DNA from: an uncultured Eubacteriales bacterium
Lineage (GTDB): Bacteria > Bacillota > Clostridia > TANB77 > CAG-508
Direction of reading: 5' to 3'
DNA length: 64,000 bases
NCBI GenBank assembly: GCA_949287075.1
Contig: CASEEU010000015.1
Location: 43,479-107,478, forward strand
Shown here: positions 1 to 64,000 of the stretch, one piece after another
Numbering within the stretch: the first letter of the stretch is position 1
Layout: every line of letters starts with the position of its first letter
Translations under genes and position numbers: made by a program
The notes under the pieces: model-generated
Databases searched by the model: none
What the model was told of the DNA's origin: nothing
The model's input: only the letters and a program-made list of their open reading frames with translations

Positions 1-3000
1 ATCAATTAGTAATCACTGGACTAGACCAAGAAGATGCAGATGGTAATGGAGATGGATACACATACAGTGGATACATGACATTATCATTTGCACAAGGTGC
101 AGTGACAGATAAATCTGGAAACATCAGCCCAGCAAAATCTATTTCAATAGGAAAAGATGACCCAGGTGGAGCAGACGGAGACGAAGAAGTAGTCGATGTT
201 GTAGACCCAATCTGGACAGTTGGAGAACTTGATAGAGAAAACGGAATTGTAAAATTACGTGTAAAAGATAAATTCTTAAATCAAGCAGAAAGTATATTCA
301 ACTTAACAACAAATGACATAACCATTATTGTTAATGGACAACCATCAACAGAAGTAGGTAAACAATTAAGTGGACCAGTAGAAATTACACCAAATGAAGA
401 ATATGAATATACATTAACATTAACAAACATCATACCAGATGTAGAAGGATATACAGAATTTACACCAGTTGAGCCAATTGTTGGCGGAACAGCTCAATAC
501 AAAAATGAAAACGGTGGTCATATTTTAATGGAAATTGCAGCAGGTGTTGTTACAGACCAATATGAGAACACGACAAATAGTCAAGAATTTGACTTAGGTA
601 ATATCGATGGAACAGGACCAGAAGTATATGATGTACAAAAAACACATGATGCTGAAAATGGAAAAGATACAATTGTATTTAACGTAACAGATAAAAACTA
701 TTATCCAGATGATCCAGTAACATTAGATGAAATAACATTATGGCTAAATGGAACACAAATAGATGACCAAGTGGCAAAACAATTGATTAGTACAGTACCA
801 ATCAAAGCAGAAATGAATGGAGAAATCCTAGTTTTAGGACATCAATATACATTAGAAATTACAGAAATAGTAGAAACAGATGAAGAATTCATTGGTTCTG
901 GTAGAGAATATAGAGAGCTAAGTGGTGATTTAGAAGTTCGAGTTGATCCAAATGCATCAAGAGATATCAAAGGAAACCATATTAATAGTGACAAAGCAAC
1001 CGTAACAGACTTTATAGACTTTATTAAACCAGAAGTAAGATATACATATAACACTTCAGATATCGATTATGATGGAAAAACATTTACAATGGTATTTGAC
1101 GTAGCAGATAAATACTATAATACAAGCACATTGACAAGAGACGATTTAAATATCTTAATAGATGGAGAAGAACCAAACTGGGATGACACAGGTGTTCATG
1201 GAGTGGTAAGAACATTAACAGAGCAAGATATTACAGCAACTGTTGATGGAGAAAGTAAAACAGTAGGAAAACGTTATACATTGAAATTATCACACTTAGA
1301 GCAACTAGAAAAACTAGAAGGTAAAGAGACCATGGATTACAGTGGTATTATCACAGTGGCAATTCCAGCAAACAAAATTACAGATACAACAGGAAATGGA
1401 AATGTTGCAACAACCATTACATCAGGATTGAACATCTTAGCAGGTGACCCAGGAGAGGCAACAGTAGTCGATGTTGTAGACCCAATCTGGGAGAAAGTAA
1501 GTTCATCAGTTGATGTAGATGCTAAGACAGCAACTGCAACTGTAAAAGTGACAGATAAATATTTTGCAAGCAGTAATCTAACAGCTGATAACATTAAAGT
1601 ATTGATTAATGGTGCAGAGGTTGCAAAGGATAACATTCAAATTAATGTAGGACCAAAATCAGCAGCTTCTACAACAGATGGCACAGATGTTATCGGAGAT
1701 CAATACACAATTACTTTAAGTGGAGAAGGTTTGAACTTTAATAGTAATCAAATTAAAATCCAAATTGCTGAAGGTATTGCAACAGATCAATCTGGAAATA
1801 CAAATAAAGTGGCAGATGTTATTTTATATAATACGTTAAGAAATACATTTACAGAGCAAAAGGCAGAACATGCTTTCTTAGGAAATACCAATATCCAAAG
1901 ACAAAATGTAGATAATGTGACATTTGTAGACAATATTCCATCAGAGGTATATGATTTTTCAGCAAAAGCATATGTTGACAGTACAGCATGGGATGTATCA
2001 GCACAAGGAGATAATTCAATTATTGCTTGGTATGAGGAAAATGACAACGGAACTGTTAAAGTATATATCGGAAGTAATGATGAGATATTTGGAAATGTGA
2101 ATTCAGGTAGTCTATTTACATATATAGGATATTCAGAGAATTGTACAGCAACGGAAACCATTACAAATATTGGTTTACTAAATGTTAGCAATGTAACTTC
2201 TATGGGTAATATGTTTTCTTTCACAGGATATGCAGCAATGACAAATTTGGATTTGGGAGATAATTTTGACACTAGTAATGTAATAGAGGTATATCATATG
2301 TTTTCGAATACAGGATATGCAGCAATGACAAATTTGGATTTGGGAGATAATTTTGATACGAGTAGTGTAACAAGAATGGATTCTATGTTCAATAATACAG
2401 GTGCTAAAAACATGACGAGTTTAGACTTAGGAGACAAATTTGATACAAGTAATGTAACAAGAATGGATAATATGTTTCGAAGTACAGGATATACAGCAAT
2501 GACGAGTTTAGACTTAGGAGACAAATTTGATACAAGTAATGTAACAAACATGGAAAATATGTTTTATTTAACAGGATATACAGCAATGACTAGTTTAGAA
2601 TTAGGGGACAAGTTTGATACGAGTAATGTAACGAATATGAAAGAAATGTTTGGTTTTACGGGAAATAGAGCAATGACAAGTTTAGATTTAGGAGATAAAT
2701 TCGATACAAGCAATGTAACAAATATGGATAGAATGTTCTATTTTACAGGAAGAGAAGCGATGATAAGCTTAGACTTAGGAGATAAATTCGATACAAGCAA
2801 TGTAACAAATATGAGTAATATGTTCGAGGATACAGGACGATATGCCACGACAACTTTAGATCTAGGACCAGCCTTTACAAACATAGCAGGAACAAATACA
2901 AATATGTTTACTAATACAGGTAAATCTGGAGAAATCGTTATCTACGCCCCAGAATCAATTTACCAAAATAGTACAAACTTCAAGCTAAATACAAGTTCAA

Positions 3001-6000
3001 GCACAACAATTAACTATACAAATGGAACCATCAATCCTAAATACAGAACAGAATGGCTAAAAGAAGAAGCAGAAATCGACGAAACAGACGCAAACAATCC
3101 AAAACTAAACATCACATTAAGAGGAACAACAAACCAAGAAGTAGACCCAGCAGAATACATCAGTGATGTAACAAGTACATTGACATCAAATGACATAAAA
3201 GTATTTATAGAAGACACAGAAATCACAGATGTTGTAACCAAAACAATTGGAACAGCAACTGCAACAGCAAACACAAGAACAGGAGCACAAGATGTGTTAC
3301 AAACAGTAACATTAACAAACTTCGAAGAAGCAGTAAGACAAACTGGTAAACCATACAAAGAATGGAGTGGTAACATCCGTGTAGAAGTAGCCCAAGGAAG
3401 TTTATCAGACACCGTAGGACCAGCAGATGAAGATGGAGACAGAACAACCTATGGAAACGGAAACATGGAAGTAGCAAGCGCTGAAACACAAACAGGAGCA
3501 ACCACAGGAGCAGGAGCTGTTACAGAAATTGGAGCAAGAATTGACAATATCATTCAAGATGCAACAAAAGTCGACAAAAACACAGACAATGCTATGTTCA
3601 CAGACTTCATTGATCCAGAATTTACATACAGAAGCCAAGACACAGAAATCATCCATGGAGATGAAGAACAAGTAACCATCGTGTTTGATGTAGTCGATAA
3701 ATTCTTCGAAAGTACAACACTTTCTAACTTAGACGCAAGTCAAATCACTGTACAAATTGATGACTATGATGTCACAGAATTAAATCAAAACATTACGAAA
3801 GTGCTAACAAAAGTAGAAGACATCACAACAACTGTAGAAGGTGTAGAAGACACCAAAATAGGAGAAAGATATCAATTAGTGATCACTGGCCTAGACCAAG
3901 AAGATGCAGATGGTAATGGAGATGGATACACATACAGTGGATACATGACATTATCATTTGCACAAGGTGCAGTGACAGATAAATCTGGAAACATCAGCTC
4001 AGCAAAATCTATTAGTATCGGAAAAGATGACCCAGGCGGACAAGACGGAGACGAAGAAGTAGTCGATGTTGTAGACCCAATCTGGACATTAGAAGATGTT
4101 GATAGAGAAAATGGAATTGTAAAACTACATGTAAAAGATAAATTCTTAAATCAAGCAGAAAGTATATTCAACTTAACAACTGATGATATTACGATTATTG
4201 TTAATGGTGAAGTTTCAACAGAAATTGGAAAAGCGTTAACCGGACCAGTAGAAATCGTACCAAATGAAGAATATGAATATACACTAAATTTAAGTAACAT
4301 CATTCCAGAAGAGGATGGATATACAGAATTCACACCAGTTGATCCAATTGTTGGTGGAACAGCTGAATACAGAAATGAAAATGGTGGATATATGTCAATC
4401 GAAATTGCACCAGGAGTCATTACAGACCAATATGAAAACACAACAAATAAACAAAAATTCGACTTGGGTGACATAGATGGCACAAATCCAGAAGTGTATG
4501 ACATTCAAAAAACACAAGATGCCGAAAACGGAAAAGAAACCTTTATATTTAATGTAACAGATAAAAACTATGACCCAACAGACCCAGTAACAGTAGATGA
4601 ATTATCTGCTTGGGTAGATGGCGTTCAAATCGATGACCAAGTAACAAAACAAATTACAAGCACAGTAGAAATTAAAGCAAATATAAATGGAGAAATTAAA
4701 GTTTTAGGACATCAATATACACTAGAAGTTACACAAATTGTGGAAACTGACGAAGAATTCGTGGCAACTGGTAGAGACTATAGAGAGCTAAGTGGTAATA
4801 TAGAAATCAGAATTGATCCAACAGCATCAAGAGATATTAAAGGAAATACAATTAATGAAGAAACAACAACTATCTCAGACTTTATAGACTTTATTAAGCC
4901 AGAGCTAAGATATGAATACAGTACATCAGATATTGACTATGACGGAAAGACATTTACAATGGAATTCAATATTGTAGATAAATACTACAATGCAGGTACA
5001 TTGACAATAGATGATTTAAATATTCTAATTGATGGAGAAGAACCAAATTGGGATGATACAGGTGTTCATGGAGTGGTAAAAGAATTAACTGAACAAGATA
5101 TAACAGCAACAGTTAATGGAACAAATAAAACAGTAGGAAAACGTTACACATTGAAATTATCACACTTAGAACAACTAGAAAAACTAGAAGGTAAAGAAAC
5201 CATGGATTACAGTGGTATCATTACAGTGGCAATTCCAGCAGATAAAATTACAGATACAACAGGACATGGAAACAATGCAACAACCATTACATCAGGATTG
5301 AACATTCTAGCAGGTGAAGTAGGAGAAGCTACAACAGTCGATGTAGTTGACCCAATCTGGGAGAAAGTAAGTTCATCAGTAGATGTAGATGCTAAGACAG
5401 CAACTGCAGTGGTTAGAACCACAGATAAGTTCTTTGCAAGCAGTAACCTAACATCAGACAATATTAAAGTATTGGTAAATGGTGCAGAAGTTTCTAAAGA
5501 TAATATTGCTATTAATATAGGAACGAAAACAACAGCATATGCAAGCAACGGAACAGATGTAATTGGCGATGAGTACACGATTACCTTAAGTGGAGAAGGT
5601 TTAGACTTTACGACAAATCAAATCAAAATCCAAATTGCAGAGGGTGTGGCAACAGACCAATCTGGAAATGGTAATAAGGCAACAGATATTATCTTGTATA
5701 ATACTTTGAAAAATACAAGTACAGAAACAGGTAACACAAGTGCTTTCCTAGGAAATACAAGTATTCAAAGACAAAATGTGGACAATGTCACATTTGTAGA
5801 CAATATTCCATCAAGTGTATTTGATGTATCAGCAAATAGCTATGTAGATAGTACCACATGGGATGTATCTGCTGAGCAAGATAAATCAATTATTGCTTGG
5901 TATGAACCAAGTGCAAATGGAACAATAAAAGTATATATTGGAAGCAATGATGAGATATTTGGAAATGTAGATTCAAGTTATTTGTTTAGCTGGATAGGAC

Positions 6001-9000
6001 GTTCTAATAATTGTACAGCAACAGAAACCATAACAAATCTTGGTTTACTAAATGTTAGCAATGTAACCAACATGGGAAATATGTTTTTATGGACAGGTTA
6101 TAATGCCATGATAAGTTTAAATTTAGGAGATAATTTTGACACAAGCAATGTAACTAATATGAGTCATATGTTCATGTATACAGGTTCTGATGCAATGACA
6201 AATCTGGACTTAGGTAATAAATTTGACACGGGTAATGTAATAGATATGAGTTCTATGTTTGCTTATGCAGGTCAAAATGCTATGACAAGTTTGAACTTAG
6301 GTGGTAACTTTGACACAAGCAATGTAACAGATATGAGTTCTATGTTTATAAGTATAGGATATAGAGCAATGACAAGTTTAGACTTAGGAGAAAAATTTGA
6401 TACAAGCAATGTAACAGATATGAATTATATGTTTGGATTTGCAGGATATACAAAAATGACAAGTTTAGACTTAGGAGATAAATTTGACACAAGCAATGTA
6501 ACAAATATGGAGAGGATGTTCTCTAGAACAGGATATACAGCAATGACAAGCTTAGATTTAGGAGATAGATTTGACACAAGCAATGTAACCAATATGCAAC
6601 AAATGTTTAATTTAACAGGATATATAGCGATGACAAGTTTAAATTTAGGTGATAAGTTTGACACAAGTAAAGTAACAGATATGAGTGAGATGTTTGATGA
6701 AACAGGATACACAGCCATGACCAACTTAGACTTAGGACCAGCATTTACACATATAGCAGAAACAAATAGTAGTATGTTCGGTGAAACAGGAAAATCTGGA
6801 GAAATTATCATCCAAGCACCAGAATCTATCTACAATGACAGAACACACTTCAAACTAAACACAGACTCTAGTACAACCATTGGATGGACAGATAATACTG
6901 GAGCAGACACCACAACCTATGGAACCATCAATCCTAAATACAAACCAGAATGGCAAAAAGTATCAAGTAGCATCAATGAAGAAACCAAAGAAGTTAGCAT
7001 CGTTGTAAAAGGACAAGTAGATCCAAGTGTATACACAAGTAATGTAAACGGACAATTCCCAGAAGGAGAATTAACCGGTGAGCAAGCAAACTTACTAAAT
7101 GTATATATCGATGGAGAATTGGCAGAAAACATTACAAAATCAATCAGCGCAGTAATAGAAACAACAGATGGAACAACAGGAATGAAATCTGTACAATATA
7201 CCATTACCTTATCAAACTTTGAAGAAGCATTACGTCAAATCGGAAAGAACTTCAAAGAATGGAGTGGTAACATCGTACTACAACCAGTAAAAGGAACCTT
7301 AATAGATGATTATGGAAACAAAAATATGCAGGCAATTGACAATTCAGCAGGTGAATGGATCAATGTTGAATTAAAAGATGCCGATACTGACAGAAATACA
7401 GACGGAACCATGTTTGCCGATTACATCAAACCAGAATTTACATACGAAACCTATGATACAACCATCGATTATGACCAAAAGAATGTAAACATTATATTTG
7501 ATGTAACAGATAAATATTTCGAAAGTACAACATTAACACAAGACATGATAACCATCACAGTGGATGAAACACAACTACCAGAAGATGCAACGATTACAAA
7601 GACTTTATCAAAAGTAACACTAGATGCTGATGTAGTAGATGGAAACATTACCTATAAGGCAAATGGAGACATCTACTACACCGTAGATGGTGTGGAGAAA
7701 AAAGTCGGAGAAAGATATCAATTATTGGTAGAAGGATTAGAATCAGAAAATGGAGAAGGCTACAGTGGACCAATGTCACTAAGCTTCCCAGCAGGTATCA
7801 TAACAGATACATCAGGAAACCAAAATGACGCAAAAACCATTACACTAGGTATTGACGAACCACAAAATCCAGATCATCCAGAACATGATGAACCAATCAT
7901 TGTCGACGTAGTAAATCCACTTTGGGAATACTTAACAAGTAGTATTGATAGAGAAAATGAAACTGTAACAGTAACAATACTTGGAACAGATAAATACTAT
8001 CAAGAAAACACATTAACCACAGATAAAATTCATGTATACTTAACAGACAGTGAAACACCAGATGAAGAAGTGACAACCATATCTAAGAACTTAGTACAAG
8101 TTGATCCAGCAAGCCAAGAATATGCAGACCTATTAACACAAGCACAGGCAAAAGGATTAGACAATATTGGAGTCATTTACAAATTAACATTAGGTGATTA
8201 TGGAGAATTAAGTGGTGCTACAAAAGTGGTATTAGATGCAGAAACCATTACAGATACAAGTGGAAACTTTAATATAGAAACAGAAATTCCAGTAGGAAAT
8301 CCAGAATGGGTAGAAGAAGGGGATGACCCAGAAAACCCAATCTATACAGCATTTAGAAATAATATTGTAGACTTTATCAACCCAAGCATTAAATATACAT
8401 ATTCAGATGTGGAAGGTTCAACGAACCCAGACATTGATTATGAAGCAAAAACATTAACTGTTAAGTTTACAGTAACAGATAAATATATTAGAGAAAATAG
8501 CATCATGAATCCTGATGGAACGATGAATGCAGAAAATATCAGAATAAAAGTAGCAGGAACAGACTTAACAGATCAATTACATACAACTGTAACATCTGCA
8601 GATATACCTAATGGAACAGAATATACATTTGTCGTATCAAACTTCGAATTAGTATATAATGAAGGTCAAAAATATCAAGATTATAGTGGTGCGGTAGACT
8701 TTGTATTTACTGGAGGAAAAGTAGACGATACATCTGGAAATAAAAATACAGCAACAACCATTACATTAGACTATGATGATGGTGATGATCCAGATAATCC
8801 AGTTATTGTCGATGTTATCGATCCATTAGTTGAAAGAACAGAAGACAATTTAAGTATCTTAAATGCAAACAATGCTATTACAAGAGACTTAGATACAGAA
8901 ACAGGAACTGTATCAGTTAGAATTAGAGCAACAGATAAATATTTAAGACAAACAACTTTGCAAGATGCAGAAAATGTTGCTAAGATGAAAGTAAAAGTTG

Positions 9001-12000
9001 TAAAACCTAATGGAGAAACTGTTTACCCAGATACTATCGTAAAACAAGTAGCACAAGTAAATAAAACAGCAACAGCGGTTATTTACCAAATTACCTTAAG
9101 TAATTTTGAAGATAATCAAGGATTAACCAGTATTATTGTTCCAGAAGGCGTTATTGTAGATAGTTCTGGAAATACAAACAAAGAAACAGAAATCTTAGTA
9201 GGAAATGCAACTTGGATAGAACCAGGAGATGCAAATGGTGAATATACAGCATTTAGAGAAAGCATTGTAGATTTCACAAGACCTGTTTGGGAATATGCAG
9301 ATAGTAGTATCACAAGAGATAGAGCAGGCGAAACAGGAACCGTAACGGTTAAGATACTAGGACATGATGATTACTACTTAAAAGATACATTAACAGAAGA
9401 TAATATCAATGTTTATGTAGATAATGCTGAAGATCCAGAAGCACCAATTACAACCATTACAAAACAATTAACCAAAATAACAGATGAGGCAGAACTAAAT
9501 GGTGCAGATACAGGTTATACATTAACTTTAGGAAACTTTGGAACCTATGATGGAACTGTAAAAATTGAAATTGCAGAAAATACGATGAGAGATACTTCTG
9601 GAATCGGAAATAAAGTAACTGAAATACCTGTTGGAAATCCAAATTGGGTTGAAACAGATATTGGAGATAATGTGGATAATCCAAAATATACAGCATTTAG
9701 AAATAACATTGTAGACTTTATAAAACCTACAATTGAGTACAAGTATGCAGAAGGAACAAATCCAGTTATCGACCAAGAAAATAAACAAGTAAGTATTACA
9801 TTTGATGTAGTAGATACCAACTTCTTAGAAAGTGATATCTTAACAGCTGATGATATTAAACAAATACTTGTTGATGACATGGATGTAACAAATACTTTGA
9901 CAAAAGAATTAACAAGTTCAGATATACCAGAGGGAGAAGGAAATGGTGTTAGATACACATTAACATTATCTAACTTTGAATTACCTGAAAACTTAGAAAA
10001 TGAAATCTTTAGAAGACATAGCGGTAAAATCGAATTTGTTATTGCAGAAAATAAAGTAAGAGATACATCTGGAAACGCGAACATTGAAACAAAAATAGTA
10101 GTAGATAATGATGATGGTGATGATGAAAATAACTATGTTATCGTAGACTTTATTAATCCTAAATTGTTCTATAAAGAGAAATTTATTACCTATGCAGAAA
10201 GATATGCAACTGTAACGATTTCAGGAACAGATAGATTCTATGACTTTAACACAACATTAGAACCAGAAGACATTTCTATTTATGAACTAAATAGAAATGG
10301 TGAGTATATCCAAAGAACAGATTTACCAATTAGCATAACACCAGTAAGAAATGAATATGGATATGATTTTGTTATCAGATTTGATGAATTTGAAGAAGAG
10401 TTTAAGCAATTAAAAATTAGTATACCAGCTGGAAAGATTAGTGATACAGAAGGACATTCAAATGAAGCAACAGATATCTATGTCGACTTAGATAATAAGA
10501 AACCAGTATGGAAATATGAAGCAACAGATACTTCAGAATTCGAATCAAATGGTAAGATAAGCTTTACCGTAAAAGGAAAAGATACATTCTTAGTACAAGA
10601 GGAAAGTAACTTAGAGGCAGGAGATATTCGCATCATCAAAGATGGTGTGGATATCACCAATGCCGATAACATTACTGTACAACCTGTTGGAGAAGATGCA
10701 AATGAAATATCTGAAACTTACCAAATTGATGTAACAGGTCTAACAGAAATCGGAACCTATTCATTGGTAATTGCAAAAGATACATTAGTAGATGAATTTG
10801 ATAATTATAGTAATGCAACAACTATCAGTTTCTCTAAATCAGCAATTAGTAGTAATACAGAAAATTATACAAATGTAACTTATCATGTAACACCTGATTT
10901 TGAACAAATGCATCAAGCTTATGTTCATGAATTAATGAATGTTACAACAAGTGGAACAAATGAAGGAAGCAGTGTATATAGAGCAAGTTCAATTGGAGAA
11001 ATTTATGGTAATGGAGATAACAACTTATTTGCAGAACCATTTACATATGAAAATGGTGCACAAACTGCTTATAGTTTTGCAGGATGGGCAGAAGCAGATG
11101 AAAGAGGTGTTGCTGTCGAAAATGGTGAAGTATATGACTTATATACAGATATTCCAAACACAGTAACCAACCTAAGAGCTGTATGGCAAGAAGCAACTGT
11201 CATATTCGTATCTAGCAGTGGTAATAATGCAAATGATGGTTTATCACCAACAACATCAGTTCAAGATTTAGCAACCGCATATAATAAACTAAATGCTTCA
11301 GGAAATGCAACAAATAACATCATTGTTATTATGGATGCCATCGAATGGAACAGTGATGAAAAATTAGTAGGAAATGCTACAATCACAAGCTTGTATGCAG
11401 GTGTAGATTACAGAACAAGTGGTGCAGAACTAAAAGTTTCATCTAATATGAATGTAGAAGGTGACATTACATTTGATAATATTGAATTATATGCAGATTC
11501 TACAAATGTTAGTGATGGTAGTGATTACTTATCAACAGGAGACTATACAAATATCTTAATTACCAACTACGGAGATGTAACTCTTGGAAGAGGAATCTCT
11601 ACACCAGAAGATAAATATACTTTCGGAGGCGTTGTAGGTGGTAACTATAAAGAAGAAGAAACAACAGGAACCATCGGAAATCACAAAGTAATTGTAGAAG
11701 CAGGTAGATATAATGATATTATCGCTGGAAGCAGTTTAGATTATGGTGGACAATCATCAACAGAAAAATATGTTTCTCATGAAGTCATAATTGGTACCAT
11801 GAAAGAATCTGTCATTTCTAGAAATGATAAATTAGAGATTACTGGATATCTAGCAATAGGTGAATTAGAAGACGGAAATTATCCATATAATCCTAATGGT
11901 GCACAAGATTCGGATTTAGGATATGAAGGAACTTATGCAACTACACAAATCTTGAGTGGAACCTTTACAGGTGAAAATAAATTCCATAAAGCTTCTGAAG

Positions 12001-15000
12001 ATGCCGTTATGTACTTACGTTCAATCAATGGATTTACAGATGGTAAATCAAGATTGAATATGTATGGTGGAAACATCACAGGTAATATCTATGGTGGTGC
12101 TAGAATGGCAACGAGCAAAGGTGAAAATATAGATAATATGGAACCAACAGTGAATACATTAAATTTCTACGGTGGTCAAGTAAGTGGAAACATATTTGGA
12201 CATGGTGGAAATGATACATCAACAGGAAATTCAGAAATTAATCTTCAAGGATCTGTACAAATTACCGGAAATGTCTTTGGTGGATCAAATGCGACACAAG
12301 AAGGACAAGGAAAAGTAACTGGAAATACATATGTAGAGATCATAGGTACAATCACTGTCAGTGGAAACATTTATGGTGGAAGCAATGGTGTGATTAATGG
12401 AACAAATATTAATTTAAATACAGGATTAATCACAGGTAACACTAATGTCATCTTACACAATGGAGCAATTATCACAGGAGATATCTATGGTGGAGGTAAT
12501 AATGCTGGTGTAACAGGTGACGCAGGTATTGTTGTAAATAATGGACAAGTTATGGGAACTGTTTATGGTGGTGCTTATCAAAACCAAGTAAGAACATCAA
12601 CAAATATCGATATCGTTGATGGAATCGTAAATGATATTTATGGCGGAAATATATTAACGACACAAGCACAACTAAATGCAGATAATATCAGCCAAAATGT
12701 AAATATAATCATTGGAGATGTTTTAAAAGATGTAACACCAACAATCAATGGAACAGTCTATGGTAGTGGAAAATATGACAGAGTTGGAAATGTAACCATT
12801 ACATTAAATAAATGTGCAACTGCACCAACCATTTATGGTGGATCAGACGGGGCAGGAATCACAGATCAAGTAGATATTTACTTAAATGGAATGACAGCCA
12901 ATACCATTTATGGTGGACCAAAAGGTGACGGAACAGTGACAACTTCAAATATCTATCTAGCAACAGGAACTGTAACAGATGTGTATGGTGGTGGTTATGG
13001 TGGAACAACCACAACAGCTAATGTTATACTAGATGAAACAGAAATGGGAGCATTAGGAACAATCGGTGGAAATGCCAATGTAACCAACATCTATGGAGGA
13101 ACAAACACCAATGGAACAGTCACAACAGCAAATGTTAACCTAGTGTCTGGAAATGTAACAAATGTATTTGGTGGAGGAAATAATGCAGGAGTAGGAACTG
13201 CAAATGTAAACCTAGACGGAATAACAATTGATACAATCTTTGGTGGTTCTAAAAATGCAGGAATCACAACAAATACAAATGTACAATTAAACTCAGGAAC
13301 TGCAACCAATGTATTTGGTGGAGGATATGATGTCGGTGTAACCAATGCAAGTGTTACACAAAATGGAGCAACTGTAACCAATATCTTTGGAGGAAACCAA
13401 GGTGGAACCGGTGATGGTGGAGAAACCACAAATGCAACCATCAACATTGAAGGAACAACCGCACAAAACATCTATGGTGGAAACCAAAATAAAGGTATCA
13501 CAAGAAATACAACCATCAATATTAAAGGAAATTCAGTCATCACTGGAGAACTTTATGGTGGAGGACTTGGAACTGAAATTGGAAGAAATAATGCAGTAGG
13601 TTCTACAACCATCAACATAACAGGTGGAACAATTGAAAGAGACATCAATGGTGGTTCAAAGAATTCAACTGTTTATGGAACAACCAATATCAACATTGGT
13701 AAAGATGCTGTAACAGATAAATCATTCACAGCTGGAAATATTGTTATCAATGGAAACATCTATGGTGCAGGCGATTCTAACAACGAAGATTACAATACAG
13801 TTAGTGTTCAAGGAGAAACACATATCTTAATGGATAATAGTGCAGAATCTCCAATCACATTTAGTGGAAGAATCTTCGGAGCTGGAAAAAATGCAACATA
13901 TTCATCAACAGCAAGTGATGGAACAGATAAATCAACAGTAGAATTAAAAGACTTCGGAACTTCATCACAAAGCTATACAATGACTTCAATCGAGCGCACA
14001 GGTAAAGTATCTATTTACAATTCATATTTAGAGTTACTAGGAGCACAAGATGAAAGCAATTACTATCAAAAAACAAGTTATACTTTAAATAGAATTACGA
14101 ATGGATTAGCTTTACTAGATAATACAACCCTATATACACAGCGCGGATTTAATATGGTTGGAGGATTTGAAAGCTTATTAACAAATGCTGACGGAAGTAC
14201 AACAAAAGAAACTGCAACCATTGCTGATGGATCAGTAACAAGAAATGTTGATAACAGAATATATACCTTTGAAGGTGTCAACCTAATCTTTGCAAAAGCA
14301 GAAGGAGATTTAAGCGATAGAAATAACGAAGATATTTGGGGAGATGTCAATGGTATGGCATTCTTTGGAATGTATAGACATAACAGAACTACAGGAAATA
14401 AAGAATATGATATCTATGCACCAGACTATGCAGGAACAGCAACAACCAATATGTTTGCAATAGGTACTTACATTGAAGGAAGACATAAATCAAATCATGA
14501 TACAACAGTAGATGGCTTCTATACAAATGTGGTAAGCGAAGGAGAAACCACAGCAACACCACAAGTCATAGAAGTAACAGACTATGGAACCTATTATGAT
14601 TGGATTATAGGAGCACAAATTGTAAACTATAATACACAATTAATTGCATCTATATTTGGAACACAATCAACAGCAGAATTAACATTAGACTTTAACTCAT
14701 TTGTGGATAATGCAACATATAATGGTACAACATTTAGTGTTGATAGAATCACATCAAATGCATTAAATACAGATGTAAACTTAATCAATAAACTACAAGT
14801 ACCAATTTATAGTGAAAATGCAAATAACACATTTGGATTAACAATGCAAACATCAAACTCTGGATGGCAACAATCAGGTGAAACAAACATCTATACAGAT
14901 GGAGATGGTTCATTTGATGGAGATACCGTATTTAAGACAGACAATTCAAATACAGCAGGAACCTTACTATTCAAGATATTTAGTTCAGTAAATATCTCTG

Positions 15001-16661
15001 AAACAAAAGATTTAGGATATGTCAATATTGTCTTAACTGGAAAAGCGAAATCAAGTGAAGATGCAAGCATGGGTAATACATTTAAAGTGGTAATTGCAGT
15101 AAATCTTCAAACAGAACAAACACCAAATATAGAAAACTATATTCCAACATTTACAAATAGTAGTAAGACAAAATTAAGTTACACAACAGATAGCCAAGTA
15201 GATCTTACTTACGTATTGTATAAAGAAGTACATGGACAACAATCAGACTTCTATGCAAATGGAGATTATAGAGTATTATCAACCACAATGCCTTTACCAC
15301 AAGGTACAGGAATTACCATAAGAGATTATGGACAAGGTGATAATCTAAACAAAGTATATTATTATCGAGTAGCAAGTGATACCGATTATGATGCAACAGA
15401 TAATAGCTCTGGAACAACAAGATACCTATACAACTTGTCTGACTTTGTAGAAATGGGTGGAACAGCTACAACAGATAAATATACAAATGACAACAGCTTA
15501 TATTATCATGATATTAGTCAAGGATTTGGATATGCATTGGAAAAATATGATGTTTCAATCGATTTCAAAGATTCTAATATAAACACAGATCAATTAGCAC
15601 AAGAAACATACTTAGAATTAAGAAATCAATCAGGAGCAATGAAATATGACAATGGTGAATTTGAGATCAGCTATGACTTATACAACAAAAATGCTATTAT
15701 GACAGAAACTGTTACAACAGACGATGGAAAAACAGCATATTCTGTATATGACAACTTAACAATTCCATTCACATTGAATGCAAATCTAATAGAACAAAAA
15801 ACAGAAGACGGACAAAATATCCAAGATACAAAATATTATGAAAAATATACAGGTATGGCAATCGAAATTGTTGATGAACATGGAGAAAGAATCAAAGCAC
15901 CAGACGTACAAAACTTAAGAATTATCGATCAATCAACATCAACAGTTTATAGAGTAGGAGCAGATGGTGTTATCAGAGTTCCACTATCAGCAGGATTATC
16001 TACAATACAAAATCAATATCAATTGGCAATGAGTCAAAGCAGTGTGCCAGCTGGCGTATATATTGCAAAAATTTACTTCTTCGCATCAGATGATGGATTA
16101 CATTACGGTACAGAAGTAAAACAAGAACAAGAAATTCAAATTACATTTATTAATAAACTATTAGGACTAGCAGGACTAGAATCAGTAGATGGAAGTAGAA
16201 TTATTAATAAAACAACACATATGAATTTAGTTCAAGGAAATGGATTAGACTTAACAGTAAAAGTTGGATCACCTACAAATGATACCAACATAAGAGTAGA
16301 GTTATATAAACGAAATCCAACATATACAACAGCAGAAGACGGAACAACAACCTATAATGGCATAAGCTATACACAAGTAGACTTAAAAGATTATTTAGAA
16401 AATCTAAATGATACAGGATGGAAAACACCAGAAGACTTTGCAGGACAAGACTTAGTCACTGCAGAAGGATGTAAAGAATACGTACTAATGGAGAAAAAAG
16501 AGCATGAAGAACCAACAGAAGGAGAAAACATAGAAAACATAGACTTCGATGCAGCCATCAAAGATGGAATTAGCACAGGTGAGTATAAACTTGTATTCAA
16601 GGCATACTATAACAACACACTAATACAAACCATAAGAAAATCATTTATTGTAACACCTTAA
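1..16661 (+). CDS. Giant multidomain surface adhesin, 5-prime end outside window
   Basis: The frame is open at the left edge (first whole codon at position 3) and runs about 5,550 codons to the TAA at 16659-16661. The start lies upstream of the window. Domain order by position: Ig-like beta-sandwich modules with the recurring pattern VDKxF..TL..DxI and a closing DTSGN (1-1850); a BspA/DUF285 leucine-rich block (2211-2906); more Ig-like modules; a second BspA block (6081-6773); Ig-like modules to about 10850; a short domain ending in SFAGWAE that resembles InlB B/Flg_new repeats; a right-handed beta-helix with many IYGG/VFGG turns (about 11200-13900); and a C-terminal region of unknown fold. 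There is no LPXTG motif, membrane segment or charged tail at the C-terminus (it ends FIVTP), so anchoring must be N-terminal or non-covalent. Composition is rich in Thr, Asn and Asp and almost free of Cys. The likely role is adhesion or a matrix scaffold of the fibre cluster that follows. Confidence 0.9.
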   Translation, partial: QLVITGLDQEDADGNGDGYTYSGYMTLSFAQGAVTDKSGNISPAKSISIGKDDPGGADGDEEVVDVVDPIWTVGELDRENGIVKLRVKDKFLNQAESIFNLTTNDITIIVNGQPSTEVGKQLSGPVEITPNEEYEYTLTLTNIIPDVEGYTEFTPVEPIVGGTAQYKNENGGHILMEIAAGVVTDQYENTTNSQEFDLGNIDGTGPEVYDVQKTHDAENGKDTIVFNVTDKNYYPDDPVTLDEITLWLNGTQIDDQVAKQLISTVPIKAEMNGEILVLGHQYTLEITEIVETDEEFIGSGREYRELSGDLEVRVDPNASRDIKGNHINSDKATVTDFIDFIKPEVRYTYNTSDIDYDGKTFTMVFDVADKYYNTSTLTRDDLNILIDGEEPNWDDTGVHGVVRTLTEQDITATVDGESKTVGKRYTLKLSHLEQLEKLEGKETMDYSGIITVAIPANKITDTTGNGNVATTITSGLNILAGDPGEATVVDVVDPIWEKVSSSVDVDAKTATATVKVTDKYFASSNLTADNIKVLINGAEVAKDNIQINVGPKSAASTTDGTDVIGDQYTITLSGEGLNFNSNQIKIQIAEGIATDQSGNTNKVADVILYNTLRNTFTEQKAEHAFLGNTNIQRQNVDNVTFVDNIPSEVYDFSAKAYVDSTAWDVSAQGDNSIIAWYEENDNGTVKVYIGSNDEIFGNVNSGSLFTYIGYSENCTATETITNIGLLNVSNVTSMGNMFSFTGYAAMTNLDLGDNFDTSNVIEVYHMFSNTGYAAMTNLDLGDNFDTSSVTRMDSMFNNTGAKNMTSLDLGDKFDTSNVTRMDNMFRSTGYTAMTSLDLGDKFDTSNVTNMENMFYLTGYTAMTSLELGDKFDTSNVTNMKEMFGFTGNRAMTSLDLGDKFDTSNVTNMDRMFYFTGREAMISLDLGDKFDTSNVTNMSNMFEDTGRYATTTLDLGPAFTNIAGTNTNMFTNTGKSGEIVIYAPESIYQNSTNFKLNTSSSTTINYTNGTINPKYRTEWLKEEAEIDETDANNPKLNITLRGTTNQEVDPAEYISDVTSTLTSNDIKVFIEDTEITDVVTKTIGTATATANTRTGAQDVLQTVTLTNFEEAVRQTGKPYKEWSGNIRVEVAQGSLSDTVGPADEDGDRTTYGNGNMEVASAETQTGATTGAGAVTEIGARIDNIIQDATKVDKNTDNAMFTDFIDPEFTYRSQDTEIIHGDEEQVTIVFDVVDKFFESTTLSNLDASQITVQIDDYDVTELNQNITKVLTKVEDITTTVEGVEDTKIGERYQLVITGLDQEDADGNGDGYTYSGYMTLSFAQGAVTDKSGNISSAKSISIGKDDPGGQDGDEEVVDVVDPIWTLEDVDRENGIVKLHVKDKFLNQAESIFNLTTDDITIIVNGEVSTEIGKALTGPVEIVPNEEYEYTLNLSNIIPEEDGYTEFTPVDPIVGGTAEYRNENGGYMSIEIAPGVITDQYENTTNKQKFDLGDIDGTNPEVYDIQKTQDAENGKETFIFNVTDKNYDPTDPVTVDELSAWVDGVQIDDQVTKQITSTVEIKANINGEIKVLGHQYTLEVTQIVETDEEFVATGRDYRELSGNIEIRIDPTASRDIKGNTINEETTTISDFIDFIKPELRYEYSTSDIDYDGKTFTMEFNIVDKYYNAGTLTIDDLNILIDGEEPNWDDTGVHGVVKELTEQDITATVNGTNKTVGKRYTLKLSHLEQLEKLEGKETMDYSGIITVAIPADKITDTTGHGNNATTITSGLNILAGEVGEATTVDVVDPIWEKVSSSVDVDAKTATAVVRTTDKFFASSNLTSDNIKVLVNGAEVSKDNIAINIGTKTTAYASNGTDVIGDEYTITLSGEGLDFTTNQIKIQIAEGVATDQSGNGNKATDIILYNTLKNTSTETGNTSAFLGNTSIQRQNVDNVTFVDNIPSSVFDVSANSYVDSTTWDVSAEQDKSIIAWYEPSANGTIKVYIGSNDEIFGNVDSSYLFSWIGRSNNCTATETITNLGLLNVSNVTNMGNMFLWTGYNAMISLNLGDNFDTSNVTNMSHMFMYTGSDAMTNLDLGNKFDTGNVIDMSSMFAYAGQNAMTSLNLGGNFDTSNVTDMSSMFISIGYRAMTSLDLGEKFDTSNVTDMNYMFGFAGYTKMTSLDLGDKFDTSNVTNMERMFSRTGYTAMTSLDLGDRFDTSNVTNMQQMFNLTGYIAMTSLNLGDKFDTSKVTDMSEMFDETGYTAMTNLDLGPAFTHIAETNSSMFGETGKSGEIIIQAPESIYNDRTHFKLNTDSSTTIGWTDNTGADTTTYGTINPKYKPEWQKVSSSINEETKEVSIVVKGQVDPSVYTSNVNGQFPEGELTGEQANLLNVYIDGELAENITKSISAVIETTDGTTGMKSVQYTITLSNFEEALRQIGKNFKEWSGNIVLQPVKGTLIDDYGNKNMQAIDNSAGEWINVELKDADTDRNTDGTMFADYIKPEFTYETYDTTIDYDQKNVNIIFDVTDKYFESTTLTQDMITITVDETQLPEDATITKTLSKVTLDADVVDGNITYKANGDIYYTVDGVEKKVGERYQLLVEGLESENGEGYSGPMSLSFPAGIITDTSGNQNDAKTITLGIDEPQNPDHPEHDEPIIVDVVNPLWEYLTSSIDRENETVTVTILGTDKYYQENTLTTDKIHVYLTDSETPDEEVTTISKNLVQVDPASQEYADLLTQAQAKGLDNIGVIYKLTLGDYGELSGATKVVLDAETITDTSGNFNIETEIPVGNPEWVEEGDDPENPIYTAFRNNIVDFINPSIKYTYSDVEGSTNPDIDYEAKTLTVKFTVTDKYIRENSIMNPDGTMNAENIRIKVAGTDLTDQLHTTVTSADIPNGTEYTFVVSNFELVYNEGQKYQDYSGAVDFVFTGGKVDDTSGNKNTATTITLDYDDGDDPDNPVIVDVIDPLVERTEDNLSILNANNAITRDLDTETGTVSVRIRATDKYLRQTTLQDAENVAKMKVKVVKPNGETVYPDTIVKQVAQVNKTATAVIYQITLSNFEDNQGLTSIIVPEGVIVDSSGNTNKETEILVGNATWIEPGDANGEYTAFRESIVDFTRPVWEYADSSITRDRAGETGTVTVKILGHDDYYLKDTLTEDNINVYVDNAEDPEAPITTITKQLTKITDEAELNGADTGYTLTLGNFGTYDGTVKIEIAENTMRDTSGIGNKVTEIPVGNPNWVETDIGDNVDNPKYTAFRNNIVDFIKPTIEYKYAEGTNPVIDQENKQVSITFDVVDTNFLESDILTADDIKQILVDDMDVTNTLTKELTSSDIPEGEGNGVRYTLTLSNFELPENLENEIFRRHSGKIEFVIAENKVRDTSGNANIETKIVVDNDDGDDENNYVIVDFINPKLFYKEKFITYAERYATVTISGTDRFYDFNTTLEPEDISIYELNRNGEYIQRTDLPISITPVRNEYGYDFVIRFDEFEEEFKQLKISIPAGKISDTEGHSNEATDIYVDLDNKKPVWKYEATDTSEFESNGKISFTVKGKDTFLVQEESNLEAGDIRIIKDGVDITNADNITVQPVGEDANEISETYQIDVTGLTEIGTYSLVIAKDTLVDEFDNYSNATTISFSKSAISSNTENYTNVTYHVTPDFEQMHQAYVHELMNVTTSGTNEGSSVYRASSIGEIYGNGDNNLFAEPFTYENGAQTAYSFAGWAEADERGVAVENGEVYDLYTDIPNTVTNLRAVWQEATVIFVSSSGNNANDGLSPTTSVQDLATAYNKLNASGNATNNIIVIMDAIEWNSDEKLVGNATITSLYAGVDYRTSGAELKVSSNMNVEGDITFDNIELYADSTNVSDGSDYLSTGDYTNILITNYGDVTLGRGISTPEDKYTFGGVVGGNYKEEETTGTIGNHKVIVEAGRYNDIIAGSSLDYGGQSSTEKYVSHEVIIGTMKESVISRNDKLEITGYLAIGELEDGNYPYNPNGAQDSDLGYEGTYATTQILSGTFTGENKFHKASEDAVMYLRSINGFTDGKSRLNMYGGNITGNIYGGARMATSKGENIDNMEPTVNTLNFYGGQVSGNIFGHGGNDTSTGNSEINLQGSVQITGNVFGGSNATQEGQGKVTGNTYVEIIGTITVSGNIYGGSNGVINGTNINLNTGLITGNTNVILHNGAIITGDIYGGGNNAGVTGDAGIVVNNGQVMGTVYGGAYQNQVRTSTNIDIVDGIVNDIYGGNILTTQAQLNADNISQNVNIIIGDVLKDVTPTINGTVYGSGKYDRVGNVTITLNKCATAPTIYGGSDGAGITDQVDIYLNGMTANTIYGGPKGDGTVTTSNIYLATGTVTDVYGGGYGGTTTTANVILDETEMGALGTIGGNANVTNIYGGTNTNGTVTTANVNLVSGNVTNVFGGGNNAGVGTANVNLDGITIDTIFGGSKNAGITTNTNVQLNSGTATNVFGGGYDVGVTNASVTQNGATVTNIFGGNQGGTGDGGETTNATINIEGTTAQNIYGGNQNKGITRNTTINIKGNSVITGELYGGGLGTEIGRNNAVGSTTINITGGTIERDINGGSKNSTVYGTTNINIGKDAVTDKSFTAGNIVINGNIYGAGDSNNEDYNTVSVQGETHILMDNSAESPITFSGRIFGAGKNATYSSTASDGTDKSTVELKDFGTSSQSYTMTSIERTGKVSIYNSYLELLGAQDESNYYQKTSYTLNRITNGLALLDNTTLYTQRGFNMVGGFESLLTNADGSTTKETATIADGSVTRNVDNRIYTFEGVNLIFAKAEGDLSDRNNEDIWGDVNGMAFFGMYRHNRTTGNKEYDIYAPDYAGTATTNMFAIGTYIEGRHKSNHDTTVDGFYTNVVSEGETTATPQVIEVTDYGTYYDWIIGAQIVNYNTQLIASIFGTQSTAELTLDFNSFVDNATYNGTTFSVDRITSNALNTDVNLINKLQVPIYSENANNTFGLTMQTSNSGWQQSGETNIYTDGDGSFDGDTVFKTDNSNTAGTLLFKIFSSVNISETKDLGYVNIVLTGKAKSSEDASMGNTFKVVIAVNLQTEQTPNIENYIPTFTNSSKTKLSYTTDSQVDLTYVLYKEVHGQQSDFYANGDYRVLSTTMPLPQGTGITIRDYGQGDNLNKVYYYRVASDTDYDATDNSSGTTRYLYNLSDFVEMGGTATTDKYTNDNSLYYHDISQGFGYALEKYDVSIDFKDSNINTDQLAQETYLELRNQSGAMKYDNGEFEISYDLYNKNAIMTETVTTDDGKTAYSVYDNLTIPFTLNANLIEQKTEDGQNIQDTKYYEKYTGMAIEIVDEHGERIKAPDVQNLRIIDQSTSTVYRVGADGVIRVPLSAGLSTIQNQYQLAMSQSSVPAGVYIAKIYFFASDDGLHYGTEVKQEQEIQITFINKLLGLAGLESVDGSRIINKTTHMNLVQGNGLDLTVKVGSPTNDTNIRVELYKRNPTYTTAEDGTTTYNGISYTQVDLKDYLENLNDTGWKTPEDFAGQDLVTAEGCKEYVLMEKKEHEEPTEGENIENIDFDAAIKDGISTGEYKLVFKAYYNNTLIQTIRKSFIVTP
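2211..2906 (+). repeat. BspA/DUF285 leucine-rich block 1, 8 x 29 aa
   Basis: There are eight consecutive 87-bp units encoding MFxxTGxxAMTSLDLGDKF-DTSNVTNM-type repeats, closed by a capping unit (MFTNTGKSGE). The pattern matches the BspA-like surface LRR family (DUF285), known for host or matrix binding. Residues after MF vary most between units. Confidence 0.9.
6081..6773 (+). repeat. BspA/DUF285 leucine-rich block 2, 8 units
   Basis: This is the second block of eight 29-aa repeats, in the same place of the second 1,290-aa module and capped by MFGETGKSGE. Unit faces differ from block 1 (for example MFLWTGYNA and MFISIGYRA), so the two blocks may bind different ligands or are diverging freely. 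Confidence 0.9.
11200..13900 (+). repeat. Beta-helix coil repeats of the giant adhesin
   Basis: A long run of short coils with the turn signature (I/V)(Y/F)GG-(x)NN-(A/x)G, alternating with TxVNL/INI strands, is typical of right-handed parallel beta-helices (pectate-lyase-like fold). It starts with a IFVSSSGNNANDG-type lead-in that is common at the N-cap of such domains. No carbohydrate-active catalytic residues could be recognised. Confidence 0.75.
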
Positions 16662-16796
16662 TGTCGCATAGAGATCGTTTCTCTTTGCGACATTGGGAGT
16701 GTCGCATTGGGTTCGTTTTTCTTTGCGACATTTGTCCCATAGAGATCGTTTTTCTGTGCGACATTTGTCTCATAGAGATCGTTTCTCAATGCGACA
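16662..16796 (-). repeat. REP cluster A, 4 copies
   Basis: Four 31-nt elements lie at 16662-16692, 16700-16730, 16733-16763 and 16766-16796, in reverse orientation (loop reads GATCGTTT-like on +). The first copy starts directly after the stop codon of the giant gene. Copy 3 has mismatched ends (TGTCCCA with TGCGACA), as does copy 4 (TGTCTCA with TGCGACA). Confidence 0.95.
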
Positions 16797-16854
16797 TCCA
16801 TTAATAAAAAATTAACAAAGCTAAAACAAAAGCTAAAACAGGAAAGGATTAGAT

Positions 16855-17734
16855 ATGGAAAGAAAGCATGCAAGAATCAGAAAGAAAGAAAGAAGAGTTA
16901 AGAAAATAACTATACTCTGTATTATACTTATATTAGTAATAACATTCTCTGTATTTGGTAGATATGTTTATTATCAAGCAAGAGAAGCATATTTTACTTC
17001 AAAAGCGTTTTATTTTACAAGTGATTTACTAACTCTTGACAATGCAACATACCAATATGAAAATTGGGGTGGTGTTGATGATTATGAAATCAATTTTGAT
17101 TTATATAGTTATCAAAATACATTATTAAGATTAGATTATGATTTGGATTATGAACTTTCATGTGAGACACCAGATACAGATAAAGTAAGCTTGCGGAATA
17201 AACGAAGTTGGTGGACCTACACAAACAACAGGAACTATTTATGCTAAAGATGGAAATACACCTAATAATGTTAGTAGGATAAAGATTGTTGTGTCACCAA
17301 AAACACAAATTGAACAAAATGATATTATTACGATTAGAATAAAAGCTAGCACGCAAGAACCATATCAGAAAGAAATTTCTTGTGAGATATCTTTAAGAAT
17401 ACAACAAGTTTTAGCAAATACTTATGAAATAGAAGATGTTGCAAATAGAAATTATTTAACTTTAAAAATGGTGAATGCACATGAAACAGGAGGAAATGTT
17501 TCATTAGAGTTTGATCCAAATGTTGTCAGAATAGATTTAAATGACGATGCTTATATTAATCGATTAGAAGGCAGTGAAGAAGTAAATGGTGATGGATATG
17601 TAGAAAAATTTGTTTTTACAATGGATAAAGAATCTGCTAAAAACATCAAATTTTACAAAGTGGATATGTCCCAGGATTATACATATCCTTCGGGAGATAC
17701 TTCATGTATTATTTCAGTAAATAATGAATCATAA
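16855..17734 (+). pseudogene. Exported fibre-type protein, split by a 1-nt frameshift
   Basis: The first frame starts at ATG 16855 with a good RBS (AGGAAAGG) and encodes a basic N-terminus, one membrane or signal segment (about residues 18-35) and an extracellular beta-rich part. It then runs into a stop at 17245-17247. From about 17194 the +1 frame continues smoothly (CGINEVGG...) to the stop at 17732-17734. Removing one T of the TT at 17191-17192 would restore DKVS-CGINEV and one protein of about 292 aa. The N-terminal architecture is like the other SipW-type substrates in this cluster. It may be a real inactivation, a phase switch or an assembly error; a single T-T site is a weak slippage tract, so a fixed mutation or a read error is more likely. 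Confidence 0.7.
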
Positions 17735-17738
17735 AAAA

Positions 17739-17876
17739 TGTCGCATAGAGTTCGTTTCTCTGTGCGACATTTTTTTTTTTGTCGCATAGAGATCGTTTTT
17801 CTACGGGACATTTGTCCCATTGAGATCGTTTTTCAATGCGACATTTGTCCCATTGAGATCGTTTTTCAATGCGACA
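17739..17876 (-). repeat. REP cluster B, 4 copies, left flank of the RAYT gene
   Basis: Copies are at 17739-17769, 17780-17810, 17813-17843 and 17846-17876, all in reverse orientation and so inverted relative to the cluster on the other side of the transposase. The array begins 4 nt after a stop codon. Copies 3 and 4 have longer stems, CATTGA pairing with TCAATG. Confidence 0.95.
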
Positions 17877-17900
17877 TTTTAAAAAAATAATGGAAAAGTA

Positions 17901-17929
17901 TGGAAAAATAAAAGATATTATGTTATACT
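17901..17929 (+). promoter_or_regulatory. Probable promoter of the RAYT gene
   Basis: An extended -10 (TGTTATACT, 17921-17929) lies 17 bp after a weak -35-like TGGAAA (17901-17906), about 55 bp before the RAYT start codon. Confidence 0.4.
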
Positions 17930-17985
17930 ATCGATAATTTAGGGGCAAATAAAAAAATAAAAAAATAATAAAAGGAGAAATCATT

Positions 17986-18765
17986 ATGCCCTATAAAATT
18001 AGAAAAGGTAGTATGACAAAGATATATCATGTCATGCTACGAGGAAATGATAAGCAAGATATTTTTTATGATTATCAAGATTATTGCAAGTTTTTAAAAA
18101 TACTTAAGATAATAAAAGAGAAATACCATTGCGAAATATATGAATATTGTTTAATGACAAACCATGTACATATGATTATTTTTGATCGTCAAGATGTATT
18201 ATCAAAAGTAATACAAAGTTTGGCAATATCCTATTCATTATATTTTGCTAAAAAATATAAAAAAGAAGGTCATTTATTTCAAGGTAGATTTTTAAGTAAA
18301 AGTGTTGAATCTAGAGAGTATTTGTGTACATTGTGTAGATATATTCATCAAAATCCATTAAAAGCGAATATTGCAAAAACTGAAGAGTATCAATGGAGTA
18401 GTTACAATGAGTTTTTATTTGATTCTAAGATTAAGATTATAAATCCAAATCCTATTTTATCCATGTTTGGTCAAACAAAAAAAGAAGCCAGAAAAAATTT
18501 TATCATATATCATAGTCGTAAAGAAAATCTCATAAATGAAGAAGTAGAATATGAATTTGCCTATAAACTAACAGATGAACAGGTAAAAGAAAAAATTCAG
18601 CAAATTTTAAAAATAGAAAATGTGAGACTATTTCGCATGTATGATAAAGATACAAGAGATGCAAAATTGAAAGAATTAAAAATTATTAAAGGGGCTTCAA
18701 AAGCACAAATATCAAGAGTATTAGGGATTAATAAGAAAATGGTAGAGAGAATAATGAAAAGTTAA
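17986..18765 (+). CDS. REP-associated tyrosine transposase (RAYT, Y1/HUH family)
   Basis: The protein has 259 aa, starting at ATG 17986 with RBS AAAGGAG. It is a single-strand DNA transposase-like endonuclease of the IS200/IS605 Y1 superfamily. The HUH metal-binding motif is H60-V61-H62 (in LMTNHVHMI), the FQGRF motif is at 98-102, and the catalytic Tyr is Y119 in RYIHQNPLKA. The C-terminal part (about 190-259) ends in a helix-turn-helix-like segment (GASKAQISRVLGINKK). Length and motifs fit the RAYT group, which is domesticated and found with short palindromic REP elements. Four REPs flank it on each side in opposite orientation, and many more lie within 32 kb. There is no left- or right-end structure of a full IS200 element and no tnpB. 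All key residues are present, so it is probably functional. Confidence 0.9.
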   Translation: MPYKIRKGSMTKIYHVMLRGNDKQDIFYDYQDYCKFLKILKIIKEKYHCEIYEYCLMTNHVHMIIFDRQDVLSKVIQSLAISYSLYFAKKYKKEGHLFQGRFLSKSVESREYLCTLCRYIHQNPLKANIAKTEEYQWSSYNEFLFDSKIKIINPNPILSMFGQTKKEARKNFIIYHSRKENLINEEVEYEFAYKLTDEQVKEKIQQILKIENVRLFRMYDKDTRDAKLKELKIIKGASKAQISRVLGINKKMVERIMKS

Positions 18766-18766
18766 A

Positions 18767-18896
18767 TGTCGCATAGAAAAACGATCTCAATGAGACAAAT
18801 GTCGCATAGAAAAACGATCTCAATGAGACAAATGTCGCATAGAAAAACGATCTCAACGGGACAAATGTCGCATAGAAAAACGAACTCAATGCGACA
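18767..18896 (+). repeat. REP cluster C, 4 copies, right flank of the RAYT gene
   Basis: Copies are at 18767-18797, 18800-18830, 18833-18863 and 18866-18896, spaced exactly 33 bp apart with 2-nt linkers and in forward orientation. The array starts 1 nt after the RAYT stop codon. Right arms vary (TGAGACA twice, GGGACA, TGCGACA) while all left arms are TGTCGCA. Confidence 0.95.
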
Positions 18897-18929
18897 CAAA
18901 AATATTCAAAAAATTTATGCGTAAAAGTA

Positions 18930-18958
18930 TAGACTTTAAAAAAAAGTTATGGTATAAA
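18930..18958 (+). promoter_or_regulatory. Probable promoter for the 19005 gene and downstream fibre genes
   Basis: TAGACT (18930-18935), a 17-bp spacer and an extended -10 TGG-TATAAA (18953-18958) lie 47 bp before the 19005 start codon. Confidence 0.5.
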
Positions 18959-19004
18959 ATATAGTAGAAAAGTATAAAAAAATGTAGAAAAGAAGGAGGA
19001 GAAT

Positions 19005-19442
19005 ATGAGAAAAGTAAGAAAAGGTAAAAAAATGTTGGGAATACTACTAATAGCAATTGTTGCGATTGTTATTATAGTTGTTGCCGTTGTTTTAATTGTT
19101 AAAAATGTTAATAAAAATAAAGAGCAAGAACAACCACAACAAACAGTGGTTGCACTACCAGATACAACCTATAAAAGCATGGAAGTAACAGATGTATCAA
19201 TGGAATATTTAGACGGGCAAGATGAAACAATGGTATCTATGTCTATATTAAATTCAACACAAAATCCTGTAGAAAACGAAAGTTTAAATGCCATTTTAGT
19301 TGGTGCTGATGGAGAAGTGTTGGGACAAATGCAAACTTGGATACAAAGTTTAGCAGTTGGAGAACAATATGACATCAGTGTTGTATTAAAAGGAAATCTA
19401 ACAGGTACACAATCAATTCAATTACAACCAGTGACACAATAG
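19005..19442 (+). CDS. Membrane-anchored extracellular small protein
   Basis: A 145-aa protein with RBS GGAGGAG. It has a basic N-terminus, one membrane segment (about 11-33, LGILLIAIVAIVIIVVAVVL) and then a K/Q-rich linker. The outside domain of about 95 aa has the beta-strand pattern of Ig-like/FxLYD domains (SMEYLDGQDETMVSMSILNSTQNPVENE...). The family is not identified with certainty. It opens the block that contains the signal peptidases and TasA-like proteins, so a cell-surface assembly or anchoring role is plausible but not shown. Confidence 0.75.
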   Translation: MRKVRKGKKMLGILLIAIVAIVIIVVAVVLIVKNVNKNKEQEQPQQTVVALPDTTYKSMEVTDVSMEYLDGQDETMVSMSILNSTQNPVENESLNAILVGADGEVLGQMQTWIQSLAVGEQYDISVVLKGNLTGTQSIQLQPVTQ

Positions 19443-19503
19443 AAAAGGTTTATAGGTAGTACCATATAAAAACCTAAATATATGATGCAAGGGAAGAAAA
19501 AAG

Positions 19504-20322
19504 ATGAAAAAAGTACTAGGAACTATATTATTTGTAGTATATGCTATTATTGCTATTACAGTTACAGTTTTACTATTATCATATAATGATTATAACAATA
19601 GTGTAATAGGTGATTATACTGTTTATATAGTCACAGATGACTCATTAGAGCCTGAATATAAACAAGGTTCTATACTATTAATAAAAGGAACAAATGATAG
19701 AAATGTACAAGTTGGGGATGAATTGTTTATATATAAAGTATTAAATAGTTCAGAATATGAAGTAATTTCAACAACTTTACAAGCAAAAACGCAACAAGGA
19801 AGTCATACAGTTTATATTGTAGATAATGAAGAAAGTTATGCAAGTGACTACTTTATTGGTAAAGTAGATGATACTATTGTTATAGAAGGTTGGGGATATA
19901 TATTAAGCCTACTAGAATCTAGATGGGGATACTTATTCTGTATCGTAGTAGTATCATTATTGCTATTCCTACAAGAAGTATTTGAATTAGTAATGGAAAT
20001 TAAATATCTTAATCAGCAGAAGAAAAAAGCAAAAGAGGAAGCTGAAGCAGAGGACGAATATGATGAGGATGAATACGATGAAGATGAAGAATATGAAGAG
20101 GAAGAAGTAGTTGCAAAACCAAGGAAGACTACGAGAACAACCAAAAAAACAAGTCCAAAAACAGCAACTAGGGCAAGTACGAGAACAAAAACAGCAACAG
20201 CTTCAAAGGCTGGTACGACAAAAAAAGCGGGAACAACTTCAAAAGCTAGTACAGCAAGAAAAACAAGTACAACAAGAAAAACAGCAACAACAACTACTCG
20301 TAAACCAAAGACTACAAAATGA
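19504..20322 (+). CDS. SipW-like signal peptidase homologue, probably degenerate, with charged tail
   Basis: A 272-aa protein. TM1 is at about 5-26; an outside domain carries DDSLEP (Ser47) where SipW-type S26B peptidases have the nucleophile in GSMEP; TM2 is at about 142-160. The cytoplasmic tail of about 110 aa is first strongly acidic (DEDEYDEDEEYEEEE) and then Lys/Arg/Thr-rich. The His expected about 35 residues after the Ser (T-H-R in relatives) is not seen: the equivalent reads VISTTLQ (88-93). The enzyme is therefore doubtful, and a pseudo-peptidase or chaperone role is possible. A poorly conserved alternative catalytic geometry cannot be excluded. It lies 18 bp upstream of a TasA-like gene, in operon layout. 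Confidence 0.65.
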   Translation: MKKVLGTILFVVYAIIAITVTVLLLSYNDYNNSVIGDYTVYIVTDDSLEPEYKQGSILLIKGTNDRNVQVGDELFIYKVLNSSEYEVISTTLQAKTQQGSHTVYIVDNEESYASDYFIGKVDDTIVIEGWGYILSLLESRWGYLFCIVVVSLLLFLQEVFELVMEIKYLNQQKKKAKEEAEAEDEYDEDEYDEDEEYEEEEVVAKPRKTTRTTKKTSPKTATRASTRTKTATASKAGTTKKAGTTSKASTARKTSTTRKTATTTTRKPKTTK

Positions 20323-20340
20323 TCAAAAGAGGAAGAATAA

Positions 20341-20985
20341 ATGAAAAAATTATTAAGAATTTTAGTATTAATAATGTTAATTATAACCTTATTCCAAATA
20401 GCGAATATGTATGCTTTATATAAAGACCAATTAGAAGGTGAATATACAAATTTATTGGGTGTATGGTCAATTAAAGTAAATAGTACAGACATATCTTCAG
20501 GAGGTGAAAATTTGACTTTTAACATGACAGAAGACAATCTTGTATATTTGGATTCTGATCGTGTTAAAAGCCAAAAAATGGCACCAGGTACACAGGCATA
20601 TTTTGAAATTATTATAGATCCAACGGATACAGATGTAGCTGTTTTATATACACTAAATATAAAATTAGAAGATGTAACAACAGCAAATTTAAAATTAGTG
20701 AATGTGGAAAATTATTTTCAAAAACCTGGAGATACAGAACAATTGACAAATAGTGATGTATATACAAACAATGAAACCAATGCACATGAAGCATTAATTC
20801 CTCTTACAAGAATAAATGATAAATATGAAAACCATATCAAATTATATTTCGAATGGGAAAATTTAGAAGAAAATAATGCAGCTGATTCAGAATTAGGACA
20901 AACAGAAAATGCAAAGATATCTATACCATTAGAAATTAATTTAAAACAATATACAGGAGAAGTGATAGGCAATGAAAACGGATAA
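20341..20985 (+). CDS. TasA/camelysin-type exported fibre protein
   Basis: A 214-aa protein. The N-terminal signal/membrane segment (about 4-24) is followed by the short mature start YALYKDQLEGEY and GVWSIKVNSTDIS. Later come APGTQAYFEIIIDPTDTDVAVLYTL, a layout typical of SipW-processed TasA/CalY-like proteins (export, then assembly outside the cell). There is no sorting motif. It overlaps the next gene, a SipW peptidase, by 14 nt, so the two are translationally coupled as an enzyme-substrate pair. The closest paralogue in the window is the 27043 gene. Confidence 0.75.
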   Translation: MKKLLRILVLIMLIITLFQIANMYALYKDQLEGEYTNLLGVWSIKVNSTDISSGGENLTFNMTEDNLVYLDSDRVKSQKMAPGTQAYFEIIIDPTDTDVAVLYTLNIKLEDVTTANLKLVNVENYFQKPGDTEQLTNSDVYTNNETNAHEALIPLTRINDKYENHIKLYFEWENLEENNAADSELGQTENAKISIPLEINLKQYTGEVIGNENG

Positions 20986-21496
20986 AATATTAAAAATTAT
21001 TAAAAAAGTAATTATAAATCTAATAATTTTTGTATTAAGTATCATTGCTATTCTTGTCATATGGGGATTTATACAATTAAATATACAAAACAAAGAATAT
21101 ATAGATATGTTTGGCTATTCTATACTTAGTACAGAAACTGGAAGTATGTCACCAACCATAGAAAAAGGTGATATTATAATAGTTAAAATAGGTGATGAAA
21201 TAAAGGAAAATGATATTATAACATACAAACAGGATAATGCACTGATTACACATAGAATAGAACAAATTAATGGTGATACCATTATTGCAAAAGGAGATTA
21301 TAATAACACACCAGATGATCCAATACAAAAAGATCAGGTGATAGGGAAAGCCGTTTATATTATACATAATGTAGAAATTTGGAAAAAAGTATTTACCGAT
21401 ATTCATGTTATCATACCAATGATTATAACAGTAGTATTATTTATAGTGATGGTTTCATATAAAGAAAAAATAGGTGAGAAAAAAGATGTTGGATAA
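20972..21496 (+). CDS. sipW: Signal peptidase I, SipW/archaeal (S26B) type
   Basis: A 174-aa protein. TM1 is at about 11-34, then TGSMSP with nucleophile Ser58, GDIIIV at 67-71, ITHRIEQ with catalytic His94, and KGDYNNTPD (108-116) with the Asp box. TM2 is at about 146-164, with a short basic tail. A Ser-His pair instead of Ser-Lys marks the ER/archaeal class, as in Bacillus SipW, which cleaves TasA-like precursors. It overlaps the genes on both sides (20341 and 21486), both probable substrates. Confidence 0.88.
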   Translation: MKTDKILKIIKKVIINLIIFVLSIIAILVIWGFIQLNIQNKEYIDMFGYSILSTETGSMSPTIEKGDIIIVKIGDEIKENDIITYKQDNALITHRIEQINGDTIIAKGDYNNTPDDPIQKDQVIGKAVYIIHNVEIWKKVFTDIHVIIPMIITVVLFIVMVSYKEKIGEKKDVG

Positions 21497-22058
21497 GAAA
21501 AAATTGAAAAAAAGTATGTTAATACTTTTTTTAATAGCAATTATCATCATTGCAATTATTTTTATAGTAAGAACATTATCAAGATATCAAACAGTAGCGA
21601 CTTCAGAGAAAGATGTCGATGTTGCTTTCTGGATGCTTCATGATGATTTTCAAACAGCAAACATGATCATAAAAGATATATATCCATCAAATAATTCATT
21701 TGATTATTCTTTTTCTGTATCGAATTTTAAAGCAGATGAAGATGGGACGATAAATAAAAGAGCAGAAACAGATTTGGAATATACATTAACCATAACAACA
21801 ACAACCAATTTGCCATTAGAATATGCAATAGAAAAGAATGGTGAAAATATAGTAACACAACAAAATATTGTTACAGATGAAGATGGAACATATTATAAGG
21901 AAATCGTAATAAATCCTTCACAAATGGTACAAGGAGAAAATTTAACAGATAATTATGTGATTAAAGTAACATTTCCAAAAGAACATGATACAAATGCAGA
22001 ATTTTCAGATTTGATTGAATATATAAAATTAGATATTGATGCAAAACAAATCATTTAG
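21486..22058 (+). CDS. TasA-like exported protein
   Basis: The start is taken at ATG 21486 because GGTGAG 7-8 nt upstream is a good RBS; a GTG at 21474 is the alternative. About 190 aa: a basic N-terminus, signal/TM segment (about 11-30), TLSRYQTVATSEKDVDVAFWML as the mature start, and a beta-rich domain with DLEYTLTITTTTNLPLEYAI and a closing YIKLDIDAKQ. It overlaps the SipW gene by 11 nt. It fits the TasA/camelysin-like superfamily by architecture, not by a unique motif. Confidence 0.65.
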   Translation: MLDKKKLKKSMLILFLIAIIIIAIIFIVRTLSRYQTVATSEKDVDVAFWMLHDDFQTANMIIKDIYPSNNSFDYSFSVSNFKADEDGTINKRAETDLEYTLTITTTTNLPLEYAIEKNGENIVTQQNIVTDEDGTYYKEIVINPSQMVQGENLTDNYVIKVTFPKEHDTNAEFSDLIEYIKLDIDAKQII

Positions 22059-22069
22059 AGCAAACGGAA

Positions 22070-22146
22070 TGTCCCATAGAAAAACGATCTCAATGGGACA
22101 AAACACGACAAAAAATGTCGCACAGAAAAACGAACTCAATGCGACA
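22070..22146 (+). repeat. REP cluster D, 2 copies
   Basis: Copy 22070-22100 has TGTCCCA/TGGGACA arms and copy 22116-22146 has TGTCGCA/TGCGACA arms, both forward. They start 11 nt after a stop codon and run right up to the RBS of the next gene (AGGAGG at 22148-22153). Confidence 0.95.
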
Positions 22147-22158
22147 CAGGAGGTAAAA

Positions 22159-23205
22159 ATGAACAACTTAATGGATACATATATAACATTTACAGAAAAG
22201 AAAATAAAAAAATATATGAAAACATTATTGGCAAAACAATACGATGAAAATTTAGTAAATGAATATTTAAAAACATATATCAATGCCAGATATTATAATA
22301 TTCAAAATGCAGACAAGCCTGCAAGAGCGTTTTATTTAAGAATATTAGAAGAATTAGAATATAAAGAAGATATTTTAATGAAAAAATGTGAAGAAGAGGC
22401 GCAAAACTTAGATGAAAAGCAAAGAAACTTGAATATCATTTACAATTTAAAAGAATTATTTGCCTACATTTTGTTTTTTGATAATGTTAGAAATGTAGAA
22501 AATTTTAAGACAATTGATAATATAAAAGAAATTATCAGTAAAATGGTACAAACAGCAAATACATTATTTGATGCAGGCATTTCACAAAGTGCAGAAAAAA
22601 AACTGTATGAAGAAATGAAAAATGATATGCTAGAAAAAGAAATATTTTTAGAGAAATTTGATACAGATGAATTTGCATTACAATTTGAAAACAGCAAAGT
22701 TAAAGATGAAATATATTTTGTTACATTAGAACAAAAAGTAAAAATGCCTATGCAATATAGTGAAGAAGCTATAGAAAAAGTATATCATGAAGGAATTGTG
22801 GCAGAGGATAAATTACAAGTAGAATATATATTATTAAGTGTTGTTGTTATTTCAGATATTGTCAATGGGAATTTTAATGACAAATATATTGCAGAATTTA
22901 CAAGTACCTTATTTAAAAAGAAACAAAAATTAGATAGTGTTTTATCTATTATTGGAAATCAAGCTTTACAAGATAAAATTAGTTTAAATATTATGTATTC
23001 TGACTATAAAAAGAATCAAAAAAGTGTATTAGAATACACGAAAAAAGGTTACAATTTTACGATAACATTAGATAATGAAGCAAAAAGTATAGAGGATGTA
23101 GAAGAATTAAAAATGTTTAAAATGGTTATTGTACCTCAAAAATTATTGTTATACAAAGATATCAAAAGCAATAAAGAGATGTTCAATAACGTAATTTTTA
23201 AATAA
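22159..23205 (+). CDS. Helical cytoplasmic protein of unknown family, upstream of the AAA+ gene
   Basis: The start is ATG 22159 with RBS AGGAGGT; upstream in-frame ATGs lie within REPs and are not credible starts. About 348 aa, acidic and basic mixed, almost all predicted helix, with no signal peptide or membrane segment. No domain is recognised. Features are DKPARAFYLRILEELEYKED near the N-terminus and a beta-like end (GYNFTITLDNEAKSIEDVEELKMFKMVIVPQKLLLY). It precedes the membrane AAA+ ATPase and the DUF2357 gene, separated only by REP arrays, so a joint complex is likely. Confidence 0.7.
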   Translation: MNNLMDTYITFTEKKIKKYMKTLLAKQYDENLVNEYLKTYINARYYNIQNADKPARAFYLRILEELEYKEDILMKKCEEEAQNLDEKQRNLNIIYNLKELFAYILFFDNVRNVENFKTIDNIKEIISKMVQTANTLFDAGISQSAEKKLYEEMKNDMLEKEIFLEKFDTDEFALQFENSKVKDEIYFVTLEQKVKMPMQYSEEAIEKVYHEGIVAEDKLQVEYILLSVVVISDIVNGNFNDKYIAEFTSTLFKKKQKLDSVLSIIGNQALQDKISLNIMYSDYKKNQKSVLEYTKKGYNFTITLDNEAKSIEDVEELKMFKMVIVPQKLLLYKDIKSNKEMFNNVIFK

Positions 23206-23208
23206 AAA

Positions 23209-23341
23209 TGTCGCATAGAAAAACGATCTCAATGCGACAAATGTCGCATAGAAAAACGATCTCAATGCGACAAATGTCGCACAGAAAAACGAACTCAATG
23301 CGACAAAGAATGTCCCACAGAAAAACGATCTCAATGGGACA
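23209..23341 (+). repeat. REP cluster E, 4 copies
   Basis: Copies are at 23209-23239, 23242-23272, 23275-23305 and 23311-23341 (the last with TGTCCCA/TGGGACA arms). The array starts 3 nt after the stop codon. A partial echo of the right arm (CAATGGGACA twice) follows at 23344-23360. Confidence 0.95.
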
Positions 23342-23386
23342 TCAATGGGACAATGGGACACAAAATAAAAATGGGAGAAGTAAAAC

Positions 23387-24940
23387 ATGGAAACATATGG
23401 AAGATTTTTATTTGAATTTTTAAGCCAATTCTTTTCTGGATTTGGAGACATATTTGGTGGACTTTGGAATGGGATTATAAATATATTTAATATACCAAGA
23501 TACTGGGGGATTATCCAAAATTATTCTAATGATTTTAAGGTTTCAGAATGGTTTTTAACAGGATTAGCCATTATCTGTATGCTGATTGTTATTGGGGGAA
23601 TTATTGGAATTATTATCTTTTTCTTGAAGAGACATATGAAATGGAGAAAAAAGATTGTAGATCAAGAAGAATTGTTAAAACAAATAGATACTTTAAATGG
23701 ACAAGTAGAAGAACTAGTAGACGAAAAATTAAAATTATTAAATATGAAGTCACCAGAATTAGGTGTTAATCCAAACGGAATTAGTACAGGAATGGATAAA
23801 GCTGCATTAGCAGCTGCACAATCAGAAGCAAATAATGAAGAACAAATTGATCCAAGTAGTCAAAGTAGATTTTCTAAGTTAACAATGTTGGATGAAGAAT
23901 TTGCAAAATATAAACAAAAAGATTATCACAACAGCTTTACATTACCAGAGTTTTGCTATATGTTCAGAAATTTTGCTGCAAGCAAGTTAAAATTATATTA
24001 TAGTGAAAAAATGATAAGATTATTTGTATCAGCAGTTGCATCAACTAAACTTGTTATCCTACAAGGTATTTCTGGTACAGGTAAAACATCTATATCTCTT
24101 GCATGGGGTAACTTTGTAAAACATCCATCATGTGTTGCATCTGTACAACCCTCTTGGAGAGATAGAACAGATATTTTTGGATACTTAAATGAATTCACTA
24201 AGAAATTTAATGAAACAGACTTCTTAGCATATTTATATGAAGCTGGATATACAGATGAAATTTATACAGTTATACTTGACGAGATGAACTTAGCGCGTGT
24301 GGAATACTATTTTGCAGAAATGCTATCTATTCTAGAAATGCATAGTACAAAAGATTGGAAAATTGAAATTGTACAAAGTTCATGGCCAACAGATCCAAAG
24401 AAATTAATCAAAGGAAAATTACAAATTCCACCTAATGCATGGTATATCGGAACAATCAACAATGACGACTCAACATTCATGGTAACAGATAAGGTATACG
24501 ATAGAGCGATGCCAATAGATATCAATGAAAAAGGTGTTGCATTTGAAGCAGATGATGTTGATGCAATTGATGTAAATTATTCATACTTGAATGGATTATT
24601 TGACAAAGCAATTGTAGATTATGCAATATCACCAGCAACTTTGAAAAAGATAGAAGACATGGATAACTATACAATCAAACACTTTAGAGTTGCATTTGGT
24701 AACCGTATTGTAAAACACATGAAAAAATTCGTACCAGTATATGTAGCTTGTGGTGGAGACGAAACAGAAGCTGTAGACTATTTCATGGCAAAAAAAGTAT
24801 TAAGAAAATTTGAAGGATTAAACTTAACATTAATTAGAGATGAAATTGATGGTTATATTGATTTCTTAGACAAAAACTTTGGAAAAGGTAAAATGAGTGA
24901 ATGTATAGAATTCTTACTAAGACTTAAAAAGATGTCTTAA
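23387..24940 (+). CDS. Membrane-anchored McrB-like AAA+ ATPase
   Basis: A 517-aa protein with RBS GGGAG. The N-terminal region has amphipathic stretches and one clear TM (about 56-80), followed by basic residues and a coiled coil (about 90-120). The AAA+ domain starts near 200: Walker A GISGTGKTS (227-235), the McrB/MoxR-type QPSWRDRTDIFGY (254-266), Walker B ILDEMNLARVEYYF (296-309), sensor 1 GTINND (355-360) and an Arg-finger-like VYDRAMP (R373). DEMNLA is the signature of McrB-type NTPases, which usually drive a McrC or DUF2357 nuclease. A membrane anchor is unusual in that family. The neighbour is a DUF2357 protein, and the surrounding genes encode SipW and fibre proteins, so a role in export or envelope assembly should be considered. 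Confidence 0.85.
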   Translation: METYGRFLFEFLSQFFSGFGDIFGGLWNGIINIFNIPRYWGIIQNYSNDFKVSEWFLTGLAIICMLIVIGGIIGIIIFFLKRHMKWRKKIVDQEELLKQIDTLNGQVEELVDEKLKLLNMKSPELGVNPNGISTGMDKAALAAAQSEANNEEQIDPSSQSRFSKLTMLDEEFAKYKQKDYHNSFTLPEFCYMFRNFAASKLKLYYSEKMIRLFVSAVASTKLVILQGISGTGKTSISLAWGNFVKHPSCVASVQPSWRDRTDIFGYLNEFTKKFNETDFLAYLYEAGYTDEIYTVILDEMNLARVEYYFAEMLSILEMHSTKDWKIEIVQSSWPTDPKKLIKGKLQIPPNAWYIGTINNDDSTFMVTDKVYDRAMPIDINEKGVAFEADDVDAIDVNYSYLNGLFDKAIVDYAISPATLKKIEDMDNYTIKHFRVAFGNRIVKHMKKFVPVYVACGGDETEAVDYFMAKKVLRKFEGLNLTLIRDEIDGYIDFLDKNFGKGKMSECIEFLLRLKKMS

Positions 24941-24948
24941 CGGAAAAA

Positions 24949-25086
24949 TGTCGCATAGAAAAACGAACTCAATGCGACAAATGTCGCATAGAAAAACGAT
25001 CTCAATGCGACAAATGTCCCACAGAAAAACGATCTCAATGGGACAAAAACGAAAATGTCCCACAGAAAAACGATCTCAATGGGACA
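24949..25086 (+). repeat. REP cluster F, 4 copies
   Basis: Copies are at 24949-24979, 24982-25012, 25015-25045 and 25056-25086. The first two have TGTCGCA arms and the last two TGTCCCA/TGGGACA. They lie between the AAA+ stop (8 nt away) and the RBS of the DUF2357 gene. Confidence 0.95.
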
Positions 25087-25100
25087 CAGGAGGATAAGAA

Positions 25101-26222
25101 ATGGACTTAAATATTGTGAAATTAGCAAATATGGAAAAAGAGAAATCAACAAAATTTCTTAGCAAAATGGAGTCTAAGCTAATTATGGACGTAGATAGAA
25201 GTCATCTGGTTGAAAATGATGAATGGACAGATATGGTTCTATTTACGATTCCATATTTAGAAAAAGCATTAACTAAAGAAATAAAAAATATTGTGATAGA
25301 AGAAGAAATTATAAAAATAGAATTAATCAAAAAGGTAACAGTTGATAGTGTAAAACATTTGACGAAACATGTAAATATGGTGGATAAATTCAATCAAAGA
25401 AGTGGAGAAGTAACACCTAAAAAGATTTTAAATGCATATAAAGAAGAAACATTTCTTACTTATGAAAATCGATTTTTATATACTTTGATAAAATTGATTG
25501 AAGATTATATGTATTTAAGAAAAAAAGAGGCAAAAGAAGAATACAAAGGGAAAAGTCATCAAAAGGCAAATTATGAAGCAGAGGTTAAGTTAAATAAAGA
25601 AAAAATTAATGTAAAATTGGAATTTCATTCTGAGAAAAAAACAGAAGTTACGAAATCAGAAAAAACATCAGAAAAAATTGCAGAGATAGAGCAATCTATA
25701 AAAATGTTAAAACAAACAGAAGTTTATCAAATCTTGGTGGCTAAGAAAGCAACTTATGTAAAAGCACCATTAAAAATGACAAATGTTTTGTTGAAAAATG
25801 TAAATTTCCAATATGCTGTAAAACTTTGGAACTATTTAAGTGAACAAATGGAATTAAATGATAAGACGATTAATGAAACAAGCCAATATGAAGAAAAAGG
25901 AATTGTGAAGGAACTAGTAGATGAAGATATCTTTTTGTTAAATGCTATCTTAAAAAAGACGGATAGTAGTAATACATTAAAAGGAAAAGCAAAAACACCA
26001 ATTGAAGATAAGAAAATGGCAAAAGAATTAACAGATGCTATGATTGAAAGAATTATTGAATTAAACCCTGATATGACAGAAAAAGAATTAAATAAATTGA
26101 TTTCTGAGAAAATTTTACTAATGAAAACGAAAAAATTAATTTCTTTAAAACCAGTAGAAGATCGCTTTAAGGAACGAATTGAGAAATATATGATACAAGC
26201 AAAAGAAATGAGGTTAAAATAA
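25101..26222 (+). CDS. DUF2357-type partner of the McrB-like ATPase, no visible nuclease domain
   Basis: A 373-aa protein, ATG 25101 with RBS AGGAGG. The segment TPKKILNAYKEETFLTYENRFLYTLIKLI (residues about 105-133, key residues YENRF at 121-125) matches the DUF2357 core found in proteins paired with McrB-like AAA+ subunits. Those relatives normally end in a PD-(D/E)XK nuclease; here the C-terminal part is Lys-rich helical sequence with no PD...(D/E)xK arrangement that I can see. The next gene (SipW) starts directly after the stop codon, so both are on one mRNA. It may act as the adaptor of a non-restriction AAA+ machine. Confidence 0.7.
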   Translation: MDLNIVKLANMEKEKSTKFLSKMESKLIMDVDRSHLVENDEWTDMVLFTIPYLEKALTKEIKNIVIEEEIIKIELIKKVTVDSVKHLTKHVNMVDKFNQRSGEVTPKKILNAYKEETFLTYENRFLYTLIKLIEDYMYLRKKEAKEEYKGKSHQKANYEAEVKLNKEKINVKLEFHSEKKTEVTKSEKTSEKIAEIEQSIKMLKQTEVYQILVAKKATYVKAPLKMTNVLLKNVNFQYAVKLWNYLSEQMELNDKTINETSQYEEKGIVKELVDEDIFLLNAILKKTDSSNTLKGKAKTPIEDKKMAKELTDAMIERIIELNPDMTEKELNKLISEKILLMKTKKLISLKPVEDRFKERIEKYMIQAKEMRLK

Positions 26223-27023
26223 ATGAAAAGCAAGAATGACGAAAGAGAAGAAGAGAACATAAAAAATGGAAAAAAACAGACTAAAACCAAAAAAGAAACC
26301 AAAGGAAAAACAAATAAGCCAAAAGCAAAAAAAGAAGTTAACACAGCAAAAAAAGAAGTTAACACAGCAAAAAAAGAAGTAAGTAAAACCAAAAAAGAAG
26401 TTAATACAGTAAAAAAATATGAACCAAAAACTCAAAAAAGTACGGAAAATATTGCAGGAAAAAATATAGGAAAAAAAGTTGCTAGTAAACCTTTAAAATT
26501 TATTTGGGGTATAATTGTCAAGATTTTAATGCTGGTTATTATATTTATCTCAATTATCATAATTGTACAAAAAGTAACCAATAATCAAGAATCATTTTTA
26601 GGATTTAGAATATTCAGAGTACAAACTGGAAGTATGATTCCCCAATATCAAGTAGGGGATGTCATCATTGTTAAAGAAACAGAACCAGACCAAATTAAAA
26701 TTGGTGATGATGTAACATATCAAGGAAAAACAGGACAAATGAAGGGATTACTTGTTACCCACAGGGTTGTAGATATTGAAGAAGTTGATGGAAAAAGAGT
26801 TTTCCATACAAAAGGTATTGCAAATAACTTAGAAGATCCTGTTGTTAGCGAAGATCAAGTCAATGGTGTTGTTCAAACAAAAATGTATATTTTATCATGG
26901 ATTTGTGTGTTATTAAATAATAAATATGTTTTCTATTTCTGTGGAATATTGCCACTAACAATATATGTTGCGTTTAGAGTTTTCAAAGGAAAAAATATAA
27001 AGAGAGCAGAAAGGAAAATTTAA
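26223..27023 (+). CDS. sipW: SipW-type signal peptidase with Lys-rich N-terminal extension
   Basis: A 266-aa protein. A cytoplasmic extension of about 90 aa is Lys/Thr-rich with a heptad repeat (KKEVNTA). TM1 is at about 93-116, then TGSMIP with Ser137, GDVIIV (145-150), VTHRV with His180 and an Asp-box region (KGIANNLEDP, 198-206). TM2 is at about 218-245, with a basic end. All catalytic positions are present. The start follows the DUF2357 stop immediately (TAA-ATG), and the downstream gene is a probable substrate. Confidence 0.87.
   Translation: MKSKNDEREEENIKNGKKQTKTKKETKGKTNKPKAKKEVNTAKKEVNTAKKEVSKTKKEVNTVKKYEPKTQKSTENIAGKNIGKKVASKPLKFIWGIIVKILMLVIIFISIIIIVQKVTNNQESFLGFRIFRVQTGSMIPQYQVGDVIIVKETEPDQIKIGDDVTYQGKTGQMKGLLVTHRVVDIEEVDGKRVFHTKGIANNLEDPVVSEDQVNGVVQTKMYILSWICVLLNNKYVFYFCGILPLTIYVAFRVFKGKNIKRAERKI
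26328..26411 (+). repeat. Four 21-bp tandem repeats inside sipW
   Basis: Four in-frame units encode KKEVNTA, KKEVNTA, KKEVSKT and KKEVNTV. The first two are identical in DNA. This makes a short, highly basic cytoplasmic repeat whose copy number may vary between strains. Confidence 0.85.
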
Positions 27024-27042
27024 TAAATAGAGAGGAAAATGG

Positions 27043-27780
27043 ATGAAAGAAACAAGTAAAGAAAATGAAAAGGGAAATTTGAATAAAGAAAAAAATAGAA
27101 TTAGAATGATTGAAATACTATGTCTGATTTCTTTAATTATTACCATTTTTTCTATCCAAAGAACATATGCCAGATATTTTGAACAAGTAGATACAACATA
27201 TAATACCAATATTAAAAGTTGGTTAGTGAAAGTAAATGATACCATTATACACGAAGCAGAAACACTTAATGAAGTTATGGAACCAATCCTTACAGAAAAT
27301 GAAAATATAAATGATAATATTTTAGTACCTGGACAAACTGGATATTTTGAAATGCTGATAGATTATACAGAGGTAGATCTTGCATTTGAGTATGAATTTT
27401 CTATTGAACAATTAAATGAAACTCCATTAGATGATTTTGAAATATATGGGTATGAAGTTATTGATGGAGACAGTCACACAGTAACAGAAACAAAAGAAAT
27501 AAAAGGTATCATTGATCCAACAACAGAAGTTAATAGTGCTGGAGAAAAGAAAAGAGAAATCAGAGTGTTGTTTAGATGGAATGATGGTGAAGGAAGTACT
27601 ATGGATAATACAGCAGATACGCAATTCAGAGGAGAAGAACAAAATACAACAGATACAGATGATACAAATCAAGTGGAAGATAATACTACGGAAAATGACT
27701 TACACACGGTATTAAACTATAGAGCAACTATGACATTCACACAATATATACCACCAGAAGAAACAGAAGGAGAGGGGTGA
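27043..27780 (+). CDS. TasA/camelysin-type exported fibre protein
   Basis: A 245-aa protein. A charged N-terminus, signal/TM segment (about 21-40) and TYARYFEQVDTTYNTNIKSW as the mature start. Then WLVKVNDTII and VPGQTGYFEMLIDYTEVDLAFEYEF closely mirror the 20341 protein. A polar D/N/T-rich loop (about 190-215) precedes a final strand pattern VLNYRATMTFTQYI. It is the probable substrate of the SipW encoded 19 bp upstream. No sorting signal is present. Confidence 0.75.
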   Translation: MKETSKENEKGNLNKEKNRIRMIEILCLISLIITIFSIQRTYARYFEQVDTTYNTNIKSWLVKVNDTIIHEAETLNEVMEPILTENENINDNILVPGQTGYFEMLIDYTEVDLAFEYEFSIEQLNETPLDDFEIYGYEVIDGDSHTVTETKEIKGIIDPTTEVNSAGEKKREIRVLFRWNDGEGSTMDNTADTQFRGEEQNTTDTDDTNQVEDNTTENDLHTVLNYRATMTFTQYIPPEETEGEG

Positions 27781-27785
27781 GCTGT

Positions 27786-27923
27786 ATGGAATTTAAAAAT
27801 ATAAAAACATCTAATTTAGAAAATGATGAATTGTTAGATACCCAAAAGCAAGTAGAAAGCTTTTTAAAGTTTTTAAATGGGGAATATGAAACAGTTAAAA
27901 AGTTAGAGGAGGAAAATTCGTGA
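27786..27923 (+). CDS. 45-aa acidic helical miniprotein
   Basis: An ORF from ATG 27786 to TGA 27921-27923. The product has a helical heptad-like pattern (DTQKQVESFLKFLNGEYETVKKLEEE). The stop overlaps the GTG start of the next gene by 4 nt (GTGA), a layout typical of translational coupling. The spacing from the previous stop is only 5 nt, with GAGGGG as a possible RBS. It may be a small partner of the 539-aa coiled-coil protein. Confidence 0.6.
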   Translation: MEFKNIKTSNLENDELLDTQKQVESFLKFLNGEYETVKKLEEENS

Positions 27924-29539
27924 AAGAGTTAGTAGAAAAAATAGAAAAACAAATTACAACAGATAAAGAAGTGATTTCAGTATTGCCAAGAAATGGTATA
28001 AAAGCAATCAAAACATTATTAAAGACAATACAAGAAATGACTGAAAAATACGAAGGCTTAAATGAAAAGTTATTAAAAGAAATAGAAGAAAGATATAATA
28101 ATCTTACAACTGTTGAAGAAAATACAGAGATTCCTCAGATAGAGCAAGAAATATTAAGATATGATATTGCTGAAAAAAATACAGATACACGTTCTTCATT
28201 TGAAAAAATGGGATTAGATCGAGTAGTATATAATGTAAATGGGTATTACAAGAGTAATTTAGAAAGATTAAACAAAGAATTAATTTTCAGTATAAAACAA
28301 TTTGAAAAAATAGGAATCAAATTAACAGCAGATGATTTTTGTATCAGTGAGTATGCGAAGAAATACATGGAAGTTTTATTAAGAGAAGCTTATGATGGAG
28401 ATATCAATTCAGAAGCTGTAAAAAATCAATTTGAAAAAGTATATTGGGAATGTTCAGAAGTAGTATCACATTTATATGTAAATATAAGATATATTTATGA
28501 TAAATATGAAAATCAAATAGATAGATTTTATAATGAAAAAGCACAAGAAATTTTGAGAAGTCTTTCATTAACAGTAGAAGGTGTTGAAGAAAGAAAAGCA
28601 GAATTAATTAAAAAGAAAAATCAAATAGAAGAAACGGATAATAAGATTATTCTTGACAAATTTTATACAGGAAGCCTAAATATCAATGATTATAAAGAAG
28701 ACAATTATAAGAAAATATATTTAGAATTAACAGGAAAAGATGTTACAAATTTATCAGATATAGAAAAAAATGAGATAGACGAAAATATCGATAAATTGAA
28801 CACAAATTTAACAGAATATGCAAAATACTTAGAATATAAATTTTTAGTAGAACAAGTATTACAAACTAGACAAGAGTTATTAAAAAATGCAGAAGCCAAC
28901 AAAGATAAGAAAGTTAAGAAAACGCAATATGAATTATCAAAAGAAGAAATTAAAAAATTACAAACAGAGATATTTAAGTTGAATTCTAAAATAGAAAAAC
29001 CAAATAAAGGATTTTTCGAACGAAAAAAAGCAGAAGATAAGAAAGATAGCATTTCCATTTTACAAAGAAACAATTTCGTTTTAGATTTAAAGAAAGCATA
29101 TATGCAATTAGATGAAGAAATTATCAATCAAAAGATACTTCAAAATTTAGACGAAACATCATCATTATATGATGTACTAAGATTTGCAGGCAGTTATTAT
29201 GGATATATGGCTAAGGCAATGATAAAACATAATGAAGACATAACAGACAAAGAAATTGGAGAAAATGCTGAAAAAATAAGAAACTTTATCAATTTTTCTA
29301 ATTTTACAGTCATTAACCATGTAAAAATAAGTGACACAAAAGACTTATCCATTATCATAAAAGACAAATATAAATTATTAGGAATGCAACTTTCAAAAGA
29401 AAATTTTGAAGAAGATAGTATAGAAGATTTAATTAGAAAAGTAAAAATTATAACCAATTACAATAATATTCAAAAAAGTAAATTTTCTATTGGAGACTTA
29501 GAATATATTATGAATGTCAAAGAAATGATAAAAAAATAG
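27920..29539 (+). CDS. Large helical/coiled-coil protein of unknown family
   Basis: A 539-aa protein with GTG start 27920 (RBS GAGGAGG 5 nt upstream). No signal peptide or TM. Coiled-coil-rich segments lie at about 20-75, 185-235 and 290-350 (KKTQYELSKEEIKKLQTEIFKLNSKIEK). No enzymatic motif is seen. It lies between a SipW/TasA pair and the next SipW genes. Together with the helical 348-aa protein and the DUF2357 protein, it forms a cytoplasmic set unusual for a fibre locus; a scaffold for the membrane AAA+ ring is one possibility. Confidence 0.7.
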   Translation: MKELVEKIEKQITTDKEVISVLPRNGIKAIKTLLKTIQEMTEKYEGLNEKLLKEIEERYNNLTTVEENTEIPQIEQEILRYDIAEKNTDTRSSFEKMGLDRVVYNVNGYYKSNLERLNKELIFSIKQFEKIGIKLTADDFCISEYAKKYMEVLLREAYDGDINSEAVKNQFEKVYWECSEVVSHLYVNIRYIYDKYENQIDRFYNEKAQEILRSLSLTVEGVEERKAELIKKKNQIEETDNKIILDKFYTGSLNINDYKEDNYKKIYLELTGKDVTNLSDIEKNEIDENIDKLNTNLTEYAKYLEYKFLVEQVLQTRQELLKNAEANKDKKVKKTQYELSKEEIKKLQTEIFKLNSKIEKPNKGFFERKKAEDKKDSISILQRNNFVLDLKKAYMQLDEEIINQKILQNLDETSSLYDVLRFAGSYYGYMAKAMIKHNEDITDKEIGENAEKIRNFINFSNFTVINHVKISDTKDLSIIIKDKYKLLGMQLSKENFEEDSIEDLIRKVKIITNYNNIQKSKFSIGDLEYIMNVKEMIKK

Positions 29540-29547
29540 AGTTATTA

Positions 29548-29644
29548 TGTCGCATAGAAAAACGATCTCAATGGGACAAATGTCGCATAGAAAAACGATC
29601 TCAATGCGACAAATGTCGCACAGAAAAACGATCTCAATGAGACA
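29548..29644 (+). repeat. REP cluster G, 3 copies
   Basis: Copies are at 29548-29578 (TGTCGCA with TGGGACA), 29581-29611 (matched) and 29614-29644 (TGTCGCA with TGAGACA). Two of three are arm-mismatched. The cluster occupies the whole gap before the next gene, whose RBS is poor, so the insertion may have replaced the native leader. Confidence 0.95.
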
Positions 29645-29655
29645 AAAGAAAAATA

Positions 29656-30270
29656 ATGGAGCTGAGAGAAAAATTGGAATATGATGTTGAAAAAATTTCT
29701 CATAAAATAAAAAATAAAAAAAGAACGAAAAAGATAATCAAATTTGTTATATTAATTAGTTTAATCATTCTTTTTATTGTAAATCTAATTTTATCAATAG
29801 AAGAAAAAACGCATATTTTTGGGATATATATGTTTAATATTGTTTCTGAAAGTATGGAGCCAACATTTTACAAAGATGATTTAGCAATTGTAAAAAGTTG
29901 CAACATAGAGGAACTAAAAGTAGGAGATATTATCACATTTAGACAAGAAGATAGAATTATTTCACATAGGATATCGAAAATCGAAAAAGAATCTGAAGAG
30001 TTCATTACTAAGGGAGATAATAACGAAGTAGAAGACGTAGAACCAGTAGATGAGCAAAACATATATGGTAAAGTTGAATGGATTATCCCGAAAATAGGGA
30101 AATTTGTCAATTATATACAAAATGTAAGAGGCTTTATGAATGTATGTATTTTAATAGTGATTATATGCATTTTAGTTAATTTTAGAGATAATAAGATAAA
30201 TAATCGTAAAATCAAAAGAAAAAAATATGAAATAAAAAAATTGAGAGATAATTATAAGATAGAAGGTTAA
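29656..30270 (+). CDS. sipW: SipW-type signal peptidase
   Basis: A 204-aa protein. TM1 is at about 28-48, then SESMEPT with Ser66, ISHRISK with His104 and TKGDNNE (118-123) with the Asp. TM2 is at about 146-160 and the C-terminus is basic. The Ser/His/Asp set is complete. ATG 29656 has no clear Shine-Dalgarno sequence (REP sequence ends 12 nt before); a TTG at 29674 preceded by GGAG is an alternative that would remove six residues. Confidence 0.85.
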   Translation: MELREKLEYDVEKISHKIKNKKRTKKIIKFVILISLIILFIVNLILSIEEKTHIFGIYMFNIVSESMEPTFYKDDLAIVKSCNIEELKVGDIITFRQEDRIISHRISKIEKESEEFITKGDNNEVEDVEPVDEQNIYGKVEWIIPKIGKFVNYIQNVRGFMNVCILIVIICILVNFRDNKINNRKIKRKKYEIKKLRDNYKIEG

Positions 30271-30273
30271 GCT

Positions 30274-31179
30274 ATGAGGGAGGATAATAAACAAAAACGT
30301 AATACAAAAAATATTATAAAAATTGTACTAATTATATTATATCAAGTACTTGTTGTTATGGCGTTAATTTTGACTATGGTCATTATTCTACAAAAAGTAA
30401 CAAATAGTAACGGATCAATAGGTGGATATAAAATATTTAGAGTTATTACTGGAAGTATGGAGCCTGAATATGAAGTTGGAGAAGTTGTTATCAGTAAGGA
30501 AGTAGATCCTAAAGAGATTCAGGTAGGGGATGATATTGTGTATTTAGGTAAAATTGGTGAATATGCAGGAAAAATCATCATGCACAATGTTATTGAAATT
30601 GATACAAATGAAAATGGAAAATTAAGTTTCCATGCAAAAGGTTTACAAAGTAATAGTGTAGAAGACCCTCAAATTAGCGAAGAACAAGTATATGGTGTTG
30701 TAAAATATAAATCAACCATATTGACAATATTATATAATTTAGCAACCAATATATATTCAATATTCTTTATTGTTATCATTTTAGTGTTAAATGTATTTAT
30801 AGCATTTAATACACCTAAAAAAACTAAAAAACGAAAAGTAAAACGAATTGCAAATATAGATAATGATACAGATGAAACATTTTATGATGAAGAAGTAGAG
30901 GACAATATAGAAGAATTTGAAGAAGAGGAAACTGATGATACAGAAGAAATATATGATATTTCTGACAATGAAAATATGGAAGAAGAAGCAGAAGAAGATA
31001 ATCAGCAAGATGTAGAAAAAATGATACATGACAAAATGATACATGACAAAATGATGCAGATGCTAAATAGCGATAAAAAAGCAAATATAAAGAAGAATAC
31101 AAGTGTAAAGACTACAACCAAGAAGAATACAAGCACAAATACACAAAAGAAAAAAGGGGAAAATAGAAAAAACAAATGA
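30274..31179 (+). CDS. sipW: SipW-type signal peptidase with long acidic/basic cytoplasmic tail
   Basis: A 301-aa protein starting 3 nt after the previous stop. TM1 is at about 14-40, then TGSMEPE with Ser61, an IIMHNV segment with His104 (usual T-H-R changed to M-H-N) and FHAKG (119-123). TM2 is at about 150-175. A tail of about 120 aa is first acidic (EEVEDNIEEFEEEETDD...), then has DKMIHDKM repeats, then is Lys/Thr/Asn-rich. The tail plan matches that of the degenerate 19504 protein, so it is probably functional on the cytoplasmic side. Catalysis is likely, since Ser and His are kept. Confidence 0.8.
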   Translation: MREDNKQKRNTKNIIKIVLIILYQVLVVMALILTMVIILQKVTNSNGSIGGYKIFRVITGSMEPEYEVGEVVISKEVDPKEIQVGDDIVYLGKIGEYAGKIIMHNVIEIDTNENGKLSFHAKGLQSNSVEDPQISEEQVYGVVKYKSTILTILYNLATNIYSIFFIVIILVLNVFIAFNTPKKTKKRKVKRIANIDNDTDETFYDEEVEDNIEEFEEEETDDTEEIYDISDNENMEEEAEEDNQQDVEKMIHDKMIHDKMMQMLNSDKKANIKKNTSVKTTTKKNTSTNTQKKKGENRKNK

Positions 31180-31194
31180 TAGGATGGAGGTTTT

Positions 31195-31899
31195 ATGAAT
31201 ATATTACGTGAAGTTAGACGAGTCAAAAAGCGAAGTCTTCCAGCTAGAATTTTACTAATTTCAATTTTTACTGTAATATTAATAATAAATACCTATGCCT
31301 GGTTTAATGCAAATGAACCAGTTAAAATGAATGGATTAGAAGCGGATATAACACCTTGGGATGTTCGATACTATGTAGATGATAAAGAAATACTAGACGA
31401 AACAGTTACATTCACAATAGATCAATTATATCCAGGTATGCCTAATAGAGAAGATACTGTACGAATTTATAATATGAGTACAACAAGTACGAATATAACA
31501 TATGAATTAACTTCAGTGAAAGTTTTTGGACAAGAAATATTAGAACAACTAAAAACAGATGGAATTATTCAAAATGAGGGAAATATAGTAAATATATTTG
31601 GAGATAATACAGAATATCCTTTTAAGATAGGATATACTTATGATAGAACAAGACTAGATGGTGAATTTGTAGATGATACAACGACACCGAACGCAGGAGC
31701 AACATTTAAATTTCAAGCTACTTGGGACTATCAAGGAAATGGAACACCAGATGAAAATCTTGCCAAAGATATATTAGATACAAAATTTGGAAAAGGGGCT
31801 TATGCATATTATCAAGATGAAAATAATGACCCATCTAAAGCAATCCAAATAACTGTAAAAATAACAAGTTCAATGATTCACCCAAATGCAGATAATTAA
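31195..31899 (+). CDS. TasA-like exported protein (TYAWF class)
   Basis: A 234-aa protein with RBS GGAGG. A basic N-terminus, signal/TM segment (about 17-35) with the boundary NTYAWFNANEP. Then a beta-rich domain: DITPWDVRYYVDDKEI, YPGMPNREDTVRIYN, NITYELTSVKVFG. The same WDxxYYxxxxE and TLYP/LYPG motifs recur in the N-terminal half of the 34872 protein, so the two are paralogues. A likely SipW substrate and a candidate fibre subunit or cap. Confidence 0.75.
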   Translation: MNILREVRRVKKRSLPARILLISIFTVILIINTYAWFNANEPVKMNGLEADITPWDVRYYVDDKEILDETVTFTIDQLYPGMPNREDTVRIYNMSTTSTNITYELTSVKVFGQEILEQLKTDGIIQNEGNIVNIFGDNTEYPFKIGYTYDRTRLDGEFVDDTTTPNAGATFKFQATWDYQGNGTPDENLAKDILDTKFGKGAYAYYQDENNDPSKAIQITVKITSSMIHPNADN

Positions 31900-31972
31900 A
31901 ACAAGTTCAATGATTCATCCAAATGCAGATAATTAAACAATTTCAATGATTCACTCAAATGCAGATAATTAA
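31863..31972 (+). repeat. Triplicated 3-prime end of the 31195 gene, 37-bp units
   Basis: Units are 31863-31899, 31900-31936 and 31937-31972. The first unit encodes the real C-terminus and stop; the next two repeat it in noncoding DNA, each including the stop codon, with a few substitutions. Confidence 0.95.
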
Positions 31973-31981
31973 ACAGGAAAA

Positions 31982-32009
31982 ATGTAACAAAAATGTAATA
32001 TAAATGTAA
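31982..32009 (-). promoter_or_regulatory. Three TTACAT direct repeats, 11-bp period
   Basis: ATGTAA on the + strand (TTACAT on the -) occurs at 31982-31987, 31993-31998 and 32004-32009, exactly 11 bp apart and ending 11 bp before a consensus -35. Tandem hexamers at helical spacing upstream of a promoter are the layout of PhoP/OmpR-family response-regulator boxes. Confidence 0.5.
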
Positions 32010-32020
32010 TAACAAATTCG

Positions 32021-32049
32021 TTGACAAAAAAAAGAAGTCTGAGTATAAT
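32021..32049 (+). promoter_or_regulatory. Consensus sigma-A promoter for the fibre-subunit genes
   Basis: TTGACA (32021-32026), a 17-bp spacer and TATAAT (32044-32049); both hexamers are perfect. Transcription would begin near 32056, about 40 nt before the 32096 start codon. Confidence 0.85.
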
Positions 32050-32095
32050 TTTAGTATAAAATATAGAAAAATATTTTGAAAAGCTAGGTGAGATT

Positions 32096-32881
32096 ATGGC
32101 AAATGAAGAAACGACCAATACACCAACACTTGAAGAACAAATTGACGAAGCAACAATTGGTGAAAAACTAGAAAAGAAGGCAAAAAAAGAAAAAAGAAAA
32201 AATAAAAGACGTATTGCTTTTGAAATATTTTTAGTACTCATTATATTATTGTTGGTTAATCTATACATTGTATTATCAATATTTTATAAGGGAGAAAATT
32301 TCACCGTAACACTAGATAGTGAATATGGAAGAGAAAGTGGCTTGGTCATATATGAAGACCCAAATAATAAATACACAAGAACATTTTTAAGATCACAAGA
32401 CATAGAATTTTTTACTGACATATCTATAGATTGGTTACCAGAAGATATAGACAATGAAGGAAATGGATCACATAATGGTAGAAATTATATAGCATATACA
32501 TTTTATGCAGAAAATATGGGACAAGATGTTATTAATTATTGGACAACCATAAAAATAGATGATGTTATAAAAGATGTTGATGATGCAATTAGAGTTATGA
32601 TCTTTAAAAATGGAGAAAGAGTTGTTTATGCAAAAAATAATGAACAAACAGGAGAACCTGAACCAGAAACAACACCTTTCAAAGATGAAGACACCGTTAT
32701 GTTAGATTTAACAGAAAATTTTGAGGTAGGCGATATTGATAAATGGACTGTTGTCATTTGGCTAGAAGGAGATGATCCTGAATGCTTAGATAACTTGATA
32801 GGTGGAGAAATTAAAATGCATATGACCCTTACAGAAGAACATATCTTACAAGAAGATGAAACACCACAAGATCAAAGATAA
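32096..32881 (+). CDS. Membrane-anchored TasA-like surface protein
   Basis: A 261-aa protein. The cytoplasmic N-terminus of about 40 aa is charged (KLEKKAKKEKRKNKRR), followed by one TM (about 43-63) and an extracellular domain. The C-terminal motif WLEGDDPECLDNLIGGEIKMHM parallels WLEGQDVDCINYASLGGGL in the next gene, including the acidic-Cys loop, so the two share a domain. The long pre-TM segment and lack of a clear cleavage site suggest it stays in the membrane and could be the base of the fibre. It is transcribed from the consensus promoter just upstream. Confidence 0.7.
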   Translation: MANEETTNTPTLEEQIDEATIGEKLEKKAKKEKRKNKRRIAFEIFLVLIILLLVNLYIVLSIFYKGENFTVTLDSEYGRESGLVIYEDPNNKYTRTFLRSQDIEFFTDISIDWLPEDIDNEGNGSHNGRNYIAYTFYAENMGQDVINYWTTIKIDDVIKDVDDAIRVMIFKNGERVVYAKNNEQTGEPEPETTPFKDEDTVMLDLTENFEVGDIDKWTVVIWLEGDDPECLDNLIGGEIKMHMTLTEEHILQEDETPQDQR

Positions 32882-32961
32882 AATCCTGGACTTTTATAAG
32901 AATGGTATAAATGTAGAATATAGAATTTTGCAAATGTAAGATGTAAAATAAGAATATAAAA

Positions 32962-32983
32962 CTTTTGTGAATAACCACAAAAG
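32962..32983 (+). promoter_or_regulatory. Leader hairpin before the major subunit gene
   Basis: A perfect 8-bp stem CTTTTGTG/CACAAAAG with a 6-nt loop, about 60 nt before the 33045 start codon and without a following U-run. It is not a terminator, so it may stabilise the mRNA. Confidence 0.5.
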
Positions 32984-33044
32984 ATGAAAATGTTTATAAG
33001 TTTTTTATATAAATTAAAAATTAAAGAAAGAAAGGGAGAAAAAA

Positions 33045-34358
33045 ATGAGAGAAGTAAACAATGAAAGAAACTCAAGAAAAAGATTAAATGCGTTAATTTT
33101 ATTAGTAGCATTTACAGCAATCTTATTGATTGTATCAACATATGCGTGGTTCTCTACGCAGAAAAACGTTACTTTAAGTGGACTACATGGTAAAGTAAAC
33201 GTAGCAGAAGGTCTACAAGTTTCATTAGATGCTTTAAACTGGGCAAATGAAATTAATTTGGCAGATAATGCAAAAGCATATTTCGCACAAACAAATACAC
33301 AAAATAATTGGACAGATGAAGATGGTACTACAACAGAAGGCGATATATCTGATGATATGGTATCTTTATTAAATCCATGGAAAACTGAAGATGGAGATGC
33401 TTGGGGACGTACAAATTTTATACCAAGTGAATTATTACCAGTTTCAACAACAGCACAACAAAATGAAGGAATTGGTCTAACTGACTTAAATATGTACAGA
33501 GGAGAAAATACAGAAGGAATTAAATTAAGTACTATTACCAATATGACTACAGATGATACTGGTGCAGAAAAAGGATTTTATGCAATTGATTTATTCTTAC
33601 AAAACTCTTCATCAGAAACAGCTATTACAGGTCACACAAATGACTTGCTTAGACTTGAAACAAATTCATCAATCAGATTAGACACAACATCAAAAGAGTC
33701 AACAGGATTACAAAACACATTAAGAGTAGCATTTGCTATATTTGATGAGGATACAGATTTAGCAGATCAAACATTAGTAAGTAACACACCAAGTCAAAGC
33801 CAAATCTTAGAAGCTACAACTGGTGCTGAACGTAAAATAACAGATGTTGCAATTTGGGAACCAAATGCAAGTGGTGCACAACAAACAGAAGGAGATCCTA
33901 GTCCAGTAGTAACAAAATATGCAGCACATGTTGATTACATTGTACAAAACAATAACAAAGTAACATTTTCATCAACAGACCGAACAACATATAGTATACC
34001 AGCAACAAACAAATTTACAGCTGAAATGAAATTACCTACATATGCTTTAACAAGTGCATCAACAGGTACTATTAATAATATATATGATTGGGACACAGGA
34101 GCAACAGCAGCAGGATTAGTAAAACAAAACACAGTTACAACAGACAACTCAGGGACAATATCAGCTGCAGTACAATTAAAGAGTGTTAAAGATGGTACAA
34201 CTGATTTCTCAATTGCACCAGGTAAATATATCCATATGAGAATGTATGTATGGCTAGAAGGACAAGACGTTGACTGTATCAACTATGCTTCACTAGGTGG
34301 AGGATTAACCATTAACGTTGGATTAAGCAAACCAGGTACAGCAGCCGATGGAGATTAA
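33045..34358 (+). CDS. Probable major extracellular fibre subunit (TYAWF class)
   Basis: A 437-aa protein with RBS AAGGGAG. The basic N-terminus is followed by a signal/TM segment (about 14-33), with VSTYAWFSTQKNVTLSGL at the mature boundary. The mature part is Thr/Ser/Asn-rich and beta-predicted, with the shared C-terminal motif YVWLEGQDVDCINYASLGGGLTI. It has its own long leader with a hairpin and is closed by a strong terminator at 34420-34464, which suggests high expression. It is the largest simple TasA-like protein in the cluster. No sorting signal; assembly after SipW cleavage is inferred. Confidence 0.72.
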   Translation: MREVNNERNSRKRLNALILLVAFTAILLIVSTYAWFSTQKNVTLSGLHGKVNVAEGLQVSLDALNWANEINLADNAKAYFAQTNTQNNWTDEDGTTTEGDISDDMVSLLNPWKTEDGDAWGRTNFIPSELLPVSTTAQQNEGIGLTDLNMYRGENTEGIKLSTITNMTTDDTGAEKGFYAIDLFLQNSSSETAITGHTNDLLRLETNSSIRLDTTSKESTGLQNTLRVAFAIFDEDTDLADQTLVSNTPSQSQILEATTGAERKITDVAIWEPNASGAQQTEGDPSPVVTKYAAHVDYIVQNNNKVTFSSTDRTTYSIPATNKFTAEMKLPTYALTSASTGTINNIYDWDTGATAAGLVKQNTVTTDNSGTISAAVQLKSVKDGTTDFSIAPGKYIHMRMYVWLEGQDVDCINYASLGGGLTINVGLSKPGTAADGD

Positions 34359-34419
34359 GAAGAACCTTAGTAGCAAAATATAAAATAATTAAAGGTATTT
34401 AAGTTATTATACTATTCAA

Positions 34420-34464
34420 AGAACTGTAATTATCAAAAAATTGATAATTATGGTTCTTTTTTTT
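34420..34464 (+). terminator. Strong intrinsic terminator after the fibre-subunit gene
   Basis: Arms 34420-34436 and 34441-34457 pair over 17 bp with two imperfect positions and a 4-nt loop, followed by a run of 10 T. Confidence 0.88.
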
Positions 34465-34570
34465 GTCGCATTGAGTTCGTTTTTCTGTGGGACATTTGTC
34501 GTGTCGTGTCGCATTGAGTTCGTTTTTCTGTGCGACATTTGTCGCATTGAGATCGTTTTTCAATGCGACA
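34464..34570 (-). repeat. REP cluster H, 3 copies
   Basis: Copies are at 34464-34494 (TGTCGCA with TGGGACA), 34507-34537 and 34540-34570, in reverse orientation and fused to the T-run of the terminator. The third copy has a perfect 11-bp stem, TGTCGCATTGA/TCAATGCGACA. Confidence 0.95.
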
Positions 34571-34646
34571 TTGAAAATTCATTATTCGTTTGTTTTTTTA
34601 TTCTAAGAAAAGACCAAATAAAATTTCAAAAAATGACAAGAAATAG

Positions 34647-34675
34647 TTGAAGAAAAAAGAAAAATTTAGTAAAAT
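34647..34675 (+). promoter_or_regulatory. Possible promoter of the truncated 34691 gene
   Basis: TTGAAG (34647-34652), 17 bp and TAAAAT (34670-34675), just before an AAGGAGG and a TTG start. Confidence 0.4.
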
Positions 34676-34690
34676 TAAGGAGGAAATTTA

Positions 34691-34738
34691 TTGAATAAAG
34701 AAATAAAAGTTACAAATGATTATATCTTTAAAAAGACA
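34691..34738 (+). pseudogene. Truncated N-terminus resembling Rpn/PD-(D/E)XK transposase family
   Basis: A strong RBS (AAGGAGG, 34677-34683) with 7-nt spacing leads to a TTG start and 16 codons reading MNKEIKVTNDYIFKKT. This resembles the start of Rpn/TIGR01784-type nuclease-transposase proteins (typically ...DYIFKKIFG). From there the sequence changes directly into a REP fragment (CCCACAGAAAA) and two full REPs. The frame stays open through the REPs to 34849, which is meaningless coding. The rest of the gene is gone. Confidence 0.5.
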
Positions 34739-34750
34739 TCCCACAGAAAA

Positions 34751-34821
34751 TGTCGCATAGAAAAACGATCTCAATGCGACACGACAAAAATGTCGCACAG
34801 AAAAACGAACCCAATGCGACA
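34751..34821 (+). repeat. REP cluster I, 2 full copies plus a fragment
   Basis: Copies are at 34751-34781 and 34791-34821, forward, preceded by a truncated copy at about 34736-34750 (loop start only). It joins the end of the truncated 34691 gene. Confidence 0.92.
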
Positions 34822-34871
34822 AAACAAACCCAAAATGGCACACGAATGAAAAAGGAGGGAAAAAAATACAT

Positions 34872-36551
34872 ATGAGCAATCTACTGCGTAAGCATAGAAA
34901 ATCCAACCAAAGGAATAAAATTAAAAAATCTGTAGTCATTATTTTTACCCTTGTTATGACAACATTTGCATGGTTTGCCTACAAAAAACTATTAAATCCA
35001 AGTTTAAATATACATGTAGCAGCATGGGACATGGAATATTATATAAATGGAGAAAAGAAAGAAAATCCGATTGGAATTGAATTTCCAACATTATACCCAC
35101 AAATGGAAGACCAGGTAGTCAAAGTAGATATTTTAAATAATGGAGAAGCTTTAGTAGATTTAAGTTATCGTATACAAGGAATATCTATTGTTGGTGTAAC
35201 TTATGAATTAATACAAGAAGGAGAACAACCGACAAGTGAGAATTATATAACAATATCAGAACCAATATTAGAAACAGACCCAGAAACAGGAGAACTTATA
35301 TCCAAGGGGATTATTATAAACGATCCTGATAAATTTCCATTTACACTGGAAATTGAACATTCTTTACAGGTAGCGGCAAAAGATGATGCCTACCTAACAG
35401 TTACAGCTAAATGGCCTGGTGATAATGATGCATTAGATACAGAGTGGGGATATATGGTTGGAAAATATTTTACAGATAATCCAGATGCTACTTCAGCAAT
35501 GGACATTACATTAAGTATCGATTCATATCAGGCAAATGAGGAAATTATAGGCGGAACAGGAAATCTTCCAAATGGACCTGGTACTAGACCATATTTACCA
35601 AGTTCTGATTTTACACAAGTAGAAGGAACAACATTGGAAACAGGATTAGTTATCCAAGACTCAGCAGGTAATGAATATGTTTGGATAGAAGTACCAAAAT
35701 TAGCAAGTGTATATCCAACAGCTGGTATCAGTATAAAAGACTTTACAGATGAAGAATATCAAAATATTGAAAATGATTTACATACATATGCTTCAACATA
35801 TAGAAATGGAACTTCTACAAGTGATACGTATTATTCAGATGAAGCAACAGGATTATCAAGCAGTGAATATACAGAATTAAAACGTAAGATGTTAAAGAGT
35901 GTTTATCAACATGGAGGTTTCTATATTTCAAGGTATGAAGCAGGAACCAGTGTAAAGAGAACAGGACATACATCTGTTGCAGATTTAGTTCCAGTGTCAA
36001 AAGCAAATCAATATCCAATTAATTGGGTAACTTGTAGTGAAGCACAAACTTTGGCAAGTAAGGCAGGAACCAATGGATATTCAGGAAGCTTACCATTTGG
36101 TATTCAATGGGATTTAGTACAAAAATATATAGAAGCAAAGGCTGTAGCACAAGGAACAGAAATTGGAACAATTCAATCACAATTAATAAACAATAGTACA
36201 TCTTGGGGAAATTATCAACCAAGTATATATAATATTGTAAATTCAGGTGCACAATATTCATTAAATAATGGTTCACAATGGACACAAGCACCATATGATA
36301 AAACTTCTGCAAGATCTGTTTTATTATCAACAGGAGCTAATAGTGCATTTGGAAAACAAAGTATATTAGACTTAGCAGGAAATGTTTGGGAATGGACTTT
36401 AGAAAATTCAAATATAAGTTCTCAACCATGTGTCATTAGAGGTGGATCATATGAAAGTACAGCTTCTTCTGAACTAAATGTAAATAGTAGAAGTTATAAT
36501 ACAACTACACAGACATATTGGAGTATTGGATTTAGAATGACGATATTCTAA
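34872..36551 (+). CDS. TasA-like protein fused to an FGE-sulfatase/C-type-lectin-fold domain
   Basis: A 559-aa protein. N-terminal basic segment and signal/TM (about 17-37, TTFAWFAYKK). A TasA-like beta domain (about 40-220) shares WDMEYYINGE and TLYPQMEDQVVKVDI with the 31195 protein; a Pro/Gly linker lies at about 222-245. The C-terminal domain of about 310 aa has FGE/CLec-fold marks: EYVWIEVPK, GGFYISRYEAG, LPFGIQWDLV, LDLAGNVWEWTLE, CVIRGGSYES, SIGFRM. Active formylglycine-generating enzymes need a redox Cys pair near the end, which I do not see, so this is likely a binding domain at a fibre tip. The same fold is used by variable proteins of diversity-generating retroelements. RBS AAGGAGGG with long spacing. 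Confidence 0.82.
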   Translation: MSNLLRKHRKSNQRNKIKKSVVIIFTLVMTTFAWFAYKKLLNPSLNIHVAAWDMEYYINGEKKENPIGIEFPTLYPQMEDQVVKVDILNNGEALVDLSYRIQGISIVGVTYELIQEGEQPTSENYITISEPILETDPETGELISKGIIINDPDKFPFTLEIEHSLQVAAKDDAYLTVTAKWPGDNDALDTEWGYMVGKYFTDNPDATSAMDITLSIDSYQANEEIIGGTGNLPNGPGTRPYLPSSDFTQVEGTTLETGLVIQDSAGNEYVWIEVPKLASVYPTAGISIKDFTDEEYQNIENDLHTYASTYRNGTSTSDTYYSDEATGLSSSEYTELKRKMLKSVYQHGGFYISRYEAGTSVKRTGHTSVADLVPVSKANQYPINWVTCSEAQTLASKAGTNGYSGSLPFGIQWDLVQKYIEAKAVAQGTEIGTIQSQLINNSTSWGNYQPSIYNIVNSGAQYSLNNGSQWTQAPYDKTSARSVLLSTGANSAFGKQSILDLAGNVWEWTLENSNISSQPCVIRGGSYESTASSELNVNSRSYNTTTQTYWSIGFRMTIF

Positions 36552-36570
36552 AAGGATATTATACAAAAAA

Positions 36571-36600
36571 CTCGTAAATGCAAAACATTTACGAGTTTTT
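36571..36600 (+). terminator. Intrinsic terminator after the lectin-fold fibre gene
   Basis: A perfect 10-bp stem (CTCGTAAATG/CATTTACGAG) with a 5-nt loop CAAAA and a T5 tract. An A-run on the left makes it usable from the other strand as well. Confidence 0.9.
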
Positions 36601-36608
36601 GTCGCTTT

Positions 36609-36784
36609 TGTCGCATTGAGATCGTTTTTCTGTGCGACATTTTTTGTCGCATTGAGATCGTTTTTCTGTGCGACATTTTTTGTCGCATAGAGATCGTTTT
36701 TCTGTGCGACATTTTTGTCCCATTGAGATCGTTTTTCTGTGCGACATTTTTTTTGTCCCATTGAGTTCGTTTTTCAATGGGACA
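36609..36784 (-). repeat. REP cluster J, 5 copies
   Basis: The largest cluster: 36609-36639, 36645-36675, 36681-36711, 36716-36746 and 36754-36784, in reverse orientation and linked by T-runs. The last copy has the fully compensated 11-bp stem TGTCCCATTGA/TCAATGGGACA. It lies between two convergent genes. Confidence 0.95.
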
Positions 36785-36801
36785 TTTTACAAAAATAGAT
36801 T

Positions 36802-37344
36802 TTAATTTTCTTCAAATAAAATATTTAAAATATTGGGATAAATCGTATTGGCATGATTTTTCCAATTTTCTACAATCTTTTTGGCTCTTTCTCTTGAACC
36901 AGCATAGGTTTTTACTTCAAAAATTGTTTCATTATTTTCTACGATTTTCAATGTTACAGTATAATTATTTTCATCTTTTGGTGTAAATTCAGCAATGACA
37001 GAAGAAGCTTCTTCAATATTAGAAAACTCTTTTTTGAAAATACTATCTGCTTTTAATTTTAATATTCCAGGCATAACATCTTTGGTTAAAGTGTATGCAT
37101 TTTTTCCTTCACTAGTGATTCTTAATACTTGTTCATCATCTTTTGTATAAACACCTACTAGCTTTGAATCCATTAAATCTGTCAAGATTTGTTTAAAATA
37201 AAAATAATTTAAATTATTAATAGAAGAAATAATTTTAAACAATCCATCTTGAACAATATCTCCATCAATTAGATTTAAAATATATAGGATTAATACCTTA
37301 TTTTCAGCCAAAGTAGTAGTATTATTATTTGAATTTGAACTCAT
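36802..37344 (-). CDS. DUF4364 family protein
   Basis: About 180 aa, starting at ATG 37344 with AGGAG 8 nt before (a GTG at 37353 is less likely). The N-terminal winged-helix-like segment is LAENKVLILYILNLIDGDIVQDGLFKII...YFKQILTDLM-SKLV, typical of DUF4364, a small regulator-like family of Clostridia and relatives. The C-terminal half is an alpha/beta domain. Probable DNA-binding regulator by fold; targets unknown. Convergent to the fibre cluster. Confidence 0.8.
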   Translation of the reverse strand: MSSNSNNNTTTLAENKVLILYILNLIDGDIVQDGLFKIISSINNLNYFYFKQILTDLMDSKLVGVYTKDDEQVLRITSEGKNAYTLTKDVMPGILKLKADSIFKKEFSNIEEASSVIAEFTPKDENNYTVTLKIVENNETIFEVKTYAGSRERAKKIVENWKNHANTIYPNILNILFEEN

Positions 37345-37424
37345 AAATAGCACTCCTTACTTTGATTATTTGCTAAATTATATCATAAGTGTAGAAAAAA
37401 GTAAAATAAATTATGTAAAAAAAC

Positions 37425-37453
37425 TTTTAAAATCAAGAAAAAAGTAGTATACT
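37425..37453 (+). promoter_or_regulatory. Possible ldh promoter upstream of REP cluster K
   Basis: TTTTAA (37425-37430), 17 bp and TATACT (37448-37453). If used, the four REPs that follow are transcribed as the ldh leader. No Rex-type operator was found. Confidence 0.4.
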
Positions 37454-37458
37454 ATTGA

Positions 37459-37595
37459 TGTCGCATAGAGAAACGAACTCAATGAGACAAAAAATGTCGC
37501 ACAGAAAAACGAACTCAATGAGACAAAAAATGTCGCATAGAAAAACGATCTCTATGAGACAAAATGTCGCACAGAAAAACGATCTCAATGCGACA
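37459..37595 (+). repeat. REP cluster K, 4 copies in the ldh leader
   Basis: Copies are at 37459-37489, 37495-37525, 37531-37561 and 37565-37595, forward. The first three end in TGAGACA while their left arm is TGTCGCA (mismatched); only the fourth is matched. Confidence 0.95.
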
Positions 37596-37632
37596 CGATA
37601 AAGCAAAATTTATGAATAAAGGAAGGATTTGT

Positions 37633-38589
37633 ATGAAAAAAGGAAAAGTTGTTTTAGTAGGAACAGGTTTTGTTGGAATGAGTATGGCATACTCAATGTT
37701 AAACAGAGGAGGAATACAAGAACTTATCTTAATCGATATTAATAAAGATAAAACTATTGGTGAAGAAATGGATCTAGCACATGGATTACCATATGCACCA
37801 CAAAAAATGATTATCAGAGCAGGAGATTATGATGAATGTAAAGATGCACAAGTGGTTGTTATTACAGCAGGTGTAGCACAAAAACCAGGACAAACTAGAT
37901 TAGAATTAGCAGAAGTAAATAGCAAAATCATGAAAGACATTACAAAAAGTATTATGGCAAGTGGATTTAATGGAATTATTGTTGTTGCAAGCAACCCTGT
38001 AGATTTAATGACATATGTGGTTGCAAAAGTATCTGGATTACCAAAAAATCAAGTAATTGGTTCAGGAACTGTTTTAGATACTGCCAGATTAAGATATATA
38101 GTAGGGCAATACTTAAAAATATCTAGTAAAAATATACATGCTTATATCATGGGAGAACATGGAGATTCTTCATTTGTACCATGGGAACATTGTTATGTAG
38201 GATGCAAAAAGATTACAGATGTCATGAAAGACAATTATCATCCAATGGAAAAATTAAATAAGATGCATGAAGAGGTTGTTAATGCTGCATATGAAATTAT
38301 TGAAAAGAAAAAAGCAACTTATTATGGAATTGGTATGGCATTAAATAGATTGGTAAGAGCCATTTTAGACGATGAAAATTCAATTTTAACAGTTTCAACT
38401 TATTTAGAAAATCAATATGGACAAGAGGATATATATATTGGTGTACCAGCTGTTATTAATAAAAATGGGGTAAGAGAATTATTACATTTAGAGTTAAATG
38501 AAAAAGACCAAGAAAAATTAGACCATAGTTGTCAAGTTATAAAAGAGATGAGAGAACAATCAATTGATAAAATTATAAATGAAAAATAA
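37633..38589 (+). CDS. ldh: L-lactate dehydrogenase
   Basis: 318 aa from ATG 37633 (RBS AGGAAGGA); in-frame ATGs further up lie in REP DNA. It reduces pyruvate to L-lactate with NADH in the cytoplasm. The Rossmann motif is VGTGFVG (9-15), and the substrate loop AQKPGQTR carries the Gln that favours pyruvate over oxaloacetate. Further marks are ASNPVD (119-124), LDTARLR (148-154) and GEHGDSS with catalytic His176. Length is normal for the family. The gene stands alone, separated from DUF4364 by REPs and a candidate promoter. Confidence 0.95.
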   Translation: MKKGKVVLVGTGFVGMSMAYSMLNRGGIQELILIDINKDKTIGEEMDLAHGLPYAPQKMIIRAGDYDECKDAQVVVITAGVAQKPGQTRLELAEVNSKIMKDITKSIMASGFNGIIVVASNPVDLMTYVVAKVSGLPKNQVIGSGTVLDTARLRYIVGQYLKISSKNIHAYIMGEHGDSSFVPWEHCYVGCKKITDVMKDNYHPMEKLNKMHEEVVNAAYEIIEKKKATYYGIGMALNRLVRAILDDENSILTVSTYLENQYGQEDIYIGVPAVINKNGVRELLHLELNEKDQEKLDHSCQVIKEMREQSIDKIINEK

Positions 38590-38611
38590 TTGCTATTTAT
38601 ATGAAAAATAT

Positions 38612-38640
38612 TTGCATTTTAGAAAAAAATATGTTAAAAT
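38612..38640 (+). promoter_or_regulatory. Promoter of secG
   Basis: TTGCAT (38612-38617), 17 bp and TAAAAT (38635-38640), followed by a leader of about 130 nt. Confidence 0.6.
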
Positions 38641-38667
38641 AGCAAAGTATATTATCAGAGAAAAAAC

Positions 38668-38712
38668 ATTCAAAGATTAACCATTCAAAGGTTAACTATT
38701 CAAAGATTGAAA
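38668..38712 (+). repeat. Three 15-bp direct repeats in the secG leader
   Basis: Units starting ATTCAAAG at 38668, 38683 and 38698 differ at a few positions (ATTAACC, GTTAACT, ATTGAAA endings). A minor tandem duplication, or a binding site. Confidence 0.7.
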
Positions 38713-38777
38713 AGAATGAAATAGTGGCATAATTAGAAATGCAATAATTTTTAATAGGAGAAAGGATTGAAATCAAT

Positions 38778-39026
38778 ATGGAAATAGCAAAATGGATATT
38801 GGTTGTTATATATTTTATAATAGCATTAGCAATCATTATATTAGCATTATTACAATCAAAAGAAGATTCAGGATTATCTTCAACAATAACAGGTTCATCA
38901 ACCAACAACTTCTTTGAAAGAAATAAGGGAAGAACAAAAGAAGGAAAACAAAAAAGATGGACGGCTATTTTGTCAATCGTTTTTGCAGTATTAACGATTG
39001 TATTAGGAATATTATATATGGCATAA
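38778..39026 (+). CDS. secG: Preprotein translocase subunit SecG
   Basis: 82 aa with two TM helices (about 5-24 and 61-80) joined by the typical loop QSKEDSGLSSTITGSSTNNFF and a basic stretch. It is the accessory subunit of SecYEG, the channel that would export all surface proteins of this window. RBS is AGGAGAAAGG, a little distant. Followed by rnr, the usual clostridial order. Confidence 0.93.
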   Translation: MEIAKWILVVIYFIIALAIIILALLQSKEDSGLSSTITGSSTNNFFERNKGRTKEGKQKRWTAILSIVFAVLTIVLGILYMA

Positions 39027-39033
39027 AACAAAG

Positions 39034-39074
39034 AAAAGGGATTTTTGGGGACAGACTCATTTTTCCCTTTTTTT
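39034..39074 (+). terminator. Terminator after secG, carrying a GGGGACAG repeat
   Basis: An 8-bp stem AAAAGGGA (39034-39041)/TCCCTTTT (39064-39071), with T-run. The loop contains GGGGACAGACTC, part of the second interspersed repeat family. Confidence 0.65.
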
Positions 39075-39085
39075 GAATGTCAAAA

Positions 39086-39157
39086 TGTCGCATAGAAAAA
39101 CGAACTCAATGCGACACGGCAAAAAATGTCGCACAGAAAAACGAACCCAATGCGACA
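39086..39157 (+). repeat. REP cluster L, 2 copies
   Basis: Copies are at 39086-39116 and 39127-39157, forward with matched TGTCGCA/TGCGACA arms, directly before the rnr RBS. Confidence 0.95.
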
Positions 39158-39181
39158 CACAAAAAAAAGAAAGGAATGTTA

Positions 39182-41371
39182 ATGGAAGAACAGGAACTGA
39201 AAGTTTTAAATTTAATAAAAGATAAGGATTATGCACCAATGAAGGCAAAAGAGATTGCCATGATTATGCATGTGCCAAAAAATGAGTATAATGAGCTTTT
39301 AAATATATTAGGAAAGCTAGAAATGGAAATGAAAATCCAAAAAAACAGGAAAAATCAATATAGACCAGTGGAAGAGGTTTATTATGATGGGATTTATAGA
39401 AAAAATCAGAAAGGGTTTGGATTTGTTAAGATAGAGGATCAAGAAGATGAGATTTATATTGCAAAAGAGAATTCAAAAAATGCTTTAAATGGAGATAGAG
39501 TTCTAGTTGAAATAATAGAAGAAAAGAACAAAGTAAAAAAAGCAGAAGGCAAAGTTGTAAAAATACTTAAACATGAAAAAGATACAATTGTTGGAAGATT
39601 TGAAAACAATAAAAATTTTGGATTTGTAGTACCTGATGATAAAAATTTTGGTACAGATATTTTCATTTCTAAAAAGAATTTTGGAAAAGCTAGAAATAAT
39701 CATAAGGTGTTAGTAAAAATAACAAAATATCCTGAAAAAGGGAAAAAGGCAGAAGGGAAAATTATAGAGGTATTGGGAAATGTCAATGAAGCTGGTGTAG
39801 ATATGTTATCTTTAATTAGAGAACATCATTTACCATCAACATTTCCAGAACCAGTTGTTGAAGAGGCTAAAAAATGTGGAAATCAAATTGATGAAAATGA
39901 TATTACTAACAGAAGAGATTTAAGAGAAGAGCTTATTTTTACAATTGATGGAGAAGATGCGAAAGACTTAGATGATGCTGTAAAAGTAACCAAATTAGAT
40001 AACGGAAATTACAAGTTAGATGTTCATATTGCAGATGTTAGTTACTATGTAAAGCCAAATAGCTTATTGGACCAAGAAGCATTGCTTAGAGGAACAAGTA
40101 TTTATATGTTAGGAAGAGTCATTCCGATGTTACCAAGAGAATTATCAAATGGCATATGTAGTCTGAATGCAGGGGAAGACAGATTTACGCTATCTTGTAG
40201 TATGGAAATCAATGAAAAAGGAGAAGTTGTTTCTTCTGATGTTTATAAAGCAGTGATTAATGTAACAGAAAGAATGACATATACGAATGTGCAAAAAATA
40301 TTAGATTATCTGAACACAAATAAACAAGAGGTATCAAACAATGCAGATCAAAAAGAATTAAATACACAAGATAATGAAGATGAAGAGATAATCAATCAAT
40401 ATGAACCATATTTTCAAGAATTCAAGTTAATGGAAGAATTGGCATTGATTTTAAAACATAAACGATTGGAACAAGGATATCTAAATTTAGACATTCCAGA
40501 GAGTAAAATTGAATTAGACATAGATGGAAGAGTTACCAATATCAAAAAATATGAAACAACTTTTGCAAATGAAATTATAGAACAATTTATGCTAACAGCT
40601 AATGAAACCATTGCAGAAAAATTCTTTTGGTTAGATGCACCTTTTATATATCGAGTACATGAAAAGCCAGATTATGAAAAAGTCCAAGAATTAAATAAAT
40701 TTTTATTTAATTTTGGTTTGAAAATTAAAGCAAATAAAGACAATATATATCCAAAAGAATTTGCGAAAGTTTTAGAGGAAGTACAGGGAAAAGATGAGGA
40801 AAAAGTAGTTTCTAATTTGGTATTAAGAACTTTAAAAATAGCAAGATATGAAGCAAGCAACGAAGGACATTTTGGAATTGCTAGTAAATATTATTGCCAT
40901 TTTACATCACCAATTAGAAGATATCCAGACTTATTTATCCATAGAGTCATTTCACAATATTTAGAGGACAATTATGATCTAGAAGAATCATTTGTGGAAG
41001 AATATAAAAAACAAGCAGAAGAAAGAGCAAAACAATCTTCTGAAAGAGAAAATATTGCAACAAAAGTGGAAAGAGAAAGTGAAGACATTAAAAAAGCAGA
41101 ATATATGGAGGGCAGAATCGGAGAAGAATATGAAGGAATTATTTCTTCTGTAACATCTTTTGGGATATTTGTCGAATTAGAAAATACAGTAGAAGGATTA
41201 ATCCGATTTGATGACTTAGGAGATGAATATTTTATTTATGACGAAGATAGAAAAATGTTAATTGGAGAACATACAAAAACAACTTATAAAATAGGAGACA
41301 AAATCAATATCAGGGTAAAAGATGCTAGTAAATTAATGAGAACAGTTGATTTTGAAAAAAATGAACGATAG
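39182..41371 (+). CDS. rnr: Ribonuclease R
   Basis: About 729 aa. ATG 39182 is chosen because AAAGGA lies 6 nt before it. A processive 3-prime to 5-prime exoribonuclease that degrades structured RNA. Domains: N-terminal winged helix (1-60), two cold-shock domains (YRKNQKGFGFVKI about 72-84; VGRFENNKNFGFVVPDD about 137-153), RNB catalytic domain with IDGEDAKDLDDAV (D256, D262, D264, D265 for metal), and a C-terminal S1 domain (EYEGIISSVTSFGIFVELENTVEGLI). An acidic insertion (about 380-400, NNADQKELNTQDNEDEE) is longer than usual. The stop codon lies inside the terminator stem. Confidence 0.95.
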   Translation: MEEQELKVLNLIKDKDYAPMKAKEIAMIMHVPKNEYNELLNILGKLEMEMKIQKNRKNQYRPVEEVYYDGIYRKNQKGFGFVKIEDQEDEIYIAKENSKNALNGDRVLVEIIEEKNKVKKAEGKVVKILKHEKDTIVGRFENNKNFGFVVPDDKNFGTDIFISKKNFGKARNNHKVLVKITKYPEKGKKAEGKIIEVLGNVNEAGVDMLSLIREHHLPSTFPEPVVEEAKKCGNQIDENDITNRRDLREELIFTIDGEDAKDLDDAVKVTKLDNGNYKLDVHIADVSYYVKPNSLLDQEALLRGTSIYMLGRVIPMLPRELSNGICSLNAGEDRFTLSCSMEINEKGEVVSSDVYKAVINVTERMTYTNVQKILDYLNTNKQEVSNNADQKELNTQDNEDEEIINQYEPYFQEFKLMEELALILKHKRLEQGYLNLDIPESKIELDIDGRVTNIKKYETTFANEIIEQFMLTANETIAEKFFWLDAPFIYRVHEKPDYEKVQELNKFLFNFGLKIKANKDNIYPKEFAKVLEEVQGKDEEKVVSNLVLRTLKIARYEASNEGHFGIASKYYCHFTSPIRRYPDLFIHRVISQYLEDNYDLEESFVEEYKKQAEERAKQSSERENIATKVERESEDIKKAEYMEGRIGEEYEGIISSVTSFGIFVELENTVEGLIRFDDLGDEYFIYDEDRKMLIGEHTKTTYKIGDKINIRVKDASKLMRTVDFEKNER

Positions 41372-41396
41372 GGACGTGCCAAATCGTTCATTTTTT
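41356..41396 (+). terminator. Terminator overlapping the rnr stop codon
   Basis: A 14-bp stem (41356-41369 with 41383-41396), TGAACGAT/ATCGTTCA core, flanked by A6/T6. The loop GGGACGTGCCAA belongs to a repeat also present at 49131-49151. Confidence 0.85.
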
Positions 41397-41413
41397 ATTT
41401 GTTGTGTCCAAAA

Positions 41414-41510
41414 TGTCGCACAGAAAAACGAACTCAATGAGACAAATGTCGCACAGAAAAACGAACTCAATGCGACAAATGTCTCACAGAAAAACGAACT
41501 CAATGAGACA
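41414..41510 (+). repeat. REP cluster M, 3 copies
   Basis: Copies are at 41414-41444 (TGTCGCA with TGAGACA), 41447-41477 (matched) and 41480-41510 (TGTCTCA/TGAGACA matched). The last one touches the stop codon of the minus-strand small gene. Confidence 0.95.
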
Positions 41511-41687
41511 TTATGACATACATAAAGCGACAATGCTTAGTATAATAGAAAGTAGCGAAAATACAATCACAAATACACCACCAAATTTATTTTCATTTTT
41601 AAATTCATAAATGCCATAACGAATAGCTTCTTTAAAAACATATAGACAAAATAAAATAAAGATAATAAATTCTAAAAAACTAATCAT
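41511..41687 (-). CDS. 58-aa two-helix membrane protein at the end of the germination operon
   Basis: An ORF from ATG 41687 to the TAA at 41511-41513. Two hydrophobic segments (MISFLEFIIFILFCLYVF and FGGVFVIVFSLLSIILSIVAL) are separated by a charged loop. It lies 105 nt after the gerC homologue on the same strand; an AAAGGAG is about 16 nt before the start, longer than ideal. Small hydrophobic proteins are found beside some ger operons, but no family is assigned here. Confidence 0.55.
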   Translation of the reverse strand: MISFLEFIIFILFCLYVFKEAIRYGIYEFKNENKFGGVFVIVFSLLSIILSIVALCMS

Positions 41688-41792
41688 ACACTAATTATAT
41701 AGGCTCCTTTCGTTAATTTTCATGATTTTAACGTAATAGATAAATGCAAGCTTATATTTAACTTTCTGCCAACAATTAACTTTTGTCAATAT

Positions 41793-43019
41793 TTAACTTT
41801 CTGTCAACAGAGAAGAGGAACGAATTGAAGAATCAATAGTTACTTTAAAAAAGCTATCTTTATATTTTTCATTCCAATTGTAATCATAAAACTCATCAAG
41901 AGTTAAAAAGTTTTTTCTAGCAGTTTTTCCAAATCCATTAATATCAGAATTTAAAGCTTTTGATGTTTTATATAAATAATCTGTTAAAATAGCTTCCAAA
42001 TAACTATTACAAGAATTTGAAATCTGATTTAACATATTACTATCTAAATAATCTGCGCCATCTTCCATAGAATAAATTCTTCCTGTAAAACGACAATCTA
42101 GTGTAATATAGGGAGTTCCATTTAAAATCTCTATTTTGATTTTAGGGGTGACCAAAGGAGTGACATGTAAATCTATATAAGAATTGGATTTGCCTGGATT
42201 TGGTACAGATATTAAAAATCCATCTACTTGATTTCGAATAATAGAAAAACATAAGGTTTCTATAGAATTTAATTCACCAACTAAGACATCATCTTTAAAA
42301 ACGGCAAGACCTGTATTTTCAGCAGTAGATTGACCAGAGAGAGAAGAGGAATTTGATTTTGTAGTAGAATTATTTTCTGAATTGGTACTTCCTGTATATT
42401 CTGTTGAATTATTTGTAACGCCACCTAATATACCATATGGTTCACAAGAATGACATATTAAACTATCAAAAAAATCTCCGATAGTAGCATTTGTTGTAAA
42501 TCCAGTATAACTACCAGAAGCAGAAAAGACTTCATAATATTTAGTGATTAAGTTTTCAAATAAGGGCTTTGAATGTTCTAAATAATATCTGGCAGAGGTT
42601 TTTGAAATGACAATATTGGTTGAAGGTCTAATTTGTGTATCATTAATTAAAGTATAGATTTCATCAGAAATTCCTTGACTTGCTACTTCTTCTGAAAATG
42701 TAATGACTTTGCAATGCGAAAGATTAACAGATTTTCCTATATAGGTATTAATTAAATTAATACCAGAGCTAATGGAAGAAGCATCTACAGAGTAAATTAT
42801 GGATGGGGCTTGTTCAGAAGTTCCTGACTCAGAAACAGAAGATGGATTGGTAAATTGAAAACTAATTTGCAAATGATTTTTATCAGAAACATCAATCCCC
42901 ATAGCAACAACCACACTTAAATTGTCAATATTTAAGGTAGAATAAGATTTGGAAAAGGCGAGAAGAAGCATGATAATTAAAATGACAATAAAGATTTTTT
43001 TAAATAGGTTTTTGGGCAT
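41793..43019 (-). CDS. gerC: Ger(x)C family spore germination protein lacking the lipobox Cys
   Basis: A 408-aa protein with RBS AAGGAG. Third subunit of a nutrient germinant receptor in the spore inner membrane. After the signal segment (about 7-22) come the family features SVVVAMGIDVSD, a KVITFSEEVASQGI-type block and a C-terminal domain with FLTLDEFYDYNWNEKYKD. Family members are lipoproteins with a Cys at the signal end (LLxGCW); here the position reads LLLAFSKSYSTLN, with no Cys. The Ser/Thr/Asn-rich loop (about 205-235) is low complexity. It overlaps gerB by 20 nt. Confidence 0.88.
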   Translation of the reverse strand: MPKNLFKKIFIVILIIMLLLAFSKSYSTLNIDNLSVVVAMGIDVSDKNHLQISFQFTNPSSVSESGTSEQAPSIIYSVDASSISSGINLINTYIGKSVNLSHCKVITFSEEVASQGISDEIYTLINDTQIRPSTNIVISKTSARYYLEHSKPLFENLITKYYEVFSASGSYTGFTTNATIGDFFDSLICHSCEPYGILGGVTNNSTEYTGSTNSENNSTTKSNSSSLSGQSTAENTGLAVFKDDVLVGELNSIETLCFSIIRNQVDGFLISVPNPGKSNSYIDLHVTPLVTPKIKIEILNGTPYITLDCRFTGRIYSMEDGADYLDSNMLNQISNSCNSYLEAILTDYLYKTSKALNSDINGFGKTARKNFLTLDEFYDYNWNEKYKDSFFKVTIDSSIRSSSLLTES

Positions 43020-44115
43020 CTGCTTTCAACTCCTTTTTCTTTCTTTTTTTGAAATATGCAAGGATTAGGAGGGAAACTCCTAAGAATATGGAAATAATAA
43101 TGACCATATAGTGATAAATATAATCCTCAATAAATTTTGAAACTGCATAGTTTTTTGGCAGTAGACTGATTGCAAAAATCAATAATCCAAATACAAAAAT
43201 GAGAGGTTTTTCATCACGAATGTTCGTGATTTTTTTTAATATGGACAAAGATATTTTTGCAACAATTGTTAAGTAACAAACCATTTGTAAAATCCAAATA
43301 AGGAGAAAGATGGATTCTAGCCTTTGAAAAAAGTTTCCGAATTCAATATATCTTGCAGCAGAATATAAGGGCATGATTTGATTTGTATACATTAAGGAGA
43401 TAAACATGAATAAGATAATAGAAACGCATAACAAGAAATAAATTGTTCCTAAAATGATAGAGGTTAGATAAATTTTCTTCATTTTTTGAGGTTCTTTTAA
43501 ATAAGGTGGAAGAAAATATAATAAAGTAATTCCTCCAAAAGCACCTAAATTACCTAATCCTGTTACAAAAGTGTTATATAATCCATCTCCAAAAATCGGA
43601 AAGATATTATCTAAAGAGAAATTCCTTATATTTGCGATAAATAAGAAAATAATACTAATAATGACTAAAGGAATAATCAATAGATTTACTTTGGCGATAG
43701 ATGAAAAACGATGGTGTAATGTAATACAAATCACAATAATAAAGGTTAAAATGATAAAGATTAAACTTGTCATCGGATAATATACAATTTTTAAACATTC
43801 ACAGAAATTTCTAAGAAGAATACTACTACTAAATAAAAAGTAAAAGATGAACACAATACCGATAAAAGTTTTTAATGTTTTTCCACCTAGATATTCTGCA
43901 ATATCCACAATATCACTTCCAGGAAATCTAAGAAGTAATTTATAAATTAAAAAAGTTAGTAATAATGCAATAATGCCTACATAAATAAGATTAATTAAGG
44001 TAGCTGTTTTGGTTGTCTCAAGCATACTTCTTGGAAGAGCTACCAAAGTATAAGCAACAAAAATTCCAAGAACGATACTAATTGCTTCAGCAGCGGTTAT
44101 TTTAGAGGTTTCCAT
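43000..44115 (-). CDS. gerB: Spore germination permease (GerB family)
   Basis: 371 aa from ATG 44115, with AAAGGAG 7 nt before; an ATG at 44130 forms part of that RBS region. Ten or so TM helices of the APC-type endospore germination permease family: an ITAAEAISIVLG start, then LPGSDIV-like RFPGSDIVDIAEYLGGK, GNLGAFGGITLLYFLPP and the PLYSAARYIEFGNFFQRLESIF block. It is the ligand-sensing subunit with GerA and GerC, expressed in the forespore in known relatives. Confidence 0.93.
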   Translation of the reverse strand: METSKITAAEAISIVLGIFVAYTLVALPRSMLETTKTATLINLIYVGIIALLLTFLIYKLLLRFPGSDIVDIAEYLGGKTLKTFIGIVFIFYFLFSSSILLRNFCECLKIVYYPMTSLIFIILTFIIVICITLHHRFSSIAKVNLLIIPLVIISIIFLFIANIRNFSLDNIFPIFGDGLYNTFVTGLGNLGAFGGITLLYFLPPYLKEPQKMKKIYLTSIILGTIYFLLCVSIILFMFISLMYTNQIMPLYSAARYIEFGNFFQRLESIFLLIWILQMVCYLTIVAKISLSILKKITNIRDEKPLIFVFGLLIFAISLLPKNYAVSKFIEDYIYHYMVIIISIFLGVSLLILAYFKKRKKKELKADAQKPI

Positions 44116-44134
44116 ATAAACTCCTTTCATGTTA

Positions 44135-44231
44135 TGTCGCATAGAAAAACGAACTCAATGCGACAAATGTCTCACAGAAAAACGATCTCAATGCGACAAA
44201 TGTCTCACAGAAAAACGATCTCAATGCGACA
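44135..44231 (+). repeat. REP cluster N, 3 copies inside the germination operon
   Basis: Copies are at 44135-44165 (matched) and at 44168-44198 and 44201-44231 (both TGTCTCA with TGCGACA, mismatched). They lie between gerA and gerB, 1 nt after the gerA stop on the minus strand. Confidence 0.95.
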
Positions 44232-44232
44232 T

Positions 44233-45927
44233 TTATTTCCACTTCATAGAAATATGTCCTTGCTTAGTTTCTTTTTTAGGGTGTAAAAATCCAGAACGAT
44301 ATTCTCGATTTTCGATAGGTGGTAGGAAGTAAGAGCTTCCTTTTACTTTTTCAAGAGGTGAAACACCTGCTGTGTAAGGAACACCAAAAGATTTTGAATC
44401 ACATATAGCTATCATATATACAAACAAGCCAAGTGCAATTCCTAGAAATCCGCAAAGATAGCCTAAAAAGATAAAGATAAATCGATAAATTCTTAAGTGA
44501 AATCCAAAAGCGTAGTCGGGAATAGCAAAAGAAGCAGTTCCTGTAATGGCTACAACAATAATTAAGATAGGACTTACAATTCCTGCACTAACAGCAGCTT
44601 GTCCCATTACTAGGGCACCAACTATTCCGATTGTGGGTCCAATAGGAGAAGGAACTCTTAATCCAGCTTCACGAATTAATTCAAAAGATAATTCTAGTAC
44701 CAATAATTCAAAAATAATAGGGAAAGGAACATTGGCACGAGATGCTAAAATAGAAAATAATAATTCAGTAGGTAAGATTTCTTGATGAAAGCTTGTAACA
44801 GCAATATATAGTCCTGGTAATAATAATGTAATAAAGGCAGCAATTAATCTGATTAATTTGGTAAAATTGGAAAAGAGTGCTTTTTGATTTTTATCATCAG
44901 GTGAACTTAAGAAATCAGACAAAATACCTGGTGTGATGATGGCATAAGGAGAACCATTTACTAGTATAATAACTCGACCATCTAGTAGGTAACTAGCAGC
45001 TTTGTCAGGTCTTTCTGTTGAGATTAGTTGAGGAATGTTGAGATTACTAGAATCTGAGACTAATTGTTCTAATTGACCAGCAGAAAGTAGAGAATCTACA
45101 TCTAGATTATTCATTCGAAATTTTACTTCTGCAATTAAATCTTCATTGGCAAGACCGGAAACATAGCAAACACCACATTTTGTTTTCGTAATATTTCCTA
45201 CATTTAAGTTTTCGATAACTAAATTTTCATTATTGACAAATCTTCTAATAAGAGAAGTATTTGTCCTAATATTTTCAACAAAGGCTTCATGGGGACCTTT
45301 GATAACAATTTCATTGCTAGGCTTTTCAATGCCTCTTTGTTTAAAACCTTTTACTTCAATATCAAAAGCAATATTTAGTGTATCTACAAATAATGCACAG
45401 TTTCCAGAGTTAATACCTGATATAATTTCTTCAAAAGTAGAAACTTGTTTAATAGCATTTTGAGGAACCAGACAGCTAGAAATATAATTTGGTAAATTGA
45501 ATTTTTTCACTTTTCGAACGGTAATATTATTGGCAACAGCTTCGGAAATCACTCGATTTTGAGAATTGTCATATAGATTATTTCGATTTCTCATCATAAG
45601 TGGTTCTAAGATAAATTCATTCATGATTTCTGTATTAATCATTCCATCAATAAAAACAAGAAGAGCATGATATTGTTTCCCTCTAGCATTTAAAATAAAA
45701 TCACGAAAAATAATATCAGAATTAATTAACAAATTATATTTACTTTTTAGGTAATCAGTATTAACAGTCACACTAGGAAAGATTTTTGTTTGCTTATTTT
45801 CTTCTTTTCCTAATGTGCTATCTGGATATATTTTTGTATTTAAATCTTCTACTAAATTGAAATTGTAAGTTTCCCTATTGTCAGGTGTATAAGTAAAAAG
45901 TGAAGAGAATAAATTTTTAAAACTCAT
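44233..45927 (-). CDS. gerA: Spore germination protein GerA
   Basis: A 564-aa protein with RBS TTAGGAGA. The N-terminal hydrophilic domain (about 1-360) contains DGMINTEIMNEFILEPLM, IKGPHEAFVENIRTN and the C-terminal NGSPYAIITPGILSDFLSSPDD. About five TM helices follow (about 385-510) with AFITLLLPGLYIAVTSFHQEILPTELL and SPIGPTIGIVGALVMGQAAVSAGIVSP, all typical of the GerA receptor A subunit. It starts a gerA-gerB-gerC operon divergent from the 46080 gene. This gene set is the main evidence that the organism makes endospores. Confidence 0.96.
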   Translation of the reverse strand: MSFKNLFSSLFTYTPDNRETYNFNLVEDLNTKIYPDSTLGKEENKQTKIFPSVTVNTDYLKSKYNLLINSDIIFRDFILNARGKQYHALLVFIDGMINTEIMNEFILEPLMMRNRNNLYDNSQNRVISEAVANNITVRKVKKFNLPNYISSCLVPQNAIKQVSTFEEIISGINSGNCALFVDTLNIAFDIEVKGFKQRGIEKPSNEIVIKGPHEAFVENIRTNTSLIRRFVNNENLVIENLNVGNITKTKCGVCYVSGLANEDLIAEVKFRMNNLDVDSLLSAGQLEQLVSDSSNLNIPQLISTERPDKAASYLLDGRVIILVNGSPYAIITPGILSDFLSSPDDKNQKALFSNFTKLIRLIAAFITLLLPGLYIAVTSFHQEILPTELLFSILASRANVPFPIIFELLVLELSFELIREAGLRVPSPIGPTIGIVGALVMGQAAVSAGIVSPILIIVVAITGTASFAIPDYAFGFHLRIYRFIFIFLGYLCGFLGIALGLFVYMIAICDSKSFGVPYTAGVSPLEKVKGSSYFLPPIENREYRSGFLHPKKETKQGHISMKWK

Positions 45928-46037
45928 AATGAAATCTCCTAATTCATAATGATAAATTTTATATATTAGAAATAATTGTAATTTATTTTAGTATTACTAA
46001 TTTTTTTAAATTTATACTAGTTTTTATGTAACAAAAA

Positions 46038-46046
46038 TGATATAAT
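46038..46046 (+). promoter_or_regulatory. Extended -10 element for the 46080 gene
   Basis: TGA-TATAAT at 46038-46046, 34 bp before the start codon; no good -35 was seen. Confidence 0.5.
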
Positions 46047-46079
46047 AAAAGCATAGTGTTATGAAAGGAAAACAATAAT

Positions 46080-47228
46080 ATGAAACGAGAAATAATCGAT
46101 AAAATCACTTCATTAATATTATTTTTAGTCGTTATGGGGATTTTTGCAGTTATCATTGTTTTTTCTATTATTGCAATCCAAGAATTTTCAAAAGAAGATG
46201 AACAATTAGCTTTTTCAGGAGATTCAGGGAATGTTAGCACAATAACAAGTGATGAAAAAACAGTGGAAGATGATATAGAAGTACCAGAAATTGTTGAAAA
46301 TCCGATTAGTTCAATAAACAACAATAATAATAATACAAATACAGATTATTCAAATGTGCAAGTAGATAAATATTTTTATAATCAATTAGATGAAAAATCA
46401 AGAATTATATACAGAGCATTTGAAAGTAATAAAGAACAAATGAAAACAGGAACTTATCAAATCGAATTAGGAACAAGTTTTTCAGACATATTGTCTCAAA
46501 GTAATGGACAAGAAAAATTAGGAGAATATTATCAATCTGCAATAGAAGCCTATACATATGATAATCCAGAAATATTTTATTTAAGCCCTAAAAAAATGTT
46601 TTTAAATATAGAAACGACAACAAGAGGAGAAAATTCAACATACAATGTATACATCAATTCTGGAAATGAAGCCAATTATTTAGCAGAAGAATTTAATTCT
46701 AAACAAGCAATAGATCAAGCATTTGCACAAATTGAGCAGGTGAAAAATCAAATTATGCAGAATAAAACCGGAAATACCTATGAAGACATCAAGATGGTAC
46801 ATGATTATTTAGTTGATAACATCAATTATGATAGTAGTTTATCAAAACAAAATATTTATAGCATCTATGGAGCATTGGTAAACAGAGAATGTGTATGTGA
46901 AGGATATGCAAGAGCTTTTAAATATTTATTAGATGAATTAAATATTCCTTGCGTAATGGTAATTGGAACAGGAACGAATTCACAAGGAGAAACGGAAAAT
47001 CATGCTTGGAATTATGTACAATTAAATGGAAATTGGTATGCAGTAGATGCTACTTGGGATGATCCAGTTGTGATAGGTGGAGGAACGGCAAGCGAAGAAT
47101 CAAGATATAAATATTTCCTAGTAGGAAGAGAAGTGATTGATCAAGACCATAGTCCAAGTGGTCAATTTACCGAAAATGGAAAAATATTTAGTTATCCAAA
47201 TGTTAATTATGAAAATTATAATCATTAA
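46080..47228 (+). CDS. Membrane-anchored transglutaminase-like protease-fold protein
   Basis: A 382-aa protein with RBS AAAGGA. N-terminal TM (about 10-33), an acidic and Asn-rich linker (about 38-95), a helical middle and a C-terminal transglutaminase-like core: NRECVCEGYARAFKYLL with Cys273, GETENHAWNYVQL with His308 and WYAVDATWDDP with Asp323. The triad is complete. Such exported domains can act as peptidases, cross-linkers or peptidoglycan-linked enzymes. The position beside the germination operon (divergent) may hint at envelope or spore function, but this is only proximity. Confidence 0.85.
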   Translation: MKREIIDKITSLILFLVVMGIFAVIIVFSIIAIQEFSKEDEQLAFSGDSGNVSTITSDEKTVEDDIEVPEIVENPISSINNNNNNTNTDYSNVQVDKYFYNQLDEKSRIIYRAFESNKEQMKTGTYQIELGTSFSDILSQSNGQEKLGEYYQSAIEAYTYDNPEIFYLSPKKMFLNIETTTRGENSTYNVYINSGNEANYLAEEFNSKQAIDQAFAQIEQVKNQIMQNKTGNTYEDIKMVHDYLVDNINYDSSLSKQNIYSIYGALVNRECVCEGYARAFKYLLDELNIPCVMVIGTGTNSQGETENHAWNYVQLNGNWYAVDATWDDPVVIGGGTASEESRYKYFLVGREVIDQDHSPSGQFTENGKIFSYPNVNYENYNH

Positions 47229-47364
47229 AATAGAATACATCTGATAAAAAATGACAGAAACATAGATCGAGAAATGTATCAATAAAGTAAGTTAATAAAC
47301 TTTCGTTGAAAGAATTAAAAGGAAAGGAGCTAGTTGTGTAGCTAAAAGCGAGCAACAAACCAAT

Positions 47365-48222
47365 ATGATATTAGATGAACTATTTGGAAATAAAATAAAA
47401 GTATATGCATTTGTGGGACCATCAGGCACTGGAAAAAGTTATCGTGCACAAATGGTTGCAAGTGAAAGAAATATCAGTTATATTATAGATGATGGATTAC
47501 TAATCAAAGATAATGAAGTATTAGCTGGCGAATCAGCTAAAAAAGCACCTACAAAAGTAGGAACAGTTAAACATGCATTATTTTATGAAAAAGAAGAAAG
47601 AGATAACATTATAAAAACGTTAAAAAAAGAAAGACCACAAAGTATCTTAATATTAGGTACATCTGATGGCATGGTGCAAAAAATTGCAGCCAATTTAGGA
47701 TTGCCTGAAATTAGTGAATATATCTATATAACAGATGTGGCAACAAAACAAGAAATGGAAACAGCAAGAAGAATTCGTGTAACAGAAGGGAAACACGTAA
47801 TACCAGTACCAACTTTTCAAATCAAAAAAGATTTTTCAGGATATTTATTAGATCCATTACAAATCTTTAAATCAAAAGGAAAAGGACAAAAACCATATAT
47901 ATCAGAAAAATCTATCATCAGACCGACCTTTAGCTATCTTGGTAAATTTACAATATCAGATTTAGTGTTTAGACAAATCTTAGAATTTATAGCTGTGAAA
48001 ACACCAGCGATTTATAAAATATCAAGAACAAGGGTAGAAAACTATGGTGAAGGTGCAAAAATCTATGTAGAAGTTACTGTTATGTATGGATATAATGTAA
48101 TCAATGGAATTAAAGATTTTAAAGATAGAGCAAGAAAAGAAATAGAAAAATTGACTGCGATGAATGTTGTAGAACTAGATGTAGTTGCGAAAAATATTTA
48201 TGTGCCAGAACAACAAGACTAA
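47365..48222 (+). CDS. P-loop NTPase with C-terminal Asp23/Gls24-like domain
   Basis: A 285-aa protein. Walker A is GPSGTGKSY (18-26) and a Walker-B-like RPQSILILGTSD is at about 89-100. The C-terminal 70 residues (ISRTRVENYGEGAKIYVEVTVMYGYNVINGIKDFKDRARKEIEK) resemble the Asp23/Gls24 (alkaline shock) domain. The combination is seen in clostridial hypothetical proteins upstream of cmk; function unknown. Start problem: ATG 47365 has no adjacent RBS; the AAAGGAGC is about 35 nt upstream and would suit a four-codon TTG-TGT-AGC-TAA reading frame. ATG 47365 is kept as the first in-frame ATG. Confidence 0.7.
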   Translation: MILDELFGNKIKVYAFVGPSGTGKSYRAQMVASERNISYIIDDGLLIKDNEVLAGESAKKAPTKVGTVKHALFYEKEERDNIIKTLKKERPQSILILGTSDGMVQKIAANLGLPEISEYIYITDVATKQEMETARRIRVTEGKHVIPVPTFQIKKDFSGYLLDPLQIFKSKGKGQKPYISEKSIIRPTFSYLGKFTISDLVFRQILEFIAVKTPAIYKISRTRVENYGEGAKIYVEVTVMYGYNVINGIKDFKDRARKEIEKLTAMNVVELDVVAKNIYVPEQQD

Positions 48223-48223
48223 A

Positions 48224-48287
48224 TGTCGCATTGACAAACGATCTCTATGCGACAAATGTCGCACAGACAAACGAACTCTATGCGACA
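48224..48287 (+). repeat. REP cluster O, 2 divergent copies
   Basis: Copies are at 48224-48254 and 48257-48287, with matched arms but a changed loop (GACAAACGA instead of GAAAAACGA) and TCTATG before the right arm. They start 1 nt after the stop codon. Confidence 0.93.
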
Positions 48288-48315
48288 TAAAATTATAAGA
48301 AAAGAGGAAATGCGG

Positions 48316-48972
48316 ATGTCATTTGTAGTTGCAATTGATGGACCTGCAGGCGCAGGAAAAGGAACCATAACCAAAATGGTAGGTGAAAAATTAGGATTAG
48401 TGAATATTGATACAGGTGCAACCTTTCGATGTGTTGCTTTAAATATGATTCAAGAGCATATTGATATACAAGAAGAAGACAAAATAGAAAAAATGTTAAG
48501 TAAAATCAATATCGAAATGCATCCTGATGGAAAAATCTTTTTAAATGGAAAAGAAGTAACACATAGAATTAGAGAAAATGATGTAAATGATTTGGTTTCA
48601 CCAGTATCTGTATTGCCAGTTGTCAGAAATAAATTGTTGGAAGTACAAAGAAAAATTGCAGAAGGAAAAAATGTCATCATGGAAGGAAGAGACATAGGAA
48701 CAGTCGTATTTCCAGATGCCGATGTTAAAATTTATTTAGATGCAACAGCAGAGGAAAGGGCAAGAAGAAGGGTGTTGCAAAATCAAGAAAAAGGAATAGA
48801 ATGTTCTTATGAAGAAGTATTAAAAGGAATTAAAAACAGAGATAAAAGAGATTCTACCCGAGAAATTGCACCATTAAAAAGGGCAGAAGATGCCATATAT
48901 GTAGATTCTACGAATTTAAGTGTTGAGCAAGTAGTAGAAAAAATAATAGAAATTATTAGACAGAAAGCATAA
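48316..48972 (+). CDS. cmk: Cytidylate kinase
   Basis: 218 aa from ATG 48316 (AGAGGA about 9 nt before; ATG 48310 is too close to it). Phosphorylates CMP and dCMP with ATP. Walker A is DGPAGAGKGT (8-17), with NIDTGATFRCVAL and the EGRDIGTVVFPDADVKIYLDA lid region, then RDKRDSTREIAPLKRAEDAI. Full length with no anomalies. It lies upstream of plsC, the usual clostridial neighbour. Confidence 0.95.
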   Translation: MSFVVAIDGPAGAGKGTITKMVGEKLGLVNIDTGATFRCVALNMIQEHIDIQEEDKIEKMLSKINIEMHPDGKIFLNGKEVTHRIRENDVNDLVSPVSVLPVVRNKLLEVQRKIAEGKNVIMEGRDIGTVVFPDADVKIYLDATAEERARRRVLQNQEKGIECSYEEVLKGIKNRDKRDSTREIAPLKRAEDAIYVDSTNLSVEQVVEKIIEIIRQKA

Positions 48973-49072
48973 GAGGTAAGAGTTTAAGGAAGCATTAAAA
49001 AGAAATAATAGCATAACGAGAATAAATGATAAGATTTTAAGTAGAAATTATAGCAGGACAAGAAAACAAATA

Positions 49073-49154
49073 AGGTCTGTCCCTTTTGTTCAATTTTTGA
49101 ACGTTGGGGACAGGTTAAATCGTTCAAAAATTGAACGATTTGGCACGTCCCTAA
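49073..49154. repeat. Second interspersed repeat family, compound palindrome
   Basis: This contains AGGTCTGTCCC, a GTTCAATTTTTGAAC palindrome, GGGGACAGG, a perfect 11-bp hairpin (49117-49127 with 49131-49141, AAATCGTTCAA/TTGAACGATTT) and TTTGGCACGTCCC. The 20 bases 49132-49151 are the exact reverse complement of 41371-41390. Related GGGGACAG is also seen at 39047-39054. The gap 48973-49176 holds nothing else recognisable. Confidence 0.8.
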
Positions 49155-49176
49155 TGTTTTAGAAAAGGAGATAAAA

Positions 49177-49773
49177 ATGAAAAAAGTATTAAAAGAAATT
49201 ATAAAATGGATTGTAAGAGGAGCTTTATATATATGGTTTAAGGTGTATTATCAAACAGAAATTAAAGGATTAGAAAATGTTCCAAAAGAAGGAGCTGTTA
49301 TTTTTTGTGGAAATCATAGAAGTTATATAGATCCACCACTAATGGTGGCAACTGCTAAGAGAGATATGAAATTTTTGGCCAAAGAAGAATTATATAAAAA
49401 TAAATTCTTAGCATTTTTAGGATGGGCGTTTGAAGCCATACCAGTTAAAAGAGATGAAAAAGATATTACAGCAATAAAAGCATCATTAAAAGACTTAAAA
49501 GAAGGTAAATGTATAGCCTTATTCCCAGAAGGAACAAGAAATGGATTAGAAAAAGGGGAAAAAGTAAAAGATGGAGTTGCCTTTTTTGCCATCAGAAGTG
49601 GAGCAAAAGTCGTTCCTTGTGGTATAAAAGGAGGAACAAAAGACCATCATAAAATTACGATAACTTATGGAAAGCCATTAGATTATAGTCAATATAAGGG
49701 AAGTAAAGACAAAGAAGTATTAGACAAAGTAACAGAAGAAATTATGAATAATATAATTGAGTTGACAAAATAG
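49177..49773 (+). CDS. plsC: 1-acyl-sn-glycerol-3-phosphate acyltransferase
   Basis: 198 aa with RBS AAAAGGAG. Transfers an acyl chain to lysophosphatidic acid at the membrane. An N-terminal hydrophobic helix is followed by the catalytic NHRSYID (H47, D52), a VPVKRDEKD-like IPVKRDE block, FPEGTRN (motif III) and VPCGIKGG. Normal length. The promoter of typA overlaps its 3-prime end. Confidence 0.94.
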   Translation: MKKVLKEIIKWIVRGALYIWFKVYYQTEIKGLENVPKEGAVIFCGNHRSYIDPPLMVATAKRDMKFLAKEELYKNKFLAFLGWAFEAIPVKRDEKDITAIKASLKDLKEGKCIALFPEGTRNGLEKGEKVKDGVAFFAIRSGAKVVPCGIKGGTKDHHKITITYGKPLDYSQYKGSKDKEVLDKVTEEIMNNIIELTK

Positions 49774-49790
49774 GTTATTTGGTATATAAT
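49762..49790 (+). promoter_or_regulatory. Consensus sigma-A promoter of typA
   Basis: TTGACA (49762-49767), 17 bp and TATAAT (49785-49790), both perfect. The -35 is inside the last codons of plsC. The leader of about 195 nt contains a GGCGTTTTTC/GGAAAACGTC hairpin and three REPs. Confidence 0.85.
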
Positions 49791-49856
49791 TTTATAAGCT
49801 GATTTTTAGAGAATTAGGCGTTTTTCAAGAAAAACTTTGGAAAACGTCTTAATAAA

Positions 49857-49971
49857 TGTCGCATTGAGATCAGATCCATTTGAGACATTGAGAAAAAATG
49901 TCGCACAGACAAACGAACTCAATGCGACACGGCAACAAAATGTCGCACAGAAAAACGAACTCTATGGGACA
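49857..49971 (+). repeat. REP cluster P, 3 copies in the typA leader
   Basis: Copies are at 49857-49887 (strongly divergent: TGTCGCA ... GATCAGATCC ... TGAGACA, still 31 nt), 49899-49929 and 49941-49971 (TGTCGCA with TGGGACA). Confidence 0.88.
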
Positions 49972-49992
49972 AAAATGAAAGGGAGTAGTAAA

Positions 49993-51810
49993 ATGAACAA
50001 CAAAAACATTAGAAATATTGCAATTATTGCACACGTTGACCATGGTAAAACAACATTGGTTGATGCCATGTTAAAACAAAGCCATGTGTTTAGAGAAAAT
50101 GAACAAGTAGCAGAGAGAGTAATGGATTCTAACGATTTGGAAAAGGAAAGAGGCATTACCATTCTTTCTAAAAATACGTCTGTTATGTATCATGATATCA
50201 AAATTAATATTGTGGATACACCTGGACATGCTGATTTTGGTGGAGAGGTAGAAAGAGTACTTAAAACAGTTGATGGAGTACTTTTATTAGTTGATGCTTT
50301 TGAAGGTGCAATGCCACAAACAAGAGAAGTGTTGAAAAAATCATTAGCTCTAGGCTTAAAACCAATAGTCGTTATTAATAAAATTGATAGACCAGGTGCA
50401 ACTCCAGAAAAAGTGGTTGATCAAGTTATTGAATTGTTTATTGAGTTAGATGCCAATGATGAACAACTAGATTTCCCAGTTGTATATGCTTCAGCAAAAA
50501 ATGGAATTGCGAAAATGGATTTAAATGAAGAAACAACAGATTTACATTGTTTATTTGAAACAATTGTCAATACAATAAAAGCTCCAGATTGTGATGAAGA
50601 AGGTCCAGCACAAATGTTAGTATCTAACATTGATTATGATGATTATGTTGGAAGAATTGCAGTAGGAAGAGTAGAAAGAGGAAGTATAAATGTTGGAATG
50701 CCAGTAGCGATTTGTGGAAAAGAAGATAAAGTGACACAAGGTAGAATTGCAAAGGTATATACACATGTTGGATTAAATAAAGTAGAAGTAGAAGAGGGAA
50801 AAGCTGGAGATATTATTGAACTTGCAGGTTTACCAGATATCAACATTGGAGATACGATTTGTGATTTTAATCACCCAGAAAAAATACCATTTGTCGATAT
50901 TGATGAACCAACGGTATCTATGACATTTAGTGTTAATAATGGACCATTTGCAGGAAAAGAAGGACAATTTATTACCTCTCGTCATATCCGTGATAGATTG
51001 TTTAAAGAACTAGAAAGAAATGTATCATTAAGAGTAAAAGAAACAGATTCACCAGATTCTTTTGAGGTATCAGGAAGAGGAGAATTACATTTATCTGTAT
51101 TAATTGAAACCATGAGAAGAGAAGGATTTGAATTATTAGTATCTCGTCCAAAGGTTATCTTCAAAGAAATTGATGGCGTAAAATGTGAACCAATTGAAGA
51201 TTTAGTAGTTAATGTTCCAGATGATTGTGTAGGAAATGTTATTGAGAAATTGGGAAGAAGAAAAGCAGAAATGGTAAATATGGAACCTGCTGAAGATGGA
51301 CATACAAAAATAGAATTTAAAATACCAGCAAGAGGATTAATTGGATATAGAACAGAATTTTTAACAGACACAAAAGGGGAAGGAACCATGAATCATATAT
51401 TTGATTCATATCAAGAATATAAAGGAGATATCCAAGCACGTGTTAGAGGAACAATTGTAGCCTTTGAAAATGGAAAATCTGTAACATATGGATTATACAA
51501 TGCACAAGATAAAGGTGATTTATTTATCGGACCTGGTGTAGAAGTATATGAAGGAATGATTGTTGGATTAAATTCAAGGGGAGAAGATTTAGCAATCAAT
51601 GTATGTAAAGAAAAACATTTAACCAATACAAGAGCTTCTGGTTCAGATGATGCATTACGTTTAGTACCACCAATTCAAATGTCATTAGAAAAAGCAATAG
51701 AATTTATCCAAGATGATGAATTGGTAGAAGTAACACCAAAATCAATCAGATTAAGAAAGAAAATCTTAGATACAAAGGAAAGAGAAAGAGCAAATAGAAG
51801 TAAACAATAA
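49993..51810 (+). CDS. typA: Translational GTPase TypA/BipA
   Basis: 605 aa from ATG 49993 (RBS AAAGGGAG). A ribosome-associated GTPase involved in stress and large-subunit assembly. G1 is AHVDHGKTT, then the switch-I region [14 protein letters not shown]3 [18 protein letters not shown]4 NKIDRPGA and G5 YASAKNG. Domains II, III and V follow, ending in the BipA-specific CTD ([36 protein letters not shown]). Length is normal. Confidence 0.97.
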
Positions 51811-51890
51811 AATGTATAAAAGTTTTGGCATATAAGAAAAAAAATAGCATAATATGTAACTAGAAATTCTGTAAATAAAAGGAGAACTTT

Positions 51891-52472
51891 ATGAAATTAA
51901 ATGGATTAAAAGAACAAATAGAACATTTTGAACCATTTAACGAACAAGAACGAGTAGATAAAGAAATGATGCTAGAATATATAAATACATTTACAGATGT
52001 ATTGACTAGAGGAAATAAAATGTGTCATTTTACAGCGTCTAATTGGATTGTAAATAAAGAAAGAACAAAGGTATTAATGATTTATCATAATATTTATCAA
52101 TCTTGGGCATGGACAGGTGGACATGCTGACGGAGATGGAAACTTACTACATGTTGCTTTAAAAGAAGCACAAGAAGAAACTGGACTAAACCATTTGAAAG
52201 TATTAAAACAAGAGATATATAGTCTAGAAATTCTTACAGTAGATAGCCATATAAAAAGAGGGAATTTTGTACCATCTCACTTACACCTAGATTGTTGTTA
52301 TTTATTGGAAGCGGATGAAAACGAACAACTTAAAGTAAAAGAAGATGAAAATAGTGGTGTAAAATGGATAGATATCAACAAGGTAATAGAAATAACTAAT
52401 GAACCGAAAATGGTACCAATTTATCAAAAATTAAATGATAAATTGATAAAATTAGAACAAAAAATAAAATAG
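51891..52472 (+). CDS. Nudix hydrolase
   Basis: A 193-aa protein with RBS AAAGGAGA. The Nudix box is GGHADGDGNLLHVALKEAQEETGL: the REUXEEXGU part is present as KEAQEETGL, while the first Glu of the motif is replaced (Gly). It hydrolyses nucleoside-diphosphate-linked substrates in known relatives; the substrate here is unknown. HLHLDCCYLLEADE and GVKWIDINKV are typical of the family. A separate unit with its own terminator. Confidence 0.9.
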   Translation: MKLNGLKEQIEHFEPFNEQERVDKEMMLEYINTFTDVLTRGNKMCHFTASNWIVNKERTKVLMIYHNIYQSWAWTGGHADGDGNLLHVALKEAQEETGLNHLKVLKQEIYSLEILTVDSHIKRGNFVPSHLHLDCCYLLEADENEQLKVKEDENSGVKWIDINKVIEITNEPKMVPIYQKLNDKLIKLEQKIK

Positions 52473-52484
52473 ATTTGTTATGAA

Positions 52485-52510
52485 AAAGAACTGCTTGAGC
52501 AGTTCTTTTA
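52485..52510 (+). terminator. Terminator after the Nudix gene
   Basis: A 10-bp stem AAAGAACTGC/GCAGTTCTTT with a TTGA tetraloop, then T-rich sequence. Confidence 0.85.
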
Positions 52511-52548
52511 TAGATAGTAATAATAGTAATAAAAAGCATTCCAAAAGA

Positions 52549-52577
52549 TTGACATAAGATTAGAAAGTGTATATAAT
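52549..52577 (+). promoter_or_regulatory. Consensus promoter of the Cys-rich miniprotein
   Basis: TTGACA (52549-52554), 17 bp and TATAAT (52572-52577), both perfect. The start of RNA would be near 52584, giving a leader of only about 22 nt. Confidence 0.85.
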
Positions 52578-52605
52578 AAGAAAAACATATTTAGGAGGGA
52601 AAACT

Positions 52606-52833
52606 ATGAAAGAAATAGAAAGCACCTCCGAGATTCAACGGAGGTGTATATTTGATCCGGAAGACAGGGGATGTGAAGACTGTATCATGGACACATGTCC
52701 ATATATATATTGTCAAAAACTTTCCTGTTTGAATTGTACATTGCGGATGACATGTCCCATGTGTGAAGGAGATTGCACCAAATGCGAGTATCGTGCAGCA
52801 TGCATGATATCTCAAGAAAGACAGTTGAAGTAG
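52606..52833 (+). CDS. 75-aa protein with twelve cysteines
   Basis: ATG 52606 with a strong RBS (TTAGGAGGG). Cys at 14, 23, 26, 31, 36, 41, 44, 50, 53, 57, 60 and 66, giving CxxC pairs (23/26, 41/44, 50/53, 57/60) and Pro/Tyr-containing spacers. No signal peptide. Likely a metal (Zn or Fe-S) or redox miniprotein; it does not match the six-Cys SCIFF precursor or a standard 2[4Fe-4S] ferredoxin spacing. A hand count of three 60-bp lines (52621-52800) gives 78/180 G+C, higher than its surroundings. It has its own promoter, terminator and an internal hairpin, so it is strongly expressed and monocistronic. Confidence 0.75.
   Translation: MKEIESTSEIQRRCIFDPEDRGCEDCIMDTCPYIYCQKLSCLNCTLRMTCPMCEGDCTKCEYRAACMISQERQLK
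52623..52646 (+). promoter_or_regulatory. Hairpin with anti-Shine-Dalgarno arm at the start of the Cys-rich gene
   Basis: CACCTCCG (52623-52630)/CGGAGGTG (52639-52646) is a perfect 8-bp stem with an 8-nt loop. The left arm CACCTCC could instead pair with the gene's own AGGAGGG at 52593-52599 and block translation. Confidence 0.5.
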
Positions 52834-52864
52834 AAAGAGCCAGTATATATCTTGGCTCTTTTTA
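52834..52864 (+). terminator. Terminator after the Cys-rich gene
   Basis: A 9-bp stem AAAGAGCCA/TGGCTCTTT with a 10-nt loop and a T-rich tail, starting at the stop codon. Confidence 0.85.
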
Positions 52865-52889
52865 TTATATATAGGAAACAATATAAAAC

Positions 52890-52918
52890 TTGCTTAATTA
52901 AACATAATAGTATATACT
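52890..52918 (+). promoter_or_regulatory. Possible promoter of the TPR gene
   Basis: TTGCTT (52890-52895), 17 bp and TATACT (52913-52918). Confidence 0.45.
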
Positions 52919-53016
52919 AAGGAAAGATAAGAAGCATAAAAAGATAAGAAACATAAAAAAATAAGAAATAAAATGAAAATAATTAAAAAAATCATGATAT
53001 AGAAGAGGTTGATACT

Positions 53017-54891
53017 ATGAATCAAATAGATGAAGAGAAGAAAATACAAATATATCGTTCTATCATATTTAAGCTTAGTAAACAGCAAAAAATAGAAAAA
53101 AATTGGAATAGAAAAAGAAAAATAAATTTAGAATTGAAAGAAAATTTAGAAAAAGCGTTAGAAATCACACCACAAGATATTGAGCTTCAAGTGGATTTAA
53201 TGTATGTATATATAAATTTAAAAGACTTAGAAAAAGCCAGAGAAATAGGAGATAAGTTATTAGGTCAAACAGATTCAAAAGGATATTTGAACGCACTAGC
53301 ATTAATTGAAAAGAAATCTGGGAATTATGATAAAGCAATTGCATATATACAAAAAATATTAGAAAAAGAACCAAATAACCAAGTATTAAGAAAAGAATTA
53401 GAAATGCTAGAATATCAAAAAGAAAATAAACCAGTTACAAAAGAAATGATAGAAAAACAAAAAGCATATAAGCAAATGGCAACATTAGAAAGAAAAACTC
53501 GAGATATAAAAAGAACATATCAACAAATTGGAAATATTGCACAAAGAATAGTGGAAAAATATCCAGAAGAAATTGTTGCAAGAGAAAAATTGGTGAAAGC
53601 ATTATATATAACAGGAGAAAAAGAACAAGCTATACAGCAAATTGACGATTTATTGCACCTAGATGAAAAAGACGAAATGGGATTATGGTATTTATCAGAA
53701 ATACAAAGAGACAAAGGCGATTTAGAAGGAGAAAAACAAACCTTAGAACAAATTTTAGAAAATGCAAAACCAGGTACACAAAAAAAAGTAGAAAAAAGAT
53801 TAATGGTTGTAAAAACACAAATAGAAAAAAGAAATCAAAAGAAAGAAATGAGAGAGTCTTTACAAGTTAAATATGGGACAGAAGAAGAAAGAAAAGAATT
53901 TATTGCAAAAATTCAACAAGACTTTTTATATGGAAGAATTGGAAAGAAAGAGATAAGAGAAAAAATAAAAGAAGCAAAAAAATATGTTAATTTTGATAGA
54001 AGTTTAATAGAGTTGGCAGATATAGAAGCCAAAATAACAGATAATAAAGAACAAAAAGTAGAAAAATTAGAAAATTATATAGATACAAAGCCTTCTATTA
54101 CGCCTGAGGAGTATGCAAGAATACAAGAAGAAATTGCAACCACCAGAAGGCAAATACAAGAAGATAATATGATAGAAGCATATTTAGACAAAAAAGAAGA
54201 ACAAGAAGAACAAGCTAGACAGCAGTCAAGAATGGGACAAAGAGAATATAGTAAAGAGATTATAGCAAAATTAAATAAAGGACAAATAACCAAAGAGGAA
54301 CTACCAGAAATTGTAGAAACATTAGAAGGATTTATGGATAGAGCAAGGTCTGTTTTCTTAATTACCAAACTATATGAAGCATTATATAGCAGAGAAAGAG
54401 CATATGATGAATTAATAAAATATAGTATTATATCTGACTTATCTCCAGAGGAAAAAAGACAAATTGCACAAATGCAGAAAGCATTAACAGAACCACATAA
54501 AGAAACTGATACAATGAAAAAAATAAAAGGAATCTATAAACAAAAACAAGAAAAGGAAGAAAGATATCACAAAAAAATACAGAAAGAAAAAATAAAACAA
54601 TGGCTAGAGGAAGGCAAAACAGTAAAACAAATATTTGACCTATTAAAAGATAGTGGTATAAGCCTAAAAACAATTTTCGGTGTAAAAAGAAAATATAGTA
54701 AAGAAAATGAAGTATTAGAAAGCAGAGAAAAGATGATAGAAGAAGATGCACAAGCTTTATTAAAAGGAGGATATACACCAGACGAAGTTTTTGAAATTAT
54801 AGAATATGATATACCAATAACCTCATTAAAACAAATGAATAGAGAAATCAGAAAACAAGAAAGAGAAGTAACAGAAGGAATAGAACATTAA
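53017..54891 (+). CDS. TPR and coiled-coil protein
   Basis: A 624-aa protein with RBS AGAGG. TPR-like units fill about 40-260 (for example LKDLEKAREIGDKLLGQ, GNYDKAIAYIQKILEKEPNN, GEKEQAIQQIDDLLHLDEKD, GDLEGEKQTLEQILENA). A long charged helical region follows, with an E/Q-rich coiled coil near 370-410 and a C-terminal segment with EEGKTVKQIFDLLKDSGISLKTIFG. Cytoplasmic, probably a scaffold. No enzymatic motif; partner unknown. Confidence 0.8.
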   Translation: MNQIDEEKKIQIYRSIIFKLSKQQKIEKNWNRKRKINLELKENLEKALEITPQDIELQVDLMYVYINLKDLEKAREIGDKLLGQTDSKGYLNALALIEKKSGNYDKAIAYIQKILEKEPNNQVLRKELEMLEYQKENKPVTKEMIEKQKAYKQMATLERKTRDIKRTYQQIGNIAQRIVEKYPEEIVAREKLVKALYITGEKEQAIQQIDDLLHLDEKDEMGLWYLSEIQRDKGDLEGEKQTLEQILENAKPGTQKKVEKRLMVVKTQIEKRNQKKEMRESLQVKYGTEEERKEFIAKIQQDFLYGRIGKKEIREKIKEAKKYVNFDRSLIELADIEAKITDNKEQKVEKLENYIDTKPSITPEEYARIQEEIATTRRQIQEDNMIEAYLDKKEEQEEQARQQSRMGQREYSKEIIAKLNKGQITKEELPEIVETLEGFMDRARSVFLITKLYEALYSRERAYDELIKYSIISDLSPEEKRQIAQMQKALTEPHKETDTMKKIKGIYKQKQEKEERYHKKIQKEKIKQWLEEGKTVKQIFDLLKDSGISLKTIFGVKRKYSKENEVLESREKMIEEDAQALLKGGYTPDEVFEIIEYDIPITSLKQMNREIRKQEREVTEGIEH

Positions 54892-54940
54892 AAAGTGCTA
54901 ATTTAGATGAAAGATAAGAAACGATATGGAGGAGACGAAG

Positions 54941-55534
54941 TTGAATACAGTTGAATTAGAAAACATAAAACAAAAAGCATTAGAAGAACATATACCCATC
55001 ATTATGGATGAAACATTAGAAGTCATTGAAAAATATTTAAGTAAAAATAAGCCCAATAGAATCCTAGAAATTGGAACAGCAGTGGGATATTCTGCCATAT
55101 GTTTTACACAATTTCTAGCAGAAAATGGTGTGATTGATACCATTGAAAGAGAAGCTGATAGAGTAGAAGAGGCAAAGAAAAATATCAAATTAACAGAGGT
55201 AGAAGATAAAATAAACATATATGAAGGAGATGCCGTAGAAATTTTGCCAACTTTAAAAAATCAATATGATGTGGTATTTATTGATGCTGCCAAAGGAAAA
55301 TATCCATTTTTCTTAAAAGAAGCATTAAGAATGATTAACAAAGATGGTATTATCTTTGCAGATAATATTTTATACAAAGGCTATGTCATGAGTGATTATA
55401 ACAAACATAAACAAAGGACAGCCGTTAGAAATTTAAGAGAATATATTAAAGAAGTTAGTGAAAATCCAAATTTAGAAACAGAAATATTAGAAGTTGGAGA
55501 TGGGCTAGCGGTTAGTAAAATGAAACAAATTTAG
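54941..55534 (+). CDS. trmR: tRNA 5-hydroxyuridine methyltransferase (TrmR-like O-methyltransferase)
   Basis: 197 aa from TTG 54941, preferred because GGAGGAG lies 6-8 nt before it; the ATG at 54926 has that RBS inside its coding frame. A class I SAM methyltransferase of the caffeoyl-CoA OMT-like group: motif I ILEIGTAVGYSAI, DTIEREADRVEEAKKN, then DVVFIDAAKGKYPFFLKEAL and IIFADNILYKGYV with metal-binding Asp/Asn. In B. subtilis this family (YrrM) methylates ho5U34 in tRNA and sits with U32-type TrhP genes, as here (57463). Confidence 0.85.
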   Translation: MNTVELENIKQKALEEHIPIIMDETLEVIEKYLSKNKPNRILEIGTAVGYSAICFTQFLAENGVIDTIEREADRVEEAKKNIKLTEVEDKINIYEGDAVEILPTLKNQYDVVFIDAAKGKYPFFLKEALRMINKDGIIFADNILYKGYVMSDYNKHKQRTAVRNLREYIKEVSENPNLETEILEVGDGLAVSKMKQI

Positions 55535-55540
55535 GAAAAA

Positions 55541-55588
55541 AGAAAAAAGCATCCTATAAAACGAACGTATGTAAAGGTGCTTTTTTCT
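55541..55588. terminator. Bidirectional terminator between trmR and the RelA/SpoT-like gene
   Basis: A near-perfect stem (AGAAAAAAGCA-T-CCT with AGGTGCTTTTTTCT) between convergent genes, with A- and T-runs on both sides. Confidence 0.75.
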
Positions 55589-55614
55589 TTTAATTTAACA
55601 AATTAAAACATGAA

Positions 55615-57282
55615 TTAATTAAAAATGTAATCTAAATCAATATTATTGTTTCCTTTATTTCTAGCATCATTACGAGATTTTCTAGAACTCATAAAATTTC
55701 CATAACTAGAAAAATCTAATGGTGGTAAAGGATCTTGGGGATCAGGTTTATAAGCTTTTGGATTATGAAAAGTATGTTCAAAAACAGTACGAATTTCTGG
55801 TATATAAGAATCGATTTTATTTCCCGCAAATTTACCAACCAATATATATTTTCCTAATAAATCAGGAAGTGATACATTTGGATTATATAATAGCATTTCT
55901 AAAATTTCGGTAGAGGAATCAAATGCCTCTGGATTTTTTTCTAGTATAGGACGCAATATAGGGTTTTTTGACCACTTTTTCAATTTTTCCTTTTTATAAC
56001 TATCATGACTGGTTAAAGAAGAATCTGTAGTATGGTCATCAATTTTATTTTCACAATTTTTCTCCATTTCCAAATCACGAACTTGCGTTTCCAATGAGTA
56101 TCCAAATACTTCGTAGAAGAAAGAATCATGTAAAGATTTATAATTAGAATCTTGTTTTGGTGTTTTTACATAATCTTTTGAACGTGTCCAAATTCTTGTG
56201 ATACCCATTTCATCATAATATTGATACATGGCATTTTGAATATCGTACAATGCCTTTTCTGTATAGGTACTATCGATTTTTTTCAATTTGATAGAATGGT
56301 TGTTACGCAAAAGTTCACTTATATTTATGCTTTCACAAGGATTGTTATCAGTAGAATTTATAGAAGAATCTGTGATCACATGAATATCTCCTGTTTGAGG
56401 GTCTGTATAAGTAGAAAGAATGTTAAATTGTGTTTGGTCATCAATCATTAAAGAATCTTGTAATAATGTCAATTCATTTTGATCATTTTTTAAAGCATTG
56501 TTAAAGGTTCTGTTTTTTGATGAAAGATTAGCATCATACAATAAGTTGTGTTCACTAATTTCTATCTTTTCTCCATTAATAAGTGCATATCGAATTCCTG
56601 TATGGGGATCTTCTATAATTTGATCAGAAGGAATGTGAATGGCAGGAGAAAGTGGAATGGTATTTCCATGTTCATCAGCCATTTCTACTTGTCCATCAGG
56701 ATTCCTTTTTATAGATTGCATATCAAAATCAACACTATTGACAATAATACGATTGGCAAAGGTATCTTCTGTTCTACCTAATCGTGTTACTAAACTTTCT
56801 TTTTCATCAATAGTCAATTGACTAAATATGGTTCTAAAACTATCTAAAGTTCCTAATTCAGGAGGCATATGTTCAATCATATTTTTGATTTTAACATATC
56901 TTTCTATTTTGGGTGGTCGATCATTTAGTAAAAACTTAAAATATTTTTCTATATTTTTACTTCTTGTTTCTTGAAGTTCTTTTCGTGCTAATTCATCTAC
57001 AGGATAATCATTAGGAAAAAGTTTTTCAATACTTTCTGCCATTGTTCTAAAAGACTTAATTAAAAAACTTCTTTTGGATTTTATTCTACCCTTAAAAGAA
57101 AAATTAATATTGGGTAATTTTTCAGAAAGCTCTTGATAAAGTGATGTCATAAGATCTTCAAAAAGAGGAAAATATTCATCAGAATATCTAGCATGTCTCT
57201 GGAAAAAAAGGTAAGGGTTAATATCTGGATGAATATATCGACACCACTCAATAAAATCAGTTTCAACTTTTGGACTTCTCAT
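55615..57282 (-). CDS. Divergent RelA/SpoT-like nucleotidyltransferase protein with large insertion
   Basis: A 555-aa protein with RBS AAAGGA. Motifs matching a (p)ppGpp-synthetase fold are spread along the chain: FKGRIKSKRS (63-72, like GRxKSxxS), EDTFANRIIV (172-181, like the D-xxA-x-RII metal site), DYVKTPKQDSNYKSLH (370-385, like DYI-xxPK-x-NGYQSLH) and LETQVRD (397-403, like VEIQIRT). About 190 residues are inserted between the second and third motifs. There is no HD hydrolase, TGS or ACT domain. The Asp and Glu of the active site are present, so it may make alarmones or another pyrophosphorylated nucleotide. It lies alone between trmR and trhP, opposite in strand, which looks like a later insertion. 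Confidence 0.65.
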   Translation of the reverse strand: MRSPKVETDFIEWCRYIHPDINPYLFFQRHARYSDEYFPLFEDLMTSLYQELSEKLPNINFSFKGRIKSKRSFLIKSFRTMAESIEKLFPNDYPVDELARKELQETRSKNIEKYFKFLLNDRPPKIERYVKIKNMIEHMPPELGTLDSFRTIFSQLTIDEKESLVTRLGRTEDTFANRIIVNSVDFDMQSIKRNPDGQVEMADEHGNTIPLSPAIHIPSDQIIEDPHTGIRYALINGEKIEISEHNLLYDANLSSKNRTFNNALKNDQNELTLLQDSLMIDDQTQFNILSTYTDPQTGDIHVITDSSINSTDNNPCESINISELLRNNHSIKLKKIDSTYTEKALYDIQNAMYQYYDEMGITRIWTRSKDYVKTPKQDSNYKSLHDSFFYEVFGYSLETQVRDLEMEKNCENKIDDHTTDSSLTSHDSYKKEKLKKWSKNPILRPILEKNPEAFDSSTEILEMLLYNPNVSLPDLLGKYILVGKFAGNKIDSYIPEIRTVFEHTFHNPKAYKPDPQDPLPPLDFSSYGNFMSSRKSRNDARNKGNNNIDLDYIFN

Positions 57283-57363
57283 AGCGACAAATTCCTTTCT
57301 TTTTTATTTCTCTTTCCTATTATAACATTTATATAGAATATTTTCAAATTTTTCTTTTTTTGA

Positions 57364-57392
57364 TTGACATAAAGATAAGCAAATTATATAAT
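57364..57392 (+). promoter_or_regulatory. Consensus promoter of the U32/trhP gene
   Basis: TTGACA (57364-57369), 17 bp and TATAAT (57387-57392), both perfect; a leader of about 65 nt follows. Confidence 0.85.
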
Positions 57393-57462
57393 ATTGGTGC
57401 TAAATATTGCAAAAAAAGCATTTTCAATCGATTTGTATTAGAAGGAAGGAATGAAATAAAGC

Positions 57463-58692
57463 ATGAAAAAAGTAGAGTTATTAGCACCTGCGGGTTCTTA
57501 TGAAAAAGCTAAAATTGCCTTTTTGTATGGAGCAGATGCTGTATATTGTGGAACTTCATCATTATCTTTAAGAACGAGAGCAGATATGAAAGATGATGAT
57601 TTAGAAAAAACGATTAAATATGCACATAGTATTGGGAAAAAAGTATATGTGACTTTAAATATTTTTGCATGGGATGAAAAATATGAAGAAATTATCGAAA
57701 TGGCAAAAAAATTAGAAGTATTAAATCCAGATGGAATCATTGCAGCAGATGGAGGTGTTATAGAAGTATTAAAACAATATGCACCAAGTGTAGCCATCAA
57801 TGTGAGTACACAAGCTAATATCGTTAGTCTCCATGCAGCAAACTTTTGGTATCATAATGGCGCCAAGAGAATGATTATGGCAAGAGAAATGAATAAGAAA
57901 CAGCTAAAATATATCATGGAAAATAAACCAGAAGGAATGGAAATTGAAATCTTTATTCATGGTGCGATTTGTTTTGCGTTTTCAGGAAGATGTTTTTTAA
58001 GTGATTTCATGTCATGTAGAAGTGCGAATTTAGGAGATTGTGCACAAAGTTGTAGATGGTCATATAATTTATATGCAGAAGAAAAAAACAATCCAGGAGA
58101 ATTAATGCCAATTGAAACAAGTGAATATGGAACAAGTATTTTTTCTTCAAAAGATTTATGCTTAATCAAAGAAATACCAGAAATTATCGATATGGGCGTT
58201 GATAGTTTAAAAATAGAAGGAAGATTGAAAACAGAATATTATTTAGCAAGTGTGATAGGTGCCTATCGAAATGCCATTGATGATTATGAAAAAGATCCAG
58301 AACATTATGATTATACAAAATATTTAAAAGAATTAGAAAAAGTAAAAACAAGAGGATTAACCACTTTCTATTTTAATGATAGAAATAACAAAGATATACA
58401 AGAATATGGTGGAAGACAATATAATGAAAAATATGAATTTGGTGGAAAAGTAGTAGAATATGATGAGGAAAAATCGGTTATTGAAATTAAAAACAAACTT
58501 CAAGTAGGAGATAAAATGGAAATCTTAGTTCCACACAAGCTAGAGCCTGTACCATTTACCATTGATACTTTGTGGGATTATGTGACAAAAGAAGAAATAC
58601 CAGCAGTTAGTCCAGGGGTAAAAGGACAAAAAGTGTTAATGAAATTGCCAATCAAATGTGAAAAAGATTGGATTATCAGGAGAGAAAAATAA
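57463..58692 (+). CDS. trhP: U32-family tRNA uridine hydroxylation protein (TrhP-like)
   Basis: 409 aa with RBS AAGGAAGG. The N-terminal TIM-barrel-like segment is ELLAPAGSYEKAKIAFLYGADAVYCG, and the U32 signature with conserved Cys is at 170-198 (Cys170, 177, 193 and 197; key motif GRCFLS...LGDCAQSCRW). DLCLIKEIPEIIDMGVDSLKIEGRLKTEYY is the second family block. Long annotated as a collagenase-like peptidase; E. coli and B. subtilis members instead help convert U34 of tRNA to ho5U, which TrmR then methylates. Substrate assignment is by homology and by the nearby trmR. Confidence 0.88.
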   Translation: MKKVELLAPAGSYEKAKIAFLYGADAVYCGTSSLSLRTRADMKDDDLEKTIKYAHSIGKKVYVTLNIFAWDEKYEEIIEMAKKLEVLNPDGIIAADGGVIEVLKQYAPSVAINVSTQANIVSLHAANFWYHNGAKRMIMAREMNKKQLKYIMENKPEGMEIEIFIHGAICFAFSGRCFLSDFMSCRSANLGDCAQSCRWSYNLYAEEKNNPGELMPIETSEYGTSIFSSKDLCLIKEIPEIIDMGVDSLKIEGRLKTEYYLASVIGAYRNAIDDYEKDPEHYDYTKYLKELEKVKTRGLTTFYFNDRNNKDIQEYGGRQYNEKYEFGGKVVEYDEEKSVIEIKNKLQVGDKMEILVPHKLEPVPFTIDTLWDYVTKEEIPAVSPGVKGQKVLMKLPIKCEKDWIIRREK

Positions 58693-58712
58693 AATTAAAA
58701 ATTATAAAAAAG

Positions 58713-58737
58713 AGAGCCATACAAGGAGTATGGCTCT
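58713..58737. terminator. Hairpin terminator, stronger on the minus strand
   Basis: AGAGCCATA (58713-58721)/TATGGCTCT (58729-58737), 7-nt loop. On + it is followed by TTGG only; on - it is followed by CTTTTTTAT, so it would terminate a minus-strand RNA from the gap to the right. Confidence 0.7.
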
Positions 58738-58740
58738 TTG

Positions 58741-59280
58741 GCTGTCACCTTGCCGAGTATATAATGATCAATTTTTGAAAGGGGATATAAGTATGTGGTA
58801 TGTTTTTTGGTGCAAATAAGATGACAACCATAATCACCAAGCCAGTGGTCTAAAAAAATTTTACAACCAAAGGGTGGTAATGTGTACAAACAGAATCAGA
58901 ATTTACTGTTTGATAACAATAACATTATATAGTAAAAATGCGGGAAAGTCAAGAGTAAACGGAAATCAAGTATGATTAAGTGAGAATTTAGATAGAAGAC
59001 TGTACCCAAATAGGAAATCAAAATAAAGTTGAAACAAGGAAAATAGAGTATCAGAAATTTGCTTTTTTGAATATAATACACAAAAACCAACAATACTAGC
59101 TTATAGTGCAGACATCTAAACAGAGCTGTATCGCGCTTCCTCATTTGTTTTTTCTTAAGAAAGTCTATAAGTTCTCTAATCGCATTCGTAATTCAATCAT
59201 TTAGGATTACTTCCCTTCTGTTTAAATGTCTGAACTGTAACGATATTAACAAGGTAATTGGTAAAGCTAAAAAGAAAAGA
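58741..59280. other. 540-bp gap without a credible gene; possible structured RNA and old inverted repeat
   Basis: No ORF has an RBS and credible composition. GGCTGTCACCTT (58740-58751) pairs 10 of 12 with AAGATGACAACC about 75 nt on, next to a minus-strand terminator, so a minus-strand RNA is possible. Further right, CAGACATCTAAACAG (59109-59123) and CTGTTTAAATGTCTG (59218-59232) form a 15-bp inverted repeat with one mismatch around 94 bp, like the ends of a small decayed element. Confidence 0.4.
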
Positions 59281-59292
59281 GGAGAAGAGTAT

Positions 59293-60330
59293 ATGAATCG
59301 TGGTACAGTAATTGGTAATACACCTATGATAAACCTTACGTATACATACAAAGGAAAAGAAAACCATATATATGCTAAATTAGAAATGTTTAATATAACA
59401 GGTAGTATTAAAGATAGAGTGGCATATTATATCATAAAAAATGCAAAAGAAAAAGGAATCTTAAAAAAGAATATGCCTATTATAGAAGCAACAAGTGGAA
59501 ATACAGGAATTTCTTTATCAGCTTTAGGAGCATATTATCATCATCCTGTATATATTTTTATGCCAGATTGGGCAAGCAAAGAAAGAATTGAATTAATGAA
59601 ATTATATGGTGCAAATATAACATTAATATCGAAAGAAGAAGGGGGATTTATCAAATGTGTAGAAGAGGCTAAAAAATTAGCAAAAGAGTTAAATGGATTT
59701 TTGGCGAATCAATTTGAAAATGAAGATAATGTATTGGCACATTATGAAACAACAGGAAAAGAAATTTTAGAACAATTAGGAGAAAAGAAAATAGGAGGAT
59801 TTATTTCTGGTGTGGGAACAGGTGGAACATTAATGGGAATTGGAAAGAGATTAAAAGAAACAAATCATCATATAAAAGTATATGCATTAGAGCCAGAAAA
59901 CATGCCAATCTTGTCACATGGAAAAATATTAGGACAGCACAAGATAGAGGGGATTGGAGACGATTTTGTACCAGAAATATTTAAAAGAAATACGGAAATT
60001 ATTGAAAAAGATATCATGCTTATTAATGATGAAGATGCCATGAATATGGCAAGAAAATTAGCAAAAGAATTAGGATTAGGTGTTGGGATTTCATCAGGTG
60101 CAAATTTGATAGGAGCTGTATTGGCACAAGAAAAATTAGAAGAAGAGTTAAAAGAAAATGTAAAAAGAAATGCAGAAAAACATTTAGAAAAAAATAAAGT
60201 AGGAGATATTGTTACAGTTTTTGCAGATGATAATAAAAAATATTTATCGACTGACTTAGGAAAAACAGTAAAAGAAGAGGGGAATTTTATTAGTGAGCAG
60301 GTAGAATTATTAGATTATGAAATTGTTTGA
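59293..60330 (+). CDS. cysK: Cysteine synthase family protein (PLP-dependent)
   Basis: 345 aa with RBS AGAGGAG. A fold-type II PLP enzyme: GNTPMINL (8-15), FNITGSIKDRVA with PLP-Lys40, EATSGNTGIS (65-74) and the phosphate loop SGVGTGGTLMGIG. KLYGANITL and ISSGANLIGAVLA are also typical. It makes cysteine from O-acetylserine and sulfide in close relatives. The usual NPGGS/NPtGSxKDR reads NITGSIKDR, and the C-terminus (EGNFISEQVELLDYEIV) is a short extension, so a beta-synthase or related specificity is not excluded. Confidence 0.87.
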   Translation: MNRGTVIGNTPMINLTYTYKGKENHIYAKLEMFNITGSIKDRVAYYIIKNAKEKGILKKNMPIIEATSGNTGISLSALGAYYHHPVYIFMPDWASKERIELMKLYGANITLISKEEGGFIKCVEEAKKLAKELNGFLANQFENEDNVLAHYETTGKEILEQLGEKKIGGFISGVGTGGTLMGIGKRLKETNHHIKVYALEPENMPILSHGKILGQHKIEGIGDDFVPEIFKRNTEIIEKDIMLINDEDAMNMARKLAKELGLGVGISSGANLIGAVLAQEKLEEELKENVKRNAEKHLEKNKVGDIVTVFADDNKKYLSTDLGKTVKEEGNFISEQVELLDYEIV

Positions 60331-60451
60331 AAATTTTAATAAAAAGCAAAATAAAAAAGAGATAATGATATAAAAACTGAAAAGCTCAAACGAAATAGAA
60401 GGCTTATGAAAATAGTTCTGTAAAAAAATGTTAACAAATTTAGAATAAAAT

Positions 60452-60493
60452 CACGATGTTATGAATTGAATAGAGATAGCATCGTGTTTTTTT
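60452..60493 (+). terminator. Terminator in the gap after cysK
   Basis: A 10-bp stem CACGATGTTA/TAGCATCGTG (one G-T pair) with a 15-nt loop and T7. It lies about 120 nt after the cysK stop. Confidence 0.75.
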
Positions 60494-60589
60494 GTGGTAT
60501 AAGAAAAAATGTATAACAATTTTTTATATTGATGAAATTTTTACTTATGTGGGAACTCAAATTAAAGAACAAAAGAAAAGTTAACATAA

Positions 60590-60645
60590 ATACGTTTGCA
60601 AAATGTCAAAATTCGACATAAAAAGCTACTAAAACCTTACGGAAA
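60590..60645 (+). ncRNA. Weak candidate for a degenerate c-di-GMP-I-like leader
   Basis: TTTGCAAAATGTC...GACAT, then AAAAGCTAC and CCTTACGG recall the first half of GEMM (c-di-GMP-I) riboswitches (GCAAA - hairpin - GCAAAGCTAC-x-GGCCTxxGG). The core GGG is AAA here, and the second hairpin with its tetraloop receptor is not evident. It lies upstream of the sortase operon promoter, so placement in its mRNA leader would need an earlier promoter. Confidence 0.15.
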
Positions 60646-60687
60646 TAGAAAAAAATTCAAAAAAAGGTATACTTTTGAAAATAATTA

Positions 60688-60696
60688 TGATATAAT
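60688..60696 (+). promoter_or_regulatory. Extended -10 for the sortase operon
   Basis: TGA-TATAAT at 60688-60696, 43 bp before the start of the LPITG protein gene; the -35 is weak (TATACT at 60668-60673). Confidence 0.55.
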
Positions 60697-60738
60697 GTGG
60701 GCGTAAATTTGTAAAAATATTATTTAGGGGGAGTATTT

Positions 60739-61740
60739 ATGAAGAGTTTCAAAGCAAAACTTATAGGTGCGATTGTTTTATTCATAATGATTATGTTAGT
60801 ACCTATGATAGTTTTAGCCGTTACGAATGAAGAAAATATACAAATAATCAGTAATACTGATGAGCAAGAATATATTGTATATATTCAAGATTTAATGGGA
60901 ACAAATTTTGCTTCTGCAGTATCTAACATAGATAATGCACTAGAACAAGATTTGAACTTTGTAACAGCAAAAGATGGAGAAGGAAATTATGTAGCACAAA
61001 TAAAAGCAAGTGCTGTTACAGGAAATCCAACATACCTTTATGTGAAATATAACCAAGATGGTCAAGAAAAATTAGAAACAATTACACTTGATTTATCAAA
61101 AGCCCTAGATAAGACAGACATGGAGTATGTTGAAAATACAACTAAAAGAATTGGGACAGAAACCGTTGAAAAACTAGAAGAAATCAACGAAGAAATTAAT
61201 GGTGTACAAACAACACTTACAGTTGGTGGATTAAAAATTACAGATACAGATAATGCAACATATGAATATCAACTAACAAAAGTTGAAAAAGATACACCAT
61301 ATAGTAGATTATTTGCATTAGCAAATCAATTGCTAAATGAAGAAAGCTATAATGCAGAAGATATGTATTCAAAGATTCAATTAACCTCTGAATTCTATAC
61401 CTTATATAATCAATTAATAGAAGGAGCTACATGGACAGCGGTTGAAAATATGGAAATCAGACAGCCAAATGATGCACAAATAAATGACCAATATGTTGTT
61501 TTAATTAAGAAAACAGCAGAAGATGGAACAGTAACAACAGACGCAAAATTAATGGTATCAGACTTAACACCTTATGAACAAAGAGAAGATGTAGAGGAAA
61601 CTAGAGTTGTACAAGAAACAGCTAAGTTACCGATTACGGGAGATAGCATTATATTATTTGTAGCTTTAGCAATGGTAGTAATTGCTTTAATCATTGTTTT
61701 TGCAAGAATGAAAAAGCTAAACAAAAAAGAGGATAAATAA
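60739..61740 (+). CDS. LPITG-anchored surface protein
   Basis: A 333-aa protein with RBS AGGGGGAG. Signal peptide (about 1-27, ending VLAV), an extracellular region of about 265 aa with unknown fold (helical middle, VENTTKRIGTETVEKLEEINEE), then the sortase signal KLPITGD, a TM of about 20 residues and a basic tail RMKKLNKKEDK. It is covalently attached to the wall, or polymerised, by the sortase encoded next; the stop overlaps the sortase start (TAATG). Confidence 0.9.
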   Translation: MKSFKAKLIGAIVLFIMIMLVPMIVLAVTNEENIQIISNTDEQEYIVYIQDLMGTNFASAVSNIDNALEQDLNFVTAKDGEGNYVAQIKASAVTGNPTYLYVKYNQDGQEKLETITLDLSKALDKTDMEYVENTTKRIGTETVEKLEEINEEINGVQTTLTVGGLKITDTDNATYEYQLTKVEKDTPYSRLFALANQLLNEESYNAEDMYSKIQLTSEFYTLYNQLIEGATWTAVENMEIRQPNDAQINDQYVVLIKKTAEDGTVTTDAKLMVSDLTPYEQREDVEETRVVQETAKLPITGDSIILFVALAMVVIALIIVFARMKKLNKKEDK

Positions 61741-62330
61741 TGAAACTAAAAATTTATAGAGCCATATTTATCATATTATTATTAAGTGCCATTATATTAA
61801 TTGTATTAATTGCAATGAAACAATGGAAGAGCATGGAAAATGAGAAAGAGAATCAAGAAGTGCTTGAAACTTTTTCAAATGTAGAAATACAAAATGGTGA
61901 AACAGTAAAATTAAATGGATATGATGTCATAGGAATTGTTACTATTCCTAAAATTGATATACAATATCCTATTTTAGCAATCGAAACTTCAAACCCAGAA
62001 GAAACAAAAGAACCAATGCGATATGGCATTGTAAGATATTGGGGAGGAAATGTAAACGATTATGGAAATTTGTCAATTGCAGGACATAATAACTACAACG
62101 GAACCATGTTTGGAAAAACAAAAAATCTAAAGATTGGAGATATTGTAGAATTAACAGACTTAACAAAAACAACCATGCAATATGAAATTTACGATATATT
62201 TGTTACAGATCCAAATGATGTTCGTATTTTAGCTACAAATGATGAAACAATAAGAGAAGTAACACTCATTACATGTACAAACGGAAATAAAGAACGATTA
62301 ATACTAAAAGCAAAACAAATTATTGAGTAA
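61740..62330 (+). CDS. Sortase
   Basis: 196 aa. N-terminal TM (about 7-26) and a sortase beta-barrel: GIVTIPKIDIQYPI, LSIAGHNNYNGTMFG with His116, TLITCTNGNKERLILKA with Cys179 and Arg186. The catalytic triad is intact. Small size, N-terminal anchor and the TCTNG context fit a class D/E-like housekeeping or operon-specific sortase; the class is not certain. The substrates are probably the LPITG protein upstream and, if it ends in a sorting signal, the DUF11 protein downstream. Confidence 0.92.
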   Translation: MKLKIYRAIFIILLLSAIILIVLIAMKQWKSMENEKENQEVLETFSNVEIQNGETVKLNGYDVIGIVTIPKIDIQYPILAIETSNPEETKEPMRYGIVRYWGGNVNDYGNLSIAGHNNYNGTMFGKTKNLKIGDIVELTDLTKTTMQYEIYDIFVTDPNDVRILATNDETIREVTLITCTNGNKERLILKAKQIIE

Positions 62331-62345
62331 AAGGGAGGAATTAAG

Positions 62346-64000
62346 ATGGCAGGTTATACCAAAGGGCCAGACAAGAAAACATTAGTAGCAATTATTATTG
62401 TAGCCATATTAGTAATTGCAGCTATTGTAGGTACTGTAGTGTTCTTAAAGAACAGAGGTACAACAGAAGCTACAGATTTGGCAAGCTACAATGAGCAAGA
62501 AACAGGAACAACACAAGAAGAACGCACCACGACTGATACACAAGAGCAGTCAGGAGAGCCAGCAACACAAAGTACTGATGGACAGGAAACAGAAGCAACT
62601 GAACCAACTGAAGAACCAGCCAATGTACCAGAAACAGACAATACAGGTACAACAACTGCTGGAGGTAATCAAAATCAAGGAAATGTTGGAACAGGAACAA
62701 CAGGAGGGACTACAGGAACAACTACAACAGGAGGAACAGTAGCAGGAGGAACAACTGGAACAGCAAATGCTGGAGCAACAGGAACCACAACAGATAATAT
62801 TCAAGAAACAACGATTTCAAGAGAAGAAACAATTGTACATCCAGACCAATTAGTAGCAGAAGGTGAAGATAAAGTATGGGCACCAACAGAATTAAACGCA
62901 TCTTTTGCAAGTGCATATAGTAATATTGACTCAGCAGAACCAACAGATGTTACAGTAACCAAAACAGCTACAACACAATCAGGAAGTACATTGGTTCAAG
63001 CTGGAGAAACCATTACATATACGATTACCGTACAAAACAATACAAATGAAAAAATAGAAAGAATTTATGTAACAGATGCTATACCAGCAGGTACAACATA
63101 TGTATCTAGTATGGGAAATGTTGAAACATTTGCAGATACAGAAGGTAATGTAACATCTTTAAGATGGTTAGTAGATGTAGATGCATCAACAGAAGAAACT
63201 CAAGGAACAACAACAGTAGAATTTACAGTAAGAGTTAATGATGATGCAACAGGAACCATTTCCAATGTTGCTATTGCTAATGGTGAAAGTAGTAATGAAA
63301 CACAAACATCAATTATGACAACATCTAAAACAAGTGTAATAAATGATGATTCAAATATTAAAGTTGCTAAAATAGGAGATAAAATCACATATACAATTAC
63401 TGTAAAAAATACAGGTGAGGCAGATGGTTCAACAACAGTAAAAGATGATTTATCACAAATTTTACAATATGTTACAACAGAAGGTAACGTTGTAGTTACC
63501 GTAGAAGGTGAAGAAGGAACAACTCATTCTTTTGACGAATTAATGGGTAAAGAAGGAGATGGAAAAGGAATCCTTGTTAATCTACCAGCAGGAAAAACTG
63601 CAACAGTGGTATTTTCAGTTAATGTAACAAGTATCAATGGAGAACTTAAAAATGTTGCTGTAATAGGTGACAACGAAGAAGGAAATCCTGAAGATGTAGT
63701 TGATACAGTAAATATTACTGGAACAAAAACAAATAATGTAACAGAAAATGAAGACGGAACAAGAGTAGTAAAACCAGGAGACACAGTAACATATGAAATC
63801 AAATTAAGCAACAGTGGAACAATAGACGGAACAACAACAGTAGTGGATAATCTACCAGCAGGAGTAGACTATGTAAAATCATATATAGGAAATGCTGAAG
63901 GTGGAGTATATAATCCAGAGAACAGAACAGTAACATGGGAAAATGTAAGTGTAGCAAAAGGAACAGATACAACTGTATTAAAAGTAGAAGTAAAAATAAC
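62346..64000 (+). CDS. DUF11-repeat surface protein, 3-prime end outside window
   Basis: Starts at ATG 62346 (RBS GGGAGG) and is open at the right edge (551 codons seen). N-terminal TM (about 13-33, VAIIIVAILVIAAIVGTVVFL), then a Thr/Gly/Gln/Glu-rich flexible linker (about 37-150), a spacer with LNASFASAYSNIDSAEPTD, and DUF11-type repeats: VTVTKTATTQSGSTLVQAGETITYTITVQNN, DAIPAGTTYVSS, then IAKIGDKITYTITVKNTGEADG and VKPGDTVTYEIKLSNSGTIDGTTTVVDNLPAG. DUF11 repeats build long surface stalks. Intact as far as visible. Confidence 0.88.
   Translation, partial: MAGYTKGPDKKTLVAIIIVAILVIAAIVGTVVFLKNRGTTEATDLASYNEQETGTTQEERTTTDTQEQSGEPATQSTDGQETEATEPTEEPANVPETDNTGTTTAGGNQNQGNVGTGTTGGTTGTTTTGGTVAGGTTGTANAGATGTTTDNIQETTISREETIVHPDQLVAEGEDKVWAPTELNASFASAYSNIDSAEPTDVTVTKTATTQSGSTLVQAGETITYTITVQNNTNEKIERIYVTDAIPAGTTYVSSMGNVETFADTEGNVTSLRWLVDVDASTEETQGTTTVEFTVRVNDDATGTISNVAIANGESSNETQTSIMTTSKTSVINDDSNIKVAKIGDKITYTITVKNTGEADGSTTVKDDLSQILQYVTTEGNVVVTVEGEEGTTHSFDELMGKEGDGKGILVNLPAGKTATVVFSVNVTSINGELKNVAVIGDNEEGNPEDVVDTVNITGTKTNNVTENEDGTRVVKPGDTVTYEIKLSNSGTIDGTTTVVDNLPAGVDYVKSYIGNAEGGVYNPENRTVTWENVSVAKGTDTTVLKVEVKI

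Follow-up and report, generated by a model that had tools for sequence, protein, structure and literature searches.

A predicted membrane-anchored McrB-like NTPase and its nuclease-less DUF2357 partner among SipW-type signal peptidase genes: a probable CoCoPALM-type module with a likely fibre-related role

Analysis of a 64,000-nt stretch of DNA (the window) revealed a locus in which the genes for a McrB-like NTPase, a DUF2357 protein and the helical protein HEL1 are positioned among genes for SipW-type signal peptidases and exported proteins (Table 1). The open reading frames are present at the coordinates given by a first-pass annotation of this DNA. Coordinates are positions in the window, and the gene names (Sip, Tas, HEL, MINI) are working labels. 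The locus also carries a transposase-like gene with palindromic repeats. Homologous loci were analyzed as a first set and a second group, with loci of ordinary McrB relatives as controls.

Table 1. Genes of the NTPase locus, by position in the window
Feature	Position	Strand	Description	Basis
SipA	19504..20322	+	SipW-type signal peptidase paralogue, predicted inactive (without catalytic His); tail acidic, then basic	NF046067 E 3.3e-11, TIGR02228 E 2.5e-9, each under cut-off; His column lost
Tas1	20341..20985	+	Exported beta-sandwich protein, candidate fibre subunit	Model pLDDT 79; weak fold matches
SipB	20972..21496	+	SipW-type signal peptidase, Ser and His	TIGR02228 E 2.2e-18, above cut-off
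Tas2	21474..22058	+	Single N-terminal hydrophobic helix	Neighbour conserved in 35/47 loci
HEL1	22159..23205	+	Helical NTPase neighbour; SipW-fused in another clade	Start set by homologues
NTPase	23387..24940	+	Membrane-anchored NxD McrB-like AAA+ NTPase (predicted), 517 aa	
DUF2357 protein	25101..26222	+	Nuclease-less McrC homologue	
SipC	26223..27023	+	SipW-type signal peptidase, N-terminus Lys-rich	TIGR02228 E 1.9e-24, above cut-off
Tas3	27043..27780	+	Exported protein	Aligns with Tas1
MINI	27777..27923	+	48 aa (45 from ATG); overlaps Tas3 and HEL2	Present in 11/47 loci
HEL2	27920..29539	+	Second helical protein	Present in 25/47 loci; no family above cut-off
SipD	29656..30270	+	SipW-type signal peptidase	Pfam S24 and S26 above cut-off; genome hit G000:C15:73206
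SipE	30274..31179	+	SipW-type signal peptidase, long acidic tail	Genome hit G000:C15:73812, above cut-off
Tas4	31195..31899	+	Exported protein	Present in 40/47 loci
Tas5	32096..32881	+	Membrane-anchored extracytoplasmic protein, strongly conserved	43-88% identity, nine relatives
Tas6	33045..34358	+	Exported protein	Present in 34/47 loci; TIGR04088 E 0.049, under cut-off

Near residues 57 to 80 the NTPase sequence contains a single, strongly hydrophobic helix, followed by KRHMKWRKK. The mean hydropathy of 3.1 across the 20 residues from position 60 or 61 indicates an N-terminal transmembrane helix, and the sequence behind it is heptad-like as judged by eye. No Pfam N-terminal DNA-recognition domain was matched above cut-off in the window NTPase or 14 relatives, and the membrane helix is found there instead. 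FtsB-like families matched the N-terminus weakly (DivIC in 1 of 15 sequences, E 0.055; FtsL in 2 of 15, best E 0.013). The Walker motifs, with ILDEMNLAR as Walker B, and the NxD motif are intact. In the alignment, Walker A, Walker B and NNDD were retained in every first-set row covering them, and NNDD aligned gap-free with the NMDE/NVDE-type motifs of control McrB relatives, which is the NxD signature. PDB matches under E 0.1 were McrB chains only (best 4e-5), and the NTPase domain matched the PADLOC candidate defence family PDC-M26A (E 2.3e-36). Its sequence thus describes a McrB-like NTPase that is anchored in the membrane and keeps its catalytic motifs, as the first-pass annotation had proposed for an AAA+ protein with a transmembrane segment and a DEMNLAR-type Walker B.

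The product of the gene downstream of the NTPase gene matched Pfam DUF2357 above cut-off (E 8e-8). DUF2357 was detected in 15/15 homologues of this protein and the PD-(D/E)XK nuclease family PDDEXK_7 in 0/15, the window protein being among those without a match. In contrast, PDDEXK_7 was found at E up to 0.01 in all 10 tested partners of ordinary McrB relatives, taken from 28 control loci, and above cut-off in 8 of them. A structural model of moderate confidence contains only helices beyond residue 268 and no nuclease domain. A Foldseek search with this model gave no match at E 0.001, and a profile search against the PDB returned nothing useful. It is a genuine member of DUF2357 (McrC N-terminal) and carries no PD-(D/E)XK nuclease, in agreement with the earlier reading.

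Neither HEL1 nor HEL2 matched a family of Pfam or NCBIfam above cut-off. A helical stretch of HEL1 matched 2q73, a 100-aa "hypothetical protein" in the PDB (E 0.003); this weak match was set aside. With the HEPN motif taken as R-x4-6-H, inspection of the conserved columns by eye revealed no tight R-x4-6-H, and the idea that HEL1 and HEL2 are hidden HEPN nucleases was therefore rejected. The 45-aa miniprotein described previously (MINI) has this length from its ATG, and an alternative upstream GTG gives 48 aa. HEL1 was present in 37/47 first-set and 36/39 second-group loci. Among loci with room to tell, it was encoded immediately 5' of the NTPase in 34/40 and 34/38, respectively; the window itself was scored as a miss because an antisense repeat ORF intervenes. 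In L110, L111 and L199, the gene directly before the NTPase encodes a SipW instead of HEL1. SipW genes had been annotated as fused or next to this gene set. In the window they are adjacent (DUF2357 ends at 26222, SipC starts at 26223). A fusion occurs in other genomes, where SipW is joined to HEL1 in 14 loci of one clade, a single evolutionary event. The SipW part of the fusion keeps Ser and His in 14/14.

The window locus encodes five SipW paralogues, one of which, SipA, is a predicted pseudo-peptidase. TIGR02228 was matched above cut-off by SipB, SipC and two further window genes, and the gene after DUF2357 usually encodes a SipC-type SipW that keeps its Ser and His. The fusion of HEL1 to SipW and the loss of the catalytic His from the first SipW of the locus are new here. 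In the genome containing the window, all 10 SipW-type matches fall within its two NTPase loci. Across 59 genomes of the family, 51 SipW-type matches (E 0.001, summed by hand) were found in the 7 NTPase-positive genomes and 51 in the 52 NTPase-negative ones, many of the latter being short and weak. SipW-type genes occurred in 27/52 genomes without the NTPase, which indicates that SipW export does not generally need it.

The exported proteins had been labelled TasA. Sequence families lend this label no support: PF12389 (TasA/camelysin) had no match in the window's own genome while the B. subtilis positive control was matched, and the Tas proteins matched neither the TasA sequence family nor any PDB sequence. 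Against NCBIfam, nothing above cut-off was found for seven exported proteins of the window, a further window protein encoded upstream, and two from L025, and profile searches of Tas1/3 and Tas5 against the PDB returned nothing useful. Fold comparison, carried out with one exported protein, Tas1, does speak for the label, weakly: the model matched TasA, CanA and TTHA1873 (matches included 7wwn, E 1.4e-3; 9hdi, 1.8e-3; 8aur, 3.7e-3; TM 0.28-0.45), with collagen adhesins ranking higher. Collagen adhesins and a secreted protein outranked the TasA match (8aur, TM about 0.3). These weak matches of a predicted structure tentatively suggest a fibre identity for the Tas proteins.

Comparison of the loci revealed the order NTPase-DUF2357-SipW in 40/44 first-set and 35/39 second-group loci (together 75/83) and in 0/25 control McrB-like loci, although these come from other lineages, so that part of their SipW absence may be due to lineage. 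A SipW-type gene was present in 46/47 first-set and 37/39 second-group loci; the first-pass annotation had asked whether SipW always accompanies the set, and it does so nearly, not quite, always. The only first-set locus without SipW is L026, a 4-kb contig. In the second group, L209 and L210 had neither a SipW nor a Tas match. A motif scan found a gene with the HEPN-like motif RNxLAHG within the fetched stretch of L199, L209 and L210 only. HEL1, the NTPase and the DUF2357 protein form a mostly conserved trio, usually found among SipW-type peptidases and exported beta-sandwich-like proteins.

The first-set counts exclude L095-L097 (same contigs as L015, L013 and L010), L030 (NTPase absent) and the short loci L001-L009, L032 and L037-L091, whose genes are contained in longer ones. 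The pairs L112/L113 and L114/L115, each a single gene split across contig ends, were counted as four loci. The first set includes several close relatives of the window (NTPase identity >90%). The second group, reached via L022, comprises 39 loci from 55 matches (L211 without NTPase). The window and L010-L036 served to train the detection models, which places L092-L094, L098-L115 and L174-L213 outside the training sample. One genome survey scored the top 3 candidates per genome.

The loss of the nuclease, the membrane anchor and the usual SipW and fibre-like neighbours suggest that a McrBC-type system has been re-used for building or controlling surface fibres. That the module has a role related to fibres is likely. 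On balance we favour a CoCoPALM-type module in which a McrBC-derived NTPase has turned from nucleic-acid restriction to membrane work and drives or gates the maturation or assembly of surface fibres. In the mechanism that we infer, NTPase rings would lie under the membrane, be activated by the DUF2357 protein as McrB is by McrC, and dock via HEL1 onto SipW complexes. Nucleotide hydrolysis would drive or gate a step in which the beta-sandwich subunits, once processed by SipW, are released, ordered or assembled into a surface fibre. It is possible, and we put this more tentatively, that the tethered nuclease-less ring, coupled by HEL1 to active and dead SipW, powers or times maturation and donor-strand assembly of TasA-superfamily fibres. 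We know of no cytoplasmic motor for donor-strand assembly of such fibres. A membrane ring acting in fibre export, assembly or retraction had been suggested previously; export and assembly would fit the linkage, the anchor, the nuclease loss and the SipW-HEL1 fusion, but retraction is unsupported.

It is rather unlikely that the module is an anti-phage CoCoNuT-like system in which the anchor and the signal peptidases would serve as sensors or effectors and the surface proteins would be guarded or modified. The PDC-M26A match and the NxD motif common to control McrB relatives are consistent with defence, as are the HEPN-like motif genes near three outlying loci and the pairing of nuclease-less McrC with nucleases noted for CoCoNuTs in a passage of PMC11090510. 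Against this, none of the nuclease families in Pfam and NCBIfam passed its cut-off in the window core, SipW keeps its place in the gene order, and a Ser/His-bearing SipW is fused to the core protein HEL1. A location mainly in defence islands without fibre genes, which would have contradicted the first-pass annotation, was not seen; the set sits among SipW-type and exported-protein genes.

We regard as similarly improbable a quality-control role, in which the module would extract stalled or mis-assembled fibre precursors or SipW complexes from the membrane instead of building fibres. A McrB-class AAA+ protein with intact catalytic motifs beside SipW paralogues, some with and some without the catalytic His, would suit an unfoldase, but signal peptidases aside, no protease family was among the conserved locus genes that could be assigned, and McrB-class rings are not known to act as unfoldases. 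It is doubtful that RNA or DNA binding by the trio serves to control the expression of large surface genes at the membrane: predicted RNA-binding domains occur in the McrC homologues of many NxD relatives, according to a passage of PMC11090510, but the trio has no nucleic-acid-binding Pfam domain above cut-off (weak single matches only, e.g., CSTF2_hinge and PolB_N), and the protein to which HEL1 is fused is a peptidase. Chance carriage of the trio in a mobile or surface-gene island would agree with the patchy NTPase presence (27/238 genomes of the order, 51/193 in the second group) and with the transposase-like gene and palindromic repeats, but is very improbable given that gene order is retained between NTPases as low as 40% identity and that the SipW-HEL1 fusion exists.

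If the fibre-assembly reading is true, a restriction-system motor has become a component of a surface-fibre machine in uncultured bacteria, most of them from the gut. It would supply a function for CoCoPALM systems and caution against counting all McrBC relatives as defence. The SipW-HEL1 fusion offers a concrete predicted contact for testing.

The Bacillus subtilis SipW/TasA operon combines a SipW peptidase with exported beta-sandwich proteins and is not known to include an NTPase module. The window locus resembles it in placing a SipW-type signal peptidase beside exported beta-sandwich proteins and differs in its five SipW paralogues including a predicted pseudo-enzyme, in having no PF12389 protein in its genome and in the added NTPase module. 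With McrBC type IV restriction it shares a McrB-class AAA+ gene adjoining that of a DUF2357 partner; unlike there, a PD-(D/E)XK nuclease and an N-terminal DNA-recognition domain were not found, and a membrane anchor and a surface-gene context are present. CoCoNuTs share the NxD motif, and their McrC homologues may also be without a nuclease, but these are said, in the section on them in PMC11090510, always to be accompanied by HEPN or other nucleases, whereas the window core has no HEPN or helicase family above cut-off and signal peptidases in their place. The first-pass annotation knew of no described system, a view that does not hold, since the CoCoPALM class has been named, in a few lines with details deferred (eLife 2024; PMC11090510). 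A literature search on CoCoPALM gave, as relevant by title, only this paper and its preprint and no tested role, and a search combining McrB, signal peptidase and TasA found no paper. The class is outlined there by an NxD McrB-like domain, a transmembrane and coiled-coil N-terminus called an FtsB homologue, a McrC homologue, likewise with coiled coils, and signal peptidase family proteins (PMC11090510). The window set shares the NxD McrB-like domain, the transmembrane N-terminus, the McrC homologue and the signal peptidases; FtsB homology is weakly seen in its NTPase group. Beyond that brief outline of CoCoPALM in PMC11090510, the loci described here add HEL1, the SipW-HEL1 fusion, a predicted pseudo-SipW and putative beta-sandwich export substrates.

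A profile of the NTPase, the membrane-anchored McrB-like AAA+ protein, was searched against 238 genomes from the window's order, where 27 gave relatives, and against 193 from a second order, that of the genome carrying locus L022 (second group), where 51 did. In a sample of 398 genomes from the phylum, own genome aside, 27 genomes yielded domain-level matches only, of up to 140 bits, and their 28 loci served as controls. A tree separated the NTPase clade from seven control sequences by a 100/100 branch. In the first set of clade loci, the first gene to follow the NTPase, counting those of 90 aa or more, encoded the McrC homologue DUF2357 in 43 of 44 cases, and the one after that a SipW-type signal peptidase in 40 of 44. 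In the second group, DUF2357 (361 to 410 aa) was next in 39/39 loci and was directly followed by SipW in 35. Genes for Tas-type exported or anchored proteins were present within the fetched stretch in 45/47 and 37/39 loci. The helical protein HEL1 was detected in 37/47 and 36/39 loci, directly upstream of the NTPase in 34/40 and 34/38; some misses were cut-off contigs or similar-sized ORFs at the same place, and in L110, L111, and L199 SipW, not HEL1, immediately preceded the NTPase.

The first-pass annotation had asked whether SipW genes always accompany this set. They did in 46 of 47 first-set and 37 of 39 second-group loci (elsewhere in the stretch in L199 and L212), but L209 and L210 lacked a SipW match. 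L209 encodes a Peptidase_S26-family signal peptidase (Pfam), and a similar gene was seen by eye in L210. SipW, Tas, and HEL1 matches were absent from all 28 control loci, and SipW followed in 0 of 25, a comparison weakened by the origin of the controls from other lineages than the clade loci. The SipW counts in the window's own genome and in 59 family genomes are free of this weakness. All 10 TIGR02228 matches of the window's genome lay within two stretches, on contigs C15 (the window) and C12, each holding one NTPase copy; among the family genomes, 51 SipW matches fell in 7 NTPase carriers versus 51 in 52 non-carriers (summed by hand). In SipW's place after DUF2357, L209, L210, and L212 carry a membrane protein with, by eye, many DxDGDGxxD-type calcium-binding-like repeats.

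Coordinates of features in the window and in three second-group loci
Feature	Sequence	Positions	Length	Remark
Surface-type protein	window	75-16661	5528 aa	repeat-rich, upstream of locus
31-bp palindromic repeat	window	16662-49971		50 copies
Transposase-like gene	window	17986-18765		amid repeats
SipA	window	19504-20322		charged tail
NTPase	window	23387-24940	517 aa	AAA+ domain, McrB-like
DUF2357 protein	window	25101-26222	373 aa	DUF2357 above Pfam cut-off
SipC	window	26223-27023		charged tail
SipE	window	30274-31179		charged tail
Exported protein	window	34872-36551		Tas4-like N terminus
SecG-like gene	window	38778-39026		after locus
Repeat membrane protein	L209	10704-12377		after DUF2357
Repeat membrane protein	L210	7416-8669		after DUF2357
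Repeat membrane protein	L212	5566-6840		after DUF2357

The ORFs of the first-pass annotation were found where it had placed them, and its AAA+ protein with a transmembrane segment and a Walker B motif was confirmed. Analysis of the NTPase revealed one strong hydrophobic helix (residues ~57 to 80), followed by a basic stretch and, before the AAA+ domain, a heptad-like sequence (by eye). McrB chains were the only PDB matches of the AAA+ domain at E 0.001. The Walker A motif (GISGTGKTS), the Walker B motif (DEMN), and NNDD were retained in every first-set row covering them; NNDD aligned gap-free with NMDE/NVDE-type motifs of control proteins, the NxD form of PMC11090510. The DUF2357 domain was matched in 15/15 aligned homologues of the partner and PDDEXK_7 in 0/15 at E 0.1. 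In contrast, the gene after the NTPase matched PDDEXK_7 at E 0.01 in all 10 control loci tested out of the 28 (8 above cut-off), and nine of these genes matched DUF2357. Beyond residue 268, the model of the window's DUF2357 protein, of moderate confidence (pLDDT 68.5, pTM 0.44), contained helices only, and Foldseek gave no match at E 0.001. These results uphold the claimed lack of a PD-(D/E)XK nuclease.

In 14 loci, the ORF preceding the NTPase (646 to 811 aa) joins an N-terminal SipW domain to a C-terminal HEL1 domain, each at E 1.7e-24 or better. Ser and His, which form the catalytic dyad, are kept in 14/14 fusions. The 13 fusions present in the tree form a single clade, which indicates one fusion event. 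Because SipW has two membrane helices with both ends inside, the HEL1 part would be cytoplasmic.

The SipW-type gene immediately before Tas1, a candidate fibre subunit, lacks the catalytic His in 32/32 readable first-set genes (one more was unreadable); a further ten in this class do have Ser and His, and their order in the loci marks them as SipC genes before Tas3. In the second group, His was missing from 24/24 upstream SipW genes preceding Tas1, another SipW, UP0, or HEL1; of four others with no named neighbour, two had it and two lacked it. Both residues were present in 35/37 SipB-position genes (the remaining two, in L021 and L022, precede Tas1) and in 42/43 first-set (one gap) and 35/35 second-group SipC-position genes. 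That a predicted pseudo-peptidase is retained beside paralogues which look active suggests that its role is structural or regulatory.

Five SipW-type genes surround the block, four above the TIGR02228 cut-off and SipA below it, and at least six neighbouring genes encode proteins with a single N-terminal hydrophobic helix. Of the proposed SipW/TasA fibre locus, the SipW-type genes were confirmed, but TasA was not supported by sequence families. Tas1 was modelled as a beta-sandwich (pLDDT 79, pTM 0.67). The exported proteins tested matched no TasA family, and in Foldseek the Tas1 model matched collagen-binding adhesins and a secreted protein best, then TTHA1873 and the cannula protein CanA, with the TasA fibre at rank 14 and low TM-scores for all listed matches. 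The Tas proteins are therefore termed fibre-like, not TasA.

Several further observations concern the surroundings. By eye, the long tails of SipA, SipC, and SipE are strongly charged, being rich in Lys in SipC and acidic in the other two, and the Tas4-like exported protein continues into an apparent FGE-sulfatase-like C terminus. Close genomes carry relatives of the 5528-aa protein at the corresponding position, and relatives also lie beside several other NTPase loci. A gene next to the SecG-like one resembles RNase R (both names assigned by eye). The transposase-like gene resembles REP-associated transposases. The 31-bp repeat was counted in the window at up to 3 mismatches (0 copies expected in shuffles) and genome-wide, with 138 copies, at up to 2. 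In some copies a change in one arm is matched by a change in the other (GTCGCA/TGCGAC and GTCCCA/TGGGAC).

The predicted anchor, the catalytic motifs, the nuclease loss, the gene order, the fusion, and the predicted pseudo-enzyme are all legible in the sequence. As to mechanism, DUF2357 would activate the NTPase ring as McrC activates McrB, HEL1 may connect the ring to SipW, and hydrolysis might drive or gate fibre-subunit release and assembly. Three results speak against such a motor: SipW-type genes also occur in 27 of the 52 genomes without NTPase, a PADLOC candidate defence family matches the NTPase domain, and genes with a HEPN-like motif lie at three outlying loci. A defence role is therefore possible. 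The genes at the outlying loci are ORFs with an RNxLAHG motif, HEPN nuclease-like, in the fetched stretches of L199, L209, and L210; Pfam matched a HEPN family for L210 only, with a sub-threshold hit in a different region of the protein.

Whether as fibre motor or in defence, the system had been thought to be of no described kind, which was not borne out. PMC11090510 names CoCoPALM, a fusion of an NxD McrB with a transmembrane, coiled-coil part resembling FtsB, and reads its signal peptidases as likely pilus-assembly factors, deferring details. The window locus shows three of the five features listed there: the NxD signature, the N-terminal transmembrane helix of the NTPase, and the associated signal peptidases. 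Resemblance of the N terminus to FtsB-type proteins was weak, with DivIC matched in 1 of 15 sequences (E 0.055) and FtsL in 2 of 15 (best E 0.013). A later study of CoCoPALM-type systems was not found in the literature searched, judged by titles, and the available text of PMC11090510 makes no mention of HEL1, the SipW-HEL1 fusion, or a pseudo-SipW. We file the window system as a new example of the named CoCoPALM kind, unstudied as far as found, to which the SipW-HEL1 fusion and a first SipW lacking its catalytic His add new details.
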